A stretch of DNA of 64,000 nucleotides from Zygotorulaspora mrakii (lineage: Eukaryota > Ascomycota > Saccharomycetes > Saccharomycetales > Saccharomycetaceae), in NCBI RefSeq assembly GCF_013402915.1, contig NC_050721.1, forward strand, positions 310,001 to 374,000, given 5' to 3'. Position 1 is the stretch's first letter; every line of letters starts with the position of its first letter. The translations under genes were made by a program, and so were the position numbers. Shown here piece by piece: positions 1 through 64,000 of this stretch. The notes under the pieces are model-generated. The model saw only the letters and a program-made list of their open reading frames with translations, searched no databases and was not told where the DNA came from.

Positions 1-73
1 GGACGTGTCGGCAAAGTCACGAAAACCCACATCGAAGGAAATAAGGGACGAGAAGGACACGGAGGGCTGACAC

Positions 74-81
74 CCGGGTAA
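74..81 (+). promoter_or_regulatory. Consensus Reb1 binding site
   Basis: CCGGGTAA is an exact match to the Reb1 core (TTACCCGG on the other strand). The gene it serves would lie left of the window or is unknown. The match is seen; binding is inferred. Confidence 0.45.
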
Positions 82-1095
82 TGTGGCCGATGCAGCCCTG
101 GAGATGGCTGGCAAACGCTTCTATGCTAGGGTACGTCCGGAAGGGAACTCTCCGCAGCTCCGGACAGTACAATCATACAGCTGTACCTTTAGTTCCATTG
201 TCCGGATAGACTGGTGCTCTTCTCGGAGAGTATCGGATACCGCCGGACACCCTCGCGGGGCACAACATGACGTATTCCCCAGTGCGGTGCATTTTGCGAA
301 GCAGCTCTGAGGTTCCAGAACACGCACAGTCTCGAGCACGCCGCATTCTGTTCTTGGATGGGTCCGGGATAATGCTGATTGGCTGTCAGGTAGTCAGAAG
401 TAAGTAGATTGATGGGCAGTCGTCATTGTAGTTTGGTGGTGCTGGTGATGGGTCTGTGGTGGCCGTCGAAAAAGTGAATTGGTAATTCTAAATTGGAAAT
501 TCTACGCGGGATTTCAGAGGAAATAGGAGGTGCCGCTATGGCCGCTCGCAGGGGTTGGGATAACGGAGTAGCGAGACATCGTCGGGAGTTGCAAGGCGAA
601 TGCTCGGGCTGGTGTTGCGGTCTATACGGTTCTTCCTGTTGCAAAAGGGACAGGGAAAAGCGGCGCTCGCAGGAACGGCGCGCGCAGCGTGCTCCAATTT
701 AATAGATTTTTTTAATGATTTATCACCATTTGAGTTTAATGTCTATGTCGGCGATCGTGAAATAAGGTTTCTCTTCTCGGGAATCTTGACGATCAGCGGC
801 TGCTGTTCCCGCTTTGATGCGGCGGTGCCTGTACGACTGACAGTTGCGGAGAATGCGGGACGAATGCATGGGGACGGCGGTGAGAGCGTTTGCCTGGGCT
901 GTGAAAAACAACATCGTCGTGCCAAGAAGTGTCAAGAAGTGGCAAGATGTGTCGACGAAGCTCGGTGCCGTGTCCCAGGACCTGCATGTGCTGGGATCTA
1001 CACGACAAGAAAACGGAAGTCGTGTGCTAATGCAGAAGCATCAAGGGCCGGCGAGCTATGGAGGAGCGGAAACACCTAGCCGTCAAGCACTGTAG

Positions 1096-1103
1096 CACGT
1101 GAC
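1096..1103. promoter_or_regulatory. CACGTGAC box (Cbf1-type E-box)
   Basis: CACGTGAC, the reverse complement of GTCACGTG, fits the Cbf1/CDEI consensus RTCACRTG. It lies about 710 bp before SWI1. The AT-rich CDEII and CDEIII of a point centromere are not next to it, so a Cbf1 promoter-type site is the better reading. Confidence 0.35.
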
Positions 1104-1580
1104 CAAGTGGAACTGAAGCTCTACGGGCTAAAATTACGTACAGCAGCGTGCAGCCAATCGCCTTTAGATGCTGCAGGAATTGTGCGACCACTAGTGAAAG
1201 AGACCTGGAGTTCCCCTGTGGGACCCGTAGGTTGCTCAGAGGCTCGCATTTCTACTGGGGCTATGCAAGACGCCTTTGGTCACCTTCAAACACGCTGTTA
1301 GAGGTCGCTCGCGCTTGCGCATTGTTACCATCAGGATACGAACGCGCTCTAGCGGCTGACCTGTGCTGATATGTTCAATGGAGTGGCGCGCATTGGAAGC
1401 AAATTAACAGCTCTTACAAAACAATAAAGGAAGCAGTGGCTCGAATCAATAGAGCTCCCCTCAGTACGCCGAATTGGCGCTAGTACAAGCGCATATTGGG
1501 TAATTTAGGATTATTTGCTCGACTTTGTTCGCCAAGGTAGGTCAGATTTACAAAGTTTATATGCATAGTACATGCAAGGT

Positions 1581-1587
1581 CGGGTAA
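1581..1587 (+). promoter_or_regulatory. Reb1 site upstream of SWI1
   Basis: CGGGTAA lies about 225 bp before the SWI1 ATG, where Reb1 general regulatory factor sites usually sit. The gene for Reb1 itself is in this window (50481-52394). Confidence 0.5.
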
Positions 1588-1810
1588 TACAGTTTCGCGC
1601 GGACATTTTCTTTCACGCGCGAACAATAAACAATTTGAACCAGCAAAGTCATTATTGAGGATGAAATAGCTTGATAAGTGGGGAACCATATCACGACTCA
1701 TTCGTTGCCTTTCGAAGTGACGCCTTTCTTTGACATAAGATATTGTTGTAAAAGTCAGGTCATCTGTTAGAGATTCTCGCTCCCCTTTAAAGCATTTTTT
1801 ACCGACGGGA

Positions 1811-4800
1811 ATGGATTTCTTCAACCCGGGCAACGATGATGCTGACCAGAATAATGGCATGAATACAGGCAATGACGATTACATGAATTTTTTTGAAACG
1901 AAGTCCAACCACGATAATGATTCAACAAGTTTATCGCCACAGGCAATCCTGGCCAGAAACTTAACTTCGGAAATATCTAAAGTTCCCAGCAATAATGTAG
2001 GCAATATGAGCCATATGTCAATGTCACCACAGCAAGTCTTTTCACCCATGAGCAACCCAAATAATGTCAATAACAGTCCAGCAGTTAGTGCTGCCACTCC
2101 TCAGCAAATTTTGATGCTGAATAATAACAATAATATTACTAATAGTGGTGATACTGCTAATCCTGTGCATGTTCTCTCCAATCATGCTTCGCCAGCAGTA
2201 ATCAATGCAAACCCTATAAATGGTACACCACAAAATTCTGAAGTCTCAAATGATAACACTCCAAGGAATAGTGTCTTTAGCGATAGAGCTGCAATGTTCG
2301 CGGCGCTACAACAAAAACAGCAACAACAAGCTCAGCAGCAGGCTCAGAGACAACAACAGCAACAGGCCCAGCAACAGGCCCAGCAACAGGCCCAGCAACA
2401 GGCCCAACAACAGGCTCAGCAACAGGCCCAACAACAGGCTCAGCAACAGGCTCAGCAACAGGCTCAGCAACAGGCTCAGCAACAGTCACAATTTCAGCAA
2501 CAAACACAATTCCAGCGACAAGTACAGCAACAACAGCAACAACAGCAACAACAACGGCAGCAGCAGCATTTGCATCAACAACAACTTAGACAAAGGCAGC
2601 AAGCTCAACAACAGGCTCAACAACAGGCTCAACAACAGGCGCTACAGCAGCAGCGAGTGCAACAGCACGCGCATCAGTTAGCACAGCAACGAGCACAGGA
2701 ACAAGCACAGGAACAAGCACAGCTACAGGCGCAGCAGCAAGCCCAACAGCAAGCCCACACTCAACAACAGCTTCCTCCACAGATACAACGACAGTTTCAA
2801 CAGCAAGCACAGTTTCAACAGCAAGCACAGCAAGCACAGCATGCACAGCAGCAGAAGGTACAACAGACTCAACAGCAGCAGCAGCAACCAAATAATAATT
2901 CTCCATTAGGTCAATGGGGCTCCATTTTGCACAGTCTGCACCCTGATATACAGAAAAAGATTTCATTTGAACTCAACAATAAACAATATGAACTGTTCAT
3001 GAAGTCCTTAATAGAAAACTGCAAAAGAACTAACACTCCATTCCAGTCCATACCTCAAATAAATGGTAGAAAACTATTTCTCCTCTACATGTTGGTACAA
3101 AGATTGGGTGGATATGAACAGATAACTAGAAATCAACAGTGGGATCTTTTGGCGCAAAAGTTACAAATTCCGGACTCGCAACAATTGGCAGCAGTGTATT
3201 ATAAAATAATATTACCATATGAACGATACCTGACGTCTGCCGAAGGACAGAGAGAGTCACAGGCCAAAAAAATTTTCTTTCAACAGTTTTTCCAAGAGCT
3301 CCTAAAGAAAATTCAACCTCATGTGAACAATCAGGACCCGCAATCACAGGCACAAATCCAGTCGCAATTGCAACCACAAACAGAGGCACAATCACAAGGA
3401 CAACCACAGCCTCAAACACAACTGCAAACACAACAACTGTCCCATGTTCAACAACAACTTCCGCGGTCTCAGCTTCAAATGCCAACATCTGATTCAGCAG
3501 GTGTGAATCCCATGATTCAAACAGCCAAGCAACAATTAAAAAATAATGTCAATGTACAGAAACCAAAGAAACCACGAAAGCCAAGGCAAAAGAAGAAGAC
3601 AAAGAAAGAACTGGAACAAGAGCGGAAAAAACAAGAAGAGCTTTTCAAGAGACAGCAGCAAACTCTTTTAGAGCAACGCAAACAACAGAAACTACTGATG
3701 GAACAACAAATCCAAAAGCAGAAAGAACTAGTCAAGCAGAAATATTTAGAAGAACTAGCAAAGTTGCCAAAAGTATACAAAAGAACGTTCGCTCGAAATT
3801 ATAAACCTTTGAAAAGATCCATTCAACTGGTTAACGGGTATGATATCAATTACATTTCTCAAATAGGAGAAAAAATTGATGCAAATAAGCCAATATTTTT
3901 ATTTCCTCCAGAATTAGGTTCCATTAACTTACATGCTCTAAATATGTCGTTGCAATCTAAAATGCTGGGAGAGATCAACACAGCCTTGAATACACTATTG
4001 GTCACAAGTGCAGATTCGATGTTGAAGATTAATCTGGACAAATATCCCGACTTACTGGATTCTATTTGTGTCCTAGCACTAGATTTATTATCTACTCTTT
4101 GTGAGAAGGAGGAAGCTGACGATAGTGAAAAGAAGAAATTTTACGATTTTAGGAAATGTAAAGATGCAAATTACTGCGAGGAGTATGATGTCGAATCCTA
4201 TCTTTCCTGCTCTGATGCACTTTGTTCTCGAAGTGATGGTCTAATCGATCAAGTATTTGAGGCTTACGTAAATAATGGATCAGAATACAAAGAACACAAT
4301 GATACTGTGAGCGTCCCAGTAGATTCCTTGACAGGTGCCGATTTGCAGCAGGTTCCTATCTCTTTGATAACTCCGGCAGCAACGCCGGTCAGCACAAATT
4401 TTGGAGTTGACTTATTACAGGGAAAGTCAGAGGAGGAAAAAGTGGTAAGAAGTGGATGTAAACCAAAAGAGTGGAATTTTATGCCCAATCCGGTTAGACT
4501 CTTGCCAGGCCAGTCATTATCGAAGCTTTACATTCCATCATATTTAGAGTCCTTACGCAACGTAACCGAAGAGATCAACACACCATTCACAAAAGTCAAT
4601 ACCAGAGGTGCCGAAGATAAAAACATTTTATTAACCGATCAACTATCAACTGTCTCAATGATTTTAAGGAACATATCCTTTTCAGAGAAGAATTCAAAAA
4701 TGATGGCTAAAAACAGTTTCCTGAGGAGATATATATCTGACTTAATATGGGCTTTATTTTTAAATCATGAGAAGTTTGTACTCAACAGGAAAGCCTTCAA

Positions 4801-5767
4801 TCTCAAAAAGGACTTGCTCATAATTTTAACTAACATTTCGCACGCCTATGAAGTTGCCGATAGGGTTGATTGCTTCTTACTTTTACTTTTGATGCTAAGC
4901 TTTGGAGAGCCGAAGAGATCCAAGGAACTTGAGTCGGTAGAACTTACATATCCCGAATTTTTGTTGAGTCTAGGAAGTTACCATGGGTTTTGCGTTGATG
5001 TATTAGCAAAACTGATGTCCTTAAATTATCCTAATAGACAATTTTTCATTGACGTATTCATGTTTTCCCTGGTAGGTGAAGAAAAGAGTACTTCCATTGG
5101 GTCTGAATGCTCCACCAATGATATGAACGATGACAGTGGTGTAATTCTAAAATTGCTGCATATTTTTAATAAGGGGGACAAATTCAAATTTCTGAATGAT
5201 GTTTTCTCTTTCTTAGTTTCTGTGATTCCTTTTATGCAGATAAATGCCGCACCTAACCTAATAGAAGAGGTAGCACCTGTTGTATCTCAAAGTCTGACAT
5301 GCATTTTGGCAATATTACATTTTTTTGATCTTAAAGAGTCCCTTAGATCTAATAATGACATCAAGAATTTACCGCTAATTTGGCTGACATCAAGTGAAAA
5401 TCTGGGCTACAATCTGCGACGTCTGAGTGATGTTTTAGGTAATCTTACCATACAAGCAGATAAAAACTCACTCCATATGAAAAAAATGCTTATTTCCATC
5501 AGCTGTAAGTGTATCGAAGTTACGAGGCTTTTAGTTCAGAAAAGCTTGGAGATATCGTCACATTTGGGACAAGAGAAGCGGAAAATCTGTGAAAGACTTG
5601 CTTCTATTCACGGTTTATTACCTTCGGAATCTTGGTGTGTTGCTCTATTATCAAATCCAGTGATCGATCCCTCTTATTCTAAACAAATTGAGTCTCTCTA
5701 TACCATGAGAAATGAGATATTGTCTTACCTTCGTGAGTGCTCGACTGGTGAAGGCGAAATCTCCTAA
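1811..5767 (+). CDS. SWI1: SWI/SNF chromatin-remodelling subunit Swi1
   Basis: Swi1 is the ARID-containing subunit of the nuclear SWI/SNF remodelling complex and helps target it to promoters. The 1318-residue product is close to the S. cerevisiae length. An Asn-rich N-terminus (about 1-165) is followed by a long Gln/Ala tract (about 168-375) with tandem QQAQ units. The ARID DNA-binding domain spans about 395-490, including NGRKLFLLYMLVQRLGGYE near 417. A second Gln/Pro stretch follows (about 505-575), then a very basic coiled coil (about 585-660). The rest is a helical armadillo-like C-terminus. The Q/N-rich half matches the prion-forming region of S. cerevisiae Swi1. The start is an ATG after an AT-rich leader. 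It converges on RAD1, about 630 bp away. Confidence 0.97.
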   Translation: MDFFNPGNDDADQNNGMNTGNDDYMNFFETKSNHDNDSTSLSPQAILARNLTSEISKVPSNNVGNMSHMSMSPQQVFSPMSNPNNVNNSPAVSAATPQQILMLNNNNNITNSGDTANPVHVLSNHASPAVINANPINGTPQNSEVSNDNTPRNSVFSDRAAMFAALQQKQQQQAQQQAQRQQQQQAQQQAQQQAQQQAQQQAQQQAQQQAQQQAQQQAQQQAQQQSQFQQQTQFQRQVQQQQQQQQQQRQQQHLHQQQLRQRQQAQQQAQQQAQQQALQQQRVQQHAHQLAQQRAQEQAQEQAQLQAQQQAQQQAHTQQQLPPQIQRQFQQQAQFQQQAQQAQHAQQQKVQQTQQQQQQPNNNSPLGQWGSILHSLHPDIQKKISFELNNKQYELFMKSLIENCKRTNTPFQSIPQINGRKLFLLYMLVQRLGGYEQITRNQQWDLLAQKLQIPDSQQLAAVYYKIILPYERYLTSAEGQRESQAKKIFFQQFFQELLKKIQPHVNNQDPQSQAQIQSQLQPQTEAQSQGQPQPQTQLQTQQLSHVQQQLPRSQLQMPTSDSAGVNPMIQTAKQQLKNNVNVQKPKKPRKPRQKKKTKKELEQERKKQEELFKRQQQTLLEQRKQQKLLMEQQIQKQKELVKQKYLEELAKLPKVYKRTFARNYKPLKRSIQLVNGYDINYISQIGEKIDANKPIFLFPPELGSINLHALNMSLQSKMLGEINTALNTLLVTSADSMLKINLDKYPDLLDSICVLALDLLSTLCEKEEADDSEKKKFYDFRKCKDANYCEEYDVESYLSCSDALCSRSDGLIDQVFEAYVNNGSEYKEHNDTVSVPVDSLTGADLQQVPISLITPAATPVSTNFGVDLLQGKSEEEKVVRSGCKPKEWNFMPNPVRLLPGQSLSKLYIPSYLESLRNVTEEINTPFTKVNTRGAEDKNILLTDQLSTVSMILRNISFSEKNSKMMAKNSFLRRYISDLIWALFLNHEKFVLNRKAFNLKKDLLIILTNISHAYEVADRVDCFLLLLLMLSFGEPKRSKELESVELTYPEFLLSLGSYHGFCVDVLAKLMSLNYPNRQFFIDVFMFSLVGEEKSTSIGSECSTNDMNDDSGVILKLLHIFNKGDKFKFLNDVFSFLVSVIPFMQINAAPNLIEEVAPVVSQSLTCILAILHFFDLKESLRSNNDIKNLPLIWLTSSENLGYNLRRLSDVLGNLTIQADKNSLHMKKMLISISCKCIEVTRLLVQKSLEISSHLGQEKRKICERLASIHGLLPSESWCVALLSNPVIDPSYSKQIESLYTMRNEILSYLRECSTGEGEIS
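2356..2487 (+). repeat. 12-bp tandem repeat coding QQAQ units in SWI1
   Basis: About ten tandem copies of a 12-bp unit (cagcaacaggcc with c/t variation at the last base) encode alternating Gln-Gln-Ala-Gln. The array is in frame and likely to vary in copy number between strains. It also opens long meaningless frames on other strands, such as 2277-2507 on the minus strand. Confidence 0.9.
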
Positions 5768-6398
5768 AATAAGTAAGTACATAATGTGTTCGAAATTTTA
5801 AGGCAGGTCTGGATTTGCAACGCAAGGAAAAATCATGGAAGCTCCTAATTCTTGTTATGAGTAGGAGGAGCTCCCGGGGATTTTTCGTTAATAGCAATAT
5901 CTTTAGAGCGTTCGAACTGTCGGTTTGAAGTAGGGAGGGACCTTAAATTTCCCCAAATGATTTTCATGGGTGCATTTGAAAAAGGAACTTCGATCGCATA
6001 TCATGCTAAAAGATTGTGCTAAAATCAGCAACTGATTAAATAACGTCCGTAAAATAATTACAAGCACCAGTAAAAATTTGGAATTTTCTGTTTTGAAATC
6101 GAAATTGGCCGAAGGTGACGACATATAATAGATGGGATCCCATGTAGATGTGATAATTTCAAATCTTGCGGACATGAAGAAACGAAATAGCTAGTTTTGT
6201 TAAGATGGCTTCTTACGTTTCTCATCTTTTTCAACATATTGTCCTTTTTAATAATGTGACACGAGCTGTGTACAGCTAAGTCCATAAAAGTTCCATGAGT
6301 TCCTCGACAGGTTCTTCCCGCCAAGCACGAAACACATCAATAAATACAATGAGGCACTTCCAAATACTTATGGTGGAGCTGCTTTGGGCTTGACTAGA
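5768..6398. other. Intergenic between SWI1 and RAD1
   Basis: This is the region between the convergent 3' ends. A 12-bp palindrome, ATGGGATCCCAT, lies near 6132-6143. An ATG-started frame at 5903-6175 (minus, 90 codons) has no recognisable features. In S. cerevisiae several genes separate SWI1 from RAD1; none is visible here. Confidence 0.6.
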
Positions 6399-9300
6399 TT
6401 AGAAGTCTTGATAATCCTGTTCACTGTCCCTTTTTTCCTGTTGCACATAGGCAAAGACCTTCTCACTCAAATTCTCGTCGCCCAGCAAATCTAGCAATTC
6501 ATCCTTGCCTAAAGATTCCAATTTGCTGTAGCGTTTGAATTCCTTTCTAAGATTAAAATAGTCGACTTTAGAGATACCAGGAACCTGCAACAATTTTGCA
6601 AACTTTTCTTGATTATTAGCTTTTTTGTCCTTGTTTTTACCATCAGTTTTAGATTTCTTTAAACCCAGCGTGACAGATTGGTTAGGATCTGGCTGTTCCC
6701 TACCTAGCTTCAGTTCTAGAATTATATTGACAGTCTGCAGAGGAGAGGACGACCAGATCATCCTCAGATTTGGGAACCTCATCACAATCTTCGAAAGTTC
6801 CATCTGGATTTCATCCTGAGATAATTTGCTAGAAATAGGATGAACAGCAGAGGACTCTTTACTGCGGTAACTTCTTCGTTCACTGAATGGTTCAAGCGAA
6901 AATGACTGCCCCTCCTCAAATTCAATTAAAAGTGTTGGATATCTGTAGTGGCTTGACATTTTTTTACATTGAGATATTAAGCGGTTATTTTGCAATGAGC
7001 CGATTAAATCTGATATGGACTTTCTTTCAATACAAATGTCCGGTGAAATAATGTAATCTCCTACAGTTAGCATACAGGGAACCACACGAACTCCATACCT
7101 GTACAGAAGTCCCGGTAAGCTAGCATTGAATTCTCGCGTATCAACAATAACGACATCCTGCGTCAGATCACCCAAAGCTGCTTGCCCGCCCGCAACTCTT
7201 GTACTCCTCTTTCTTAAGCGATTCATCTTCAATTTCCTTTCAGCCAGATTCTTATAGTGAGATAAATCATCATCAGCTTCGAAGTGGTGAGCCAGCATTG
7301 CATTCTCTCTAATTAATTTGGAAAATGCGTCTTTTTCTTTTTTGATGGCAGTCAAATGACCCTGTTCCTCGATACTGTCCCCATAATACATGAAAAAGAC
7401 TTTTGGTGGCATATCTCTATGGATTGCGCGGTGAATTTCGACCCTTCTGATGAAGGAAAGATCCGGTTCATATATTATAATAAAGGAAGGCATAATTTCC
7501 TGCAGCAATGCCTCATCATTTATATTATCGAACCTTTCAACAATTATCTGGTCACCGCAGTTGACATATTGATATTCTTCCAACCGAGAGTTCCAGACCT
7601 CTTTTGTCACCTCACTGTCGGCATACGGATGGAGACTATCAAGCTGTATATTTTCGCTGTCACTATAACTGGCAGATTCCGGGGTCTCTTCTTCGAAAGT
7701 CATAAATATACTCTCCTCCCCCGGAAGTTGTACGGACCCCAATTCCTCCTCAATATTGTACTGATCAATTACAGTCTCAATATCATCTCCAGATCCAGCA
7801 CTCTTTAATCTCTCAACAGCTGCGACAGCGGCTGCCCCTCTAGTTCGTCTTCTTTTAGTTAAAATTTGTTCCTTCGCGAATGCTGTACTCACATTTAGCT
7901 CAGCGTCCCTTTCTGGTTCTTTGTCATGAACTTCTTTAGCTATCTTCTTCCTCTCTTCTCTACCAGCACGATATAGTTGCAATTTTTGAAGCATATTATT
8001 TCTAAACCCGTTTTTGTTACTGGACATGCTGATGATCCTTGCTAGCTGTAGACACTCCGCTGAACTAGAGCACATGATGAGAGTTGGCCCAAAGATTTCT
8101 TTAACAGACCTTTGATAGGATATGTCATCTAAAATATGTATTAACTGTTCCCATTTTGGCAGTGTTTCTAAATTGTACTCACCATTTGTGTAGATCCTTT
8201 TCTTGGCATACGAGATAACGAGCTGGGATTCTTCCGCCATCAGCCAAGGCGATTCAGTGTATTTACGGGATACGGAAGGCCTATTAGCATCTAAGCTTTG
8301 CTGGACTTCCTCATAGAAATCGACCGAGTCACCGCAAATTAACAGCTTCATTAAATTCCTCAAAAAGCGAATATCTTTCACCAATTGCTTTGATTCCCAT
8401 GATATTCTATGCCAATTGGGAATCATGACGAAATCAATCGATTTCAAGAAATTTATATCCAATGCATTGTCCATATTCCAATAATCAAGAGCTAACTCTG
8501 GTGTTTTCCTTTTCAGCTCAGAAACGCACTTTTTCAGGCATTCGATGAGTCCAAATTGGATCTGAGACATAGAATTGGTCAATGAAACCTTCACTTCAAT
8601 TACCTTATTATTATCTGGCCCAATAGCATTATTCAGACAGTGGGAAATATCAACGCGGAATCTTGGCCATAATAGTACATTTTTCAACATCAGATCTTTC
8701 ATTTTTCTTTGCAGCGGAGAAAATTCCATGACAAATGATTCTGGAGCTTCAGAAAAAGCTTTGATGAAGCCCCATTTATTTTTTGATCGATATATTTCCA
8801 AAATAAATGTCTCATTTGAATACATTTTTAGTGTATCCACATTGAGAATCACCATACCCGTTATCTTACTTGGATGCACAATACCTGAGAGTAAATCAAC
8901 AATAAGAATTCTTGAAGTAATACTAAATATCCCGCCAGAAGAATATAGTTTTTTTCGTTTTTCCAGAGTTTGATTATCAGCAGATATCACATGAAAAGGT
9001 CTAGTATCCGTTTCACTAAATTCGTCCTCATTTATGTCGACTTTTTTGTCGCATCCCTCCAGCCAGGAGAGCTCTTGTAGCTCTTCACTTATTCTAATGT
9101 TATCAGTTGGTCTAGAATTGAGAACTAGAACCAGTGACCTCTTCAGGTCACCATCAATTACAGTGGGAGTTGCTAAAATATGGAGTAAGTTGGCCACTAT
9201 GCTCGCCATTCCTAGCCCCCTGCCCATTATCACTAGGGGATCATCAGTAGACAATGTGTTCTCGACAAGTTGTTGCTGATATGATAAAGGTAAATTTAAC

Positions 9301-9572
9301 TGGATATCGACCTGTCGAAGCTCATCCATGCTTGGCCTCAGGCCTATTTGCTCACCGATATCGGGAATCAAAGGATAAAGCGGTACCTCATCATCACCCT
9401 CATCAATAGGGTGATTTCTAATTTCTTCAGCTGATAAAAGGTCATTAGGCAATATCTGACTCTCGTAGTTTATATGCTTTTCCGCATTCTCATTGAAATC
9501 TTCAATTTGCCTAGATAATTCTAGCTGGAGTGACTCGTCGTCAGATTCATCCTGAACAAAAAGTGTGGACAT
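6399..9572 (-). CDS. RAD1: DNA repair endonuclease Rad1 (XPF homolog)
   Basis: Rad1 pairs with Rad10 to cut 5' of lesions in nucleotide excision repair and to trim 3' flaps in single-strand annealing, in the nucleus. The 1057-residue protein begins with a degenerate SF2 helicase-like part (about 80-740) without a functional Walker A. The ERCC4 nuclease domain follows (about 800-940), with VVIVDTREF, GDYI and the catalytic ERKSISD signature. A helix-hairpin-helix region (about 985-1045, LLQVPGISKVDYFNL) forms the Rad10 interface in the family. Length fits the family (about 1100 in S. cerevisiae). It is divergent from MET12 across a 221-bp shared promoter. Confidence 0.97.
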   Translation of the reverse strand: MSTLFVQDESDDESLQLELSRQIEDFNENAEKHINYESQILPNDLLSAEEIRNHPIDEGDDEVPLYPLIPDIGEQIGLRPSMDELRQVDIQLNLPLSYQQQLVENTLSTDDPLVIMGRGLGMASIVANLLHILATPTVIDGDLKRSLVLVLNSRPTDNIRISEELQELSWLEGCDKKVDINEDEFSETDTRPFHVISADNQTLEKRKKLYSSGGIFSITSRILIVDLLSGIVHPSKITGMVILNVDTLKMYSNETFILEIYRSKNKWGFIKAFSEAPESFVMEFSPLQRKMKDLMLKNVLLWPRFRVDISHCLNNAIGPDNNKVIEVKVSLTNSMSQIQFGLIECLKKCVSELKRKTPELALDYWNMDNALDINFLKSIDFVMIPNWHRISWESKQLVKDIRFLRNLMKLLICGDSVDFYEEVQQSLDANRPSVSRKYTESPWLMAEESQLVISYAKKRIYTNGEYNLETLPKWEQLIHILDDISYQRSVKEIFGPTLIMCSSSAECLQLARIISMSSNKNGFRNNMLQKLQLYRAGREERKKIAKEVHDKEPERDAELNVSTAFAKEQILTKRRRTRGAAAVAAVERLKSAGSGDDIETVIDQYNIEEELGSVQLPGEESIFMTFEEETPESASYSDSENIQLDSLHPYADSEVTKEVWNSRLEEYQYVNCGDQIIVERFDNINDEALLQEIMPSFIIIYEPDLSFIRRVEIHRAIHRDMPPKVFFMYYGDSIEEQGHLTAIKKEKDAFSKLIRENAMLAHHFEADDDLSHYKNLAERKLKMNRLRKRSTRVAGGQAALGDLTQDVVIVDTREFNASLPGLLYRYGVRVVPCMLTVGDYIISPDICIERKSISDLIGSLQNNRLISQCKKMSSHYRYPTLLIEFEEGQSFSLEPFSERRSYRSKESSAVHPISSKLSQDEIQMELSKIVMRFPNLRMIWSSSPLQTVNIILELKLGREQPDPNQSVTLGLKKSKTDGKNKDKKANNQEKFAKLLQVPGISKVDYFNLRKEFKRYSKLESLGKDELLDLLGDENLSEKVFAYVQQEKRDSEQDYQDF

Positions 9573-9724
9573 ATCAATGTAGTAGCATTCCCTTAATTAC
9601 GAAACAAAGATTTGTCGACTCGATATTAATTCTCTCTGATATATATTTCTATCTTTTAGGAAAATTCGGACCCTGTGTTAAATATCAAATTGCGTAAGGC
9701 GATGATTGAAAAGAAGTGAAGTAA

Positions 9725-11722
<1,998 letters not shown>

Positions 11723-11728
11723 ACTCGA

Positions 11729-12364
11729 TCAATTCTTCCTTTTTCTCCCGTTAACATTATTGTTGCAGTCTCTCTTTAGCTTGGAATCTAAGTAGTTGTA
11801 TAATTTTGACTCTCTATTTTCGTTCCAAATTCTATTAGTGCCACCTAAGAAAGAACAATCGGTATCTTTTACTATAAATACTCCTCTATTGAATGATGTG
11901 CCACTTTTAATTATTAATTTGGATCCTATCATGCACACATTGATCCACGGAATAATGTTGTAATTGATGGCGTAAAAGAATTTGCCCGATTTATCCTGTA
12001 AAGTGAGTTTGAATACATCTTTGCTGCCATACTTTTCTTTTGTAACAGAATCGTCGTTGTCCATATTCACTTCATGAATGACAACCCTTGAATTCTGTAG
12101 GCGGTCCACCCTCTGTTTTGCTGGGTCTAATTTATTATCTATATCATCCAATTGCGACATTTTGGACTGGCTAATATTTTCAATCATCAAGATTTGAAAT
12201 AAACAATCGTTCGGCAGTGTGGTAAACGGCTGTTGAATACAGTCCTTGTCTGACAGCCAGGTATCACGATCCAAAGCCCTCAACAGTGTTGAGTCTCTTG
12301 AACTCAAGGCAGACCGATCCAGAGAGCTCAATGCAGTTATATCCTCACTTAGTATACCGGACAT
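11729..12364 (-). CDS. RMI1: RecQ-mediated genome instability protein Rmi1
   Basis: Rmi1 is the OB-fold subunit of the Sgs1-Top3-Rmi1 complex that dissolves double Holliday junctions. The 211-residue protein is slightly shorter than in S. cerevisiae (241). The helical N-terminus carries a segment near PFTTLPNDCLFQILMIENIS. The OB-fold half includes FKLTLQDKSGKFFYAINY and PWINVCMIGSKLIIKSGT, followed by a basic tail NGRKRKN. Position beside MET12 supports the call. It is divergent from TRS23 over 168 bp. Confidence 0.93.
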   Translation of the reverse strand: MSGILSEDITALSSLDRSALSSRDSTLLRALDRDTWLSDKDCIQQPFTTLPNDCLFQILMIENISQSKMSQLDDIDNKLDPAKQRVDRLQNSRVVIHEVNMDNDDSVTKEKYGSKDVFKLTLQDKSGKFFYAINYNIIPWINVCMIGSKLIIKSGTSFNRGVFIVKDTDCSFLGGTNRIWNENRESKLYNYLDSKLKRDCNNNVNGRKRKN

Positions 12365-12532
12365 GCTTATATAGCTCTGGCATCCTTTTCCTGCTGATGC
12401 CGTATATTAAATTTTAGAGGACTAATATTTACTTTAGGTTTACTTGCGTATTTATGCAAAAAAAGCGAGATCGCCAAAATTTAACCAACAACACTTATTG
12501 TCAACAAAAGAAAGTGACAATAAAATAAGGCG

Positions 12533-13102
12533 ATGCCACAGGCGGTACTAGTCATCAACAAATCCGGTGGCTTGATATATCACCGTGATTTCGAAGAAGT
12601 GGAAGTGGAAGTTGAGGATAGAAACAAACCTAGTAGCAATGATTTACTCATCCTAGCCAGTACTCTGCATAGTACATTCGCAATCGCAAGTCAACTAACA
12701 CCAAAAGCGATCCAATTGCAGCAACAACCTTTGCCTAACTTGGTTCCATACGTTCCTATGATTGATCCTGATAATCTAGTGCCAAGAAAGAAACTGGGTA
12801 GTTTTAAAGGCGATGATTATTTCAAGGAGCCTTTTCAAAACTGGAATAAGAGCGGTATAAGAAGCATAAAAACTGATCAATTTACCGTATACATATATCA
12901 GAGTTTGACGGGATTGAAACTGGTTGCAATGGTGTCCAACCGATCTGACACCATAAATGAAACGGTAGTAAACAATTTACTGAGACGTATTTATTGTCTA
13001 TATTCTGACTATGTTATGAAGGACCCATTCTATTCCTTGGAGATGCCAATCAAGTCGGAGTTATTTGATACTAAACTGCGCAATTTGGTCAAACAGCTAT
13101 AA
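12533..13102 (+). CDS. TRS23: TRAPP complex core subunit Trs23
   Basis: Trs23 is a longin-fold core subunit of TRAPP complexes, which act as the Ypt1 exchange factor in ER-to-Golgi traffic and autophagy. The 189-residue product has the family start [11 protein letters not shown], the central [23 protein letters not shown] helix region, [13 protein letters not shown]...NWNKSG, and the terminal [22 protein letters not shown]. It is about 30 residues shorter than S. cerevisiae Trs23 because the variable insert around 75-90 is reduced. The ATG follows an A-rich leader. Transcription is toward the 1.4-kb gene-free stretch. Confidence 0.94.
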
Positions 13103-14501
13103 TTTTTTGACTGAAAGAGAGGGGAACACCAACGTCTTGGGAAGCCCCTCAACAGTTCAGACTTAAAAAGCTTCAGTCTATTTCTATCTGCATGAGCATT
13201 GCTATGTGTATATTAGCCCATGATGTGCTACAATAACAAAGCTGCGAACTCTCTGGTATACTAATCATGCCTAATACATTAATGCAGCCTAAGCCATAGG
13301 AAGTTACGGGCGAAAGCTGTGGCCTGTATGTATATAGAGAGAGTGAAATAGCGCTATATTCTTTCCAAATTACGCTTACACTAATGGGTTGACTGGCTCC
13401 ATACAGAGCACTAAAGCTAATTTTGTTCCTCTTCCGCAAGGCTTGCAGATGGATCTCTACAACACGTGTTGCTCCGCAATTAACTGTCTTCTAAGCAATT
13501 GAGATCTTTGTATGTATGTGTGGAAGTGGGATCACATGCAATTTATCACGACGGAACAGTTTTAGAGAGAGCACATATTTCACCAGCACACCCTCCAATT
13601 TTAACTATATGTTGATTAGAACCATGATATACAAGACATGCATCAAGGAATAGACATCTCGCGTACTTTCCCTATTGGTGAAATTGTAATACCAGCTTTT
13701 AATGGGTGTATATTCCGTTTTTGGAGTTATTAAAGAGCGTGAGCAGTGCAAAAGGTGTTTCTGTCTGCTTCATGTTAGATAAATAATGTTATTTAATGTC
13801 TGAAGCATACATGTGACAAATTGTTTGAAAGCTTGCAAATCTGGTCATGCTCAAGAATGGAGAATCAGAGTTAGTCACCGAAATATTACAAACATTGCGA
13901 AATTATGTAGCGGCAATGAGAAATAGTTAAAAATATTGGGAGTGTGATGAGCAACGGAACTAAAACTAGCAAGTGAGGTGTGCTTGAATAGAAAGACTGT
14001 ACTATACATAACAAAGATATATAATTTCGAAGACTCGCTAACGCCTTGTTGCAAAAGTCTAAGCGATCAAAACTTTTCCCCAATCACTTCTCTGCTCACC
14101 ACACTTTACATTGGGATTCGCCTGCAAGCGCACAATTGATCTAACAACTCCAAGTTGACTAATTTCTTCCCTGCAAGATTGGGGGACTTTTTATAATAAT
14201 ATATTAGACTGTCCACCGATGGCATTTCATCAAGTCCATCATCTACTTGATCAAAACTTTAAAACTGTTTCTTTACTTATACCGAAACAGACGAAATGAT
14301 GCATATCAAACATTCCAGCAACTTCGACTTCCAGTAACCTGCGAAACAGTAGAAATGTTTGAATAACTTTTAACCGCTGTTGCTGATACTTTGGTATTAA
14401 TAAATGCAATTGATGGTTACAGATTACTTAGGTGTATAATGCTATAGTGTCAAAACAGACTATTTGTCAATTAGTCTACTTTGTTTGTCTTAGGCGGCAT
14501 T
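13103..14501. other. Gene-free 1.4-kb intergenic region
   Basis: This lies between the convergent 3' ends of TRS23 and MNN10. Frames are under 90 codons and show no domain features. An ATCACATG motif occurs near 13531 without an adjacent CDEIII-like element, so I do not call a centromere. I do not recognise a tRNA, snRNA or LTR. Its size is unusual for a tail-to-tail interval in this window (most are 5-630 bp), so an unannotated RNA or an origin is possible but unsupported. Confidence 0.5.
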
Positions 14502-15737
14502 TCAGAAGAATATTTTATTGTACCATTTCTTGCTCTTTTGCTCTAGTATGAGTGAGAACCGTTGCATTTCACTCCAACAGTCTCTACCAAAATTACATCC
14601 CGCCATGTTGACAACGAAGTCATCTTCCGTATCATCATAGAAAAAACGTTTATCCCCGCCATACTCTGAACAGGCGCCCTCTGGGAATGAATTGATTGTC
14701 CTCAAGGGCAAAAATCCTACTCTTGATCTAATCCATCCTTCGCTACTATACAGTGCTTCTAACGCATCTTGTTCTTTGTGTTCCCAAATCATATGGTTAT
14801 GTTCATAATGAGCTGGTTCCCACCACAAATCTAGGAGAAGTTTCGACCATTCAGTGTTTTTAATGAAAAAGGAACCCAAGTTAAATCCGCCACAATCCTG
14901 TGTGATCAACAGATTTAGCTCTTCCTCATAGTTTACATATGGTATGTCTAATTCGATATTCAACGGGTTAAAGTTTTCTAACGTTCTATCGGTGATATTG
15001 TATAACCCGTTGAAGATATGTTCTTCTAAAGATTTTTGTGGTTCCATGATTAGTGTATCCATGTCCAACCACCAAAACCACTTAGCAGTTGAAAATTCTC
15101 TCATCGTTTGTCTTAAGATATCGAGTTTCTGCCAACCCTCTCTGAACTCATGAGAGTACCTTTTTGCGACGGTCAAATCCTTGATAGTGAGTCCATACCC
15201 ATGTCGTTTCGCATAGGCCTTTTTGTTATCGATCGAAATTCTTTCAATTGCCCATTCTTGCTCATTTTTCCATTTCAAGACTCCACCGCCCTCATTTGCA
15301 GCAAGAATAATCACAATTTCAGGATCCTGGCTACCCTTATACAGCGACCGTATCCACGAAGGTGTCCACGTCCACCTATCCTTTCCGTTATGTTCGTGCC
15401 CCATATAGCTGTCAAGCAGCGATCGAGGAAATCTCACGGACGATTCTTTCGCACTTTGATTTAAAATTCCATGTGGAGAACCCTGATTTCTTCCATCTCT
15501 AATCCAAAATATGAGAAAGATTAGCATCATTACCGCACAAATAGGTCTTTTGAACTTAATCAACAGTCTTCCGACGGATCTCTTCATCTTTCCTCGGCTG
15601 AGTTTTTTCTCCATGAAGAAATTGACTAGACGTTTGCTTTCACAGAGCCCTGCCAGTATCAATTTGTCCTCAAGAACGCTGTAGAAGTCAGAATGTATCT
15701 TAAATGAATAAAAATTATATCGCTTCCGATCAAACAT
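14502..15737 (-). CDS. MNN10: Golgi alpha-1,6-mannosyltransferase Mnn10
   Basis: This is a GT34-family subunit of mannan polymerase II, which extends the alpha-1,6 backbone of N-glycan mannan in the cis-Golgi. The 411-residue type II membrane protein has a cytosolic N-terminus of about 60 residues, a single membrane anchor near 63-80 (ICAVMMLIFLIFWI), and a lumenal catalytic domain. The domain begins at IVIILAANEGGGV and holds the metal-binding DXD motif in FWWLDMDT (about residue 226), followed by TQDCGGFNLGSF and the conserved end GCNFGRDCW. The N-terminus is about 20 residues longer than S. cerevisiae Mnn10 and unrelated in sequence; a downstream ATG could be used instead. It is in tandem with PEX5. 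Confidence 0.94.
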   Translation of the reverse strand: MFDRKRYNFYSFKIHSDFYSVLEDKLILAGLCESKRLVNFFMEKKLSRGKMKRSVGRLLIKFKRPICAVMMLIFLIFWIRDGRNQGSPHGILNQSAKESSVRFPRSLLDSYMGHEHNGKDRWTWTPSWIRSLYKGSQDPEIVIILAANEGGGVLKWKNEQEWAIERISIDNKKAYAKRHGYGLTIKDLTVAKRYSHEFREGWQKLDILRQTMREFSTAKWFWWLDMDTLIMEPQKSLEEHIFNGLYNITDRTLENFNPLNIELDIPYVNYEEELNLLITQDCGGFNLGSFFIKNTEWSKLLLDLWWEPAHYEHNHMIWEHKEQDALEALYSSEGWIRSRVGFLPLRTINSFPEGACSEYGGDKRFFYDDTEDDFVVNMAGCNFGRDCWSEMQRFSLILEQKSKKWYNKIFF

Positions 15738-15887
15738 AACTTATTTTGATTTCTGTCGTAATGCGGAGGAACACGAAAGAAAAAACTGATACACAAGCGT
15801 ATCATTACAAACGTTAATGATTATGCCGTATGTTAATCATCGCATGATATTATGTCGTATTGCAAATAGTATATAATAATAGATGAC

Positions 15888-17657
15888 TCAAAACTTGAAT
15901 TCACCACGAAATTGTTCAAGATCCATGCCGGGCTTGACTGCTTCGAGAAGGTCGCGCCTGTCCATCGCAACGAATGCTCTCTTGAGAGTTTCCAGAATAT
16001 TGTTGTTACCTGATTTTATCGAAGGACTTGGCTGAATTCCTTCGACTTCATGCATCTTCAGAGATGCAAGTAAATGTTCGGCAGCTTCCTTATAGCAGCC
16101 AATATTTATGGAGGAAACTGCGAGGTTGTACCGAGCTCTAACGAATGAAGGCTTCAGCTGTAATGCCATGTGGTAGGCTTGGATCGCCTCTTCTGATCTA
16201 CTTGAGTTGGCCAAGGAAGCACCAAGACGATTCCACATCAGCTCATCTTTCGGATTGACGTTTAATGCTGCTTTGAAACAATCTATGGTTTTGTCAAACT
16301 CGTCGTCAGCGTAGAAGAGCAGACCGAGACAGAGCTGAACATCTGGATCGATTTGCGGTAAGGCATTAGCTATCTTTAAAAACTGTCTCTTGATTTTTTC
16401 GTTCAATTTATATCTTTCTGGCTCATGTTCAAAGTCGTCCTCGATTGTTATCCCCTCTTTGGAATCCAAAAAATTCGGGTATTTGGTTTCAACCCATCTG
16501 TTTAGCATTGTAAAAGCGCTAACGTCATAACCCTCATTTATGTAACTGATAGCTAGCGTTTTCATTGCATCTAAATTTGAAGGATCAATCTTCAGACATT
16601 GTTCTAATGCACTGATACCTTGTAATTCTTTCTCGTTTTGCGTCTGAACTTCACCTAGTTTTAACCATGCATCTACATGTTTCGAATCTTCCTGAATTGC
16701 AGCCTCGAAAGCTAAGGCAGCCTCACTGAGTTTCGCACCATTTTCCATCAAGATACACCCTATCTCATATGCGTTTGGGTTATGCAGATACTCATTCTCT
16801 TCGTCAAATTTGTATTTCATGTTGCCGCTAACTCTGCCGCTAAGGAATCTTTGGTAGTCAGCTTCCCACGCATCATCACCTGCTAGTTCCTCAGGTAGCA
16901 AATCCTCTGCATCCTTCTGGAGACTATCCCAAACTTCTTGAAATTCGCTTTGATAGTCATCTTTGATTACAATATCCTCCTCTTGCTTTTCCTCGACTGC
17001 AACTTCGTCACCTTTGATATCCTGAGCGTTGTTTATAGTTAAATTTTCCGCGACCTCTCTTTCTAGCTCGCTGAATTGTTCATCCCAATTTGTGATGGCA
17101 TTCTGATCCTGTCGCTGGTGTATCACCCCGCTCATAGCTCCAGCTGAAGGTCTTAACATCATACTTGGGCCAGAAAGCATGTGTGGACTATATGGTAGAT
17201 GGCTCTGCCGGTCATGCGGATTATATTGTGATTGACGATTTATCGGTGATGCTGATGTGTGTACTGGCGATTCGGGTGACTGGTGAAACTCTTGAGACCA
17301 CGAGCTAGAGCTCTTGGTCATTTCATGCCCACCTCTTATTATGCCATCCTGAGCTGGCGATGCAAAACCTCGGGACCAACTTTTCCCATTAATGTTCTCC
17401 ATTGGAGCTTGTCCCATTCGCATTGGGTGTGGTCCTGAGGACATTCCACTGTTACCATTCATGAAGGTATCCAAGTGAAATCTGTTGACATCAGATATAA
17501 CATTCTGCGTAGATTTAAACTGCTGTGATGACGGGGAGCCACCATGAAATTCTTTATTTAGGCCTTGTGATCCATGCTGCAATGATCTGTCCTGCTGAGT
17601 ATGCTTTGTCACTTGAGCCAAAGGATTATTTCCTACCGAACAATCTGCCCCGTTCAT
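15888..17657 (-). CDS. PEX5: Peroxisomal PTS1 import receptor Pex5
   Basis: Pex5 binds C-terminal SKL-type signals in the cytosol, docks at Pex13/Pex14 and is recycled by ubiquitination. The 589-residue protein has the conserved N-terminal cysteine at position 6 (MNGADCSVGNNPLAQ), the mono-ubiquitination site in the family. The disordered N-terminal half carries WxxxF/Y-type docking motifs (WSRGF, WSQEF, WDEQF, WEADY). The C-terminal half (about 285-545) is a set of TPRs including AWLKLGEVQTQNEKE and LWNRLGASLANSSRSEEAI. It is divergent from PRP28 over 288 bp, the same neighbour as in S. cerevisiae (YDR243C/YDR244W). Confidence 0.96.
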   Translation of the reverse strand: MNGADCSVGNNPLAQVTKHTQQDRSLQHGSQGLNKEFHGGSPSSQQFKSTQNVISDVNRFHLDTFMNGNSGMSSGPHPMRMGQAPMENINGKSWSRGFASPAQDGIIRGGHEMTKSSSSWSQEFHQSPESPVHTSASPINRQSQYNPHDRQSHLPYSPHMLSGPSMMLRPSAGAMSGVIHQRQDQNAITNWDEQFSELEREVAENLTINNAQDIKGDEVAVEEKQEEDIVIKDDYQSEFQEVWDSLQKDAEDLLPEELAGDDAWEADYQRFLSGRVSGNMKYKFDEENEYLHNPNAYEIGCILMENGAKLSEAALAFEAAIQEDSKHVDAWLKLGEVQTQNEKELQGISALEQCLKIDPSNLDAMKTLAISYINEGYDVSAFTMLNRWVETKYPNFLDSKEGITIEDDFEHEPERYKLNEKIKRQFLKIANALPQIDPDVQLCLGLLFYADDEFDKTIDCFKAALNVNPKDELMWNRLGASLANSSRSEEAIQAYHMALQLKPSFVRARYNLAVSSINIGCYKEAAEHLLASLKMHEVEGIQPSPSIKSGNNNILETLKRAFVAMDRRDLLEAVKPGMDLEQFRGEFKF

Positions 17658-17945
17658 TAGAATGCACGCTATTCTTCAAAACTAGCTATGTTGCACTACT
17701 CAGATCAATGGTTGTTTAGTCATGATACTGGTTGGCTTCAGACACCTTAAATATATACTTATCCTTTCTCCATTTGCCATAATGATATTATGGCGATAAG
17801 AAATCGCGTCCCGAGTGATAAAAAACAATGATAATATGAAAATGAATAAAAACTAATCATTAGAATCCGATGAAGAGATGAGATTAAATTGTTTGAAATA
17901 GGCCTCCTTTGACCTTCGTTTAGGTCAGCTGTCACTGAAATAATA

Positions 17946-19718
17946 ATGGCAAGGCCTCCGACCATTGCGCAGATTCTATCAAGTAAAAACGCATCTGAGA
18001 ATCCAGTAACGGCTACCAATAATGGTCTGAAAAAACCGAAATTTCTTTCAAAAGCTGAGCGAATTAACTTGGTGAGATCCTTGCACAACCGTGATAGCCC
18101 ACATTTGGTCGTTGAGAACAGTGCTAAACGCGAACGAGAGGAAGATGATACGTCAGACGTAATTAATGAAGCTGACGATCAAAAAAGTACTATGTTTTCT
18201 AAGGCAGACAGGATACAGAAAAAAAGGTCCCAGTTTCAATTCGAGTGGCAGGAGGCAGATGACACTATGTCTGATTACAGACCAATTGTAGAAACCAAAG
18301 CAGCAGCATTGCTGAGTATGAATGGAAGGGCGGATTCCCTAGCAGATTCCTACATGGGTAGACATTGGAGCAAAAAAAAATTGCACGAGATGAATGAGAG
18401 GGATTGGAGAATATTTAGCGAAGATTTTGCCATTCAGACCAAGGGTGGAGATATTGCAAAGCCTATGCGAAATTGGGAGGAATTGAATTTAATTCCAAAA
18501 GATATTCTAGATATTATAACAAAAGACTTGAGGTACAAACAGCCGACATCTATCCAACGAGTCACGATACCCAATGTATGTACGAGAAGAAACAGAGACT
18601 TTTTGGGTGTGGCATCCACCGGTTCTGGTAAAACGCTGGCGTTTATTGTACCCATATTGATTAAAATAACTAAGTCGCAGCCGAGGCCCATTTCACTGAA
18701 GAATGTAGAAGGACCTAAAGCACTAATATTGGCCCCCACAAGAGAATTGGCTCAGCAAATTCAAAAAGAAGCCCAAAAACTTACATCTCTGTTGAATATG
18801 AAAAATACATCTTTCTCCTGTACAGTTATTTCCATTGTCGGCGGACATGCGCTGGGGGAGATAGCACATCAGCTCTCTCAAGGGTGCGATATTATTGTTG
18901 CTACACCTGGCCGTTTGATAGATTGTTTTGAAAATCACTTGTTTTCGACAGATGAAATTGAAACCCTGGTGGTGGACGAAGCTGATAAAATGATCGATAT
19001 GGGGTTTGAGGAACAATTCACCACTATATTATCAAGATTAAATACATCGCGGGAGTTTAAAGCAAGACAAACGCTGATGTTTACTGCAACCATGTCCCCC
19101 ACCATTGAAAAGATTGCCAACGGATATTTAAGTAAACCAGCATACGCAACAATAGGCGGCGGTGAAGAATCAATACCGCAGATCCAACAAATTGTACAGT
19201 ATGTCTCTTCTGAAGATCAAAGGTTTGAAAAAATCAAGAGACTTCTGAATTCAAACGAGGCGCCCATAATTATATTTATCACTTATAAAAAAACAGCCGA
19301 TTGGTTGGCTCAAAAGTTTTTTGAGGAGACCTCTTTCAAAGTAACTATTCTTCATGGCTCAAAATCGCAAGAGCAAAGAGAGCATTCTCTGCAACAACTT
19401 AGAAATGGTAAGTGCCAGATTATGGTTGCGACAAATGTTGCCGCTAGAGGTTTAGATATCCCAAACGTGTCTCTAGTTGTGAATTTTCAAATATCAAAAT
19501 CTTTAGATGATTACGTTCATAGAATTGGTAGAACAGGACGTGCAGGAAAAAAGGGAACGGCAGTTACATTTTTGGGAGATGATGAAAATATTGACATTGT
19601 AAGAGAACTCTACAAATATGTTGAAGTCAATAATCCAGTGAAGACAAATAGTTTTGACAAGTCGCTAAAAACCAGGTACAACCTCGGAAATAACAACTTG
19701 GATGAAATTATATATTAA
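17946..19718 (+). CDS. PRP28: Spliceosomal DEAD-box ATPase Prp28
   Basis: Prp28 displaces U1 from the 5' splice site so that U6 can pair, during spliceosome activation. The 590-residue protein has an N-terminal extension of about 160 residues, a Q motif (QPTSIQR), motif I ASTGSGKT (about 222), APTRELAQQ, TPGRL, motif II DEAD (about 344), motif III as TAT rather than SAT, ARGLD and HRIGRTGRAG. The C-terminal EIIY end matches the S. cerevisiae protein. It converges on AMD2 with only 49 bp between stops. Confidence 0.95.
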   Translation: MARPPTIAQILSSKNASENPVTATNNGLKKPKFLSKAERINLVRSLHNRDSPHLVVENSAKREREEDDTSDVINEADDQKSTMFSKADRIQKKRSQFQFEWQEADDTMSDYRPIVETKAAALLSMNGRADSLADSYMGRHWSKKKLHEMNERDWRIFSEDFAIQTKGGDIAKPMRNWEELNLIPKDILDIITKDLRYKQPTSIQRVTIPNVCTRRNRDFLGVASTGSGKTLAFIVPILIKITKSQPRPISLKNVEGPKALILAPTRELAQQIQKEAQKLTSLLNMKNTSFSCTVISIVGGHALGEIAHQLSQGCDIIVATPGRLIDCFENHLFSTDEIETLVVDEADKMIDMGFEEQFTTILSRLNTSREFKARQTLMFTATMSPTIEKIANGYLSKPAYATIGGGEESIPQIQQIVQYVSSEDQRFEKIKRLLNSNEAPIIIFITYKKTADWLAQKFFEETSFKVTILHGSKSQEQREHSLQQLRNGKCQIMVATNVAARGLDIPNVSLVVNFQISKSLDDYVHRIGRTGRAGKKGTAVTFLGDDENIDIVRELYKYVEVNNPVKTNSFDKSLKTRYNLGNNNLDEIIY

Positions 19719-19767
19719 TTCGAAGTATATTCGATTATTAGACTTTTTGATACGCTAAAATATCTCG

Positions 19768-21414
19768 TCAAGAGATTTGCAAATTTTGCATTAGCCATGA
19801 GCCAAATGTGCAAACTTCATTATCGTCGTAAGTCGGACTCATTATCTGTAAAGATAGAGGGAAATCTTGAATGGAATCTGAGGAAATGAGCTCGTTCCAG
19901 TAATTAGATACAATTCTATCCTCTTCAGTTTGCGCTTTTGATGTATCCATCTGACCATCAACATTGCGATTGAATTTCGTAATGGGAACTGCAAGTGACG
20001 GAAAGTTCAAAACGTTTACAAATAAAATGTATCTCAATGTTGTTGCTAGCATGTCTCCTGGCCTAAATGGGGTTAAGGTAAGTGGGCTTATAATAACATC
20101 GGGCCTTTCTGTTGGTTCTAAAGAGTTATAATATTCTCTGTATGCGATTTTGGCTTCGTAAGTCCTTTTATTTAAGGCCCACCATTGATTCACTGAGCAT
20201 GCTTCAGCTCCCTTTTCCAGAATAACCGGTTTCAAAATATCTATTATCGGTTCTCCACTAGCTTCAAACTCACGCCTTATCTCGATTCCTGCATCAGCTA
20301 TGTCCGTATCCATGGCGATTTCATGCAGTTCTTTGTTAACTTCAACAGGGACCTCCCACCTAATCGCTTTCATTCCGAGAGTACTATTGATTAGGTCTTC
20401 GCACATTCTCAACGCTCTTACATCTCCTGGTGGGAGGGTTATTACGCCATCACCGTACCAAATACCAACCACATAGTTTTTATGAAGTTCTTTTGATTTG
20501 CTATCGAAGTGGTACGGCACACACTTCACATCGTCAATCCAGGGTTTGCAAATGTTCACCATAACATCCATAAAATATCTCAAATCATCTAGATTTCTGG
20601 CTAAAGGCCCGATAACACTAGGAATTAGTTCTCTCCCTTGAAATGAATTATCTACGCGCAGATAAGGAAGTCTGCTATCGGTGGGTTTTAGCCCATATAA
20701 TCCATGATAACTGCTCGGTATTCGGATACTACCTCCAATATCTGTTCCTAAGCCTAACAAGGAACCTCTGGCAGCGATAAGAGCTCCTTCACCGCCAGAA
20801 GATCCACCTGGCGAAAAATTCTGATTTAACCCATTCAAGGTTATACCAAACGTATTCGATACGGTATCTGTAGCCATCATAGACGATGGTACTGTTGTTT
20901 TGACGTACAATATTGCACCTTGTTCTCGCAAATGTCTGACAATCAATGACTCTTCCTCTCTTTTCTTTGGTTTGAATGCTCTGCCCAGATAACCGCATGT
21001 ACTATCTACGCCTTCAACGTTACATTGATCCTTCAACGATATCGGTATTCCGTACAAAGGTGGCAAAAAATCGGGTCTCTGTTCATCTAGTTTTTGGGCC
21101 TTCTTTAATGCCTCCTCAAACATGATCTCTGATAAACAATTGATCACTTGGTGAGCCAACGCTGCCCTATGGCAGAATGCAATCGCGATTTCATAGCATG
21201 TTAGATTTTTCACAATTAGTTCATCTCTGAGTTTCAATATCGTAGAATGAGTTATCTCATTCTCCGCTTCTGTGCACAGTTTGTCTAGATTTAGATCCAA
21301 ATTCTTCTTTTCAGCTTTCAAAAGTTCAAGTTTACCACCATCAATTCTCCATTCTGATGGGATTTTAGCATTCAATTGAGCCCTTTTTTTCTCGACATTG
21401 ACTTTCCAAGACAT
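19768..21414 (-). CDS. AMD2: Amidase-signature hydrolase Amd2
   Basis: This is an amidase-signature serine hydrolase that cleaves carboxamides to acid plus ammonia; the natural substrate of yeast Amd2 is not established. The 548-residue length equals S. cerevisiae Amd2. The Ser-cisSer-Lys triad is visible as K128 (in PISLKDQ), S205 (in GGSSGGE) and S229 (in GTDIGGSI), with the 24-residue spacing between serines usual for the family. There is no signal peptide, so it should be cytosolic. It shares a 384-bp divergent promoter with a secreted ureohydrolase. That pairing is absent from S. cerevisiae and hints at a guanidino-amide or similar substrate, which is inference only. Confidence 0.9.
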   Translation of the reverse strand: MSWKVNVEKKRAQLNAKIPSEWRIDGGKLELLKAEKKNLDLNLDKLCTEAENEITHSTILKLRDELIVKNLTCYEIAIAFCHRAALAHQVINCLSEIMFEEALKKAQKLDEQRPDFLPPLYGIPISLKDQCNVEGVDSTCGYLGRAFKPKKREEESLIVRHLREQGAILYVKTTVPSSMMATDTVSNTFGITLNGLNQNFSPGGSSGGEGALIAARGSLLGLGTDIGGSIRIPSSYHGLYGLKPTDSRLPYLRVDNSFQGRELIPSVIGPLARNLDDLRYFMDVMVNICKPWIDDVKCVPYHFDSKSKELHKNYVVGIWYGDGVITLPPGDVRALRMCEDLINSTLGMKAIRWEVPVEVNKELHEIAMDTDIADAGIEIRREFEASGEPIIDILKPVILEKGAEACSVNQWWALNKRTYEAKIAYREYYNSLEPTERPDVIISPLTLTPFRPGDMLATTLRYILFVNVLNFPSLAVPITKFNRNVDGQMDTSKAQTEEDRIVSNYWNELISSDSIQDFPLSLQIMSPTYDDNEVCTFGSWLMQNLQIS

Positions 21415-21798
21415 TATTGCAACTTAGAAAGAGGCTCAACATAGTAGGAACATATAATAGTGTCTAGTTTTGATGCTACCTCGAGCTCTGTCTTTTAGTA
21501 TATATAATATGAACTAGTCATTGAAGAAGCCGCCCAATGCCGCCAGAAATAATTCGTTATCAGCGACATTTAGTTTTTGATCAAAAACAATTATAATCGT
21601 TTGATTTGATCGACATCTGTAAGCATTTATATAGGTCATTACAAGACCTCTCTCGCCGAGGAAGCTCTGAGCGAGAGTAGGCAAAGACGTGAATGTGACT
21701 TACTAGAGATATTTAAATGACTAACACCTTTGGTCATAGGATGCATTCTGCCATGAGCTAGGATACTTAGATCCTGAGACGTCTACATTTCAATTAGC
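21415..21798. promoter_or_regulatory. Divergent promoter of AMD2 and ureohydrolase 1
   Basis: The 384-bp interval contains a perfect 7-bp inverted repeat, CTCTCGC (21650-21656) and GCGAGAG (21671-21677), separated by 14 bp and with no coding explanation. One TTATC (GATAA) site lies at 21557-21561. An AT-rich TATA-like run (tatataatatg) lies near 21500 on the AMD2 side. The inverted repeat resembles a dimeric factor site; the factor is unknown. Confidence 0.45.
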
Positions 21799-22995
21799 AT
21801 GATAATGTTGCATTTGCTTTCATTTATTTCATTCCTAGCCTATACAATATGTTGTTTTGAGATCTCTGAGAAGGAAGACTTGGAAAAAGTCTGGGGTCAA
21901 GATTGGCCATTCAGCGGCATCAATACGTATGCCCATCTACCACACGATAGATGTTTGATAGACAAAAACTTGACCTTCGATGTAGGCATTATTGGTATCC
22001 CATACGACAGTAGCGTTTCTTATCGTCCTGGAGCACGGTTTGGCCCCCAAGCTATTAGAGCTGCATCTCAACGACAGTTTTCATATCGTGGCTTCAATTT
22101 CCGAGCTGGAATAAACCCATATCAGCAGTGGGCTAAAGTGATCGATTGCGGGGACGTTCCGGTAACGCCAATGGACAGTAGCCTGGCACTGAAAATGATG
22201 ACAGCCGCATTTGATAATTTGTTGAGTAGAGAAAGTGCGTATGAGGGAAGCTCCATGCCACCAAGATTAGTGTCTCTAGGAGGTGACCATAGTATTATTC
22301 TCCCCATTATTAGAAATTTGTACAAAGTTTATGGGCCCATTACAGTTCTTCATTTTGATTCTCATTTGGATACTTGGTCACCCGAGAAGTATCCTTCCTA
22401 CTGGCAGAGTGAAGCATCAGAGTTCAATCATGGTTCTATGTTGTGGATGGCTAAAGAAGAGGGACTTTTGTCTGAACATAATATTCATGCTGGTTTAAGA
22501 ACTCGTTTGAGTGGGACTGATTGGTCTGATTACTTAGAGGATGATCATCTTGGTTTTCACAGGATTGAAAGTGATGAAATCCTTAAAATTGGACTAGACG
22601 GCATTATTGGTAAAATCAGACGGTTACTACCGAAAAATTCACCAGTCTATATTAGTGTTGACATTGATGTTTTAGATCCAAGTGCTGCACCAGGGACAGG
22701 AACTGTTGAAGTAGGTGGTTGGTTGACCAGAGAACTTGTGTATATCTTGCGCTCCTTGGAGGACGTCTTTATAGTCGGCGCTGATGTTGTAGAAGTATCC
22801 CCTCCTTTTGATCAAAGTGAAATAACTGCTCTAGCAGCCTCTCAAATAGTATATGAGTTGGTGACTTCAATGGTCAAGGGTGGCCCAATCGATCCAGATA
22901 TGGTCAAGGCAAATATTGAAGGTGCTCCTGAACTTTCGAATGACGAAAGTAAAGTTTTTTTTGAGGATGCAAGAGAGGGGGAGTTTTTGAAATGA
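21799..22995 (+). CDS. Secreted ureohydrolase (agmatinase/guanidinobutyrase-like) 1
   Basis: This is a manganese ureohydrolase of the arginase/agmatinase family, expected to release urea from a guanidino compound. In 398 residues the metal ligands are intact: H164 (GGDH), D187, H189 and D191 (DSHLD), D288 and D290 (SVDIDVLDP). The substrate loop [11 protein letters not shown] follows. [13 protein letters not shown] is a hallmark of the agmatinase branch rather than arginase. The hydrophobic N-terminus (about 4-19) followed by CC-F looks like a signal peptide, so it probably enters the secretory path. S. cerevisiae has no counterpart. A related enzyme lies at 31250-32563. Agmatine, guanidinobutyrate or another substrate cannot be told apart from sequence. 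Confidence 0.85.
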
Positions 22996-23428
22996 ATGAA
23001 TTACGTAAAAAGCTGAAATTCGGTCGTACATGTCTCGCATCCTGCATCTCGTAATGTTTGTTATGATATATCTTTCATTATTTAATTTTCTTTAGTTACG
23101 CTTCAAACGTTTTCTATTCGGTATCTGATTTCCCGATAACATAAACCTTCTGCACTGGTGAAATGGAGTTCTTTCAGGTTCCCGCTATGCAGTCCTTTCA
23201 AACAAAAAGAGAGTTAATGGTGAAGCCGAATTTTCGTAAAAGTGGTGATAAAGCTAGCAGCTATACTCAAGTAAATCATATCATATACATTCAGTCCATT
23301 CATAAACTCGGCACGTTGGAACACATTATATATCGCAGGTGTGCATTCTAAACGTGGTTTTGGAGCAAATCGGCCGCTCCCATGCTTCCAAGGACTCAGA
23401 AGTGTCGTCACAACGACTTTCGTTAAAA
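22996..23428. other. Intergenic between ureohydrolase 1 and CWC2
   Basis: A 433-bp tail-to-tail interval. Only short frames (up to about 62 codons) and no RNA gene signatures are seen. Confidence 0.6.
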
Positions 23429-24433
23429 TTACTCCTCCTCAGACGAAGAAGGATAGTCAACAAGACCATTACTGGTACCATTCAATTCCAATAGCTTTGA
23501 TATTTTCAAAGATGCAACAGTCTCAGGATTTGCCTTTCTCTTTTTCAGTTTCTGAAGAGTTTTTTCATCAAAAAGTGTTGCTTTGTCTTGTGACAATTTC
23601 TTAATCGATTCGTGCTTCTCCTCCACAGTTAACTGCTCACTTTGACGTTTACCGAAATTATTCAATAGTTTAACCATCATATTGAGCGATTCTTCCTTCT
23701 GTTCTTCCTCTTCTCTTTTGCGAGCCTCTGGGTCGGGATCGTCGTTTCCCCACTTAACGAGTAGTCCCGCTCCCTCTTTGCGATCTGCCCATTCTTTGTC
23801 AGACGGTATTAGTAAAGTCTGGTTGCTCATTGCTTCCTTGGCGAACTCCGTATTGCATTGGTGTCTGTATTTCACGAATGCACAGTTTTTGCTCTCTATG
23901 TATCTTACCCTATCAATTTCTCCCAACTTTGAAAAGATATATCTCAAACGGCCCTCGATTTGTGACGGTTTCAACTGTTTATTGTTTAAAGCTCCACTTA
24001 GTCCGCCAATATATAAAGTTCGGTTGTTTTTCCTAAATGAACCAACGCCCCCCATATCATCTCTGTAGTCTGCGAATTTTTCACGACCAAAACAATCCAA
24101 CACATCTGTTTTCATCGATAGTTGCATGATATCCTGTTCTTCCGGTATATGATGCTTGTACTGACATTTTTTCCCCAAACAGCACATTCCCTTGGCAAAA
24201 TATAGGCAAAAAAAATTGGTGTTTTCCTTGTCACCTCTAGTTACACCCGGATGTACCTTTGTGTCCAACCTGAAGGGATTGACAAATCTGCGCTGACCAC
24301 CTTGACCTTGAGACCATTTGTTATACCATACGTTGAACACTAATCCCGTCTGCGCCGGCATAGAGGAGGGCAATTCGCGTTCATCAACCTGTACTCGGGC
24401 TGATCGGTCTCTCCAAGATTTGCTCTTCGACAT
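23429..24433 (-). CDS. CWC2: Splicing factor Cwc2
   Basis: Cwc2 is an NTC-associated protein that contacts U6 snRNA and links the NineTeen complex to the spliceosome core. In 334 residues there is the N-terminal Torus-type start (GLVFNVWYNKWSQGQ), a CCCH zinc finger with C76, C84, C90 and H94 (C-x7-C-x5-C-x3-H), and an RRM at about 137-215 (TLYIGGL, NCAFVKY). A charged C-terminal tail ends in an acidic serine run. Length is almost that of S. cerevisiae (339). The ATG is about 225 bp from the tRNA-Tyr gene on the same strand. Confidence 0.95.
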   Translation of the reverse strand: MSKSKSWRDRSARVQVDERELPSSMPAQTGLVFNVWYNKWSQGQGGQRRFVNPFRLDTKVHPGVTRGDKENTNFFCLYFAKGMCCLGKKCQYKHHIPEEQDIMQLSMKTDVLDCFGREKFADYRDDMGGVGSFRKNNRTLYIGGLSGALNNKQLKPSQIEGRLRYIFSKLGEIDRVRYIESKNCAFVKYRHQCNTEFAKEAMSNQTLLIPSDKEWADRKEGAGLLVKWGNDDPDPEARKREEEEQKEESLNMMVKLLNNFGKRQSEQLTVEEKHESIKKLSQDKATLFDEKTLQKLKKRKANPETVASLKISKLLELNGTSNGLVDYPSSSEEE

Positions 24434-24559
24434 GCTGAAATTTTGGATCTACAGTAAGTTATCTCACAGTATATATTAGCGTAATCGTAGAGTTTCTAAT
24501 GAGATGAGCTGTGATTTTACTTTTGTACAAATCGTGAAAAAAAAAAAATAAAAAAATTA

Positions 24560-24658
24560 TCTCCCGGGGGCGAGTCGAACGCCCGATCTCAAGATTACTT
24601 TGTTGTTTTACAACACACATTACAGTCTTGCGCCTTAAACCAACTTGGCTACCGAGAG
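24560..24658 (-). tRNA. tRNA-Tyr (GUA) with 24-nt intron
   Basis: The minus strand reads CTCTCGGTAGCC...GGGAGA, with A box GTAGCCAAGTTGG and B box GTTCGACTC. The mature sequence is essentially that of S. cerevisiae tRNA-Tyr. The anticodon loop CUGUAAA is interrupted one base 3' of the GTA anticodon by an intron at about 24596-24619 (24 nt; S. cerevisiae has about 14). The 99-nt gene minus 24 gives the expected 75. A long T run on the transcribed strand immediately follows (24539-24558) and serves as Pol III terminator. Confidence 0.97.
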
Positions 24659-25862
24659 TATAAATATCTTACTAAGATCAAGAAACGTTATACACATACG
24701 ATAATAAGAAATGGACTATGTCTCCGTGACTCTTTATGGAGAGTTAGGTTGACAGGGACCTAAGTATCTAGAAAGAATGTTTCTATTGGAGAGAAGGGTT
24801 TCTACGGAGTTATTGATAATAACTTGGTTAGACATTGATGACATTCTGCACCTATTGAATCATAACCAGCATAATGCATAAAACATCTACTCTCTGCAGT
24901 TTATAGGTCGTGCTGCTATGACGCTATATTTCTAGTCTACCAGAATCTATAGCACAACTCGTTATTTCTTATTTCATGCCGTAGATTCCTCCGTAGCCAG
25001 ATCGCTAAATTGTAAGTGGCTCGCGATAAAACATCAGTTGACGACTTTTCAGAGTCATATTATGTTAGAAGGTGCTTCACCCGACTATAGTTCTTCTGCT
25101 GTGTTATTGCACCGGTCTCTTTTGTTAGTCTTCTCAGGTCATCTCGTAGAAAAATCTTGTTTCTACCATAATCTCAGTCTATATTTCAACATCTAACCAC
25201 GTAATCGCGAACAACTCCGAAAATTGTTCAATCACCAACCGTATACTTCTCAAGGTCGTACGGACGCATCTCAGATCTGACAACATTTGTCTAACGACTG
25301 GCACGCTTGTAGACGAAAAATCTATCTACTCGAATCCACATCTGTTCTGTGGTTTTTCATATTGATTTGGACATGATTTGCTATTCCAAAGGGATACCCA
25401 GATAACGTTTATTCATCTCGGTCATGCTTTCACGTATCTATTACACGAAACGTACTCAATCAAAAATATCATTTTGAGGTCAGCATTGCACGCAAATGCC
25501 ACACATTGTCCAATTCGTCACTTCTGGCGATAATTAAGAGTCCATGGGTACTAATCTATATCTCGAACTGATGAAAAATGATGTGATTATCACACACTGC
25601 AGAAAGTCCTTACTTTCAAAAAAATGCAAATTAGGATTTTTACTATGTTTTCAACCCGTGTTTTATATTTTTCTACGTAGATTACTGTCTGACTTATTAA
25701 ACCTTGAATTACGTACTGTCTTCCGTCAAAACTTCATATGTTCATACATGGTTTTCACCTCATCACGGCAAGTACAGTTTTTGAAAGCTTGTAAAAAATG
25801 CATGTAAGCCTTCGAAAAATGAACGAAAAAAGAGAACTTATATATCAAGCATTGTCCTGTTG
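24659..25862. other. Gene-free interval upstream of PRP6
   Basis: About 1.2 kb between the tRNA-Tyr 5' end and PRP6. The region upstream of a tRNA gene is where Ty elements insert in yeasts, so I looked for a solo LTR, but no clear TG...CA boundary with a target duplication is visible; a decayed copy cannot be excluded. One ATG-started 87-codon frame (25544-25807) ends 55 bp before PRP6 and is probably part of its leader. Confidence 0.5.
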
Positions 25863-28529
25863 ATGATCAGACCTTCTTTTTTACATCAAGAAGCTCCACC
25901 GGGATACATTCCTGGTGTAGGACGTGGGGCAACAGGCTTTTCCACCAGAGGCAATACAACTAAAGTCCCCAAAAGACTCCAAGACAGCAATTCAACTCGT
26001 ACATTTGAAACTAAGGATACATTTACCCAAGAACGGTTCTCTACTAATGTCGAGCTAGAAGAAGAGCAAGAGGCCGACGAAATCTTTGCTTCAGTGGATG
26101 CAAAATTAGCCAAGGGAAAGAATTCCAATAAGAGTTCGTCATATCATAATAATGAAACTACAGGACCTAATAAAGTACTGCAACAATTTGCTGATTTGAA
26201 AAGATCCCTTGCAAATGTTACAGCGGAAGAATGGCTCAATATACCAGAAGCTGGAGATATAACAAAGAGACACAAGAGGGAAAGAACTCAAAATCAATTG
26301 AATAGGAAAGAGTATGCGGCACCCGATTCTCTTATTCATTCAACAGGAAACGTGAATTTGTCAAAATTGACTCAAGAGAGAGAAAGGCTCCTGGTTAGTC
26401 AATTAGATTCCAGTATATTAAATCGTGATAAAGTAGATTCCATGGAGTTGGCTGAAACAAATCAGTTATTAAATGAACTTGAATCTTCCTCTAAACCAAG
26501 TGAATTATTGAATAATGGTCAAAATGAAGATTCGAAAAAGATGAGAGATATTCTGGTATTGTATAGAAAAGCAGATCCTACCAAGCCAGAAGGTTGGATT
26601 GCTTCCGCACGATTAGAAGAAAAGGCGCGTAGACTGAACGCAGCAAAAGATATTATCGATCAAGGTTGTCAAAAATGCCCCAAAAATGAGGATATATGGT
26701 TGGAAAACTTAAGAATAAACGGCTCCAATTCAACTTTGTGTAAGGCTATGGTTGCCGAAGCAATCGCATATAATCCTACTTCTCTACCATTATGGTCGAA
26801 AGCTGTTGATCTAGAAGCCGAAACTCTTAATAAATGCAGAGTCATCCGGAAAGCATTACGAGAACTGCCGCGTAGTGAAGATTTATGGACGTTGATTGTG
26901 AAATACGAATCAGACACATCGGAGCGCGAAAAGATTTTGAAGAAAGCTGTAGAATTCGTTCCTCAAAGCTTTAATTTGTGGAAATGCTTAATAGATCTGC
27001 AAGATGAGATATCTGCTAAAAAATCAATGAACCAACTAAGAGTATTGCAACCGAAAGAGTTTAAGGTTTGGATTTTAGCAGCACAAGTTGAAGAACGTTT
27101 CAATGCTCAAGTAACAATTGAAAGACTAGTTAAACTATTGATTAAAGGTAGAAATGAACTTGAAAAGTATGGTATCACCATTTCAGCGTTCGAATGGATT
27201 ACACAAGCTGAAGAATTAGAGAAAATGCTAATATCACCAAAAGTTGTAGAGAGTCTTATAATATCGTCAATACAAGGTGAATATAACGATAAAGGCGATT
27301 TGATTCTCTTTAAATTTATAGAATCCATGAGTGATAGTCGTACAAAGATCATTGCCCTTAGAGTACTCTTGAAGAAGAGCCCCACCAACTATGATATTTG
27401 GAAGCATCTTAAAGCAACATGTGAAAAGCTCAAACAGATAAATGAACTGTACACAACCTTTGAAGATGTCATATTTTCTGAAAGCAAAGATTCCATTGCA
27501 CTCAAAGAAAACCCTGTATTGGCTTTGATGTATTCAAAAGAAATATGGAAAGGCGCTAATAATACAAGTAGAGCTTTGGAAATTCTTGATAGAACTTTGA
27601 AATTAGTTCCAAGAACGCTGGATATATGGTTGGCCAAAATAAAAATACTTTGCTTTTCCTCAAGCTTTGAGGAAGCAGAGAAGACATTTTTGAATGCTCT
27701 GCATTACTTTGAATCGACCGAACCTTTCCCTGGGCTTCAAAGACTTTATCACAAGTATGTTAATTTCTTACGGTTTCAGAATCGTAATTCCGATGGTATT
27801 TCGTTCATAAAAGAGACGTGCCAAAAGAAATTCCCAGATTGCCCCATCTTCCAGATTCAAATGGGCCAGATACTTCATGATATGGCAGATATCGAAAAAT
27901 GTCGGGAGACCTTTAGTACAGGCACAAAATATTTTCCCTCGTGTGCAATCTTATGGATGCAACTAGCTCTGGTTGATGAGATTGACATGGGGAAACCCAC
28001 AAAGGCCAGATCTGACTTGGACCTAGCCGTTTTGAAAAATCCACAAGAGGAGTCCCTGTACCTGGCAAAAATTAGACTGGAAACCAAGCTCAATAATCTG
28101 GACCAGGCAAGATTGATCGTTTCTCAATCCCTACAAAAATTCCCACGAAGTCCAAAATTATGGTCTGAGAATATTCGTTTACTTCCATCCAAAAAATCCC
28201 CTCTTCGTAAAACTGTATTCCAAGATGCCCTCAAGAATACAGCCAACAGTTGTGAGGTGCTAGTAGAGATCGGAGTATCCTTTTACTATGAATCACAATT
28301 CTCCACTGCCCTCAAATGGTTTCAGCGAGCTACTGCCAAGAATAAACTTTATGGCGATGCATGGGTATGGCTGACGCGATGCCATAAGAAACTTTCTAAA
28401 GATATTCACGAATGCCATGAGAAGGTGAACGAGTATGAGCCTGTTTACGGCGACGAGTGGATTTCGGTCTCGAAGGGCGTTAAGAATCAATACAGCTCTC
28501 CGTCTACAATTCTGAGTATTTTAAGTTAA
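25863..28529 (+). CDS. PRP6: U4/U6-U5 tri-snRNP splicing factor Prp6
   Basis: Prp6 is the helical-repeat scaffold that bridges U5 and U4/U6 in the tri-snRNP. The first ATG (25863) gives 888 residues starting MIRPSFLHQEAPPGYIPGVGRGATGF, the family N-terminus. An open frame one codon longer starts with TTG and is not used. An acidic, low-complexity segment follows. QFADLKRSL and EEWLNIPEAGD come next, then TPR/HAT-type repeats from about residue 230 to the end (for example PEGWIASARLEEKARRL, LWLQ-type helices, YGDAWVWLTRCHKKL). It is followed in tandem by LYS14. Confidence 0.96.
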   Translation: MIRPSFLHQEAPPGYIPGVGRGATGFSTRGNTTKVPKRLQDSNSTRTFETKDTFTQERFSTNVELEEEQEADEIFASVDAKLAKGKNSNKSSSYHNNETTGPNKVLQQFADLKRSLANVTAEEWLNIPEAGDITKRHKRERTQNQLNRKEYAAPDSLIHSTGNVNLSKLTQERERLLVSQLDSSILNRDKVDSMELAETNQLLNELESSSKPSELLNNGQNEDSKKMRDILVLYRKADPTKPEGWIASARLEEKARRLNAAKDIIDQGCQKCPKNEDIWLENLRINGSNSTLCKAMVAEAIAYNPTSLPLWSKAVDLEAETLNKCRVIRKALRELPRSEDLWTLIVKYESDTSEREKILKKAVEFVPQSFNLWKCLIDLQDEISAKKSMNQLRVLQPKEFKVWILAAQVEERFNAQVTIERLVKLLIKGRNELEKYGITISAFEWITQAEELEKMLISPKVVESLIISSIQGEYNDKGDLILFKFIESMSDSRTKIIALRVLLKKSPTNYDIWKHLKATCEKLKQINELYTTFEDVIFSESKDSIALKENPVLALMYSKEIWKGANNTSRALEILDRTLKLVPRTLDIWLAKIKILCFSSSFEEAEKTFLNALHYFESTEPFPGLQRLYHKYVNFLRFQNRNSDGISFIKETCQKKFPDCPIFQIQMGQILHDMADIEKCRETFSTGTKYFPSCAILWMQLALVDEIDMGKPTKARSDLDLAVLKNPQEESLYLAKIRLETKLNNLDQARLIVSQSLQKFPRSPKLWSENIRLLPSKKSPLRKTVFQDALKNTANSCEVLVEIGVSFYYESQFSTALKWFQRATAKNKLYGDAWVWLTRCHKKLSKDIHECHEKVNEYEPVYGDEWISVSKGVKNQYSSPSTILSILS

Positions 28530-28793
28530 TCTTATCCACTAGTGTGTTCCATTCTGCTGTGGTTTGTGGATGTTCTTCTTGAAATCGCGAGATAAAATTT
28601 TCTGTTATCCCGAAGGAATTTTTGTCGAAGTTCGGAAAGTCGAATAGTTGTCGATGCAAAAGCCTGTGAAGTAAGCTGGTTCAGTCATATCGTATCTCCC
28701 TATTAGGTGAATTGCGGGAGTCACCCATTGTAAATAATAACGTCATAAATTTCAAAAAGGTTATCCAACTTGATCTTCGATTTTTTTTTTTTG

Positions 28794-31178
28794 ATGTCAG
28801 AGGGAAATGACTATAGAAGTAATTTCATCGATATTGATGGAAAAGATCCCTCGTCAGCTGTCAGAACTCCACAAAATTTCTTATCACCGGATTCTTTAGA
28901 CAGCACCACTTCCTTCCTGAGTTCTGAGAGATTTGAAGGAAATATTTTTGTCAATAGAAGCGGTAAAACTCCACCACTTTCCAAATTTACAAGCGTGAAC
29001 GAGGGCCACAGTAAATCAAATTTAGCAGGTTATAAAGCGATGAATACTGCAATCGCACATGGTCCGGACGAATACAGCGTTGCGCAGGAAGCTGTAGATT
29101 CTAAATATGTATCCGGACCTTCTACAAGTATTACATCAACGGTGAAAGACGCAAATGGGCAAGTCAAAAGAAAGTACTCGAGAAATGGATGTGTCGAGTG
29201 CAAGAGGAGGCGAATAAAATGTGACGAAACAAAACCATCTTGCTGGCAGTGCGCGAGGTTGAATCGCGAATGCATCTATATTTCGAATCCAAAGAACAAG
29301 AAGCGAAAGCCCAAGAAAGGCTCTGTTGAAAAGCCCCTGCTGAAAAATGAATCAGAAAAGTCCACCTTAAAGAAAGAGCACTCTGAGGATTTCGCCGGTA
29401 AGCAAGCAACAATTACCTCAAATACCTCGCACACGGTTCCCACTACAGCAGTTACGCTTGCTCCTCTTACTACAAATGCACCTACCGCTACTACCACCAA
29501 CGCTACTGGCACTCATATTGAGGAGCTGCCGACTGTCGGGGTCACTTCTGTAGCTTGTGCTAATAATGTTGAAGAAAATAATAGTATCACTAAGTCAGCA
29601 ACACTCCCGAATGCTAACGCACCTGTCTCTAACATGGACGGTTACGATGCTAATCTTTTAATTCAGAACTTGAATGACATAGTCAGCATGAAACTCAATG
29701 ACTCATTTCTTCTTAACGAGAGCTTGAAGGATTTGCGATTACCAGAGCTTGATATTCCGGAGTTGTTACCTCAGACTGCGGATCCTGTAAGTTCTGTGCC
29801 CATTTCATTTTTAGTCAACAATGTCATAACTTTCAATACCAAGCTGAGTTCCTTTCAATTGGGTGGAGTTCACGATGGGTATCTCAAAGTTTTCTTTAAT
29901 GATTGTTTGGACTCTATTGCCCCCTTTTTTCAAAATCAGGAAAATCCATTGAGGGATATTATTCTTTCCTTTGCACGAAATGAGTCCTACTTACTATCAG
30001 CAACTTTGGCTGTTGGTGCTTCGATTGCAAACCGAAAATCTGCATCGCTTGAAGATGAGCGAAATTACTGTGCGTACTTATCACATTGTCTTAGCTTGCT
30101 GGGCGAGCAATTTCAAAATGAAGCAAACGTGCTAAACAAAATAGAGCCAATAACTTTTACAGTAATAATGCTTGCATGGGACTGTATCAATACGATGAAC
30201 TCCCAATGGAGATCCCATTTGAAAGGTGTTACTGACCTTTTTAAGAAGATCAACTCTGGGAACTCCTCAAAAGTCATGAATGTGGCCAAATGCTGGTTCA
30301 AAGTCATGGAAACATTTGCAAGCGTTAGCACAGTTCTAGGCGGATCAGTCACAGATGAAGATGATCTAGATCTAATTTTTGATCCATATGATTATCAGTA
30401 CGTCGACTCTTTGAAGTTTTTGAACATCATGACGCCATTGAATGAATTCAATTTGCTCAGGGGTCAAAAAGAAGATTTTGATTTGGTTATTAAAGAAGTT
30501 ATAAAAGCTCTCACATGCATACGAAAAGCGGAAAAGAACTACATGTCACAGGAGGAGGGGCTTTTCACAAAAAACCAGGATTATCTGTTGTGGTCATCAC
30601 ATCAAGATACCGAAAAGACTAAAGAATCCCTCTCGTATTTTAAGATTCAAAAAATCTTGGTTGAAATTGATAAACAATTGGAATATGAATTCATAGACAA
30701 GTCTGGGGTAATACCCCTGGAAAGTCAGTCACATCCAGACAGGAGTAGTATTGATGACAACGCTATTGATGTAGTTATTTTGAGAAATAGCGATCGAATC
30801 GCGATCAGCTGGTATGATATTTCTCATCAAACACAGGTTCTTTCCTTTCTACTAATTGTTCTATTGAAACTCCTCGGAATTCCTAAGGAGTCAATAACTG
30901 TTCAACAAGTTGTAAAGAAAATCATGTCATTCTTTAAATTTCTGAACAGTGACAATCCACCTCAAAATAATAGAACCTGTTACAGTAATTTCGCTGTTCT
31001 GATGGCAGGTTTGAATGCGATGGATGAGGATACAAGAAACATTGTACGAACCTACTATAAAGTGAATGGTGGCAAATTTCAAAGACTGACTGAGCACAAC
31101 TTAAATAGATTGGAAAGCGTATGGTACGGCAAAGGGGGTAACTATAAACTTGCTGATCAAGATGTTTTAACGTGGTAA
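28794..31178 (+). CDS. LYS14: Zn2Cys6 activator of lysine biosynthesis Lys14
   Basis: Lys14 activates LYS genes in response to alpha-aminoadipate semialdehyde. The first ATG gives 794 residues; the frame is open further upstream only through a TTG. The zinc cluster lies at about 130-162 (NGCVECKRRRIKCDETKPSC plus CARLNREC) and is nearly identical to S. cerevisiae. A Thr/Ala-rich linker (about 200-280) is variable. The long C-terminal regulatory part (about 290-794) is highly conserved, including VPISFLVNNVITFNTKLSSF and the final QDVLTW. The ATG sits directly after a 12-base T run (28781-28792), an unusual context. Its neighbour MRH1 is the S. cerevisiae neighbour, but here two extra genes intervene. 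Confidence 0.96.
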   Translation: MSEGNDYRSNFIDIDGKDPSSAVRTPQNFLSPDSLDSTTSFLSSERFEGNIFVNRSGKTPPLSKFTSVNEGHSKSNLAGYKAMNTAIAHGPDEYSVAQEAVDSKYVSGPSTSITSTVKDANGQVKRKYSRNGCVECKRRRIKCDETKPSCWQCARLNRECIYISNPKNKKRKPKKGSVEKPLLKNESEKSTLKKEHSEDFAGKQATITSNTSHTVPTTAVTLAPLTTNAPTATTTNATGTHIEELPTVGVTSVACANNVEENNSITKSATLPNANAPVSNMDGYDANLLIQNLNDIVSMKLNDSFLLNESLKDLRLPELDIPELLPQTADPVSSVPISFLVNNVITFNTKLSSFQLGGVHDGYLKVFFNDCLDSIAPFFQNQENPLRDIILSFARNESYLLSATLAVGASIANRKSASLEDERNYCAYLSHCLSLLGEQFQNEANVLNKIEPITFTVIMLAWDCINTMNSQWRSHLKGVTDLFKKINSGNSSKVMNVAKCWFKVMETFASVSTVLGGSVTDEDDLDLIFDPYDYQYVDSLKFLNIMTPLNEFNLLRGQKEDFDLVIKEVIKALTCIRKAEKNYMSQEEGLFTKNQDYLLWSSHQDTEKTKESLSYFKIQKILVEIDKQLEYEFIDKSGVIPLESQSHPDRSSIDDNAIDVVILRNSDRIAISWYDISHQTQVLSFLLIVLLKLLGIPKESITVQQVVKKIMSFFKFLNSDNPPQNNRTCYSNFAVLMAGLNAMDEDTRNIVRTYYKVNGGKFQRLTEHNLNRLESVWYGKGGNYKLADQDVLTW

Positions 31179-31249
31179 AGATGTGTAAATGTATTTTATT
31201 TAATAAAGAGGCAAGATTTGCGTAATATCCTCTATCATGTAAAACATAC

Positions 31250-32563
31250 TTATTCTACAGTCATCAAACCGATGAAGGAATCAACTACACTAGCCGCTGT
31301 GATTACAGTGATATCACCGTTGGAATCATATGCTGGCGCAACCTCTACGACATCGGCGCCAACAAGATTAATCCCCTCCAATCCATCCAAAATGGTTAAA
31401 GCTTCTCTTGCTGTGAATCCACCTGGTTCTGGAGTACCTGTTCCAGGAGCAGATGCAATATCCAAGACATCGATATCAAATGTTATATATACTGGCAAGT
31501 CGCCAATTCTTTTCTTGATCTGATCGACCACGCCTCGGATACCTATGATGTCGATATCCCTGGAAACAATTTTCTCAAATCCACATTCACGGTCGTGTAA
31601 ATCATCATGAGAATCAATATAAGGACCCCTGATCCCAACATGGATAGCACTATTGTTTGCAAGATAGCCTTTTTCGTGAGCATAATGTAAAAACGTACCA
31701 TGGTTTAAGCGTGCCCTCTTGGAAACACCGCCACCTAAGACATCCGGAGACCAGCTATCAATGTGTGAATCGAAATGAACAACAGCCAATGGACCAAATT
31801 TCTCATACGCAGACCTCAGAGCCATCAACGTGATAGTATGATCGCCTCCTAGTGTGATGATTCTTGGAGGCTTTTCGGGCTCTTTAAGACTCGGGTGATT
31901 GTGTATCTTTCTCTGACCCCTGTACAGCTGATTGAGGGCTACCCTATTGTCAAAGGGAGTCATGGGAATGTCACCACAATCGGCAATCTTGTATGAAGAA
32001 TTATAAGGATTCAAGAGCCGTAACTTTGAGCCTGGGAAGCCTCTCACTGGAGAGATACCTGAACCTATCCTGCGACTACCCTGCCTGATTCCATTAGGGC
32101 CAAATCTAGCTCCTGGGCGATAAGTTGTAGCAGTATCGAAGGGTGCCCCGACAATTACAATATCTGCATTTAGCTCGTCTTCAGCAAAACATTTAACCGC
32201 AGGCAAATGCGCAAACGTGACAATCCCACTGAAGAAGAATAAGTCCTTCATGTATGTGTCTAATGGCAGTACAACTGGATTTTCGTTGAAAAATCCACAT
32301 TGTGCTTTAAAATCAGGATCTTCATCCTCCATGACATCAATTTGACTGCTTACTGACACAAAATCCTCCGAATTGCAATCTAATCGAGGTTTCAAAAGCT
32401 CACCAAACAATTGGTCAATAAAAGGTGCAACACTATTCTTTCCAACATCATTCAATCTCAGATCATCTTCCTTGTTCACCCAAAACGATTCTTCATGACC
32501 TGCGTATCTACCTTCAGCAATTGCTGAACACGTCAAAGCTGTCCACAAGTATGAAAGCCTCAT
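31250..32563 (-). CDS. Secreted ureohydrolase (agmatinase/guanidinobutyrase-like) 2
   Basis: A second Mn2+ ureohydrolase, 437 residues from its first ATG (the open frame extends three codons to a TTG). The N-terminus MRLSYLWTALTCSAIAEG looks like a cleavable signal peptide. An extra segment of about 70 residues (30-100) separates it from the catalytic domain. Ligands are intact: H242 (GGDH), D265, H267 and D269 (DSHID), D363 and D365. The proline after the last motif aspartate is replaced by isoleucine (FDIDVLDIAS instead of VLDP), unlike paralog 1. The substrate loop PGTGTPEPGGF is agmatinase-like. It is divergent from a MATE transporter. Without an S. cerevisiae ortholog the substrate is open; K. 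lactis Gbu1-type guanidinobutyrase is a candidate family. Confidence 0.87.
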   Translation of the reverse strand: MRLSYLWTALTCSAIAEGRYAGHEESFWVNKEDDLRLNDVGKNSVAPFIDQLFGELLKPRLDCNSEDFVSVSSQIDVMEDEDPDFKAQCGFFNENPVVLPLDTYMKDLFFFSGIVTFAHLPAVKCFAEDELNADIVIVGAPFDTATTYRPGARFGPNGIRQGSRRIGSGISPVRGFPGSKLRLLNPYNSSYKIADCGDIPMTPFDNRVALNQLYRGQRKIHNHPSLKEPEKPPRIITLGGDHTITLMALRSAYEKFGPLAVVHFDSHIDSWSPDVLGGGVSKRARLNHGTFLHYAHEKGYLANNSAIHVGIRGPYIDSHDDLHDRECGFEKIVSRDIDIIGIRGVVDQIKKRIGDLPVYITFDIDVLDIASAPGTGTPEPGGFTAREALTILDGLEGINLVGADVVEVAPAYDSNGDITVITAASVVDSFIGLMTVE

Positions 32564-32866
32564 TATACTCAATTTTGACCGGCATTCTCAATCATAAAGG
32601 ATAATCCCTCTGGCAGATTCCTGATAATGGATGTGTATTATTGTTTTTATAATTGGCTTACCATCCGTAATCATTTTTAATCTGTTACTTCCATATAACC
32701 GTCAAAGGAAAGTCTGCACGAGCTCAAACACCGCGTTTAAATGTTGAGTCATGGCATTGTGTCAAAATATGAATAGCATAAAGAGGAAGAGTACCCAGTT
32801 GGTTTCAATGTTGTCTATCGCGTTCACTAGAGTCCATGGTCTATAATTGTTCGATTAAACTTCAGA
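32564..32866. promoter_or_regulatory. Divergent promoter of ureohydrolase 2 and MATE transporter
   Basis: The 303-bp shared promoter contains two GATAA sites in the same orientation at 32600-32604 and 32623-32627, 23 bp apart. That is the spacing typical of UAS-NTR elements bound by Gln3/Gat1 under nitrogen catabolite repression. They lie 37-64 bp from the ureohydrolase 2 ATG. The sites are seen; nitrogen control is inferred. Confidence 0.5.
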
Positions 32867-34315
32867 ATGACGCTTTCTCGCATTGATGAAGAGCTTTCAA
32901 GTGATGAAACTGAGGAAACGCAGCCCCTGCTTTATCCTGAAAAAAAATGGTCAAGCGTAAGCAATGAATTAAGCATAGTGCTGCTGAATGCAATGCCACT
33001 GACGGTAACATTTCTCTTACAAGGATCTATCCCATCTATGCCTCTACTTTTTGTTGGGAGACTTGATGCCTTACAACTCGGCGGTGTTGCAATAGCTAAT
33101 GTTACATTCACAGTATCAGTTGCTGTTTTTCTGGGCCTTACTACTTCATTAGATACGTTGTGTCCGCAGGCATTTGGTGCTCGTCAGTATAAGCTCGTTG
33201 GACTGTACCTCCAGCGTTGCGTCATTCTGGCTTTTGCAATAGCAATACCGATGATACTCGCTTGGGTATATTCCGGTTGTATACTGATCCATTTCATCGA
33301 TAATCCTGAAATTGTAAAGATTGCATCAAGCTATTTGCGTCTGATGACATTTTCTTTGCCAGGTTTTATTATATTTGAATGTGGGAAAAGATACTTCCAG
33401 TCAATGAATAATTTCACTAAAGGTCAATATATACTGTTCATATGTGCTCCTTTTAATGCTGTTCTGGGCTACGTCATGATTTTGAGATTTCAGTTAGGAT
33501 ACGTTGGTGCATGCTGTTCCTTGATTTTTACCTACAACTTGATGGGACTCATTATGGCCATATCAATCTATTTCTGCCATATTGACATGAAGAGGAATAC
33601 CCCTGACCTTGATTGCTGGCATGAAGTCTCTAGCAAAGTTTTTGATGGTTGGAGCACTATGATAGAACTCTCCCTTCCAGGAATCATTATGGTTGAATCA
33701 GAGTTTTTTGCTTTCGAGTTTACATCTATTCTAGCTGCAAGATTTGGTACAACTGTATTAGCGGCTCAATCGATTGCATCAACAGTAGAATCCTTAACAT
33801 TCCAAATCCCATTCTCTGTTGGTGTTGCAGCATCAAACAGAATTGCCTTCCATATCGGACAAGGCAACATTCGAAATTGTAAAACTGCGGTAGGTTGTAC
33901 GTTGGTTTATATTGGTACTGTTCTATGTTTATTGAATTTTTCTCTATTAACTTTCGGTAGATATGTCATAGCTAAGCTTTTCACCAGTGATCCAGAGGTA
34001 ATTTCTTCAACTGTTCCATTAATCAGTATAATTGCTGTAAACCAATTTTGGGACATCTTCAACGTATTCGGCGCTGCCTGTTTAAGAGCGCAGGGTAGGC
34101 AAAGAATCGGCGGATGTTTTAGTCTTATCGCATACTATGTAATTGGATTGCCACTTGGAGTGTATTTGGGATTTAAGAAGCACTTAGGTGCCCGGGGGTT
34201 CTGGATTGGTATTGGCACAGGTATTTTCTTCCTGTCAATTACCGAATTGATGTGTGTCTATAGATCAAACTGGACAAAAATTCTTCAAACAGCAAAAAAA
34301 ATGCATAACTACTAG
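32867..34315 (+). CDS. MATE-family multidrug/organic cation transporter
   Basis: This is a multi-pass membrane transporter of the MATE family, whose members exchange organic cations or other small molecules for protons. The 482-residue product has about 12 hydrophobic helices. The family core is seen in ELSIVLLNAMPLTVTFLLQ, ALQLGGVAIAN, LDTLCPQAFGARQ near 105-115, GIIMVESEFFAFEFTSIL, and GVAASNRIAFHIGQGN. It is closest in type to yeast Erc1 and YDR338C but lacks their long N-terminal cytosolic extension. It lies between LYS14 and MRH1, adjacent in S. cerevisiae, so with ureohydrolase 2 it is an extra block. It may export or import the ureohydrolase substrate or product, by inference from the shared promoter. 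Confidence 0.85.
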   Translation: MTLSRIDEELSSDETEETQPLLYPEKKWSSVSNELSIVLLNAMPLTVTFLLQGSIPSMPLLFVGRLDALQLGGVAIANVTFTVSVAVFLGLTTSLDTLCPQAFGARQYKLVGLYLQRCVILAFAIAIPMILAWVYSGCILIHFIDNPEIVKIASSYLRLMTFSLPGFIIFECGKRYFQSMNNFTKGQYILFICAPFNAVLGYVMILRFQLGYVGACCSLIFTYNLMGLIMAISIYFCHIDMKRNTPDLDCWHEVSSKVFDGWSTMIELSLPGIIMVESEFFAFEFTSILAARFGTTVLAAQSIASTVESLTFQIPFSVGVAASNRIAFHIGQGNIRNCKTAVGCTLVYIGTVLCLLNFSLLTFGRYVIAKLFTSDPEVISSTVPLISIIAVNQFWDIFNVFGAACLRAQGRQRIGGCFSLIAYYVIGLPLGVYLGFKKHLGARGFWIGIGTGIFFLSITELMCVYRSNWTKILQTAKKMHNY

Positions 34316-34687
34316 TTTGGTCAAATTATTACGGATTTTAATTATTATTAGACAACTTGATAAAGTATTATAGATATTGTAAATAAATGAATGCTTAGTT
34401 TCTCGTATGTGAAAAACTAGGTATTTGGCAAAAAAAAATTTAATAAATGTGAAATTTAGTTGTTTTTATGATGAAACGAATGACTGTAATAAATGTGTAA
34501 AATAGTTGACTCACGAATATGAATCGAACCTCATGGTATCGAAGAACCATTTCATTAAGACAAAAGAAAATGTGGTCTTTGTTGATGGTAAGAACGAAAA
34601 AGGGAATGTACGTTTGAAGAAAGAACGAAATTAAAGATAGGTTTGAAATCATTAATCTCATATATATTGAGTTCAAAAACCCCCTTC
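34316..34687. other. AT-rich tail-to-tail intergenic
   Basis: A 372-bp AT-rich spacer between the 3' ends of the MATE gene and MRH1. A short tRNA T-loop-like string occurs near 34530 but cannot form a T stem (see rejected items). Confidence 0.6.
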
Positions 34688-35635
34688 TTATTTCTTAGAT
34701 TTCTTTGATTTCTTAGCTGGTTTTGGCTTTGGTGTTGAAACAGCGGTTTCACCAGAGTTTCTAGCGGAAGCAATACTGTTCATGGTCTTTTCTGATGGCA
34801 ATGGTTGGAAATTGTTACCGTTGTTAGCTAAACCTAATCTTTCCAAACCAAGGTAACTTGCTAAAGGAATGAACAAACATGGAACACAACCTAACAATAT
34901 AATATCAAGAATACCATACCAAACGGCCTCGGAGTCCGGTTGGATAACGTTACCACCTTCACATAGACCGAAACAGATTGGGTAGATCAACCAAATGAAC
35001 ATAATAATACCAAAGAACCAGTTGAAGACGTAGAACACATCTCTACCAATGTTTCTAACCAAGTTTCTTGTTGTGGTCATAACAGAAATACTGCAGATAA
35101 CGATAGCGGCGGCGCCAATACTGTAGTAACCCCATTTGTAGGTGGAATAGACACAGCCAGCGATCAAGTAACAAACAGAAAAGATTTCAGCAACACCAAC
35201 ATTGAAAGCAATTTGCCACTTTGGGGTGTTACCGAAAAGTGAGGCTTGAACGATTGGCCATGGAAGAGCCATAAACCAACCAATTTTTCTGGAATAGAAA
35301 ACTTGTCTAGTACCTGGATGGTCCGGTTGATTGTCGATTTTGACGTGGTTATACTTTGCGTGTACTGGAATCCAACCCAAGTTAGAAGCCATAGTGAAAT
35401 AATTGATCGACATGAACAAAACAGGGGCGATAGCGGTGCAGTACACTATTCTTTCGTTTGCTGGTTTTCTGAACATTAAACCGATCAAGACCATTGCCAT
35501 TAATAGGAAAACACAAAAAGCAGCCCATAACCAATCGGAACCACGGTTGGTAATGTGGAAATCAGCACCTGTTGGTGGATTGATCTTTATGGCTTGGTTA
35601 CCGCCTCTTTTGAAAAGCTCGACGTAGTCTGTCAT
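34688..35635 (-). CDS. MRH1: Seven-TM rhodopsin-like plasma membrane protein Mrh1
   Basis: Mrh1 belongs to the fungal Hsp30/Yro2/Mrh1 branch of microbial-rhodopsin-fold proteins at the plasma membrane; its molecular role is unsettled (acid and stress related). The 315 residues hold seven hydrophobic helices between about 32 and 265. The last helix (GILDIILLGCVPCLFIPLASYL) has no lysine, so the retinal Schiff-base residue is missing, as in this branch generally. A Lys-rich cytosolic tail follows. Codon use is strongly biased to preferred yeast codons, suggesting high expression. As a pre-duplication copy it is co-ortholog of MRH1 (YDR033W) and YRO2 (YBR054W). Confidence 0.93.
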   Translation of the reverse strand: MTDYVELFKRGGNQAIKINPPTGADFHITNRGSDWLWAAFCVFLLMAMVLIGLMFRKPANERIVYCTAIAPVLFMSINYFTMASNLGWIPVHAKYNHVKIDNQPDHPGTRQVFYSRKIGWFMALPWPIVQASLFGNTPKWQIAFNVGVAEIFSVCYLIAGCVYSTYKWGYYSIGAAAIVICSISVMTTTRNLVRNIGRDVFYVFNWFFGIIMFIWLIYPICFGLCEGGNVIQPDSEAVWYGILDIILLGCVPCLFIPLASYLGLERLGLANNGNNFQPLPSEKTMNSIASARNSGETAVSTPKPKPAKKSKKSKK

Positions 35636-38562
35636 TATAAATTCTGAATTATGATAGTGTTGGGATATTAAAATTAAAATGGGAGTGAATAATAGAAGAA
35701 TGAAATATTAAAAGGGATTAATTAACAATTAAGTATTAGTTGAAAAGTATTGGTTCTGTTTTTTTCTAAGTTTTCTTCTTTTTATTGATCTATTATTATT
35801 ATTGAAAAATCTAACAATATGCTTCTACTATGGGTACCGAATACTCAAGACTGAACAGCACGAAATACTCTACAACATCAATTCGATAATGACTATTTAT
35901 ACGTTTGACAAGAACGGAGATCGGTCCATTTTTTCTAACCGTTTCGAAACCCAAAACTCACTCACTCACCCTCTATCCCCAATACCCGATTCTCTCGCAC
36001 TATTTGTTTTGCAATTACCACAAGCAGTAGCTCAATTATGGAACGAGTGCTTTTGGCCCTTGAAGAAGTCCACAGACGTGCTTACTGAAATTCCTACAAT
36101 GTGATAGCCTATTCCCCTAACGAAAGCGAATTTTTTTCATTTTTATTTAGCTCATTCCTATTGAGAGTATTAAGGAAATTAAAAGCCTTAAACAGGATGG
36201 CACAACTTCATCAACCGATTACCTTTTTTGGTTAATTAACTTATGCCATCCCCCATTGCCATCCAAAAATCCGTCAAGTCGCCACTAAATGGCCCGCTGC
36301 TACCTTCTTTCGGCATATTCAACACATAAATGACGTTGTTGAGTGTGCTGCAGCCTGCCCAGATTCCTCTTACAAGCTTTTGTTTTCATTTTACCACTTT
36401 TTTTGTTACTTATTCTTTTTTTTTCTCGCTTTTTTCATTCTTTGATTTAGCGACGCATTTTATTCCCGCAAATGCATCAATAGCTGAGATGCGATGAGAT
36501 TCCATGACAAAGATGCATATGAACTAGTGATGTGCGCACAGATTTTCCGGAGTCGGTTCGTCGTAACAACAACTGGAACGAGACGTCTCCCTTATTGGGA
36601 CCATGTATTCAACTACTTCCAAACCCCCAAAAAAATTGAAGAAAATGTAAAAAGAAGTGGAGGACGCAATACCTTCCGATGCTGCTAGGGGAATGGATGC
36701 CCTAAATCTCTCAAGAAAAATATATTCCTCAGCATCCCTGAGAACTTCAGCAAGAAGCTCGAGGGCTGCTGCCACTGCTTCCATATGGGGCTATGATGGG
36801 AATCTGGGCGACATTGACACTTGGGGGCTCCGTTTGCTGTGGAATGCAGCTAACGGAAGCTGTGGGCAGAACGGATTTTAGGAGGTGTGGTCCCTCAATT
36901 CTCGACCCTCAAAATCAAGGCAATGGTTCTCTCGCAGATGTCATCTCTTCCTTGTGAGCAAGTTCCGGCCAGTTCGTGAGGGTGGGTGGAATGAAGACAC
37001 CGGCAGGGATCCAAGATGAGTGGTAGCTTCAGTTTGTTCCCACCGTGCACTGCCCATGGCTCTCGGGAGGCAACGGGCGGCCACATCTGATGAGGACAAG
37101 GGTCGGTGGGAAATCGCCGTACTTGTCGATGCTGGGAGTCTGGGTCTTCGCATATACTTTGGTAGGGCCGTACATTTTGGCATCGCCTGGGTTTATTCAA
37201 TCCGCAGATGCTTTAAAAAACAGGGACACATGTCTCCTTGGCAAACCACACAGTGCGAAAGACGGTGACTTACCGTAGTACGTTTTGAGTCGAGTCGTTT
37301 GCGTAGCAGTTGCTTCGCGTTCTTGCTCTATCCTGCGGTCAAGGCGAGCTTGTGTCGACGTGAGCGTGCACTCGAAGCGGCATCTCAGGGTCTCGAAATG
37401 CCAATGCTTGGATATCTTTGACGTGATGGACCAGCTACTTACAGGTGGTCTCTGCACTCGCGCGGCGATGAGCCGGCGGTTTGTATATGTGTCTTGTACT
37501 TGTCGTGCGAAGGGGAGTGTGACGTCTTGGCGGGCTAGTTGCCTTCCCCAAACTACAGCAACGTCACAAAACGCATAAGCGGGGGTGGGCACACGTAAAT
37601 CGATGGAGTTTTGTAACCAACCGTATTTATTTCAAGCTGTTCTCTGCATGTATGCCAAGTCTTACGTTCGAGTGCTCTGTGAGGCGAAGGTATCTTATGG
37701 AGGGAGCTTCTTTGGAGCGAGAAGTCGAGAGCACCACGCATCGTCAGGATACGAGGGCGGATGAGGCAGGATGCCTTTGAAACGGATGCTGAAGACAGTT
37801 CGAGAGGATCTCACGGTTCCTTGGGATTACTCAAGCCGTCGGGCAGACAACAGGAGACTTCGCTGTTTGTATATAAAGATGTAGCTCCCAATTGAGGGCC
37901 ATAAGCGACAACAGACTGGATTTGAGCAACAGCATATTGCGTTGAGGATCTAAGAGGCCTGCGACGTGCATAGTTTGCTTCAAGACTTGGCATAATTTGC
38001 AGGGCTCGAGAAAAATGGTTTTGGGCCCTTGAAAGGCACGTTATGGCTCGTGGTCTACCAACGGCACCAATTCAGCAGTGCTACATAGTAGTACGAGCAT
38101 TTTGCGAGAAAATCTCAAGATTTTGGTCCATCCATCATGGCCCTTGTGGCTCACTTAAAACTGATGAGGGATTTCTTATTACCGTATGTGTTACTGCCTT
38201 TTCGCTTCAACATCCATCGACCACAGCAGTGCGCTAGCTGAGTAATGCTCAAGTTACAGGGGTTGGAGTTCTTGCAACTGTACGGCTTTACCAGCAAAGC
38301 TGTTGTGATTACGCCTTGTATTGGAAACTGTAATTACATTGCAAGATTCCAAGACATCTAACGATTGCCTGAGCTCATTTTTTTACCCGGAATGGCAAAT
38401 GCGATGCATTGCCAATATGCATATAAAGAAAGCAATGTGTTCCTTGATAAGGGTGGGTATATTTCAGGTCCCGGTCACTTGTTGCATCTAAGGAGCAAAT
38501 AAGGACCAGATAGACTTCTTCGTGACCTACCCGCGATCTTTCTGCACACGATTGAGTAGGAA
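35636..38562. other. 2.9-kb gene-poor interval with GC-rich core
   Basis: This separates the divergent genes MRH1 and the YBR053C-like gene and is by far the longest such spacer here. 35.6-36.5 kb is AT-rich with long T runs, as expected for a strong promoter, with a stress-type CCCCT element at 36114-36118 and AGGGG at 36687-36691. From about 36.5 to 38.0 kb the DNA becomes GC-rich (38 of 60 bases at 37021-37080 by my count). The many overlapping frames (longest 131 codons, 37197-37592 minus) look like chance. No recognisable gene, tRNA or repeat family is seen. It could be a decayed gene, a large regulatory region or an unrecognised RNA. Confidence 0.5.
38393..38400 (-). promoter_or_regulatory. 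Consensus Reb1 site upstream of the YBR053C-like gene
   Basis: TTACCCGG, an exact Reb1 core, lies about 165 bp before the ATG at 38563 and just after a T run, a common promoter layout in yeast. Confidence 0.55.
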
Positions 38563-39594
38563 ATGAGCGGAAACAGACTAGATTTCAGCCATTTGGAACC
38601 CTTTTACCATGTGCCAGACGCACGATTGTCTGAAGGTATTACATATGTGAAGGAGACAGACACACTACTCTGGGTTGATATATACAGAGGGCTGATCCAC
38701 AAACTGGAGGACCGCAACAATATAGATGTCTCTTATGATTGTATTACGATAGCCCCCGAGACTTATAGCCAAACGTCAAATTTAAGACACCCGGAGCCCA
38801 GCTGTAAAGAGTCTGTCGGTGTCGTTTTCCCTGTAATTAATGGCGACGCTAAGCAGATAACCGATGTGCTGTTTGCCTCGAAATTTGGCATCGGAAAGAC
38901 AAGTTTCAGAGACAAAACCTGGGAATATATTCTCCTGTATACGTCCTGTCCAGAAATCAGCGAGGAGAGGGCACTCAGGTTGAGGTCAAACGACGGCAAC
39001 GTTTCTCCCTGTGGTGAGTACCTCTTAGTCGGCTTGATGAACGACTTCCCCTATGATGTTACGGATGAGGGCTGCATAGTGCGTGTCTCATTGAACCATC
39101 CCAGGAAGGTTGAAATGTTCTGGGAGCGCATCAAGATACCAAATGCCATTCACTGGAGTCGCAACGGTGACTGCACTTACGTCACAGACTCGCTGGACTT
39201 CGCTATTTGGAAGCTGGATGCCAAGACAGGCGAAAGGACAAGACTGATCGACGTCAAAAAATACAACCCGGATTTCGACTCCCCCGAGCCGGATGGCAGT
39301 GCGATAAACCATGTCTCCAGCACCCTTTTCGTCGCTGTGTGGTCCACAGCCAAAATTCAAGAATACTCGATTGAGTCCGGTCGTTTGATTAGAGAGTTTA
39401 TTCTGCCATCATCCACTCCAAAGGTTTCCTGCTGTGTCATAGTCGGCCCGGATCTCTATGTAACAACAGGCAATGCTAAGACACCGAACGGCCCAGAGAC
39501 CACCGTAGATTCAGTGGGTGGTTCCATTTTCAAGATACCCAATGCAGTGGAGATCTCGCATAACGAATCCTCCAAGAACCAGCTAGTGTGGTGA
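38563..39594 (+). CDS. SMP-30/gluconolactonase-like protein (YBR053C ortholog)
   Basis: A six-bladed beta-propeller of the SMP-30/gluconolactonase/regucalcin family. Members are metal-dependent lactonases, but the yeast protein YBR053C has no proven substrate. In 343 residues the presumed metal ligands are visible as E24 (RLSEGITYV), an Asn near 193 (IPNAIHWS) and an Asp near 244 (EPDGSAI). Blade motifs such as LLWVDIYRGLIHKL, CTYVTDSLDFAIWKLD and the terminal GPDLYVTTGNA are present. No signal peptide is seen, so it is probably cytosolic. It sits between MRH1/YRO2 and PST2/RFS1 as YBR053C does, which fixes the orthology. Confidence 0.9.
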   Translation: MSGNRLDFSHLEPFYHVPDARLSEGITYVKETDTLLWVDIYRGLIHKLEDRNNIDVSYDCITIAPETYSQTSNLRHPEPSCKESVGVVFPVINGDAKQITDVLFASKFGIGKTSFRDKTWEYILLYTSCPEISEERALRLRSNDGNVSPCGEYLLVGLMNDFPYDVTDEGCIVRVSLNHPRKVEMFWERIKIPNAIHWSRNGDCTYVTDSLDFAIWKLDAKTGERTRLIDVKKYNPDFDSPEPDGSAINHVSSTLFVAVWSTAKIQEYSIESGRLIREFILPSSTPKVSCCVIVGPDLYVTTGNAKTPNGPETTVDSVGGSIFKIPNAVEISHNESSKNQLVW

Positions 39595-39615
39595 AAGAAA
39601 GTTCGGGAAGTATCT

Positions 39616-39657
39616 TAATAATGCTTCTTCAAATTTTAATAATGCTTCCTCACATTT
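39616..39657 (+). repeat. Two 21-bp direct repeats (2 mismatches)
   Basis: Units 39616-39636 and 39637-39657 both begin TAATAATGCTTC and differ at two bases. They lie just downstream of the YBR053C-like stop, in its probable 3' UTR or the distal PST2 promoter. Confidence 0.8.
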
Positions 39658-39690
39658 TATTAATCCTGGCTACTGATAAGAATTTCCAAA

Positions 39691-39697
39691 TTACTAA
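39691..39697 (+). promoter_or_regulatory. Yap1 response element, distal (PST2 promoter)
   Basis: TTACTAA is an exact Yap1 response element, about 350 bp before the PST2 ATG. PST2 is an oxidative-stress gene in S. cerevisiae, so Yap1 control is plausible. Confidence 0.5.
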
Positions 39698-39832
39698 ACT
39701 TCTCTAATCAGATTTGATGCAGTTTTCAACACGCCGTCGCTGTTATTGTATTATGCACCCTTGTCGCACAGAACTGTTCGTACGATTTTAGCCGTATCCC
39801 AAAAAGGCAAGTTTTGAAAATAAAAATAAAAC

Positions 39833-39839
39833 TTACTAA
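39833..39839 (+). promoter_or_regulatory. Yap1 response element, proximal (PST2 promoter)
   Basis: A second exact TTACTAA, about 210 bp before the PST2 ATG. Two copies in a 454-bp promoter strengthen the Yap1 reading. Confidence 0.55.
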
Positions 39840-39941
39840 GATTTCATAATCACAGTGCTGCAATGAACAGGCATTTGTTCGAATCTGCCAGTTGCCCCTA
39901 ACAGAATATTAAAAGTCTTGTTTATATAAACCGAACTGCAA

Positions 39942-39989
39942 GCCGGATATTACAGTTGGATATCGAAGTTGGATATTATAGTTGAATAA
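39942..39989 (+). repeat. 13-bp-period tandem repeat in PST2 promoter
   Basis: Four related 9-mers (GCCGGATAT, GTTGGATAT, GTTGGATAT, GTTGAATAA) start at 39942, 39955, 39968 and 39981, exactly 13 bp apart. They sit 60-107 bp before the PST2 ATG, probably around the transcription start. Confidence 0.75.
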
Positions 39990-40048
39990 TTGATCACTTG
40001 GAAAGCCAGGCTCATATAAGTACAATCGATTACCAAACATACAACAAA

Positions 40049-40648
40049 ATGGCCCCAAAAGTTGCTATCATAATCTACACTCTTTACGGACACACCGCTA
40101 CCTTGGCTGAAGCTGAAAAGAAGGGTGTTGAAGCTGCTGGTGGATCCGCTGAGATTTTCCAAGTCCCAGAAACCTTATCACCAGAAGTGGTTCAGGCTAT
40201 GGGTGGTCAACCAAAACCTGATTACCCATTAGCTACCAGGGAAACGTTGGAAGATTACGACGCCTTTTTGTTTGGTGTGCCAACCCGTTTCGGTAATGCT
40301 TCAGCACAATTCCGTTCCTTCTGGGATGCAACCGGTGGGCTATGGGCTAAAGGTGCATTGCATGGTAAGCCAGCTGGTATGTTTGTTTCTACCGGAACTG
40401 GTGGTGGTAGAGAAGCTACAATTATCAACAATCTATCGACTTTAGTTCATCACGGTATGATTTTCGTCCCATTGGGTTACAAGAACAGTTTCTCTGAGCT
40501 GTGCAACATCACTGAGCCTCACGGCAGTTCAGCATGGGGTGCGGGTGCTCTCTCTGCATCTGATGGTTCCAGACAGCCATCCGCACTAGAGTTGTCAATT
40601 CACGAAATTCAAGGTAAGACTTTCTATGAGACTATTCAAAAGTTCTAA
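40049..40648 (+). CDS. PST2: Flavodoxin-like quinone reductase Pst2 (WrbA family)
   Basis: This FMN-dependent NAD(P)H:quinone oxidoreductase-type protein is linked to oxidative stress and found at eisosomes in S. cerevisiae. The chosen ATG (40049, context aacaaaATG) starts [23 protein letters not shown] and gives 199 residues, the family length. An upstream in-frame ATG (39998) would add 17 unrelated residues. The flavin-binding loop is [16 protein letters not shown] and [11 protein letters not shown] are further WrbA-type signatures. Strong codon bias indicates high expression. Pre-duplication co-ortholog of PST2 (YDR032C) and RFS1 (YBR052C). Confidence 0.93.
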
Positions 40649-40894
40649 ATAAATACACGATCTTAGTCGTTTATACAAGAAATTTTCATCTTTGTACTTC
40701 AGCTTTTATAGTCTTCGATTTAATTTAGCATATGCGTCTTCTGAGCAGAGATAATGAAGGAAGGAGAAACCGTTACAGATAACTAACTGATGCTGATTTT
40801 TTTCGGAAGTCGATCCATGGAATGAGATGCCCATTCTCATTTCTTTGAAAGATAATGAGCTTACAGAAACGTTAGTTGAGATGACTGCCAGACA

Positions 40895-41260
40895 TCATTT
40901 CCCATCATCTCTATAAACAAACATTTCATTTATTGGTCTTCTGCCGTCTTTTTCCATCTGATTCTCCGCACACTCTCTCAATTCTTTCATATATTTCAAG
41001 CAGTTCTCATTGATTGTTCTTGTTTCCATGTTGTCTCTTATGCAGCTTTCATATCTTTTCATGTGATCTCCGCATTTATTCATCACTCTTTGAACACTAG
41101 GGACATTATCCTGGATACATTTTGCGAGATCTTTTTGCCTGTATGTGCATTGTGACGGATCCTCGTGATTTTGACTTATACATTTATGGTATTCCATAAA
41201 CTGGGTTGGGCAGTGTGCAGCCACATCCTCCATAATCAATTGGTCCAGAAAATTTGACAT
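40895..41260 (-). CDS. MIX14: Mitochondrial intermembrane-space CX9C protein Mix14
   Basis: A small protein imported and oxidised by the Mia40 pathway in the mitochondrial intermembrane space; needed for normal respiration in S. cerevisiae. At 121 residues it equals the S. cerevisiae length. Four exact C-x9-C motifs are visible (CPTQFMEYHKC, CTYRQKDLAKC, CGDHMKRYESC, CLKYMKELREC), forming two twin-CX9C hairpins. No N-terminal presequence is needed or seen. It is divergent from RAD28 over 146 bp. Confidence 0.95.
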   Translation of the reverse strand: MSNFLDQLIMEDVAAHCPTQFMEYHKCISQNHEDPSQCTYRQKDLAKCIQDNVPSVQRVMNKCGDHMKRYESCIRDNMETRTINENCLKYMKELRECAENQMEKDGRRPINEMFVYRDDGK

Positions 41261-41406
41261 ATTGGCAGTACTGTTTTGTCTCTATTCAAATGCATAAGAT
41301 TGAAATATATCGCTAAATATTCACATTTGTATTATATCTTTATTGATAAAAGCGAGTTAAGCCACATGAAAAGCAAAGAGCATACATAGATAAGCTGGAA
41401 AGGTAT

Positions 41407-42729
41407 ATGAATTCCCTGTTTTTGCAGTATCAATTTGGGAATATTCACGATGGTGCACTGCAAAGATTAGCAAGAAAGTCAGAATTCGAGAGACTTTTAG
41501 AGTCAGCGACTCCAAATTGCTACAAATATGCTAGGGGCAAAAAAGATGTCAGCGGTATAAGTTGTCTTGAAATGGACGACACAACCGGACAGTTCCTCTT
41601 GAGTTGCGGCACGGATGGTTCTGTTAGTGTGTGGTCATTGGATGAGAAATTAGACACTGTTAATAATGAGCTTTACAGTAAAAGAATAAATTACAATGCT
41701 AAAAGTATAGGCACTGAAGAATTATCACCTTCGAAAAAACGTGCAAAAACTTCGTCACCAGCGCCAAGAATGGTTCACAGCTTCGAAACACGGCAAAGCA
41801 AATTCAGAATGTATCGACAGTCTTCAGATCTAAATAAACTTGCAGAGCAAGAAACAGAGGACAACAGCATCAGTGAGGGCCATCGATTCCGAATAGCAAG
41901 CGCAAAATGGTATTCTATAGACAACGGAATGTTTTTCACAGGCTCCAACGACTGCAGAGTTAAAATATGGGACACTAACTCCTTTGAACCGGTACAGGAA
42001 GTCAATTTAGACTATCGAATAAATCAAATAGACACAGACAACGAAGGAACGTATATTGTGGCTGCAACTGAGGACTATTTCCCACGTATCATTGATCTCA
42101 AGAATATAGTAAGCTCCGGAATCACTAATTTATCTTCGCAGGACATGAATCATGAAATTCTTTGCTGCAAATTCAACCCTGTAAAGACACACATCGTTAG
42201 CACGGGTGACTCTCAAGGTAATATAAAACTATGGGACCTTAGAATGAGGAATAGGTTACTGCTAGAATTGCGCCAGCGCGACTCCAGAAGGGCACATTTG
42301 AAGAGTTGCAACGACCTGTGTTGGAATGCCGGAGGCACCGAACTGGCATCAACGGGAAATGATGGGAAGTGTTACATTTGGTCGCCTTTCACCACTCCCA
42401 TTTCTTCCAGACAGATTGGACCCATGGATCTTATGCGAAATAACAGTAAAAAAAGGACTTCTCAACGTCTACTGCGTTTTGAAGACTATCTGCTATGTAA
42501 TACGGACTACGGAGAGATTCAAGTTTTCGAAACGGCTGAAGGAAAGCTGTGCAATAAGATTGATTATCCAGTTTCTCAACTACCAAGTAAATCCGACGCT
42601 GCGCGGTTCTCCGGCATGGCGATGCAGTCTTCCTTAGCAAATTCGAGAGGTATACGACTCTATTTGGGTACAACGGCTGCAAATAGCAACGGTATGGAGA
42701 ATAGTGCCTGCCTTTGCGAGTATATGTAA
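41407..42729 (+). CDS. RAD28: WD40 protein Rad28 (CSA/ERCC8 homolog)
   Basis: Rad28 is the yeast homolog of the Cockayne syndrome A protein, a WD40 substrate receptor related to transcription-coupled repair (mild or no phenotype in yeast). The 440 residues contain about seven WD repeats, for example GQFLLSCGTDGSVSVWSLD, GMFFTGSNDCRVKIWDTN, THIVSTGDSQGNIKLWDLR and TELASTGNDGKCYIWSP. The N-terminal LQYQFGNIHDGALQRL is typical. It is shorter than the S. cerevisiae protein (506) mainly in low-complexity inserts. Neighbour order MIX14-RAD28-REG1 agrees with YDR031W-YDR030C-YDR028C. Confidence 0.92.
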   Translation: MNSLFLQYQFGNIHDGALQRLARKSEFERLLESATPNCYKYARGKKDVSGISCLEMDDTTGQFLLSCGTDGSVSVWSLDEKLDTVNNELYSKRINYNAKSIGTEELSPSKKRAKTSSPAPRMVHSFETRQSKFRMYRQSSDLNKLAEQETEDNSISEGHRFRIASAKWYSIDNGMFFTGSNDCRVKIWDTNSFEPVQEVNLDYRINQIDTDNEGTYIVAATEDYFPRIIDLKNIVSSGITNLSSQDMNHEILCCKFNPVKTHIVSTGDSQGNIKLWDLRMRNRLLLELRQRDSRRAHLKSCNDLCWNAGGTELASTGNDGKCYIWSPFTTPISSRQIGPMDLMRNNSKKRTSQRLLRFEDYLLCNTDYGEIQVFETAEGKLCNKIDYPVSQLPSKSDAARFSGMAMQSSLANSRGIRLYLGTTAANSNGMENSACLCEYM

Positions 42730-43406
42730 TCGAAGTAGTTTCTTGAACTGTGTAGTATATAATGAACATCCTTATTACCCTCCTCCACACCCTTCGGAAT
42801 AATATCAAGGCGAAATTGGCAGGATGCACGATGGCGCCTGCATAGGTAAACGAGTTAAAAAAACTAGGATTGTTGTACCCCTTCCGAGTGACAACAAATA
42901 GATTCATACATTGGAATTGACAGTTATTCTGCACGCTGTAGGTTGTTTGAAAGTGAAGATTATTACCATACGTGTACAACACAAGGTCTGTTTGTGGGTA
43001 AGCAGGTTGTTAATCTTTCAGTATCCAAATCGCTTAGGAGATAGCTCGTGGGGAAAGTTTTGCTGAGCAAAAGGGAAAGCCCCCACTGAATATATACTTA
43101 TCGTGCGCAACATACTATATCTGGCCATAATCGAGAGGAGGCGAGCCACTGTAGCATCTTTTGATCCGGTACAGTAACTTTTGTTTGCTGGTGACCGTTT
43201 GACGGCATAAGCAGAAGTGGTACAGATTTCAAAAACAAGAAAGGATAGGATTTGTATAAAACAGGAAATACAGTTGCTCTTATCAAAGGTGTCAAGAGGA
43301 GTTGAAGAGAAGAGAATCGCATTTTCTCATTCTATTCAGAAGGCAGAACATTGTGGGCGTGAGTTTGTGTGTAAGGTTTTGCCTCTGCTTTGATTAATAC
43401 TATATT
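42730..43406. other. Intergenic; REG1 promoter
   Basis: 677 bp between RAD28 and REG1, which are in tandem. Antisense frames running into RAD28 are chance frames. I see no RNA gene or strong factor site. Confidence 0.5.
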
Positions 43407-46400
43407 ATGGCTAGCAATCTCGCAGCTTATTTTGCTGAACAGAGTCAAAAGCAGCAAAGCTCTAAGTTGAATAATTCAACAGACAAGAAAGATGGCGGCA
43501 CAGACGATATGGGACCGAGTACGTCTATGGCAGTAGAGGCAGCAGACGATGATAGCTTTGAAAGATCCACATACAACCTGAAGAGAACAAGGTCGATGGG
43601 ACTTCTAGATGATTATATTGATCCCACAAAGAAACTACTGGGTAAAACGGACAATGAGGTAAATAAAAAGAATGATAGCACAAACGCGGCAACTAATGAC
43701 AATGACGAAGACAATGATAATGGCAAAGGTAAAGGTAAAGCCAAAGATATTAATGGCAAAGGTAAAAGCAAAGACAAAGATAACGAGAAGTACAAAGGCA
43801 AAGACAAAGACGAACACAAGTATGATGATACCCATGGTGTCGAAAATAAGGATACCGACAAGTTTCTTGAGAAAAACAATAGCAAATATGAATACGAAGA
43901 TGATTACAACTCAGATAGCAACAGTTTAGACAGTGAAGAGAGTGATGAGAGCGATAACGAAAGTGAAGATGACAGGTATGACTACGGTAACGATGAGGAT
44001 TATCAAGATGACGGTTTGCAAAGGTATGAAAGCTATAGTAGGCAAGATTCTTCATCATCATCAGTGTCACCACCTCCTGCGGATAATGACAATTTTCTCA
44101 TGCCGCAAGATGACAACGATCTTTTTGAAGAACCAGAAAGGCATGTTGATTATCTATCTCATGATTGGAATGAATCAGAAATATCAAGTTCCTGGAAATA
44201 TATCATACTGAAAAAAAAGAAAAAAAATGAAGATCTAGTTAATGCTGCAAGGCTGGAGAATGCATCCTGGAGAACATGGGCAAAAGCAAGAAATCATTTG
44301 AAAACCGTTTCACCAGAGGTTGTTAATTGGTCAAAGGATTCAGACGTTACGTGGTTGTATGGTCCTATTATTCGTGGAACCGATAACGGCGCCGGTGAAT
44401 ACGTTGAGATAGGATATGGTTCTGATGATGAAACATCGAAGAGATTAACTACTAAAAAATCTAGAAAAAAAAAATCGAAGTCTTCTAACTCGTCGTCATC
44501 CTCTTCTACTGCATCTGCAACACCAAAGCCAATTTTAAAAAAAAGAAGTGTTACCGAGATCATCAAAGAGAATTCTCTTTGGAAATTGAATGAAGCAAGG
44601 AAACATATCAATGACTTAAGGTATGCTTCTACAAGGCACATGCGTGATGATTACGATGATTACGATGCATTAGCAGCAAAGGTTAATGCACAGTACTATC
44701 AAACCCCCAATAAAGATCAAGATTCAAATGAATATAAACAAAATATGGAACGTTCGCAAATTATTGATGTCAAGTCTGGAAAAATTACAGCTGATAGCGA
44801 CGTACCGAAGAATGATTCAAGCAACGCTTTGCATCAGATCACTTCTCGGGATCCATCAATAAGAGGTTCAGATCATTTTGAAAATGAAAATCAAGCAAAA
44901 GAAGACACAGCACCGTCAGGTATATTAAACTCGCCAAATCATAGTAAAGATGTATCTAATAGTGGAAAGATACAAAAAGATAGGCATATCCATTTCAACG
45001 ATCGTGTTGAACAGTGCATGGCCATTGGGCGTACGTTTTCAAATAGCGATTCAAGTGATGATGAAGATTATGGTGAAAACACGTATGCTGCTCAACAAAA
45101 TGGTACAGGTACTTTTTTTAGCTCGGACGATCAATTGAGATCAGGTGCTGCAGCTCACGTCGAAGATAGATCAGCATCCTCCTCTGATAACGATCAAGAC
45201 GAAGATGATGATGAAGATGATAATGCAGGCCTGTTTATCAATCCTACTATGAGTAGAAGAGCCGATTCCAATGCACACTACTCAGCAACCGATACTTCAT
45301 CACAAAGTTCTGCTCAATCAAAACTAGGACTAGACCCAATAATTAAACTTCTTCCCGCAACAACCTTGAATTACGGCTCTGATGATGAAGCATCAGATAA
45401 CAGTGACTTCAATGGCAGTTATGGTAATGCTATATCGCATAATGTTAATACCTACAGAGGTTATGATTACATGTACGATTATAATTCCGTTTATACGGGT
45501 GACACCTCCAATTTCCTCCCAGTCGATAATTGTGACGTAGTCGATCTCCCAGAAGGACTGAACCTACACAGTGCTATGGCTTCTGACACTGCATCCAATT
45601 ACGAACTGAATCACTCTATATCCTCAACAAATGGAAGTGGGCTTTCTGGCCAGTCAACTTCTCATAACAGAGATTCGATGTATCATGATACAGATAGTGA
45701 TTCATTGAACAGTGGAGACGAGTTCATTGAAAATTCCGTGGAAAAAAGCAGTGATGATGACAATTATGATGATGGTGATGATAATGATGGTGACGAGAAA
45801 CCAGCTGATGATTCTGCTGTCCACCAGGAAGAAAAAGATGGTCGTTCTGATCAGGCTAAAGATAAGGAAGATGACAGTAACTCATTGAAGAGAACAGTCT
45901 CATTCGGGAAAAATAATTCTTGTTCTGCAAAAGATTTACGAAAGCAGCCATCTAACACATCGTTGAAGCCTCCTACGACTAGAAGTTTTATTTCTGGCCA
46001 ACCTCTTGTTACTTCAAATAATTCCAAAAGCTCACCCAGTCATTCAAATGAGACTTCAAGACCAAAGATCTCCTCAGTTCACTCATCATCGTCCTCAACA
46101 TCATCAAGACCGCGCTTTGTGAAGCGTAACTCTTCATCCTCGAACTTTATATTTCTATCTGACAGCGATGACAGTAATGACGAGGACGACGGTAATGAGT
46201 CCTTAGAGGAGAATCAAGTTTCAGATTATGACTCCTCACTGCGATACAATAAGCTGCCAAATTCGGATGAAGTTACTCATATAAGCTCTTCGTTACCAGC
46301 GTTGAAGGACAATTCCAAAAACGCAGCTCCTCAAAGCACAACTATAAAACCGGCTTTAGATTCTAATGCTCCATCTACATCTCCCTTATCTTCTGACTTA

Positions 46401-46766
46401 TCGAAGATTATAAGAATCAAGAATTCATCTTCTCCTCCCGAGGCAAAATCCAGTGACGTCGCCATATCTGGTAGCTTTTCGCCTCTATATGATTCAGTCA
46501 AGTCAATTACAGCCAAAAAAGGCATATTGAACAAAGGAAACGCGACGGATTTGCATGAGATGAACAAAAACCTTGAAGATTATCACATCGATGAGAATTC
46601 GAACGAGAGGTCTCCTGCCAATGTAAATACGAATCAAGGCTCGACTGAAAGTGTGCACAAGATGATGCAAAATGCCAGAGATATCGCACAAAAATATCTG
46701 CATTCATGGAAAAAAGTGGATGGAAAGCAAGAAGATACCAGAAAGGACGTTCTAAATCATCGTTAA
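43407..46766 (+). CDS. REG1: PP1 (Glc7) regulatory subunit Reg1
   Basis: Reg1 directs the Glc7 phosphatase to Snf1 kinase and is central to glucose repression. The 1119-residue protein is largely disordered, rich in Ser, Asp and Asn. The PP1-docking motif RHIHF is at 526-530 within IHFNDRVEQCMAIGR. The family core SWKYIILKKKKKNEDLVNAARLEN lies near 265-290 and KPILKKRSVTEIIKENSLWKLNEARKHI near 372-400. A lysine-rich GKGKAKD/KDKDKE tract (about 105-142) is a local expansion. Pre-duplication co-ortholog of REG1 (YDR028C) and REG2 (YBR050C); length points to REG1. Confidence 0.94.
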   Translation: MASNLAAYFAEQSQKQQSSKLNNSTDKKDGGTDDMGPSTSMAVEAADDDSFERSTYNLKRTRSMGLLDDYIDPTKKLLGKTDNEVNKKNDSTNAATNDNDEDNDNGKGKGKAKDINGKGKSKDKDNEKYKGKDKDEHKYDDTHGVENKDTDKFLEKNNSKYEYEDDYNSDSNSLDSEESDESDNESEDDRYDYGNDEDYQDDGLQRYESYSRQDSSSSSVSPPPADNDNFLMPQDDNDLFEEPERHVDYLSHDWNESEISSSWKYIILKKKKKNEDLVNAARLENASWRTWAKARNHLKTVSPEVVNWSKDSDVTWLYGPIIRGTDNGAGEYVEIGYGSDDETSKRLTTKKSRKKKSKSSNSSSSSSTASATPKPILKKRSVTEIIKENSLWKLNEARKHINDLRYASTRHMRDDYDDYDALAAKVNAQYYQTPNKDQDSNEYKQNMERSQIIDVKSGKITADSDVPKNDSSNALHQITSRDPSIRGSDHFENENQAKEDTAPSGILNSPNHSKDVSNSGKIQKDRHIHFNDRVEQCMAIGRTFSNSDSSDDEDYGENTYAAQQNGTGTFFSSDDQLRSGAAAHVEDRSASSSDNDQDEDDDEDDNAGLFINPTMSRRADSNAHYSATDTSSQSSAQSKLGLDPIIKLLPATTLNYGSDDEASDNSDFNGSYGNAISHNVNTYRGYDYMYDYNSVYTGDTSNFLPVDNCDVVDLPEGLNLHSAMASDTASNYELNHSISSTNGSGLSGQSTSHNRDSMYHDTDSDSLNSGDEFIENSVEKSSDDDNYDDGDDNDGDEKPADDSAVHQEEKDGRSDQAKDKEDDSNSLKRTVSFGKNNSCSAKDLRKQPSNTSLKPPTTRSFISGQPLVTSNNSKSSPSHSNETSRPKISSVHSSSSSTSSRPRFVKRNSSSSNFIFLSDSDDSNDEDDGNESLEENQVSDYDSSLRYNKLPNSDEVTHISSSLPALKDNSKNAAPQSTTIKPALDSNAPSTSPLSSDLSKIIRIKNSSSPPEAKSSDVAISGSFSPLYDSVKSITAKKGILNKGNATDLHEMNKNLEDYHIDENSNERSPANVNTNQGSTESVHKMMQNARDIAQKYLHSWKKVDGKQEDTRKDVLNHR

Positions 46767-47165
46767 CCCTCTCATTATATCAGCCGGTGTTCAGTTTCAT
46801 ATATATTTAACTGATCCTATTTCATGATTATTACAAATCTTCATTCCTACTATTAAACTACATAAAACAAAAATAACGAATTAGCAATTTATGGAGCCTG
46901 TGTTGTCGTTTGGCTCATTTCAAATTATATAATTGTAGAAAACATAACCGAATATTCCGCACTACTTCTGAATTGTTTAGTTTACGTTTTTCTTGCAACG
47001 ATAGAGTAGAATTCGTGTGCAATGACTCCTCAAACTGAACTGTGCGAAACTACGAAATGTAAGTTGATGAATAACAGATACTAGACTGTCACAGCCACCT
47101 GGATTCGTCATCATCTGCCATAGCATCAAATTTATACGATTCTGCATATCAATTGCATAGCCACC
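46767..47165. other. Intergenic; VPS54 promoter
   Basis: 399-bp AT-rich spacer between two tandem genes. No RNA gene or clear factor site seen. Confidence 0.55.
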
Positions 47166-49949
47166 ATGTATAAAAATGGAACCGAGGGCGGCGGAACAAA
47201 TGAAAGCGGTTCCTTAAAAGGTCGGCTAAGTGAGGTACCCTTCGATTCGACACCTAAAATTGTTGTGCCTGACACACCGACAAAGTCAATGGAAAGTCCA
47301 TCAATTGGCGATAATACATCTCTCAATGATGATCTGGCCAGTATTGCGGGTAGCCGACTACCAAACTCTTCCCGGATGAGTATTGATTCATATTCTTTGA
47401 GGCCTAGTTTCGAGTCTTCTGTAGCCGGAAGGCATAATAGATCCTTCGGATTCGATAATGAAAATCATAGTGGGTCAGTGGAATATTCTCCCCTAGGAAA
47501 TAACTCCATTTTTGAGATTGTTATGAATACCAGAAGAAAAAATTGGTTGTCGTATCCAACCGTAAATGATATTCCACCAGTTGTACTTTCAAGTAACTCA
47601 CTTGATTCTTCCTGGAAGACTGTAGTTCACAAGTACGTCAATGATATCAAGTATGAATCGTCAGTATACGAAAGTACGAATAATTTAAAGAGCATGACAA
47701 GAATGGAACAGCTAAAACAGCTAGAGAGATATGATAGTACTGCATTGGACTCTGCAAATGGTGAGTCTAATTCAGAAAACGATCCAGATCTTGAAGTTAA
47801 GGAAGGTATCAAAGAATTAGAAGAAGTCCCGTCTTTTTACTTCGAAAAAGATTTTCAATTAGATAATGCTCGTACGTTTCACCGAGTTCTAGAGGAAATA
47901 GATTTGCATTTAAACAAATTTACATTAGAAGATCAGACTCAGAGGGAAGAGGCATATGTGGAGTTTAAGGAGAAATTAAATTATTATCTAGATGCTGTGG
48001 AAGGGCTCTTAGTAGGGGAAATATCAAAATCGTCGCATAAATTTTTCCATGCATTACGGGATGTTGACTCAATACAGCAGAAAGCTAAATGTACAGTAAG
48101 TGAAATTGATCGATTATCCAAAACCATTGAATATATAGATAGTGAGAAAATCCAGAAGAGGGTTGCGAACTTGCGAAAAATTTTCAAGAGAAAGAGTTTG
48201 CAACGATTGGAGCAGGGATTGTTGCAAGTGAAGCAGGTTTTGATAAGGACTGAAGAGTGTAAGATTTTGTATGAAAATGAAAAGTATGATGAATGTCTGG
48301 ACCTTATTCACTCCATCGACTGCTTGATTAAGGGTGACGATTCCAAAGATGAAACGCTTCAAAGTTGGGTGAGTGACTGGCCATATAAGCTTATTGAGCT
48401 GAAATCCGTACCCGCCCTAACAGAAACAAGAGAATATTTGACTAACATGAGAATTGAGATTGGCGGTAAATATTCGCTCAAATTTTGTGAAATATTATTG
48501 AGAGACCTACGACATTATTGTTCTTCGGTGACTGCAAATGAGACGCTAAGCAGATTACAAAATATGACAAGAGAAAAAAAGTTTTTAGAACTAGATTCCG
48601 AACTTATATCTTCTGTCGCTTCATTGATACATCAGCTTTGTAGGTGTGATGAACTTGCGAGCTCCTTCAATTTATATCAAGACAAGTTCACAGCCGAAGT
48701 TAAATCAATAATAAAAAAGTATCTACCTCAGGAACGTAATCAAGCTAGCTCAGATAGTCAATTCTCAGTTGGGTCATCGCAGCCAACTGGTAGTAGTGGC
48801 TCGAAAATTTCACGATTGATCAAGGAGCAGACCCCAGCAGAGTTTCAAGGGATGTTGGTCAACACTTTTACGAATTCCAGTGAAGTATTAAGAAGATTAT
48901 ATAGGCACCAAAAACTGTTGCTGGACGTGTCACTTAATGAAATTACCATTAATGGACAAGGTAGTCCTTTGTCTAGCGAACACGACATGATATCACAACT
49001 CGATATTCGCACCGAAATTAACGAGGCCATTAGGATTATTCAACTTCGCATGGGTAAGATCATTGCTGTTAGGAGGGATCTAACGTCTTCGTTGAGGTTT
49101 GATCATTTTTTGAAACTGTACTCAATATGCGTCCTTTTCATTCAGGAATGTGAAGCAATAAGTGGTGAGTTCCTAACCAAATACCTCAGCGATATATTAG
49201 CGGGGCAGATAAAAAACTACAACATATCGCAGAGAAATAGAAAAATCAAAAACATACAGAAGAAGCTCGAATGCGAGAAATGGATGCCGTCCATTGTTCA
49301 TTCATCGGTCCAGAAAGATGTCAATGATATTGTATCCAGCATGGATTTAGATCCCTTGGACTGGATCAAGTACTCCGATCTGATAACTCGAGAAACAGAT
49401 GAAGAGCCGGTAAAAGACCATACGAAAGTTGAAAGTAAGACTGAAGGCGAACAAAACGAACAAAACGAAAATAACGAAAATAATGTTACTAGCGGCGACG
49501 TTAGTAACGGTGATAGGGCCAATTTAGGTCACAGAAAATCGGTTGTCGTTGGCGATAAAACTTTTGTCGCGAGCGATTCGCTACTCTCTACTATTGGTGT
49601 CATAAAGGAAACTCTCATTCTGTCAACCAACTTACCCGTCATGTACCTTTCGGATTTTGAGAAAATGGCATATGATATCCTCAAGAATTTCAACGATTTT
49701 GCAATGGCAACGGCGACACAAAATGGAAGACCCCTATCAAAGTCTGGCAAAAATCTCTCCATCATGGGCGAATCGCTCGATTGTCTGGCGGAATTTGTAC
49801 TGATTGTTCAAAAATTCTACCGAAGACTGTCAAGCTTCAGCAGAGACTTTGTCCTGCTGGATCAAACCAGCTATACACTGCTTTCCCAGCAATACCAATC
49901 CTCTACGGAGAGCATATATCTCGCAAACGCACCACCGCCGCCCGTATAA
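47166..49949 (+). CDS. VPS54: GARP tethering complex subunit Vps54
   Basis: Vps54 is a subunit of the Golgi-associated retrograde protein complex (Vps51-54), which tethers endosome-derived vesicles at the late Golgi. The 927-residue product has a Ser/Thr-rich disordered N-terminus (1-110), NTRRKNWLSYPTVNDIPPV, a coiled-coil region (about 240-400) containing SSHKFFHALRDVDSIQQKA, and the conserved C-terminal domain ending near TTLLSQQY-type sequence. An ENEQNENN repeat interrupts it around 760-775. The ATG is preceded by gccacc, an unusually strong context. Synteny matches YDR027C. Confidence 0.93.
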   Translation: MYKNGTEGGGTNESGSLKGRLSEVPFDSTPKIVVPDTPTKSMESPSIGDNTSLNDDLASIAGSRLPNSSRMSIDSYSLRPSFESSVAGRHNRSFGFDNENHSGSVEYSPLGNNSIFEIVMNTRRKNWLSYPTVNDIPPVVLSSNSLDSSWKTVVHKYVNDIKYESSVYESTNNLKSMTRMEQLKQLERYDSTALDSANGESNSENDPDLEVKEGIKELEEVPSFYFEKDFQLDNARTFHRVLEEIDLHLNKFTLEDQTQREEAYVEFKEKLNYYLDAVEGLLVGEISKSSHKFFHALRDVDSIQQKAKCTVSEIDRLSKTIEYIDSEKIQKRVANLRKIFKRKSLQRLEQGLLQVKQVLIRTEECKILYENEKYDECLDLIHSIDCLIKGDDSKDETLQSWVSDWPYKLIELKSVPALTETREYLTNMRIEIGGKYSLKFCEILLRDLRHYCSSVTANETLSRLQNMTREKKFLELDSELISSVASLIHQLCRCDELASSFNLYQDKFTAEVKSIIKKYLPQERNQASSDSQFSVGSSQPTGSSGSKISRLIKEQTPAEFQGMLVNTFTNSSEVLRRLYRHQKLLLDVSLNEITINGQGSPLSSEHDMISQLDIRTEINEAIRIIQLRMGKIIAVRRDLTSSLRFDHFLKLYSICVLFIQECEAISGEFLTKYLSDILAGQIKNYNISQRNRKIKNIQKKLECEKWMPSIVHSSVQKDVNDIVSSMDLDPLDWIKYSDLITRETDEEPVKDHTKVESKTEGEQNEQNENNENNVTSGDVSNGDRANLGHRKSVVVGDKTFVASDSLLSTIGVIKETLILSTNLPVMYLSDFEKMAYDILKNFNDFAMATATQNGRPLSKSGKNLSIMGESLDCLAEFVLIVQKFYRRLSSFSRDFVLLDQTSYTLLSQQYQSSTESIYLANAPPPPV

Positions 49950-50480
49950 ACTTGATCGTCATCACATAGATCTATAGCATAACTGCATAATAATGAGTCA
50001 GCAAGCCATGCTGCCACAAATACTGTCAAAAAGACACTCCGGGGTACCTTCATTGATATATTCATCGGCATATCACAATTATATAATAAAGTCTGATTTC
50101 ACATAGAGGGCATGTGATGTGCACCGTCGCGGTTACCCTGCCTTTTGTCTTACTCTAAGATTTGTCCTTTTTGCTTCCAAAGCCGAAGGAAAGAAAACTT
50201 CAACACAATTTGCATTTATGAATAAGAAAGATGGGAAGTTATGAGGGTAACATTTCAGCGGAGCTTTGTTGATCAATTTGAAGGTATTATTAAAGGATAT
50301 CAAAGTTTCAGTTTACCCTGACAACACGATATATAAGGCATATTATATACTGCTGACATAGAAAGTGTTACGATTGCGGCTTAAATAATTCGTCGAGGTT
50401 GTTGTTAGTTGATTGCTTACCTTGTGCTGGTAGTGTGAGGTCGCTAGGTAAACAAGCGTTTGTGCAAGTGTTTTGCTGCG
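49950..50480. promoter_or_regulatory. REB1 promoter with two variant Reb1 sites
   Basis: The 531-bp interval contains two copies of TTACCCTG, with cores at 50133-50139 and 50313-50319, exactly 180 bp apart. They lie about 345 and 165 bp before the REB1 ATG. They differ from the consensus TTACCCG at the last base. S. cerevisiae REB1 is autoregulated through sites in its promoter, so these are candidate autoregulatory sites. No other gene is seen. Confidence 0.45.
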
Positions 50481-52394
50481 ATGCCAAGAGATCGAGTTAA
50501 GCATCGTTCCGATGAGGCATCCCATGAGGGAAACGGATCTAATCATGAATCCGTCGAAGAGGCTGTATTCAAATATGTTGGTGTGGGACTGCAAAATGAT
50601 GATGATGCGAAAGGTGGGAAATCCTACGATGGGCAGAAGGACGAGAATGATGAAGAGGTGAAAGTGCACAACGGCGATGGCGCTGAAGTTGGCGGTACTG
50701 CGGGCGGCGATGACGACGACAGTCATAATCAAGAGATGGATTGGCTATTCAGACATGCCCAGGAGGAAAGTACGACCTCGCCTGGGGGATCTAACCGCGA
50801 GCCACAATCAGTCGCATTGGCGGCTGTTGCTGCTGCTTATGCTTCTAGTGGGAAAAGGTCTCATGAGGAACGTCAAACCGATTCTGGAAATGGCTCTAGC
50901 AGTCGCCATGGAGACAGGTCCCACAAACATAAGAGTAAATCTAAGCACAAGAAGGCTAAATTGCAGTTAGCTGTTGATCCCGAGTTGGCGACTTTAGACG
51001 ATACAGATATTACTGAGCACGATCAATTAGTAAGGAAGGCGATCATTGATACCAATACAATTGCACAGCATCCAGACTTTCAACAGTATTTGAATACTGA
51101 ACATGATCCACATAGATTGAAAGATGGCTTAAAATCGAACGATAAGTCGTTGTCGCAGAGCAATGATGAAGATCACGAAGATGGTGTTGATGTTTCCAAG
51201 ACATCAGGAGACAGTGCAAATATGCTTGATCATCATCATCATAATGATGATGATGACCTTGATGATGTAACGAAACAGTATTCCGAATTACAAAAACAGG
51301 ATGGCATGGAAAATTCTACTTTAAAGTCCTTGCAAAAGAAAGATTATAGGGAAGTACTACCAAAAGTCATGTCTTCATCCGAGATAAGCGTCGATACGGA
51401 TGTTTCACATTTAATTCAATCCGCGGCATCCAAGGCATCCGAAATAATTGGCAGTACCGCGCAATCAAGTGGTAAATCATTTGATGGTGCAGAGGAAGCT
51501 GCCCTTGAACAATTCATTACTGAATATCAAACAATAAAAAATTTGGACAGACAACAGATATGTGAGAGAATTTGGAGTAATGAACGTCGCAAAGATGATT
51601 TTTGGAGTAATATATGTAAGGTTTTACCCTATAGAACAAGATCGTCCATTTACAAGCATGTGCGTCGAAAATATCATATCTTTGAGCAACGTGGTAAATG
51701 GACAGCTCAAGAAGATAGAGAATTGGCAAGATTATGTATTGAAAAAGAAGGTCAATGGTCTGAAATTGGTAAAGCTTTGGGAAGAATGCCAGAAGATTGT
51801 AGAGATCGTTGGAGAAATTATGTCAAATGTGGTTCGAATAGAGCCTCTAATAAATGGTCTTTGGAGGAAGAAGAATTGCTGAAAAGAGTGATTAGCGAAA
51901 TGCTAGATGAAGCGCAAAGATCGCATCACGCCAGGGAGGATATCGGTATTGATAGTGATGAAGATGATGAAGATGATGGCGAAAAGAAATTGGAGAACAA
52001 TGGCAATAAACCATCATTCAAGGATGCTATTAATTGGACGGTAGTTAGTGAACGCATGGGTGGTACCAGATCAAGAATTCAATGCCGTTACAAATGGAAC
52101 AAACTAGTCAAAAAGGAAGCGATCGCAAAGATTCAATCAATTGGTGAATCTGAGAAGCGTTGGATAATGGAAAAACTAAGAGACCTGGGATTTACAGAAG
52201 ATTCGCAAGTTGATTGGGAAGAATTGGCCACTTTGAAACCTGGACCAAAATGGACAGGTACAGAATTAAAATTATGTTATGAAAGAATGAGAAGCGGAGT
52301 TAGGTACCATAAACAAAAATCTATTAACGAAATCTCTAAAGAATTACTGGGGTTGCTAGATGGTACAATTCCTCTAGACTCAAAGCCAAATTGA
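50481..52394 (+). CDS. REB1: Myb-type general regulatory factor Reb1
   Basis: Reb1 binds TTACCCG, clears nucleosomes at promoters and terminates Pol I (and roadblocks Pol II) transcription. From the first ATG (the frame extends upstream only to a TTG) the product has 637 residues. The N-terminus NHESVEEAVFKYVGVGL is typical of Reb1. Acidic and His/Asp-rich low-complexity segments follow (DHHHHNDDDDLDD near 250). The Myb/SANT array begins near 400 (RGKWTAQEDRELARLC, RDRWRNYVKCG, NKWSLEEEELLKRV, CRYKWNKL). Pre-duplication co-ortholog of REB1 (YBR049C) and NSI1 (YDR026C). Confidence 0.95.
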   Translation: MPRDRVKHRSDEASHEGNGSNHESVEEAVFKYVGVGLQNDDDAKGGKSYDGQKDENDEEVKVHNGDGAEVGGTAGGDDDDSHNQEMDWLFRHAQEESTTSPGGSNREPQSVALAAVAAAYASSGKRSHEERQTDSGNGSSSRHGDRSHKHKSKSKHKKAKLQLAVDPELATLDDTDITEHDQLVRKAIIDTNTIAQHPDFQQYLNTEHDPHRLKDGLKSNDKSLSQSNDEDHEDGVDVSKTSGDSANMLDHHHHNDDDDLDDVTKQYSELQKQDGMENSTLKSLQKKDYREVLPKVMSSSEISVDTDVSHLIQSAASKASEIIGSTAQSSGKSFDGAEEAALEQFITEYQTIKNLDRQQICERIWSNERRKDDFWSNICKVLPYRTRSSIYKHVRRKYHIFEQRGKWTAQEDRELARLCIEKEGQWSEIGKALGRMPEDCRDRWRNYVKCGSNRASNKWSLEEEELLKRVISEMLDEAQRSHHAREDIGIDSDEDDEDDGEKKLENNGNKPSFKDAINWTVVSERMGGTRSRIQCRYKWNKLVKKEAIAKIQSIGESEKRWIMEKLRDLGFTEDSQVDWEELATLKPGPKWTGTELKLCYERMRSGVRYHKQKSINEISKELLGLLDGTIPLDSKPN

Positions 52395-52704
52395 GCTTAT
52401 TTGATCTGGTCCTATGACATTTTGGTGCTCCTGTTTTTACCTCTTTGTCTCGTTAATTAACATTTTTCTAAATTATTAATATTTTGTACACTAGTTTAAA
52501 TTTTAATTGTAAATGCAAATTGTATCCTTCCATAAAATCGCACGAAACTATTGCTTTGAATTTTGAATCAGTTTCTTCAAAGAATTGTTTTATCAGCTTA
52601 CTCATTGCAAACAATTGCCTTTAACTGGATGTTGGTTAAGTTAAAATTCTTATGTTTAAACACATTATACAAAAATAATTAGTTTTTCAAATTTTCAAAT
52701 TCGC
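52395..52704. other. Tail-to-tail intergenic between REB1 and RPS11
   Basis: 310 bp, AT-rich, with no gene. Confidence 0.6.
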
Positions 52705-53503
52705 TTAGAATTTGGAGAATTGCTTGTTAGACTTAGCAGCAGAAGAAACTTTTACGACGTTGAATCTAACAGTCTTGGAGATTGGTCTACATTGACCGAC
52801 AGTGACGATGTCACCAACTTCAACACGGAAAGCTGGAGAAACGTGAACTGGGACGTTCTTGTGTCTCTTTTCGTATCTGTTGTACTTTGGAACATAATGT
52901 AAGTAATCTCTTCTGATGACGATGGTACGGTGCATCTTGGTGGAAACAACGACACCAGTCAAAATCTTACCACGGATAGAGACCAAACCAGTGAATGGAC
53001 ACTTCTTGTCAATGTAAGAGCCTTCAATAGCGGTCTTAGGAGTCTTGAAGCCCAAACCAGCGTTCTTATACCATCTCTTAGTTCTTCTAGAGGTCTTTAA
53101 CTTTGGGTTGTTAAAGATGTGAGGTTGCTAAACGAAAAAAGTTAGTAAAAAGTTCATCGAGCACTTTGACATGTAAAAGACCATTCGGAAACCACCTGGC
53201 GTGTGAGACCGCTATTAGCTTCTGACTAACTCGTCATTGCACTTCAAATGTAGAAGGAAGTAACGCGACCACACATCTAATTAGTGTTGCTTCCTGGCGA
53301 GCATGGGATTTTCACAATAACAATATTCATCATCTTGGCTGCTGCTATCTTGACTGTTTGCTCTGTCTATTGCGACTTCTTTTACGGTTCGGGTTTTATG
53401 GTCTGGCTACTTATCAAAGCATGTACCTATTTATGGCGATTGGAATCAAATTGCATACCTTTTGGAAAGCTCTTTCAGATTGAACGGTCAATTCAGTAGA
53501 CAT
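52705..53503 (-). CDS. RPS11: 40S ribosomal protein uS17 (Rps11), two exons
   Basis: Rps11 is a small-subunit ribosomal protein binding 18S rRNA. Exon 1 (53459-53503) encodes [15 protein letters not shown]; exon 2 (52705-53127) continues [17 protein letters not shown] and ends KQFSKF. Joined length is 468 nt, 155 residues, one less than in S. cerevisiae, where the intron is at the same codon boundary. An ATG-initiated reading of exon 2 alone would miss the true N-terminus. Codon bias is extreme, as for ribosomal protein genes. A single gene corresponds to both RPS11A (YDR025W) and RPS11B (YBR048W). Confidence 0.97.
53128..53458 (-). other. Spliceosomal intron of RPS11 (331 nt)
   Basis: The 5' splice site is GTATGC (53458-53453), a minor variant of GTATGT. 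The branch point is a perfect TACTAAC (plus-strand 53141-53147), followed by a T-rich stretch and the 3' site TTTAG at 53128. Branch-to-3'-site distance is short (about 12 nt). I see no snoRNA boxes inside the intron. Confidence 0.95.
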
Positions 53504-53959
53504 CTTTACGGTTTCTTAGTATCTCTCTCAATATCAATAGGACGAAACCTGTATTATCAATACACAGTACCTATATCTATCGAAATAAACCACATCTGTA
53601 TTCCTTGAAAAGTTTGAGAATACTGGCCGTTGCCCTCCTTCCTGCCTTACCTCACGAGCCTTGAGCATAATAGCACATTCCAGGCTGGACTGAGCCCGAG
53701 GATTCCAGCCTAGTCTCAACGCTCGGCAGCCGTTAACCGCTTCCAGGAAGATCGCCTCGGGCTCGTAGTCCTCCTTCTGGACTCTGCCCAGCCCAGGCCT
53801 TCCTTCCCAGCAAGATCGACTGTCCAAGAGGATTCTACAGGAGCGCTCGGCACACGCCAAAAACACACTTTCGCCTTCACTTTCCGCCTTCGCGCAAAGC
53901 TGGATGACGCAACTTTTCTTAAGTCAAAATCGGAAATATATATTTTCTTATTTTTGGTG

Positions 53960-53968
53960 TTAGGGTTT
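53960..53968 (+). promoter_or_regulatory. Tbf1-type site (TTAGGGTTT) of RPS11
   Basis: TTAGGGTTT is the reverse complement of AAACCCTAA, matching the Tbf1 core ARCCCTA. Tbf1 drives ribosomal protein genes in many yeasts outside the Saccharomyces group. It lies about 460 bp before the RPS11 ATG. Confidence 0.5.
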
Positions 53969-53981
53969 ACTTTTTATATAT

Positions 53982-53992
53982 GGTGTATGGCT
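53982..53992 (-). promoter_or_regulatory. Rap1-like site of RPS11
   Basis: The minus strand reads AGCCATACACC, sharing the CCATACA core of Rap1 sites (ACACCCATACATT) but not the full consensus. It is 14 bp beyond the Tbf1-type site, on the side away from the gene. Confidence 0.4.
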
Positions 53993-54313
53993 CTTTTATA
54001 ACTGAGAGCAGTCCCACGATGGGGATGGTTACCCTCCACGTCACAAAAAGAGAAAAGATAGCTATTCTATTTCCTAATTTATCGTATTAACATACAGATG
54101 GAGCTGGGTATTGCGACGCTATAAGTGACATGGAAGGTACAGTAGTGAGTAAATCACACACATGTGTACTTTGGGGCTACTTTCTGTTGTATTAATCTGT
54201 GGCAATGGTGGAACACAGACCTTGCGTAGTTTATAACCCATACGGTTCAACTGTGGTATCTTGATTTTATTTAATATACATAAACTTTTAAAGAAAAAAA
54301 GGTTTCATACTCG

Positions 54314-54853
54314 TTATTTATTCATTGCTTTTTGCGTTTGAAAACTATCAAATACTTCCTTCGCCTGCAGCATTGCGTCAAAGATGAAGGTATGACCACC
54401 ATTAAACATCAGGGTCTTTTTGACTCCGCGAGCAAAATCCAGATACCTTTGAATGACAATTTGGTCACTTAGAGTTTTACATTCCACAGATTGCATTGGA
54501 GACACAGTTGAGGACTCTCTCAATTCCGAATGTTTTGGTATTATTTGTAATTCGATGAATTTTTCTACTTGAAATACCAGCTCATCTGGATCGTTTTCAA
54601 AATCTGTATAGCTCTTATTCAACTGTTTTGCCAAAAACTCTGTTGAAAACAGTCTCAGTTCATCGTAAAACTTCTCAATATAATTCGAGTTTTCTGGTAA
54701 TTGCTTATATTCGTGTCTTGGAATATTGGTGGCAATAGAGTGTGAAGCACTGTTATTAAAGTGAGATGTCGGAGGGATCAGCACACGATGCGATGCCGCC
54801 CTTGATAATGTAATCCTGGCAGTAGAAAAAGAGCGTGCTAGGCAGCTTGACAT
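54314..54853 (-). CDS. FMP23: Mitochondrial protein, FMP23-like
   Basis: 179 residues from the first ATG (the frame extends upstream only to a TTG). The N-terminus MSSCLARSFSTARITLSRAASHR is rich in Ser and Arg and free of acidic residues, a clear mitochondrial presequence. The remainder is helical with FYDELRLFSTEFLAKQL, and shows no catalytic motif. The symbol rests on position between RPS11 (YBR048W) and ZTA1 (YBR046C), where S. cerevisiae has FMP23 (YBR047W, 175 residues, a mitochondrial protein linked to iron/copper balance), and on similar size. I cannot confirm it from sequence alone. Confidence 0.7.
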   Translation of the reverse strand: MSSCLARSFSTARITLSRAASHRVLIPPTSHFNNSASHSIATNIPRHEYKQLPENSNYIEKFYDELRLFSTEFLAKQLNKSYTDFENDPDELVFQVEKFIELQIIPKHSELRESSTVSPMQSVECKTLSDQIVIQRYLDFARGVKKTLMFNGGHTFIFDAMLQAKEVFDSFQTQKAMNK

Positions 54854-55491
54854 GTTTACCGATTTATTGTTGATCTTCAACCTGTTGAGACTGGCGATTC
54901 ACGGCAGTAGCGGTGGGTTCGTATTATATATCGAATAGTGAGTTTCTGACATACTGACGTTTTCGACTTTGCACCTTTTTTTTGCAGTGCGCGAAGAGGT
55001 TATAACACGGCAAAAAATGCAAAATAAGAAAGAAGATCAGTATTTATTGTACATGGCCACTTTACCTCTGAGTATTCCAAGTAAATCTTGATATGGTGGT
55101 AACACATTTTTCCTGTAACTAAAAATGAGCCTTCAGCTTGTGGGCCGAGAGGGTGCAGATACATCTTTTGTTAGTTGGTTAGCGGACACGAGGAATAGAG
55201 TGACACTCTACAAGCTGGCCCAGATAGCCACCCCCGAAATACGCCAGTTCTAAAATAAATATGCCTATGTAATTTGGTGAACAGTACAAATGAGATCTCT
55301 AATTATCCTGTTAGCGTTGATCATTTCCGAAAGCAGGTTCTTATCGATATCCGCCAAGATGTGGATTACAAATTAGATGTAACCCGAAAAATAAACTGGT
55401 TTGGGAATCTAGATAAGGAGGATAAAAGAACATACCTTTTGGAATGGTGGTATTGCGCAACACATTAAAAATCAAATTGCCAAGAATAAAC
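54854..55491. other. Divergent promoter of FMP23-like and ZTA1
   Basis: About 640 bp. A TTG-started frame at 55274-55468 overlaps the ZTA1 leader and is not called. No exact Yap1 element (TTACTAA) is present, although ZTA1 is stress-linked in S. cerevisiae. Confidence 0.45.
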
Positions 55492-56502
55492 ATGTCGTCT
55501 AGCATTATTAGTGTTCCAACCACCCAAAAAGTTGTTCTGATCGATGGTATCGGTGGTTTAGACAATATCAAATACGTAGATTTTCCGGTACCAAAGATTG
55601 GTGGAAACGAAATTCTTATAAAGAATAGATACGTTGGTATCAATTTTATCGAATCATATTTCAGAAAGGGTATTTATCCTTGTGAGCTGCCTTACGTTTT
55701 GGGAAGGGAAGCTACAGGATCTGTTGTAGCAAAAGGGGATAACGTTACCAAGTTCGAGATCGGTGATAAGGTTGCGTACTTTTCAGGCTCAACATTCGCT
55801 CAGTACACGAAAGTCTTGGACTCTGGCGTGATTCTGAAATTGCCAAAGGAAGTGTCCGATGACAAAATGAAAATTGTAAGTGCTGCTCTTTTGCAGGGCT
55901 TTACGGCTCTAACACTTAGTGAAGATGCTTATAAAGTCCAAAAGGGCGACACAATTCTTGTCTATGCTGCTGCCGGTGGTGTTGGTTTGATACTTCTTCA
56001 ATTGTTGAAGAGAAAGGGTGCACATTCAATAGCTGTTGTCTCCACTGATGAGAAAGCTGCTTTAGCTCGTAAAAACGGTGCAGAGTTCACTGTTAACTCT
56101 TCAAAGGAAGATATCGAAACAGCAGTGAGAAAAATCACCAATGGAGAAGGTGTTGAGGCTGCGTTCGATTCTATTGGCAGAGACACTTTTGATACTACAT
56201 TGGCTTTACTTAAGAGAAAAGGTACTTTTGTTTCGTATGGTAACGCTTCCGGTGTAGTTCCTCCATTATCGATTACTCGTTTAACCCCTAAAAACATCAA
56301 GCTTGTGAGACCTCAAGTTTTTGGTTATATAAGTGACGCCAAGGACTTAAAACATTATTCAGATGAGTTTTTCAAGCTGATCGACTCTGGTGAGTTGAAC
56401 ATCTTGATCCACAAAGTATATTCTCTTCAAGACTATAAAGAAGCTACAAAGGAATTGGAAGGTAGGAAAACCGTTGGAAAATTATTGTTAGAGATATCTT
56501 AA
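55492..56502 (+). CDS. ZTA1: NADPH quinone oxidoreductase (zeta-crystallin) Zta1
   Basis: A zinc-free medium-chain dehydrogenase that reduces quinones with NADPH and binds AU-rich RNA in yeast. From ATG 55492 (context aacATGtc) it has 336 residues, as in S. cerevisiae (334). GROES-like fold: NRYVGINFIESYFRKGIYP and PYVLGREATGSVVAKG; nucleotide-binding AAAGGVGLILLQLLKRKGA near 160-178; end RKTVGKLLLEI. An in-frame upstream ATG at 55444 would add 16 residues, MVVLRNTLKIKLPRIN, basic and without acids, possibly a mitochondrial signal. Both starts are plausible; the shorter one is given because of family length and context. Confidence 0.92.
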   Translation: MSSSIISVPTTQKVVLIDGIGGLDNIKYVDFPVPKIGGNEILIKNRYVGINFIESYFRKGIYPCELPYVLGREATGSVVAKGDNVTKFEIGDKVAYFSGSTFAQYTKVLDSGVILKLPKEVSDDKMKIVSAALLQGFTALTLSEDAYKVQKGDTILVYAAAGGVGLILLQLLKRKGAHSIAVVSTDEKAALARKNGAEFTVNSSKEDIETAVRKITNGEGVEAAFDSIGRDTFDTTLALLKRKGTFVSYGNASGVVPPLSITRLTPKNIKLVRPQVFGYISDAKDLKHYSDEFFKLIDSGELNILIHKVYSLQDYKEATKELEGRKTVGKLLLEIS

Positions 56503-56721
56503 GTAGGCTCTTTAAAAAAGTCTTTTCTTTTTTTGCTTTATGATCTTTTTTTGTGACGCTAAAAGCCAATCGGCGCGTCAAACCATTCATGTCAGTAAAT
56601 AAATAGCTAATTAGTGACAGTTTCTTGTGTAGAGTATTAAAGCATCAGAGACTCCCGGAAGGTGAAGTCTCCAAACTTTCATTAAAAGTATCAACGAATT
56701 TGGTCAAACGAGTTTGACATT

Positions 56722-58518
56722 ATGAGCACTCCAATATATGCTAATAAAACTTTGCCGGTGTCTCCCTCTTTTCCAACTGGGACGACAAGTAAAAGATTAA
56801 ACTTCAAGATATGGTTTCACCAAACACTATTTAGAGAAGAATACGATGATCATTTCAAAAATGACGAAATTATCTCTCTTGATGAGATGGATGATTTGAG
56901 TTTGGTACCATCATTCAAAAAATCCCCTTCGTGTTCCACCCCATCTTCAAATATATCGTCTGCTTCAAATATTGCAAAAAACCAAGTCACTGAAGACAAG
57001 AGTAGTCAATTTAAAAGACACAGATTAAAGAATTTGAGAAAGCGTTTGAAGGTCAAAATTCACCATTTCAGGCACAGACCTGTTGAAAAGAGTGTAGAGC
57101 TTTTAAAGGTTAACGAAACATGTAAAGCGTCAACCGTAGAAGAAACAGTTGAATGGTTTAATTTGTTTACTGACATATCTAATAACTTCGAAACTTTATT
57201 TAAAGACAATTTGAAAAGAGAGTTCGATGTTGATGAGAGTCTAGATGAACTCAGAAATATCAACTTACCATACGGAAACGAAAATGAAATTATTCAAAAG
57301 CTAGGATTAACTGATAAATCAAGCAAAAATCACGAAGTCGTGAGACCTGATTCTCAAGATGATGCGCAAGATACCGTGATAAAGCACTCTCTTGACAGAG
57401 CCTTAGGGAGTATTAAGAGGAACTCCAGTGATGAAATGTTTGAAGGCACGATTCGGAAGCGCCAATGTCCAAAAATGGCCAAGGAAGAGGAAGGGTTTTC
57501 TGTCGATAACGGGAACCCCCCCTCTTTGGCATCAGGTTTTACTATCAGTGACTTGGATTCTGTTGCGAAAGCCCCGCCTCTGTACCTTACTGGACTAGCA
57601 AATTCCGGTGGATTTAAGAAAGATGGAGCTCTGAGCGAGACAGTCGATAGTCTGAAGATAATTAATACAGGAGCCAAAGGCTCTAAAGATGAGTATTCCT
57701 CCGTCAGCACTATATATAGAAAATCAACTTCGTCGGATTCTACAGCATCTGCAAATTTGGTCAAGGTATTCACTATTCCAACATTTAGGTCCAAGAATGG
57801 ATCAGTAAATATAACTTCAATGGTCAAAGAGATTGAAAGCAAAAAACTTGATGATAGGCAGCTGGTCAGATTGGCAAGAACTGGGTTGGTAAGCCGTGAG
57901 ACACTTTCATTCAAAGATAAGAGGTTTTATGATGATGATGATTACGATGATGTGTCAGTAAACTCACATGAACATCAGAGTAGCAATGTAACGGATAGCG
58001 GCCCAGAAGATGAAAAGAGTGAAATTCATGAAACAACTGAAGCTCGTGTTACATTTAATCAATATTCGAGTTTGGTGGTGTATAAACCTTCTAAAAATTG
58101 TCAATCAACAAAAAACACTGTTAAGTTTATGTCTGAGCAGGTTGCTGATAGTCCACAGAATCTGAAAATTCAACAAGCCATTCCAGAACCACCACAAAAA
58201 CAGGAGGCTAAATCAATTTTGAAAATACGGCCAAATTCGAAGGAACAAGAGGAAAATAAAAGAGCTACCAGCTGTGATAAAGTTGACGTAAGTGCATTCT
58301 TGGATTATTTTGAAAAGTTTGAAAGTAAAAGGCAATCGGAAGGCTCAAATTTGGGTAGATTTAGGGATAGGCAGTTGACTCATTATTATTCTGAGCTTTT
58401 TTTCCCTGAGCTTTTACAAAACTGGAAAAAAAGTGAACATGTTGACACTGACTATACAAAAAGTAAGAAAGCCACTGAGTTGAATATCGGCAGAAAAATT
58501 ATTGTGACGCCAGAGTAG
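56722..58518 (+). CDS. GIP1: PP1-binding protein, Gip1-like
   Basis: 598 residues, mostly disordered and Ser-rich. A canonical PP1-docking motif RVTF lies at 442-445, followed about 50 residues later by KSILKIRP. The C-terminal FLDYFEKFESKRQ and LTHYYSELFFPELLQNW look folded and are probably the conserved part. A basic block RHRLKNLRKRLKVKIHHFRHRP occurs near 95-115. The symbol rests on the position between ZTA1 (YBR046C) and the TCM62/SES1 area, where S. cerevisiae has GIP1 (YBR045C, 573 residues), the meiosis-specific Glc7 targeting subunit needed for septin assembly and spore wall formation. Confidence 0.75.
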   Translation: MSTPIYANKTLPVSPSFPTGTTSKRLNFKIWFHQTLFREEYDDHFKNDEIISLDEMDDLSLVPSFKKSPSCSTPSSNISSASNIAKNQVTEDKSSQFKRHRLKNLRKRLKVKIHHFRHRPVEKSVELLKVNETCKASTVEETVEWFNLFTDISNNFETLFKDNLKREFDVDESLDELRNINLPYGNENEIIQKLGLTDKSSKNHEVVRPDSQDDAQDTVIKHSLDRALGSIKRNSSDEMFEGTIRKRQCPKMAKEEEGFSVDNGNPPSLASGFTISDLDSVAKAPPLYLTGLANSGGFKKDGALSETVDSLKIINTGAKGSKDEYSSVSTIYRKSTSSDSTASANLVKVFTIPTFRSKNGSVNITSMVKEIESKKLDDRQLVRLARTGLVSRETLSFKDKRFYDDDDYDDVSVNSHEHQSSNVTDSGPEDEKSEIHETTEARVTFNQYSSLVVYKPSKNCQSTKNTVKFMSEQVADSPQNLKIQQAIPEPPQKQEAKSILKIRPNSKEQEENKRATSCDKVDVSAFLDYFEKFESKRQSEGSNLGRFRDRQLTHYYSELFFPELLQNWKKSEHVDTDYTKSKKATELNIGRKIIVTPE

Positions 58519-58665
58519 AGAGTAACTCTCCAATTTTTTTTTTATTTCGTAATAAATATATAAAGTATCCTCTGATGGATGAATTAACGTTTTGTTTGTT
58601 GATTGGATTTCTCTTCGTTAATAATATTATATAGAGCTAAAATGAAACTTATACAGGATAGAAAT

Positions 58666-60048
58666 CTATTTCTTCTTCTCCTTGTTGGAAGTGGAATTTT
58701 TTGGTAGTTCTTTAACGAATGGCAAAAATTCTGGTTCACCAGGAATATATTTTCTCAATACTTCTGGGACAACAATACCGTCTTCAGTTTGATAATTCTC
58801 TAAAACACAACACAATGCTCTTTGTGTTGCACTTAAAGTGGAGTTCAAACAATGAACGTACTTCTTTTCTCTGTCGCCCATTTTTTTTATACCACATCTG
58901 ATTTCCAAGTTTCTTGATTGATAATCGGTACAATTTGAACAAGAGACTAGTTCTTTATATTCGTTTTGGTAAGGGAACCAAGCTTCTAGATCGTATTTCT
59001 TTGCAGCAGCATTATTTAGCTCACCAGAAACGATACCCACTACGCGGTATGGAAGTTTCAAACTTTGATAAAACTCTTCGGCAGTACCAATCATTCTGTC
59101 GAACTCTTCCCACGATTTTTCGGGCTCCGTCAAACAAAATTGTTCAATTTTTTCGAATGCATGTACTCTAAAGACACCCCAAGCATCCTTACCATGAGCA
59201 CCAGCTTCTCTGCGGAAACAAGAAGAATAACCGGCATAACGAACCGGCAACTGTTCTTGAGGTTTTTCAAACCATTCCCCGCTGTGATAAGCGGAAATAG
59301 GTTGTTCAGAAGTTGCAATTAAATACTTCTCATCGTCCCCATCGACAACTTTGTACAACTCCTCATCGAATTCCGACAATTGTGCAGTTCTGGCCATAAC
59401 TTCTTTATTCATCATCACTGGTGCTTGTAATGGAATGTAGCCTCTAGCAGCTAAAAATGACAAACCGTAGCTAATCAAAGCCTGGTTCAAGAAGACACCG
59501 TAGTTTCTGAAGAAGTACCCTCTGTGGCCCGAGATTTTGACACCACGTTCTGGATCATAGCCATCCAATCTCAACAAGACCTCGTGGTGAGACAACTTGG
59601 CAGGTTGGCCGGTTGCTGATGCATTACTACCAACTTCTTTTAAGTCTTCGGGTTTCCAGACACGGACTAACTCGTTGTTGTCTTCGTCATTCGAGACAAC
59701 CACACTTGGATGAACAATGTTGCCCACTTGATAGACCTTCTTCTTCAAAGCAGCATCCTCCTGTTGCTCTCTGTCAGTCAGTTGTTTCTTCTCCTGTGAC
59801 AACCTCTCCTTCTCAGCCAACAACTCACTAGCGTCCTCCTTGCTCTTGAATTTCAATCCAATATCCTTTTGCAACTTATTCAACTTTTTGTTCAACTCGT
59901 CCAATTCAAATCTCGTCTTGACCCAGCCCTTGTAGTTTTCGACAATTTCGTCAACAATCTCAACACTAGCACCTCTAGCTCTTTGAGATTTTCTGATAAG
60001 CTCGGGATCACCGCCCTTTTCCTCAATAAATAGATTGATATCTAGCAT
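58666..60048 (-). CDS. SES1: Cytosolic seryl-tRNA synthetase Ses1
   Basis: Class II synthetase charging tRNA-Ser. From the only ATG (60048) it gives 460 residues beginning MLDINLFIEEKGGDPELIRKSQ, almost identical in length to S. cerevisiae (462). An N-terminal antiparallel coiled coil for the tRNA long arm spans about 30-105. Motif 2 is seen as CFRREAGAHGKDAWGVFRVHAFEKIEQ, and motif 3 as NSTLSATQRALCCVLEN. A Lys-rich tail follows. The frame stays open upstream for 45 codons without an ATG (to 60183); see findings. Strong codon bias. Confidence 0.97.
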   Translation of the reverse strand: MLDINLFIEEKGGDPELIRKSQRARGASVEIVDEIVENYKGWVKTRFELDELNKKLNKLQKDIGLKFKSKEDASELLAEKERLSQEKKQLTDREQQEDAALKKKVYQVGNIVHPSVVVSNDEDNNELVRVWKPEDLKEVGSNASATGQPAKLSHHEVLLRLDGYDPERGVKISGHRGYFFRNYGVFLNQALISYGLSFLAARGYIPLQAPVMMNKEVMARTAQLSEFDEELYKVVDGDDEKYLIATSEQPISAYHSGEWFEKPQEQLPVRYAGYSSCFRREAGAHGKDAWGVFRVHAFEKIEQFCLTEPEKSWEEFDRMIGTAEEFYQSLKLPYRVVGIVSGELNNAAAKKYDLEAWFPYQNEYKELVSCSNCTDYQSRNLEIRCGIKKMGDREKKYVHCLNSTLSATQRALCCVLENYQTEDGIVVPEVLRKYIPGEPEFLPFVKELPKNSTSNKEKKK

Positions 60049-60362
60049 ATTATAAGTTTCGACAGGCACTTTATGCTTACACAGTGGTCTCCGCAAGAGA
60101 CCTCTACTTCGAGAGAAGTGTTTACACGCTAACACACGTCGCTTGTACTCTTCACTAGCATCAATTCCCCTCCAGTACCGTATTCACTCGACTCCTGTCC
60201 TATTCCATTCCATTGCAATCCTGCTGCTCATTCCAACCCATTCGAGACCAATCCGCTCTGGGGGGACCATGGCGAACAACGAGAAAAAATTTTATCCGGA
60301 AATTTGTCACTCTCTATTTTCAACATTACCCTTTTTCATTGCAATGTCTATAACCTGAAACA
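60049..60362. other. SES1 leader and spacer before tRNA-Val
   Basis: About 314 bp. The first 135 bp are open in frame with SES1 but contain no ATG. The remainder leads into the tRNA-Val gene. No separate gene seen. Confidence 0.5.
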
Positions 60363-60436
60363 GGTCCAATGGTCCAGTGGTTCACGACGTCGCCTTTACA
60401 CGGCGAAGATCCCGAGTTCGAACCTCGGTTGGATCA
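60363..60436 (+). tRNA. tRNA-Val (UAC)
   Basis: 74-nt intronless gene with acceptor stem GGTCCAA/TTGGATC plus discriminator A. The anticodon TAC sits in loop TTTACAC, and the B box is GGTCCAG...GTTCGAACC. It matches the S. cerevisiae tRNA-Val(UAC) almost base for base. T-rich terminator ttttattttttgg follows at about 60444-60455. Confidence 0.96.
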
Positions 60437-60527
60437 TTTCAGGTTTTATTTTTTGGTTTGTTGTTCGTGTATCAGTGTGAGAAACCACGTAGCGTGGCTG
60501 GAGATATACTTGTGTACCATTATTAGA

Positions 60528-60559
60528 CCCTATCTCATCAGTTCCCTATCTCATCAGTT
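60528..60559 (+). repeat. Perfect 16-bp tandem duplication
   Basis: The unit ccctatctcatcagtt occurs twice head to tail (60528-60543, 60544-60559), in the ATG31 leader about 50-80 bp before its ATG. Confidence 0.9.
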
Positions 60560-60607
60560 CCCTTTCTCCCATTTGCTCTCCTTCTCCTTTACAAGTCACT
60601 GAAAACC

Positions 60608-61051
60608 ATGGAACCGTTAGACCTCACGGTATATGACAAAAATATTAGGTATACTCTAAGTCATGGAGATCAATCCAGCACTCATCAGACACCTGACGAT
60701 GGTCTGAATGCTATGTTTCCGACAAATATCAAATATATCTTCGAGGAAGATGCGGATAATGTAGAGCTGGCTGTTGCTGACGAGACCATTGAGAACGTTA
60801 TCATTATATATTTGGGGGAGTCGGGGGCGTTGGAAGACGTGGAGGTGATAAGTGATCGCTACGAGCTACTGGGTTTCAGAAAAAGAACGTTAGGAACGAA
60901 TAACGAAGCAGAGACCTATGATATAGAATTGGATGTCCTTTCTGAATTTAGCGACTTATCAACGATTGCTAGCGAGCTTTCGCTCAACGACTTGATAAAA
61001 CTCTACACGACGCAAAATGAACAATTGCAAGCTATATCGAACTCTATATAG
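60608..61051 (+). CDS. ATG31: Autophagy protein Atg31
   Basis: Atg31 forms the stable Atg17-Atg29-Atg31 scaffold that nucleates the phagophore assembly site. The 147-residue protein is shorter than in S. cerevisiae (196) but keeps the N-terminal TVYDKNIRYTL, AMFPTNIKYIFE, ENVIIIYLGESGALEDVEVISDRYELLG, and the C-terminal LSLNDLIKLYTTQNEQLQ. What is missing is the acidic/serine-rich central linker. The ATG is in context aaccATGg. Its stop lies 5 bp from the FAL1 stop. Confidence 0.93.
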   Translation: MEPLDLTVYDKNIRYTLSHGDQSSTHQTPDDGLNAMFPTNIKYIFEEDADNVELAVADETIENVIIIYLGESGALEDVEVISDRYELLGFRKRTLGTNNEAETYDIELDVLSEFSDLSTIASELSLNDLIKLYTTQNEQLQAISNSI

Positions 61052-61056
61052 AAATT

Positions 61057-62253
61057 TTACAGATCGGACAGGCTGGCTGGCATGGCTTTTATCCGTATAC
61101 AGTAGTATTTTTCAATCTGCTTCAGCTTTGATACATCGGTGGTGGTGATGAAGTTAATAGCCGTACCTTTACGACCGAACCTCCCACTTCTACCAATACG
61201 ATGAATATAATTCTCCATAATTTCGGGCAGATCGTAGTTTATCACTAAAGAAACTTGTTGCACGTCAATACCACGGGCCCATACATCGGTTGAAATTAAA
61301 ACCCTTGAATGGCCAGTCCTGAAGTCGTTCATTACTTTATCTCTGTCTTCTTGTTTCATATCACCGTGCATCGCCACCACTGCAAAATTGGATTGCGACA
61401 TTTTTTGTGCCAACCACTCTACCTTTTTCTTTGTATTACAAAATATGACACCTTGAGTTATTGTTAATGAGTCATAAAGATCGCACAGGGTATCGAATTT
61501 CCATTCCTCTTTATCAACGTCAACAAAATATTGTTTGATCCCTTCCAAAGATATTTCATCCTTTTTAACCAAAATCTTTACCGGTTGAGACATGAATTTT
61601 TTTGTTATTTCTAGGATATCTTTACTCATAGTGGCACTAACCACAACAACTTGGCAGGCCTTGGGCAATTTTGTAAAAATATCATAAATTTGTTGTTTAA
61701 AACCCAAAGTCTCACTTAATAACTCATCAGCTTCGTCCAAGATTAACATTGATACATTCCTTGTTTGTAAAATCTGTCTTTTGATCATATCTAGTACCCT
61801 CCCGGGCGTTCCGCTCACAACATGACAGCCATTACTCTGTATCTTTTTTATATCGTCCTTTAGAGTCTTGCCACCAGTAATGGCGAATGCTTTCACATTC
61901 ATGTAGTCTCCAAGATTGCAAACAACTTGACAAATCTGACTAGCTAACTCTCGTGTCGGTGATAACACTAATGCTTGCAAATCTTTTCTCTTCAGTTGTA
62001 TTGCTTGTAGCGCACCAATAGTAAAGGTGGCAGTCTTACCTGTACCTGATTGGGCCTGCGCAATAACATCCTTTCCAGATATTATTTGTGAGATTGCACG
62101 CGACTGAATAGCAGAAGGAGCTTCAAACCCATATGAATAAATTCCTCGCAGCAAGTCATCTTTCAAGTTCATTGACTCAAAAGTCGGTGAGATTTTAAGT
62201 TTTCTGGAAGTCTTGAACTTCAGTTTCGAATCCTCACTCCTGTCAAATGACAT
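61057..62253 (-). CDS. FAL1: eIF4A-like DEAD-box helicase Fal1
   Basis: Fal1 is a nucleolar DEAD-box ATPase (eIF4AIII relative) needed for early 18S rRNA processing with Sgd1. The 398-residue length is that of S. cerevisiae (399). Motifs: [12 protein letters not shown] (about 67-78), [18 protein letters not shown] (about 172), [22 protein letters not shown]. It is distinguished from eIF4A (TIF1) by the N-terminus [18 protein letters not shown] and by position between ATG31 (YDR022C) and DAS2 (YDR020C). Confidence 0.95.
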
Positions 62254-62303
62254 CCTGGCAGTTGCTTATATCACTTCTTGTCTTGGTCTTGTTGTGATAA
62301 CAG

Positions 62304-62311
62304 CTCATCGC
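62304..62311 (-). promoter_or_regulatory. PAC motif of FAL1
   Basis: GCGATGAG on the minus strand (CTCATCGC on plus), an exact PAC element, lies 51-58 bp before the FAL1 ATG. PAC is the Dot6/Tod6 site of ribosome-biogenesis genes, which fits Fal1. Confidence 0.6.
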
Positions 62312-62328
62312 ATTTGATCTAAGCATTC

Positions 62329-62339
62329 TGAAATTTTTT
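62329..62339. promoter_or_regulatory. RRPE-like motif between FAL1 and DAS2
   Basis: TGAAATTTTTT, one base off the ribosomal RNA processing element TGAAAATTTTT (Stb3 site), 18 bp from the PAC motif. PAC next to RRPE is typical of ribosome-biogenesis promoters. Confidence 0.5.
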
Positions 62340-62415
62340 AAGTCATCGCGCCAAAATGATGGTGCCTTAAAACTGATAATGAATTCAAACAAAAGACAAG
62401 GAGGGACAAACGGAG

Positions 62416-63102
62416 ATGCCAGGACATATTCGCCGTGTCATCGTAGCGATTGGAGGTGGGCACGCCACTGGTGTGATGGAAGCTGGCTTACAGATCAAAA
62501 AGTCTCTGAACAAATTGTTCCCTTCCACTACTGTTACCATAATAGACTTGGATAGTAAAGCTACAACACCAATCCGGACATATACAAACAAAGACTACGA
62601 TTTTGATCAAGTTTACGAGGGCTTAGTCAATACAGAATGTTTGGGAGATACAGCGCCTTCCGATGACTCTTCCCACGATTCTCTTGAGTTAGTCCTTTTG
62701 TGTGGCTGTTATGCGCTTTTCGACCCTAAAATTAATAGTTTAACTCATCTAAAAGTATTTCTGGACAGTGATGGTGATACAAGGCTAATTAATTTAATAA
62801 AGCTTAATAAAATATCTGATGGGGATCAATTGGCGGTCTTGATTGCGGAGTATATGGAGCATTTGCGCGTCGAGATGCAAAAGTATATTGCACCAACAAG
62901 AGCAAATGCAGATCTGATCATACCTTGCTCGAACGATCTTACCGGCTATGCAATTATAACTGATGGTATAGTTAAAATTATGGAGGATATTAGAGGCAAT
63001 GGTGATTCTTCAAATGCCGCCTCAAAGCTATTCCCCCTTTTGGTAGACTTTGAAGCTGAAAGAATGGATGTGCAGAAGGAAAGGTATTACGACCTTTCGT
63101 AG
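62416..63102 (+). CDS. DAS2: Uridine-kinase-like protein Das2
   Basis: A 228-residue protein related to the uridine kinase/phosphoribulokinase fold; S. cerevisiae Das2 (232 residues) is only a putative uridine kinase. The N-terminal VIVAIGGGHATGV sits where a P-loop would be, but the usual GK[ST] lysine is absent, so catalysis is doubtful. Further features: LVLLCGCYALFDP, VFLDSDGDTRLINLIK, the YIAPTRANADLIIPC segment typical of uridine-kinase-like proteins. It is divergent from FAL1 over 162 bp, as in S. cerevisiae. Confidence 0.9.
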   Translation: MPGHIRRVIVAIGGGHATGVMEAGLQIKKSLNKLFPSTTVTIIDLDSKATTPIRTYTNKDYDFDQVYEGLVNTECLGDTAPSDDSSHDSLELVLLCGCYALFDPKINSLTHLKVFLDSDGDTRLINLIKLNKISDGDQLAVLIAEYMEHLRVEMQKYIAPTRANADLIIPCSNDLTGYAIITDGIVKIMEDIRGNGDSSNAASKLFPLLVDFEAERMDVQKERYYDLS

Positions 63103-63619
63103 CATTCATTTTTAAGCTTAATAGGTGTATAGTTCCCTTTTTATTCTAGTTGTGTACTGTTTTGATCTAGTTTAACACCCCTTGAAAGTCATCTCCGGAT
63201 AACAAAACTTAAACTACCACCGACATGCTTCGTAAAATACTTAAAAGACTAAGAAATCTATTTAAGGTACTGTTTCCATGCTATACTACCTGGGTTCTTT
63301 AACTGTTATTTTTGCATCACGAAGATACACACCAGGTCCTTAATTGAATAATAAACATGGATATAATAATAGTCGAACTATCATCATTGTTCTGCAGTTT
63401 CTTTGAGGATTGCCTTGTCATGGGTAGAAATTTCGATGACAAAGTACAAGTACTCGGAGTGACTGCCATGGAGTAAAATTATGCTCCTGTATTCTTTCCC
63501 TTTTTCATTGAGTAATTGGAAAATTACATGTTTCGAGGTTTAAGTTTCGGTCTCTGAAAAAGTTCACTTTTGTAAGGTAATATGAGATCCAAGTGATAAT
63601 CGGTGCGAGTACGTCAAGC
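63103..63619. other. Intergenic; TCM62 promoter
   Basis: 517 bp, AT-rich, with no credible frame or RNA gene. Confidence 0.55.
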
Positions 63620-64000
63620 ATGCTCAAGCATGTTTTCAAGCCAACATATGCTTCACTCATCACGGTTCGGCGTATCAAAACGTTACATACACCTGTCTTT
63701 ACAACGGACAATAACTTCACCAAAAGCGCCCTTTTAGAAGGTGTACGACTACTAGATGATATTCTAAACTCTTCTTCTCATGAAAATACATTACTTTACA
63801 CCAGCAAATACATGTCGAAACCTCAGTTAATAACTTCAGAGAACCAGATACAAATGCAACATGTTATAAGAGAATTTTTGGATAGATGGCAGATTGAAGA
63901 GGCCTCAATGAACAGGTATCCAATTGACGTAAGGAAAAAATTAGGCAAAATAGGTTTACAGCTATATTTGGGTTGCAATGATATGAATCTTAGCCCCATC
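63620..64000 (+). CDS. TCM62: Mitochondrial chaperonin-like Tcm62, 5' part (cut by window end)
   Basis: An ATG at 63620 opens a frame that runs to the window end (127 codons). The N-terminus MLKHVFKPTYASLITVRRIK is a mitochondrial presequence. KTLHTPVFTTDN, TLLYTSKYMSKPQLI and KLGKIGLQLYLGC fit S. cerevisiae Tcm62 (YBR044C, 572 residues), a chaperonin-related matrix protein needed to assemble succinate dehydrogenase. YBR044C adjoins GIP1 (YBR045C) in S. cerevisiae, consistent with this position. Confidence 0.82.
   Translation, partial: MLKHVFKPTYASLITVRRIKTLHTPVFTTDNNFTKSALLEGVRLLDDILNSSSHENTLLYTSKYMSKPQLITSENQIQMQHVIREFLDRWQIEEASMNRYPIDVRKKLGKIGLQLYLGCNDMNLSPI

What the first reader, a model, noticed from the sequence alone, without database searches (positions are those of the whole stretch)
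19768..34315. Split cluster: amidase, two secreted ureohydrolases and a MATE transporter
Two agmatinase-branch ureohydrolases, both with apparent signal peptides and intact Mn ligands, lie 8 kb apart. Each is divergent from a small-molecule gene: AMD2 amidase for one, a MATE transporter for the other. S. cerevisiae has neither ureohydrolase. Established: agmatinase-branch enzymes release urea, and amidases release ammonia from amides. Inference: the four genes may handle one guanidino compound (for example guanidinobutyramide to guanidinobutyrate to GABA plus urea), with steps outside the cytosol or in the vacuole. The four intervening genes (CWC2, tRNA-Tyr, PRP6, LYS14) are conserved housekeeping genes.
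Basis: partly seen in the sequence, partly recalled or inferred. Interest (0 to 1): 0.75.

Follow-up and report, generated by a model that had tools for sequence, protein, structure and literature searches.

The report
Yeast lumenal ureohydrolases, one MATE-paired
In a budding yeast, two enzymes that probably enter the secretory pathway and split urea off guanidino compounds lie near each other most likely by chance, but one of them shares its promoter region with a membrane transporter in an arrangement that recurs elsewhere in the same genome, hinting at a small transport-and-degrade module.

Summary
In detail: AMD2 amidase, two agmatinase-branch ureohydrolases (URH1, URH2) with signal-peptide-like starts and all metal ligands, and a MATE transporter lie at the stated coordinates. 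The genome is almost surely Zygotorulaspora mrakii.

The four-gene, one-pathway reading is not supported. URH1 (probably GBU1-type) and URH2 (probably AGT1-type) fall in two old clades and are not neighbours in any of eight other Saccharomycetaceae checkable from locus tags or contig lengths. AMD2 shows no signal peptide, and no other intact agmatinase-branch locus in the genome has an amidase within 100 kb.

The URH2-MATE divergent pair looks real. At C3:619427-622756 URH3 is divergent from a second MATE, flanked by a Zn2Cys6 regulator whose best relative among those compared is LYS14, the neighbour of URH2, and by an NCS1 permease. URH3 is not a recent copy of URH2 (AU p 0.005 and 1e-5). In S. 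pombe, consecutively numbered genes SPAC11D3.06-.09 encode a vacuolar protein (MATE, by recall), a transcription factor, an amino acid permease and an agmatinase.

Best reading: lumenal ureohydrolases scavenge guanidino compounds, and the MATE moves substrate or product for the AGT1 type. Substrates, location and co-regulation are inferred.

The parts
17946..19718 (+). DEAD-box helicase, PRP28 type; convergent neighbour of AMD2 (the same neighbour as in S. cerevisiae, by recall)
   Evidence: DEAD, Helicase_C, weak DDX23-like
19768..21414 (-). AMD2 amidase orthologue, no signal peptide; a neighbour, not part of the proposed module
   Evidence: (63% to S. cerevisiae Amd2p)
21415..21798 (.). 384-bp divergent region AMD2|URH1; no shared motif found
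21799..22995 (+). URH1: ureohydrolase, probably GBU1-type, with clear signal peptide; beyond residue 19 only two cysteines (52, 117), both invariant in 240 of 240 listed homologues
23429..24433 (-). CWC2-type splicing factor (Torus + RRM), bystander
24560..24658 (-). intron-containing tRNA, read by eye as tRNA-Tyr (GTA); ARAGORN with introns calls it Asn
25863..28529 (+). PRP6-type splicing factor, bystander
28794..31178 (+). LYS14-type Zn2Cys6 regulator, convergent with URH2; its best relative among the genome's PF11951 genes compared (27.8% over 503 aa; Zn cluster 22 of 31 identical) flanks the second ureohydrolase/MATE pair
31250..32563 (-). URH2: ureohydrolase, probably AGT1-type, signal-peptide-like start
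32564..32866 (.). 303-bp divergent region URH2|MATE1 (2 GATAA, 4 GATTA by motif scan; pattern not shared with the second pair)
32867..34315 (+). MATE1: MATE-family transporter, one of four found in the genome
34688..35635 (-). rhodopsin-fold protein of the MRH1/YRO2 type (name recalled), flank

Best explanation
URH1 and URH2 are two separately conserved yeast ureohydrolases of the secretory pathway (probably GBU1 type and AGT1 type). They enter the ER by an N-terminal signal, fold with a likely conserved disulfide, bind two Mn ions and split urea from small guanidino compounds (guanidinobutyrate, agmatine or similar) outside the cytosol, so the cell can use them as nitrogen. Their 8-kb proximity and the AMD2 neighbour are accidents of this lineage. 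URH2 and MATE1 form a true divergent pair: the MATE, an organic-cation/proton antiporter family, moves the guanidino substrate into, or the amine product across, the membrane of the compartment that holds the enzyme (vacuole most likely, by the S. pombe case). A local LYS14-family regulator may control such pairs. Shown: genes, families, ligand residues, recurrence in this genome, tree. Inferred: location, metal, substrates, transport direction, regulation.
For: Genome: C6 length 1250112 equals that of the contig bearing Z. mrakii HG535_0F06340. Recurrence: 2 of 4 MATE genes are divergent from a ureohydrolase; the second locus reads TF3 - URH3 - MATE2 - NCS1 permease. TF3 is the best relative of LYS14 among 8 of the 9 PF11951 matches and has a full Zn cluster across a 68-bp intron-like stretch. 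URH1 and URH2 clades split at 100/100; URH3 lies outside all other URH2-type sequences in the 33-row tree (99/94; unresolved in the 69-row tree). AU tests reject URH3 with Saccharomycetaceae URH2 (p 0.005) and as sister of URH2 (p 1.35e-5). Secretory: hydrophobic start in 106 of 120 URH1 hits and 108 of 120 URH2 hits listed, against 1 of 120 amidase hits; two invariant Cys in 240 of 240. C. albicans AGT1 and GBU1 are predicted secreted; gbu1 mutants fail on guanidinobutyrate and the gbu1 agt1 double mutant on agmatine (PMC7439472, passages). S. pombe: SPAC11D3.06-GFP marks vacuoles (PMC6857596).07c TF (PMC4614384).08c amino acid permease (PMC5990653).09 agmatinase (PMC3229568), all seen as passages. 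Human MATE1 carries agmatine (PMC12340637, passage).
Against: No gene order from any other yeast could be read on sequence, so the URH2-MATE pair is seen in one genome. No motif is shared by the divergent regions beyond chance. MATE2 is closer to MATE4 (42%) than to MATE1 (40%). URH2 itself fails my hydropathy mark and the arginase CAR1 passes it (1.89), so that mark is crude. Sequon density shows no contrast with amidases. The URH2 list has a third invariant Cys (120 of 120), so its disulfide pairing is not unique. URH3 has a long branch. The GBU1/AGT1 naming rests on Candida-group relatives, and the length ranges of the two types overlap (362-505 and 385-515 aa). That SPAC11D3.06 is a MATE is recalled, and that the four S. 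pombe genes adjoin is taken from systematic names.
Confidence: 0.55

Rival explanations
1. All neighbours are ordinary: an ancient block (LYS14-like TF, ureohydrolase, MATE) was duplicated once and both copies drifted, so the pairing says nothing about function.
For: TF3/LYS14, URH3/URH2 and MATE2/MATE1 are all homologous. With one independent event the chance of a MATE beside a ureohydrolase is about 1% (it assumes 5000 genes, and the families were chosen after the fact).
Against: Divergence is deep (53%, 40% and 28% identity), no DNA similarity between the second locus and the window was found at the set threshold, and yet both pairs stayed divergent neighbours. If the two arrangements arose independently the chance is about 2-3e-5 (same assumptions).
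Confidence: 0.25
2. One reading: the four genes act on one guanidino compound (guanidinobutyramide to guanidinobutyrate to GABA and urea).
For: Physical proximity; two enzyme classes of the right chemistry.
Against: The two ureohydrolase types are not neighbours in 8 of 8 checkable Saccharomycetaceae; AMD2 without signal peptide; no amidase within 100 kb of any other intact agmatinase-branch locus; no evident arginine monooxygenase.
Confidence: 0.06
3. The MATE works at the plasma membrane: it expels a guanidino compound or polyamine as detoxification, and the secreted ureohydrolase degrades it in the cell wall space.
For: The best solved relatives of MATE1 are human-type MATE protein 1 and plant DETOXIFICATION 14 efflux proteins; secretory signal; PMC7439472 (passage) proposes scavenging by extracellular breakdown.
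Against: The S. pombe protein numbered next to an agmatinase marks vacuoles. NCS1 and amino acid permeases at other ureohydrolase loci point to uptake.
Confidence: 0.14

Closest known systems
C. albicans AGT1 (orf19.5862) and GBU1 (orf19.3418); K. lactis GBU1
   Same: An agmatinase and a guanidinobutyrase, both predicted secreted (PMC7439472, passages); C. parapsilosis likewise has homologues of 367 and 438 aa (PMC10833137, passages)
   Different: No linkage to a MATE or to AMD2 is mentioned in the passages read; here the two lie 8 kb apart and the genome carries five intact agmatinase-branch genes
S. pombe SPAC11D3.06-.09 gene row
   Same: Vacuolar protein (MATE by recall), transcription factor, permease and agmatinase with consecutive systematic numbers
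   Different: Gene order and MATE identity not checked on sequence; has an amino acid permease where the second Z. mrakii locus has an NCS1 permease
Human MATE1 (SLC47A1)
   Same: Same transporter family; agmatine and guanidine among reported substrates (PMC12340637, PMC4417677, passages)
   Different: Renal and biliary excretion of organic cations in man; substrate of the yeast protein untested
Pseudomonas gbuA/gpuA catabolic loci
   Same: Guanidino-acid ureohydrolases (PDB 3nio, 3nip are homologues) with a linked transporter (recalled)
   Different: Bacterial, cytosolic, sodium-solute symporter rather than MATE (recalled)

Membership tests
Ureohydrolase superfamily (arginase fold, PF00491) | Domain match above cut-off with six metal ligands | tested here: met
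   275.6 and 281.9 bits against cut-off 22; all ligand columns intact
Agmatinase equivalog (TIGR01230) / agmatinase subfamily (NF002564) | Score above curated cut-off | tested here: not met
   164.8/162.7 bits against 174.3; 244.3/246 against 302. These models are made for prokaryotes; specificity cannot be called agmatinase from them
GBU1-type yeast guanidinobutyrase (URH1) | Same clade as characterised GBU1 | tested here: inconclusive
   clade with Candida/Lodderomyces proteins of 366-376 aa, as C. parapsilosis GBase (367 aa), but also with members of 433-480 aa; no characterised sequence was in the tree
GBU1-type yeast guanidinobutyrase (URH1) | Hydrolysis of 4-guanidinobutyrate | not testable with these tools
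   needs an assay
AGT1-type yeast agmatinase (URH2) | Same clade as C. albicans AGT1 | tested here: inconclusive
   clade with C. auris (448 aa) and others; C. albicans AGT1 itself not in the tree
Secreted/lumenal protein | N-terminal signal peptide | tested here: inconclusive
   URH1 clear, URH2 below mark; 106 of 120 and 108 of 120 listed relatives above it; CAR1 also above; SignalP not available
Secreted/lumenal protein | Conserved disulfide | tested here: inconclusive
   two Cys invariant in 240 of 240, the only two of URH1 beyond residue 19; bonding not shown; a third invariant Cys in the URH2 list
MATE transporter | TIGR00797/PF01554 above cut-off | tested here: met
   218.4 bits against 147.4; two MatE stretches, 174.4 bits against 24.9
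AMD2 amidase orthologue | Closest to AMD2 rather than to other yeast amidases | tested here: met
   63-64% to Saccharomyces Amd2, against 37% for the same yeast's C6 amidase; no tree made
Metabolic gene cluster (AMD2+URH1+URH2+MATE) | Linkage kept across species | tested here: not met
   URH1/URH2 types not neighbours in 8 of 8 checkable Saccharomycetaceae; AMD2 and MATE linkage elsewhere could not be read; Kuraishia capsulata has both types on one contig at unknown distance

The most novel reading that the evidence does not exclude
Yeasts carry an old lumenal guanidine-processing module: a MATE antiporter loads guanidino cations into the vacuole or secretory lumen, where a disulfide-bearing Mn ureohydrolase splits them, under a LYS14-family regulator encoded alongside. 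LYS14 of lysine biosynthesis would then descend from, and in this lineage still sit beside, the local regulator of this module. The S. pombe SPAC11D3.06-.09 row would be an independent survivor.
Probability: 0.25. Interest if true: 0.7.

Novelty: new variant of a known kind. Interest (0 to 1): 0.45.

Why it matters
Agmatinase and guanidinobutyrase of fungi are called secreted on prediction in the one paper I saw on it (PMC7439472, passages), and how substrate meets enzyme is open there. A recurrent MATE partner gives a concrete, testable answer (transport into the enzyme's compartment), suggests a substrate class for uncharacterised yeast MATEs, and offers a possible ancestral role for LYS14-family regulators; the one search for LYS14 together with agmatinase listed 2 papers, neither on yeast by title.

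Tried and rejected
Common nitrogen-control (GATA), Lys14-like and Zn-cluster motifs in the divergent regions (motifs recalled): no consistent pattern. Shared 8- and 9-mers between four divergent regions: none of the 12 comparisons beyond chance (lowest p 0.08). Recent block duplication inside Saccharomycetaceae: rejected by AU test, with the caveat of URH3's long branch. Horizontal gain of the URH3 block: base composition is like its surroundings (0.413 against 0.401) and grouping with Trichomonascus/Blastobotrys/Magnusiomyces was disfavoured (p 0.033); not excluded. Arginine monooxygenase for the amide route: no clear candidate. One viral-contig scan for other genomic contexts: 24 pattern matches, none confirmed. 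Rfam on the window: nothing at gathering threshold. Sequon density as a sign of secretion: no contrast with amidases (0.40, 0.46, 0.49 per 100 aa). LYS14 plus agmatinase in papers: 2 listed, neither relevant by title. K. lactis and L. thermotolerans locus tags: 1 paper, no gene order. The published ends of C. parapsilosis GBase (from its primers, paper, seen) matched no listed protein. No structure prediction was run, since no coordinates come back for a disulfide distance.
Full report
What is there. The window is bases 310001-374000 of contig C3 of a 10.45-Mb genome in nine contigs. Contig C6 is 1250112 bases long, the length of the longest contig listed for Zygotorulaspora mrakii HG535_0F06340, and that 546-aa protein starts with the same 40 residues as the 546-aa C6 amidase. 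C3 is 1318115 long, as is the longest contig listed for the window's own AMD2. So the organism is almost surely Z. mrakii. URH1 and URH2 keep all ligand columns.

The enzymes. The search for each ureohydrolase returned 7974 and 7965 matches among capped candidates, of which the best 120 each are listed. Trees of 69 proteins (30 and 34 of the two lists of 120, plus five own) and of 33 (7 and 22, plus four own) separate URH1-type and URH2-type sequences at 100/100; both types span budding yeasts. C. parapsilosis has a characterised guanidinobutyrase of 367 aa and a second homologue of 438 aa (PMC10833137, passages). Its relatives C. verbasci, Lodderomyces beijingensis and two jiufengensis-group Candida in the URH1 list have 366-376 aa, and C. 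auris in the URH2 clade has 448 aa. So URH1 is probably GBU1-type and URH2 AGT1-type. This is an inference: the lengths of the two lists overlap (362-505 and 385-515 aa) and no characterised sequence was in the trees. NCBIfam agmatinase models match both below their cut-offs, and the best solved relatives are proclavaminate amidinohydrolase, guanidinopropionase, agmatinase and guanidinobutyrase with similar scores, so substrates cannot be read from sequence.

Location. A crude test (best 9-residue hydropathy in the first 30 residues, mark 1.8) is passed by 106 of 120 URH1 hits and 108 of 120 URH2 hits and by 1 of 120 amidase hits. URH1 scores 2.41, URH3 2.23 and URH4 3.09; URH2 only 1.56, while the arginase CAR1 passes at 1.89, so the test is weak for single proteins. 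Two cysteines are invariant in 240 of 240 listed sequences and are the only ones of URH1 beyond residue 19; the arginase lacks them. The URH2 list has a third invariant cysteine. Published work already predicts AGT1 and GBU1 of C. albicans to be secreted (PMC7439472, passages). The compartment beyond the ER is not shown, and sequon density gives no support.

The four-gene cluster. In none are they near each other. Outside that family both lists name ten further species; in nine the contig lengths listed differ (for C. anglica and O. parapolymorpha the entry stands for several contigs, so this is not strict), and in Kuraishia capsulata both lie on a contig of the same length, at unknown distance. 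AMD2 is kept by Saccharomyces, next to PRP28 there as here (recalled). None of the other three intact agmatinase-branch loci (URH3, and the URH4 copies on C2 and C7) has an amidase match within 100 kb (counts of large families are lower bounds).

The pair that recurs. The genome has four MATE genes (eight half-matches) and five intact agmatinase-branch ureohydrolases, one arginase and one broken copy. Two MATE genes are divergent from a ureohydrolase: MATE1/URH2 in the window and MATE2/URH3 at C3:619427-622756. The second locus also holds a Fungal_trans_2 regulator (TF3) next to URH3 and an NCS1 permease next to MATE2. Among 8 of the 9 PF11951 matches compared (one had no locus), TF3 is the best relative of LYS14 (27.8% over 503 aa); every other pair among the eight aligns over at most 170 aa. 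An upstream exon before a 68-bp stretch with GTATGT, AACTAAC and TAG gives a complete Zn cluster, 22 of 31 residues identical to LYS14. LYS14 is the neighbour of URH2. If independent, two of four MATE genes beside a ureohydrolase would have a chance of about 2-3e-5; as one event, about 1% (5000 genes assumed, families chosen after the fact).

Age of the pair. In the 33-row tree URH3 falls outside all other URH2-type sequences (99/94); in the 69-row tree its place is unresolved near the base. AU tests reject URH3 with Saccharomycetaceae URH2 (p 0.005) and as sister of URH2 (p 1.35e-5). So the pair is old and twice kept, was assembled twice, or one copy came from outside. The MATE proteins do not settle it: MATE1's best match is MATE2, but MATE2's is MATE4. 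In S. pombe, passages show SPAC11D3.06-GFP as a vacuolar marker (PMC6857596).07c as a predicted transcription factor in a table of a nitrogen-limitation study (PMC4614384).08c as a predicted amino acid permease (PMC5990653) and .09 as a predicted agmatinase (PMC3229568). That .06 is a MATE is recalled; adjacency is taken from the numbers.

Mechanism. Human MATE1 carries agmatine, by one passage (PMC12340637). A proton antiporter of this family on the vacuole would bring guanidino cations to a lumenal ureohydrolase, giving urea and an amine; efflux to a secreted enzyme is the main alternative. Other ureohydrolase loci carry uptake-type permeases: URH4 is divergent from an NCS1 permease, with an amino acid permease nearby. 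No shared promoter motif was found, so joint control is unproven.

Verdict. The enzymes are known kinds. The proximity of the two ureohydrolases and of AMD2 is most likely coincidental. I found no report of the AGT1-type ureohydrolase/MATE pair with a LYS14-family neighbour in the listings (56 papers, 25 listed); of those papers I opened only passages of some. It deserves a gene-order check across yeasts.

Noticed in passing
G000:C2:1383000-1394748 and G000:C7:1148628-1160376 (L025-L028): A block of at least 11.7 kb near the ends of two chromosomes is 99.93% identical (its left end is set by what was fetched); it carries URH4 (URH1-type), an NCS1 permease and an amino acid permease.
   Followed up: partly
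G000:C3:32960-33834 (L033): A URH1-type ureohydrolase copy near a chromosome end is broken: it is matched in two separate pieces, the first 46 profile positions unmatched.
   Followed up: partly
G000:C3:618879-619426 (L029): The TF3 regulator gene has an intron-like stretch inside its Zn-cluster coding region.
   Followed up: yes
G000:C2:2039-4931: Near another chromosome end, a Fungal_trans_2 regulator lies next to an NCS1 permease related to those at the ureohydrolase loci (42-44% identity).
   Followed up: no
G000:C5:36193-37077 (L016): An amidase gene about 36 kb from the start of C5 has a signal-peptide-like start (MKVQYSVALLYALSLANA).
   Followed up: no
window 45543-45638: ARAGORN calls a tRNA-Thr on the minus strand inside the 1119-aa reading frame 43407-46766; probably a false call.
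   Followed up: no
G000:C2:1397586-1399001 (L026): A class-III aminotransferase (471 aa) lies about 4 kb from URH4 on C2; it could use an amine product, but the C7 contig ends before the corresponding place.
   Followed up: partly
Lachancea nothofagi (proteins P0006, P0012): This yeast has two URH1-type ureohydrolases, one with a low tag number (LANO_0B00166) that suggests a place near a chromosome end.
   Followed up: no
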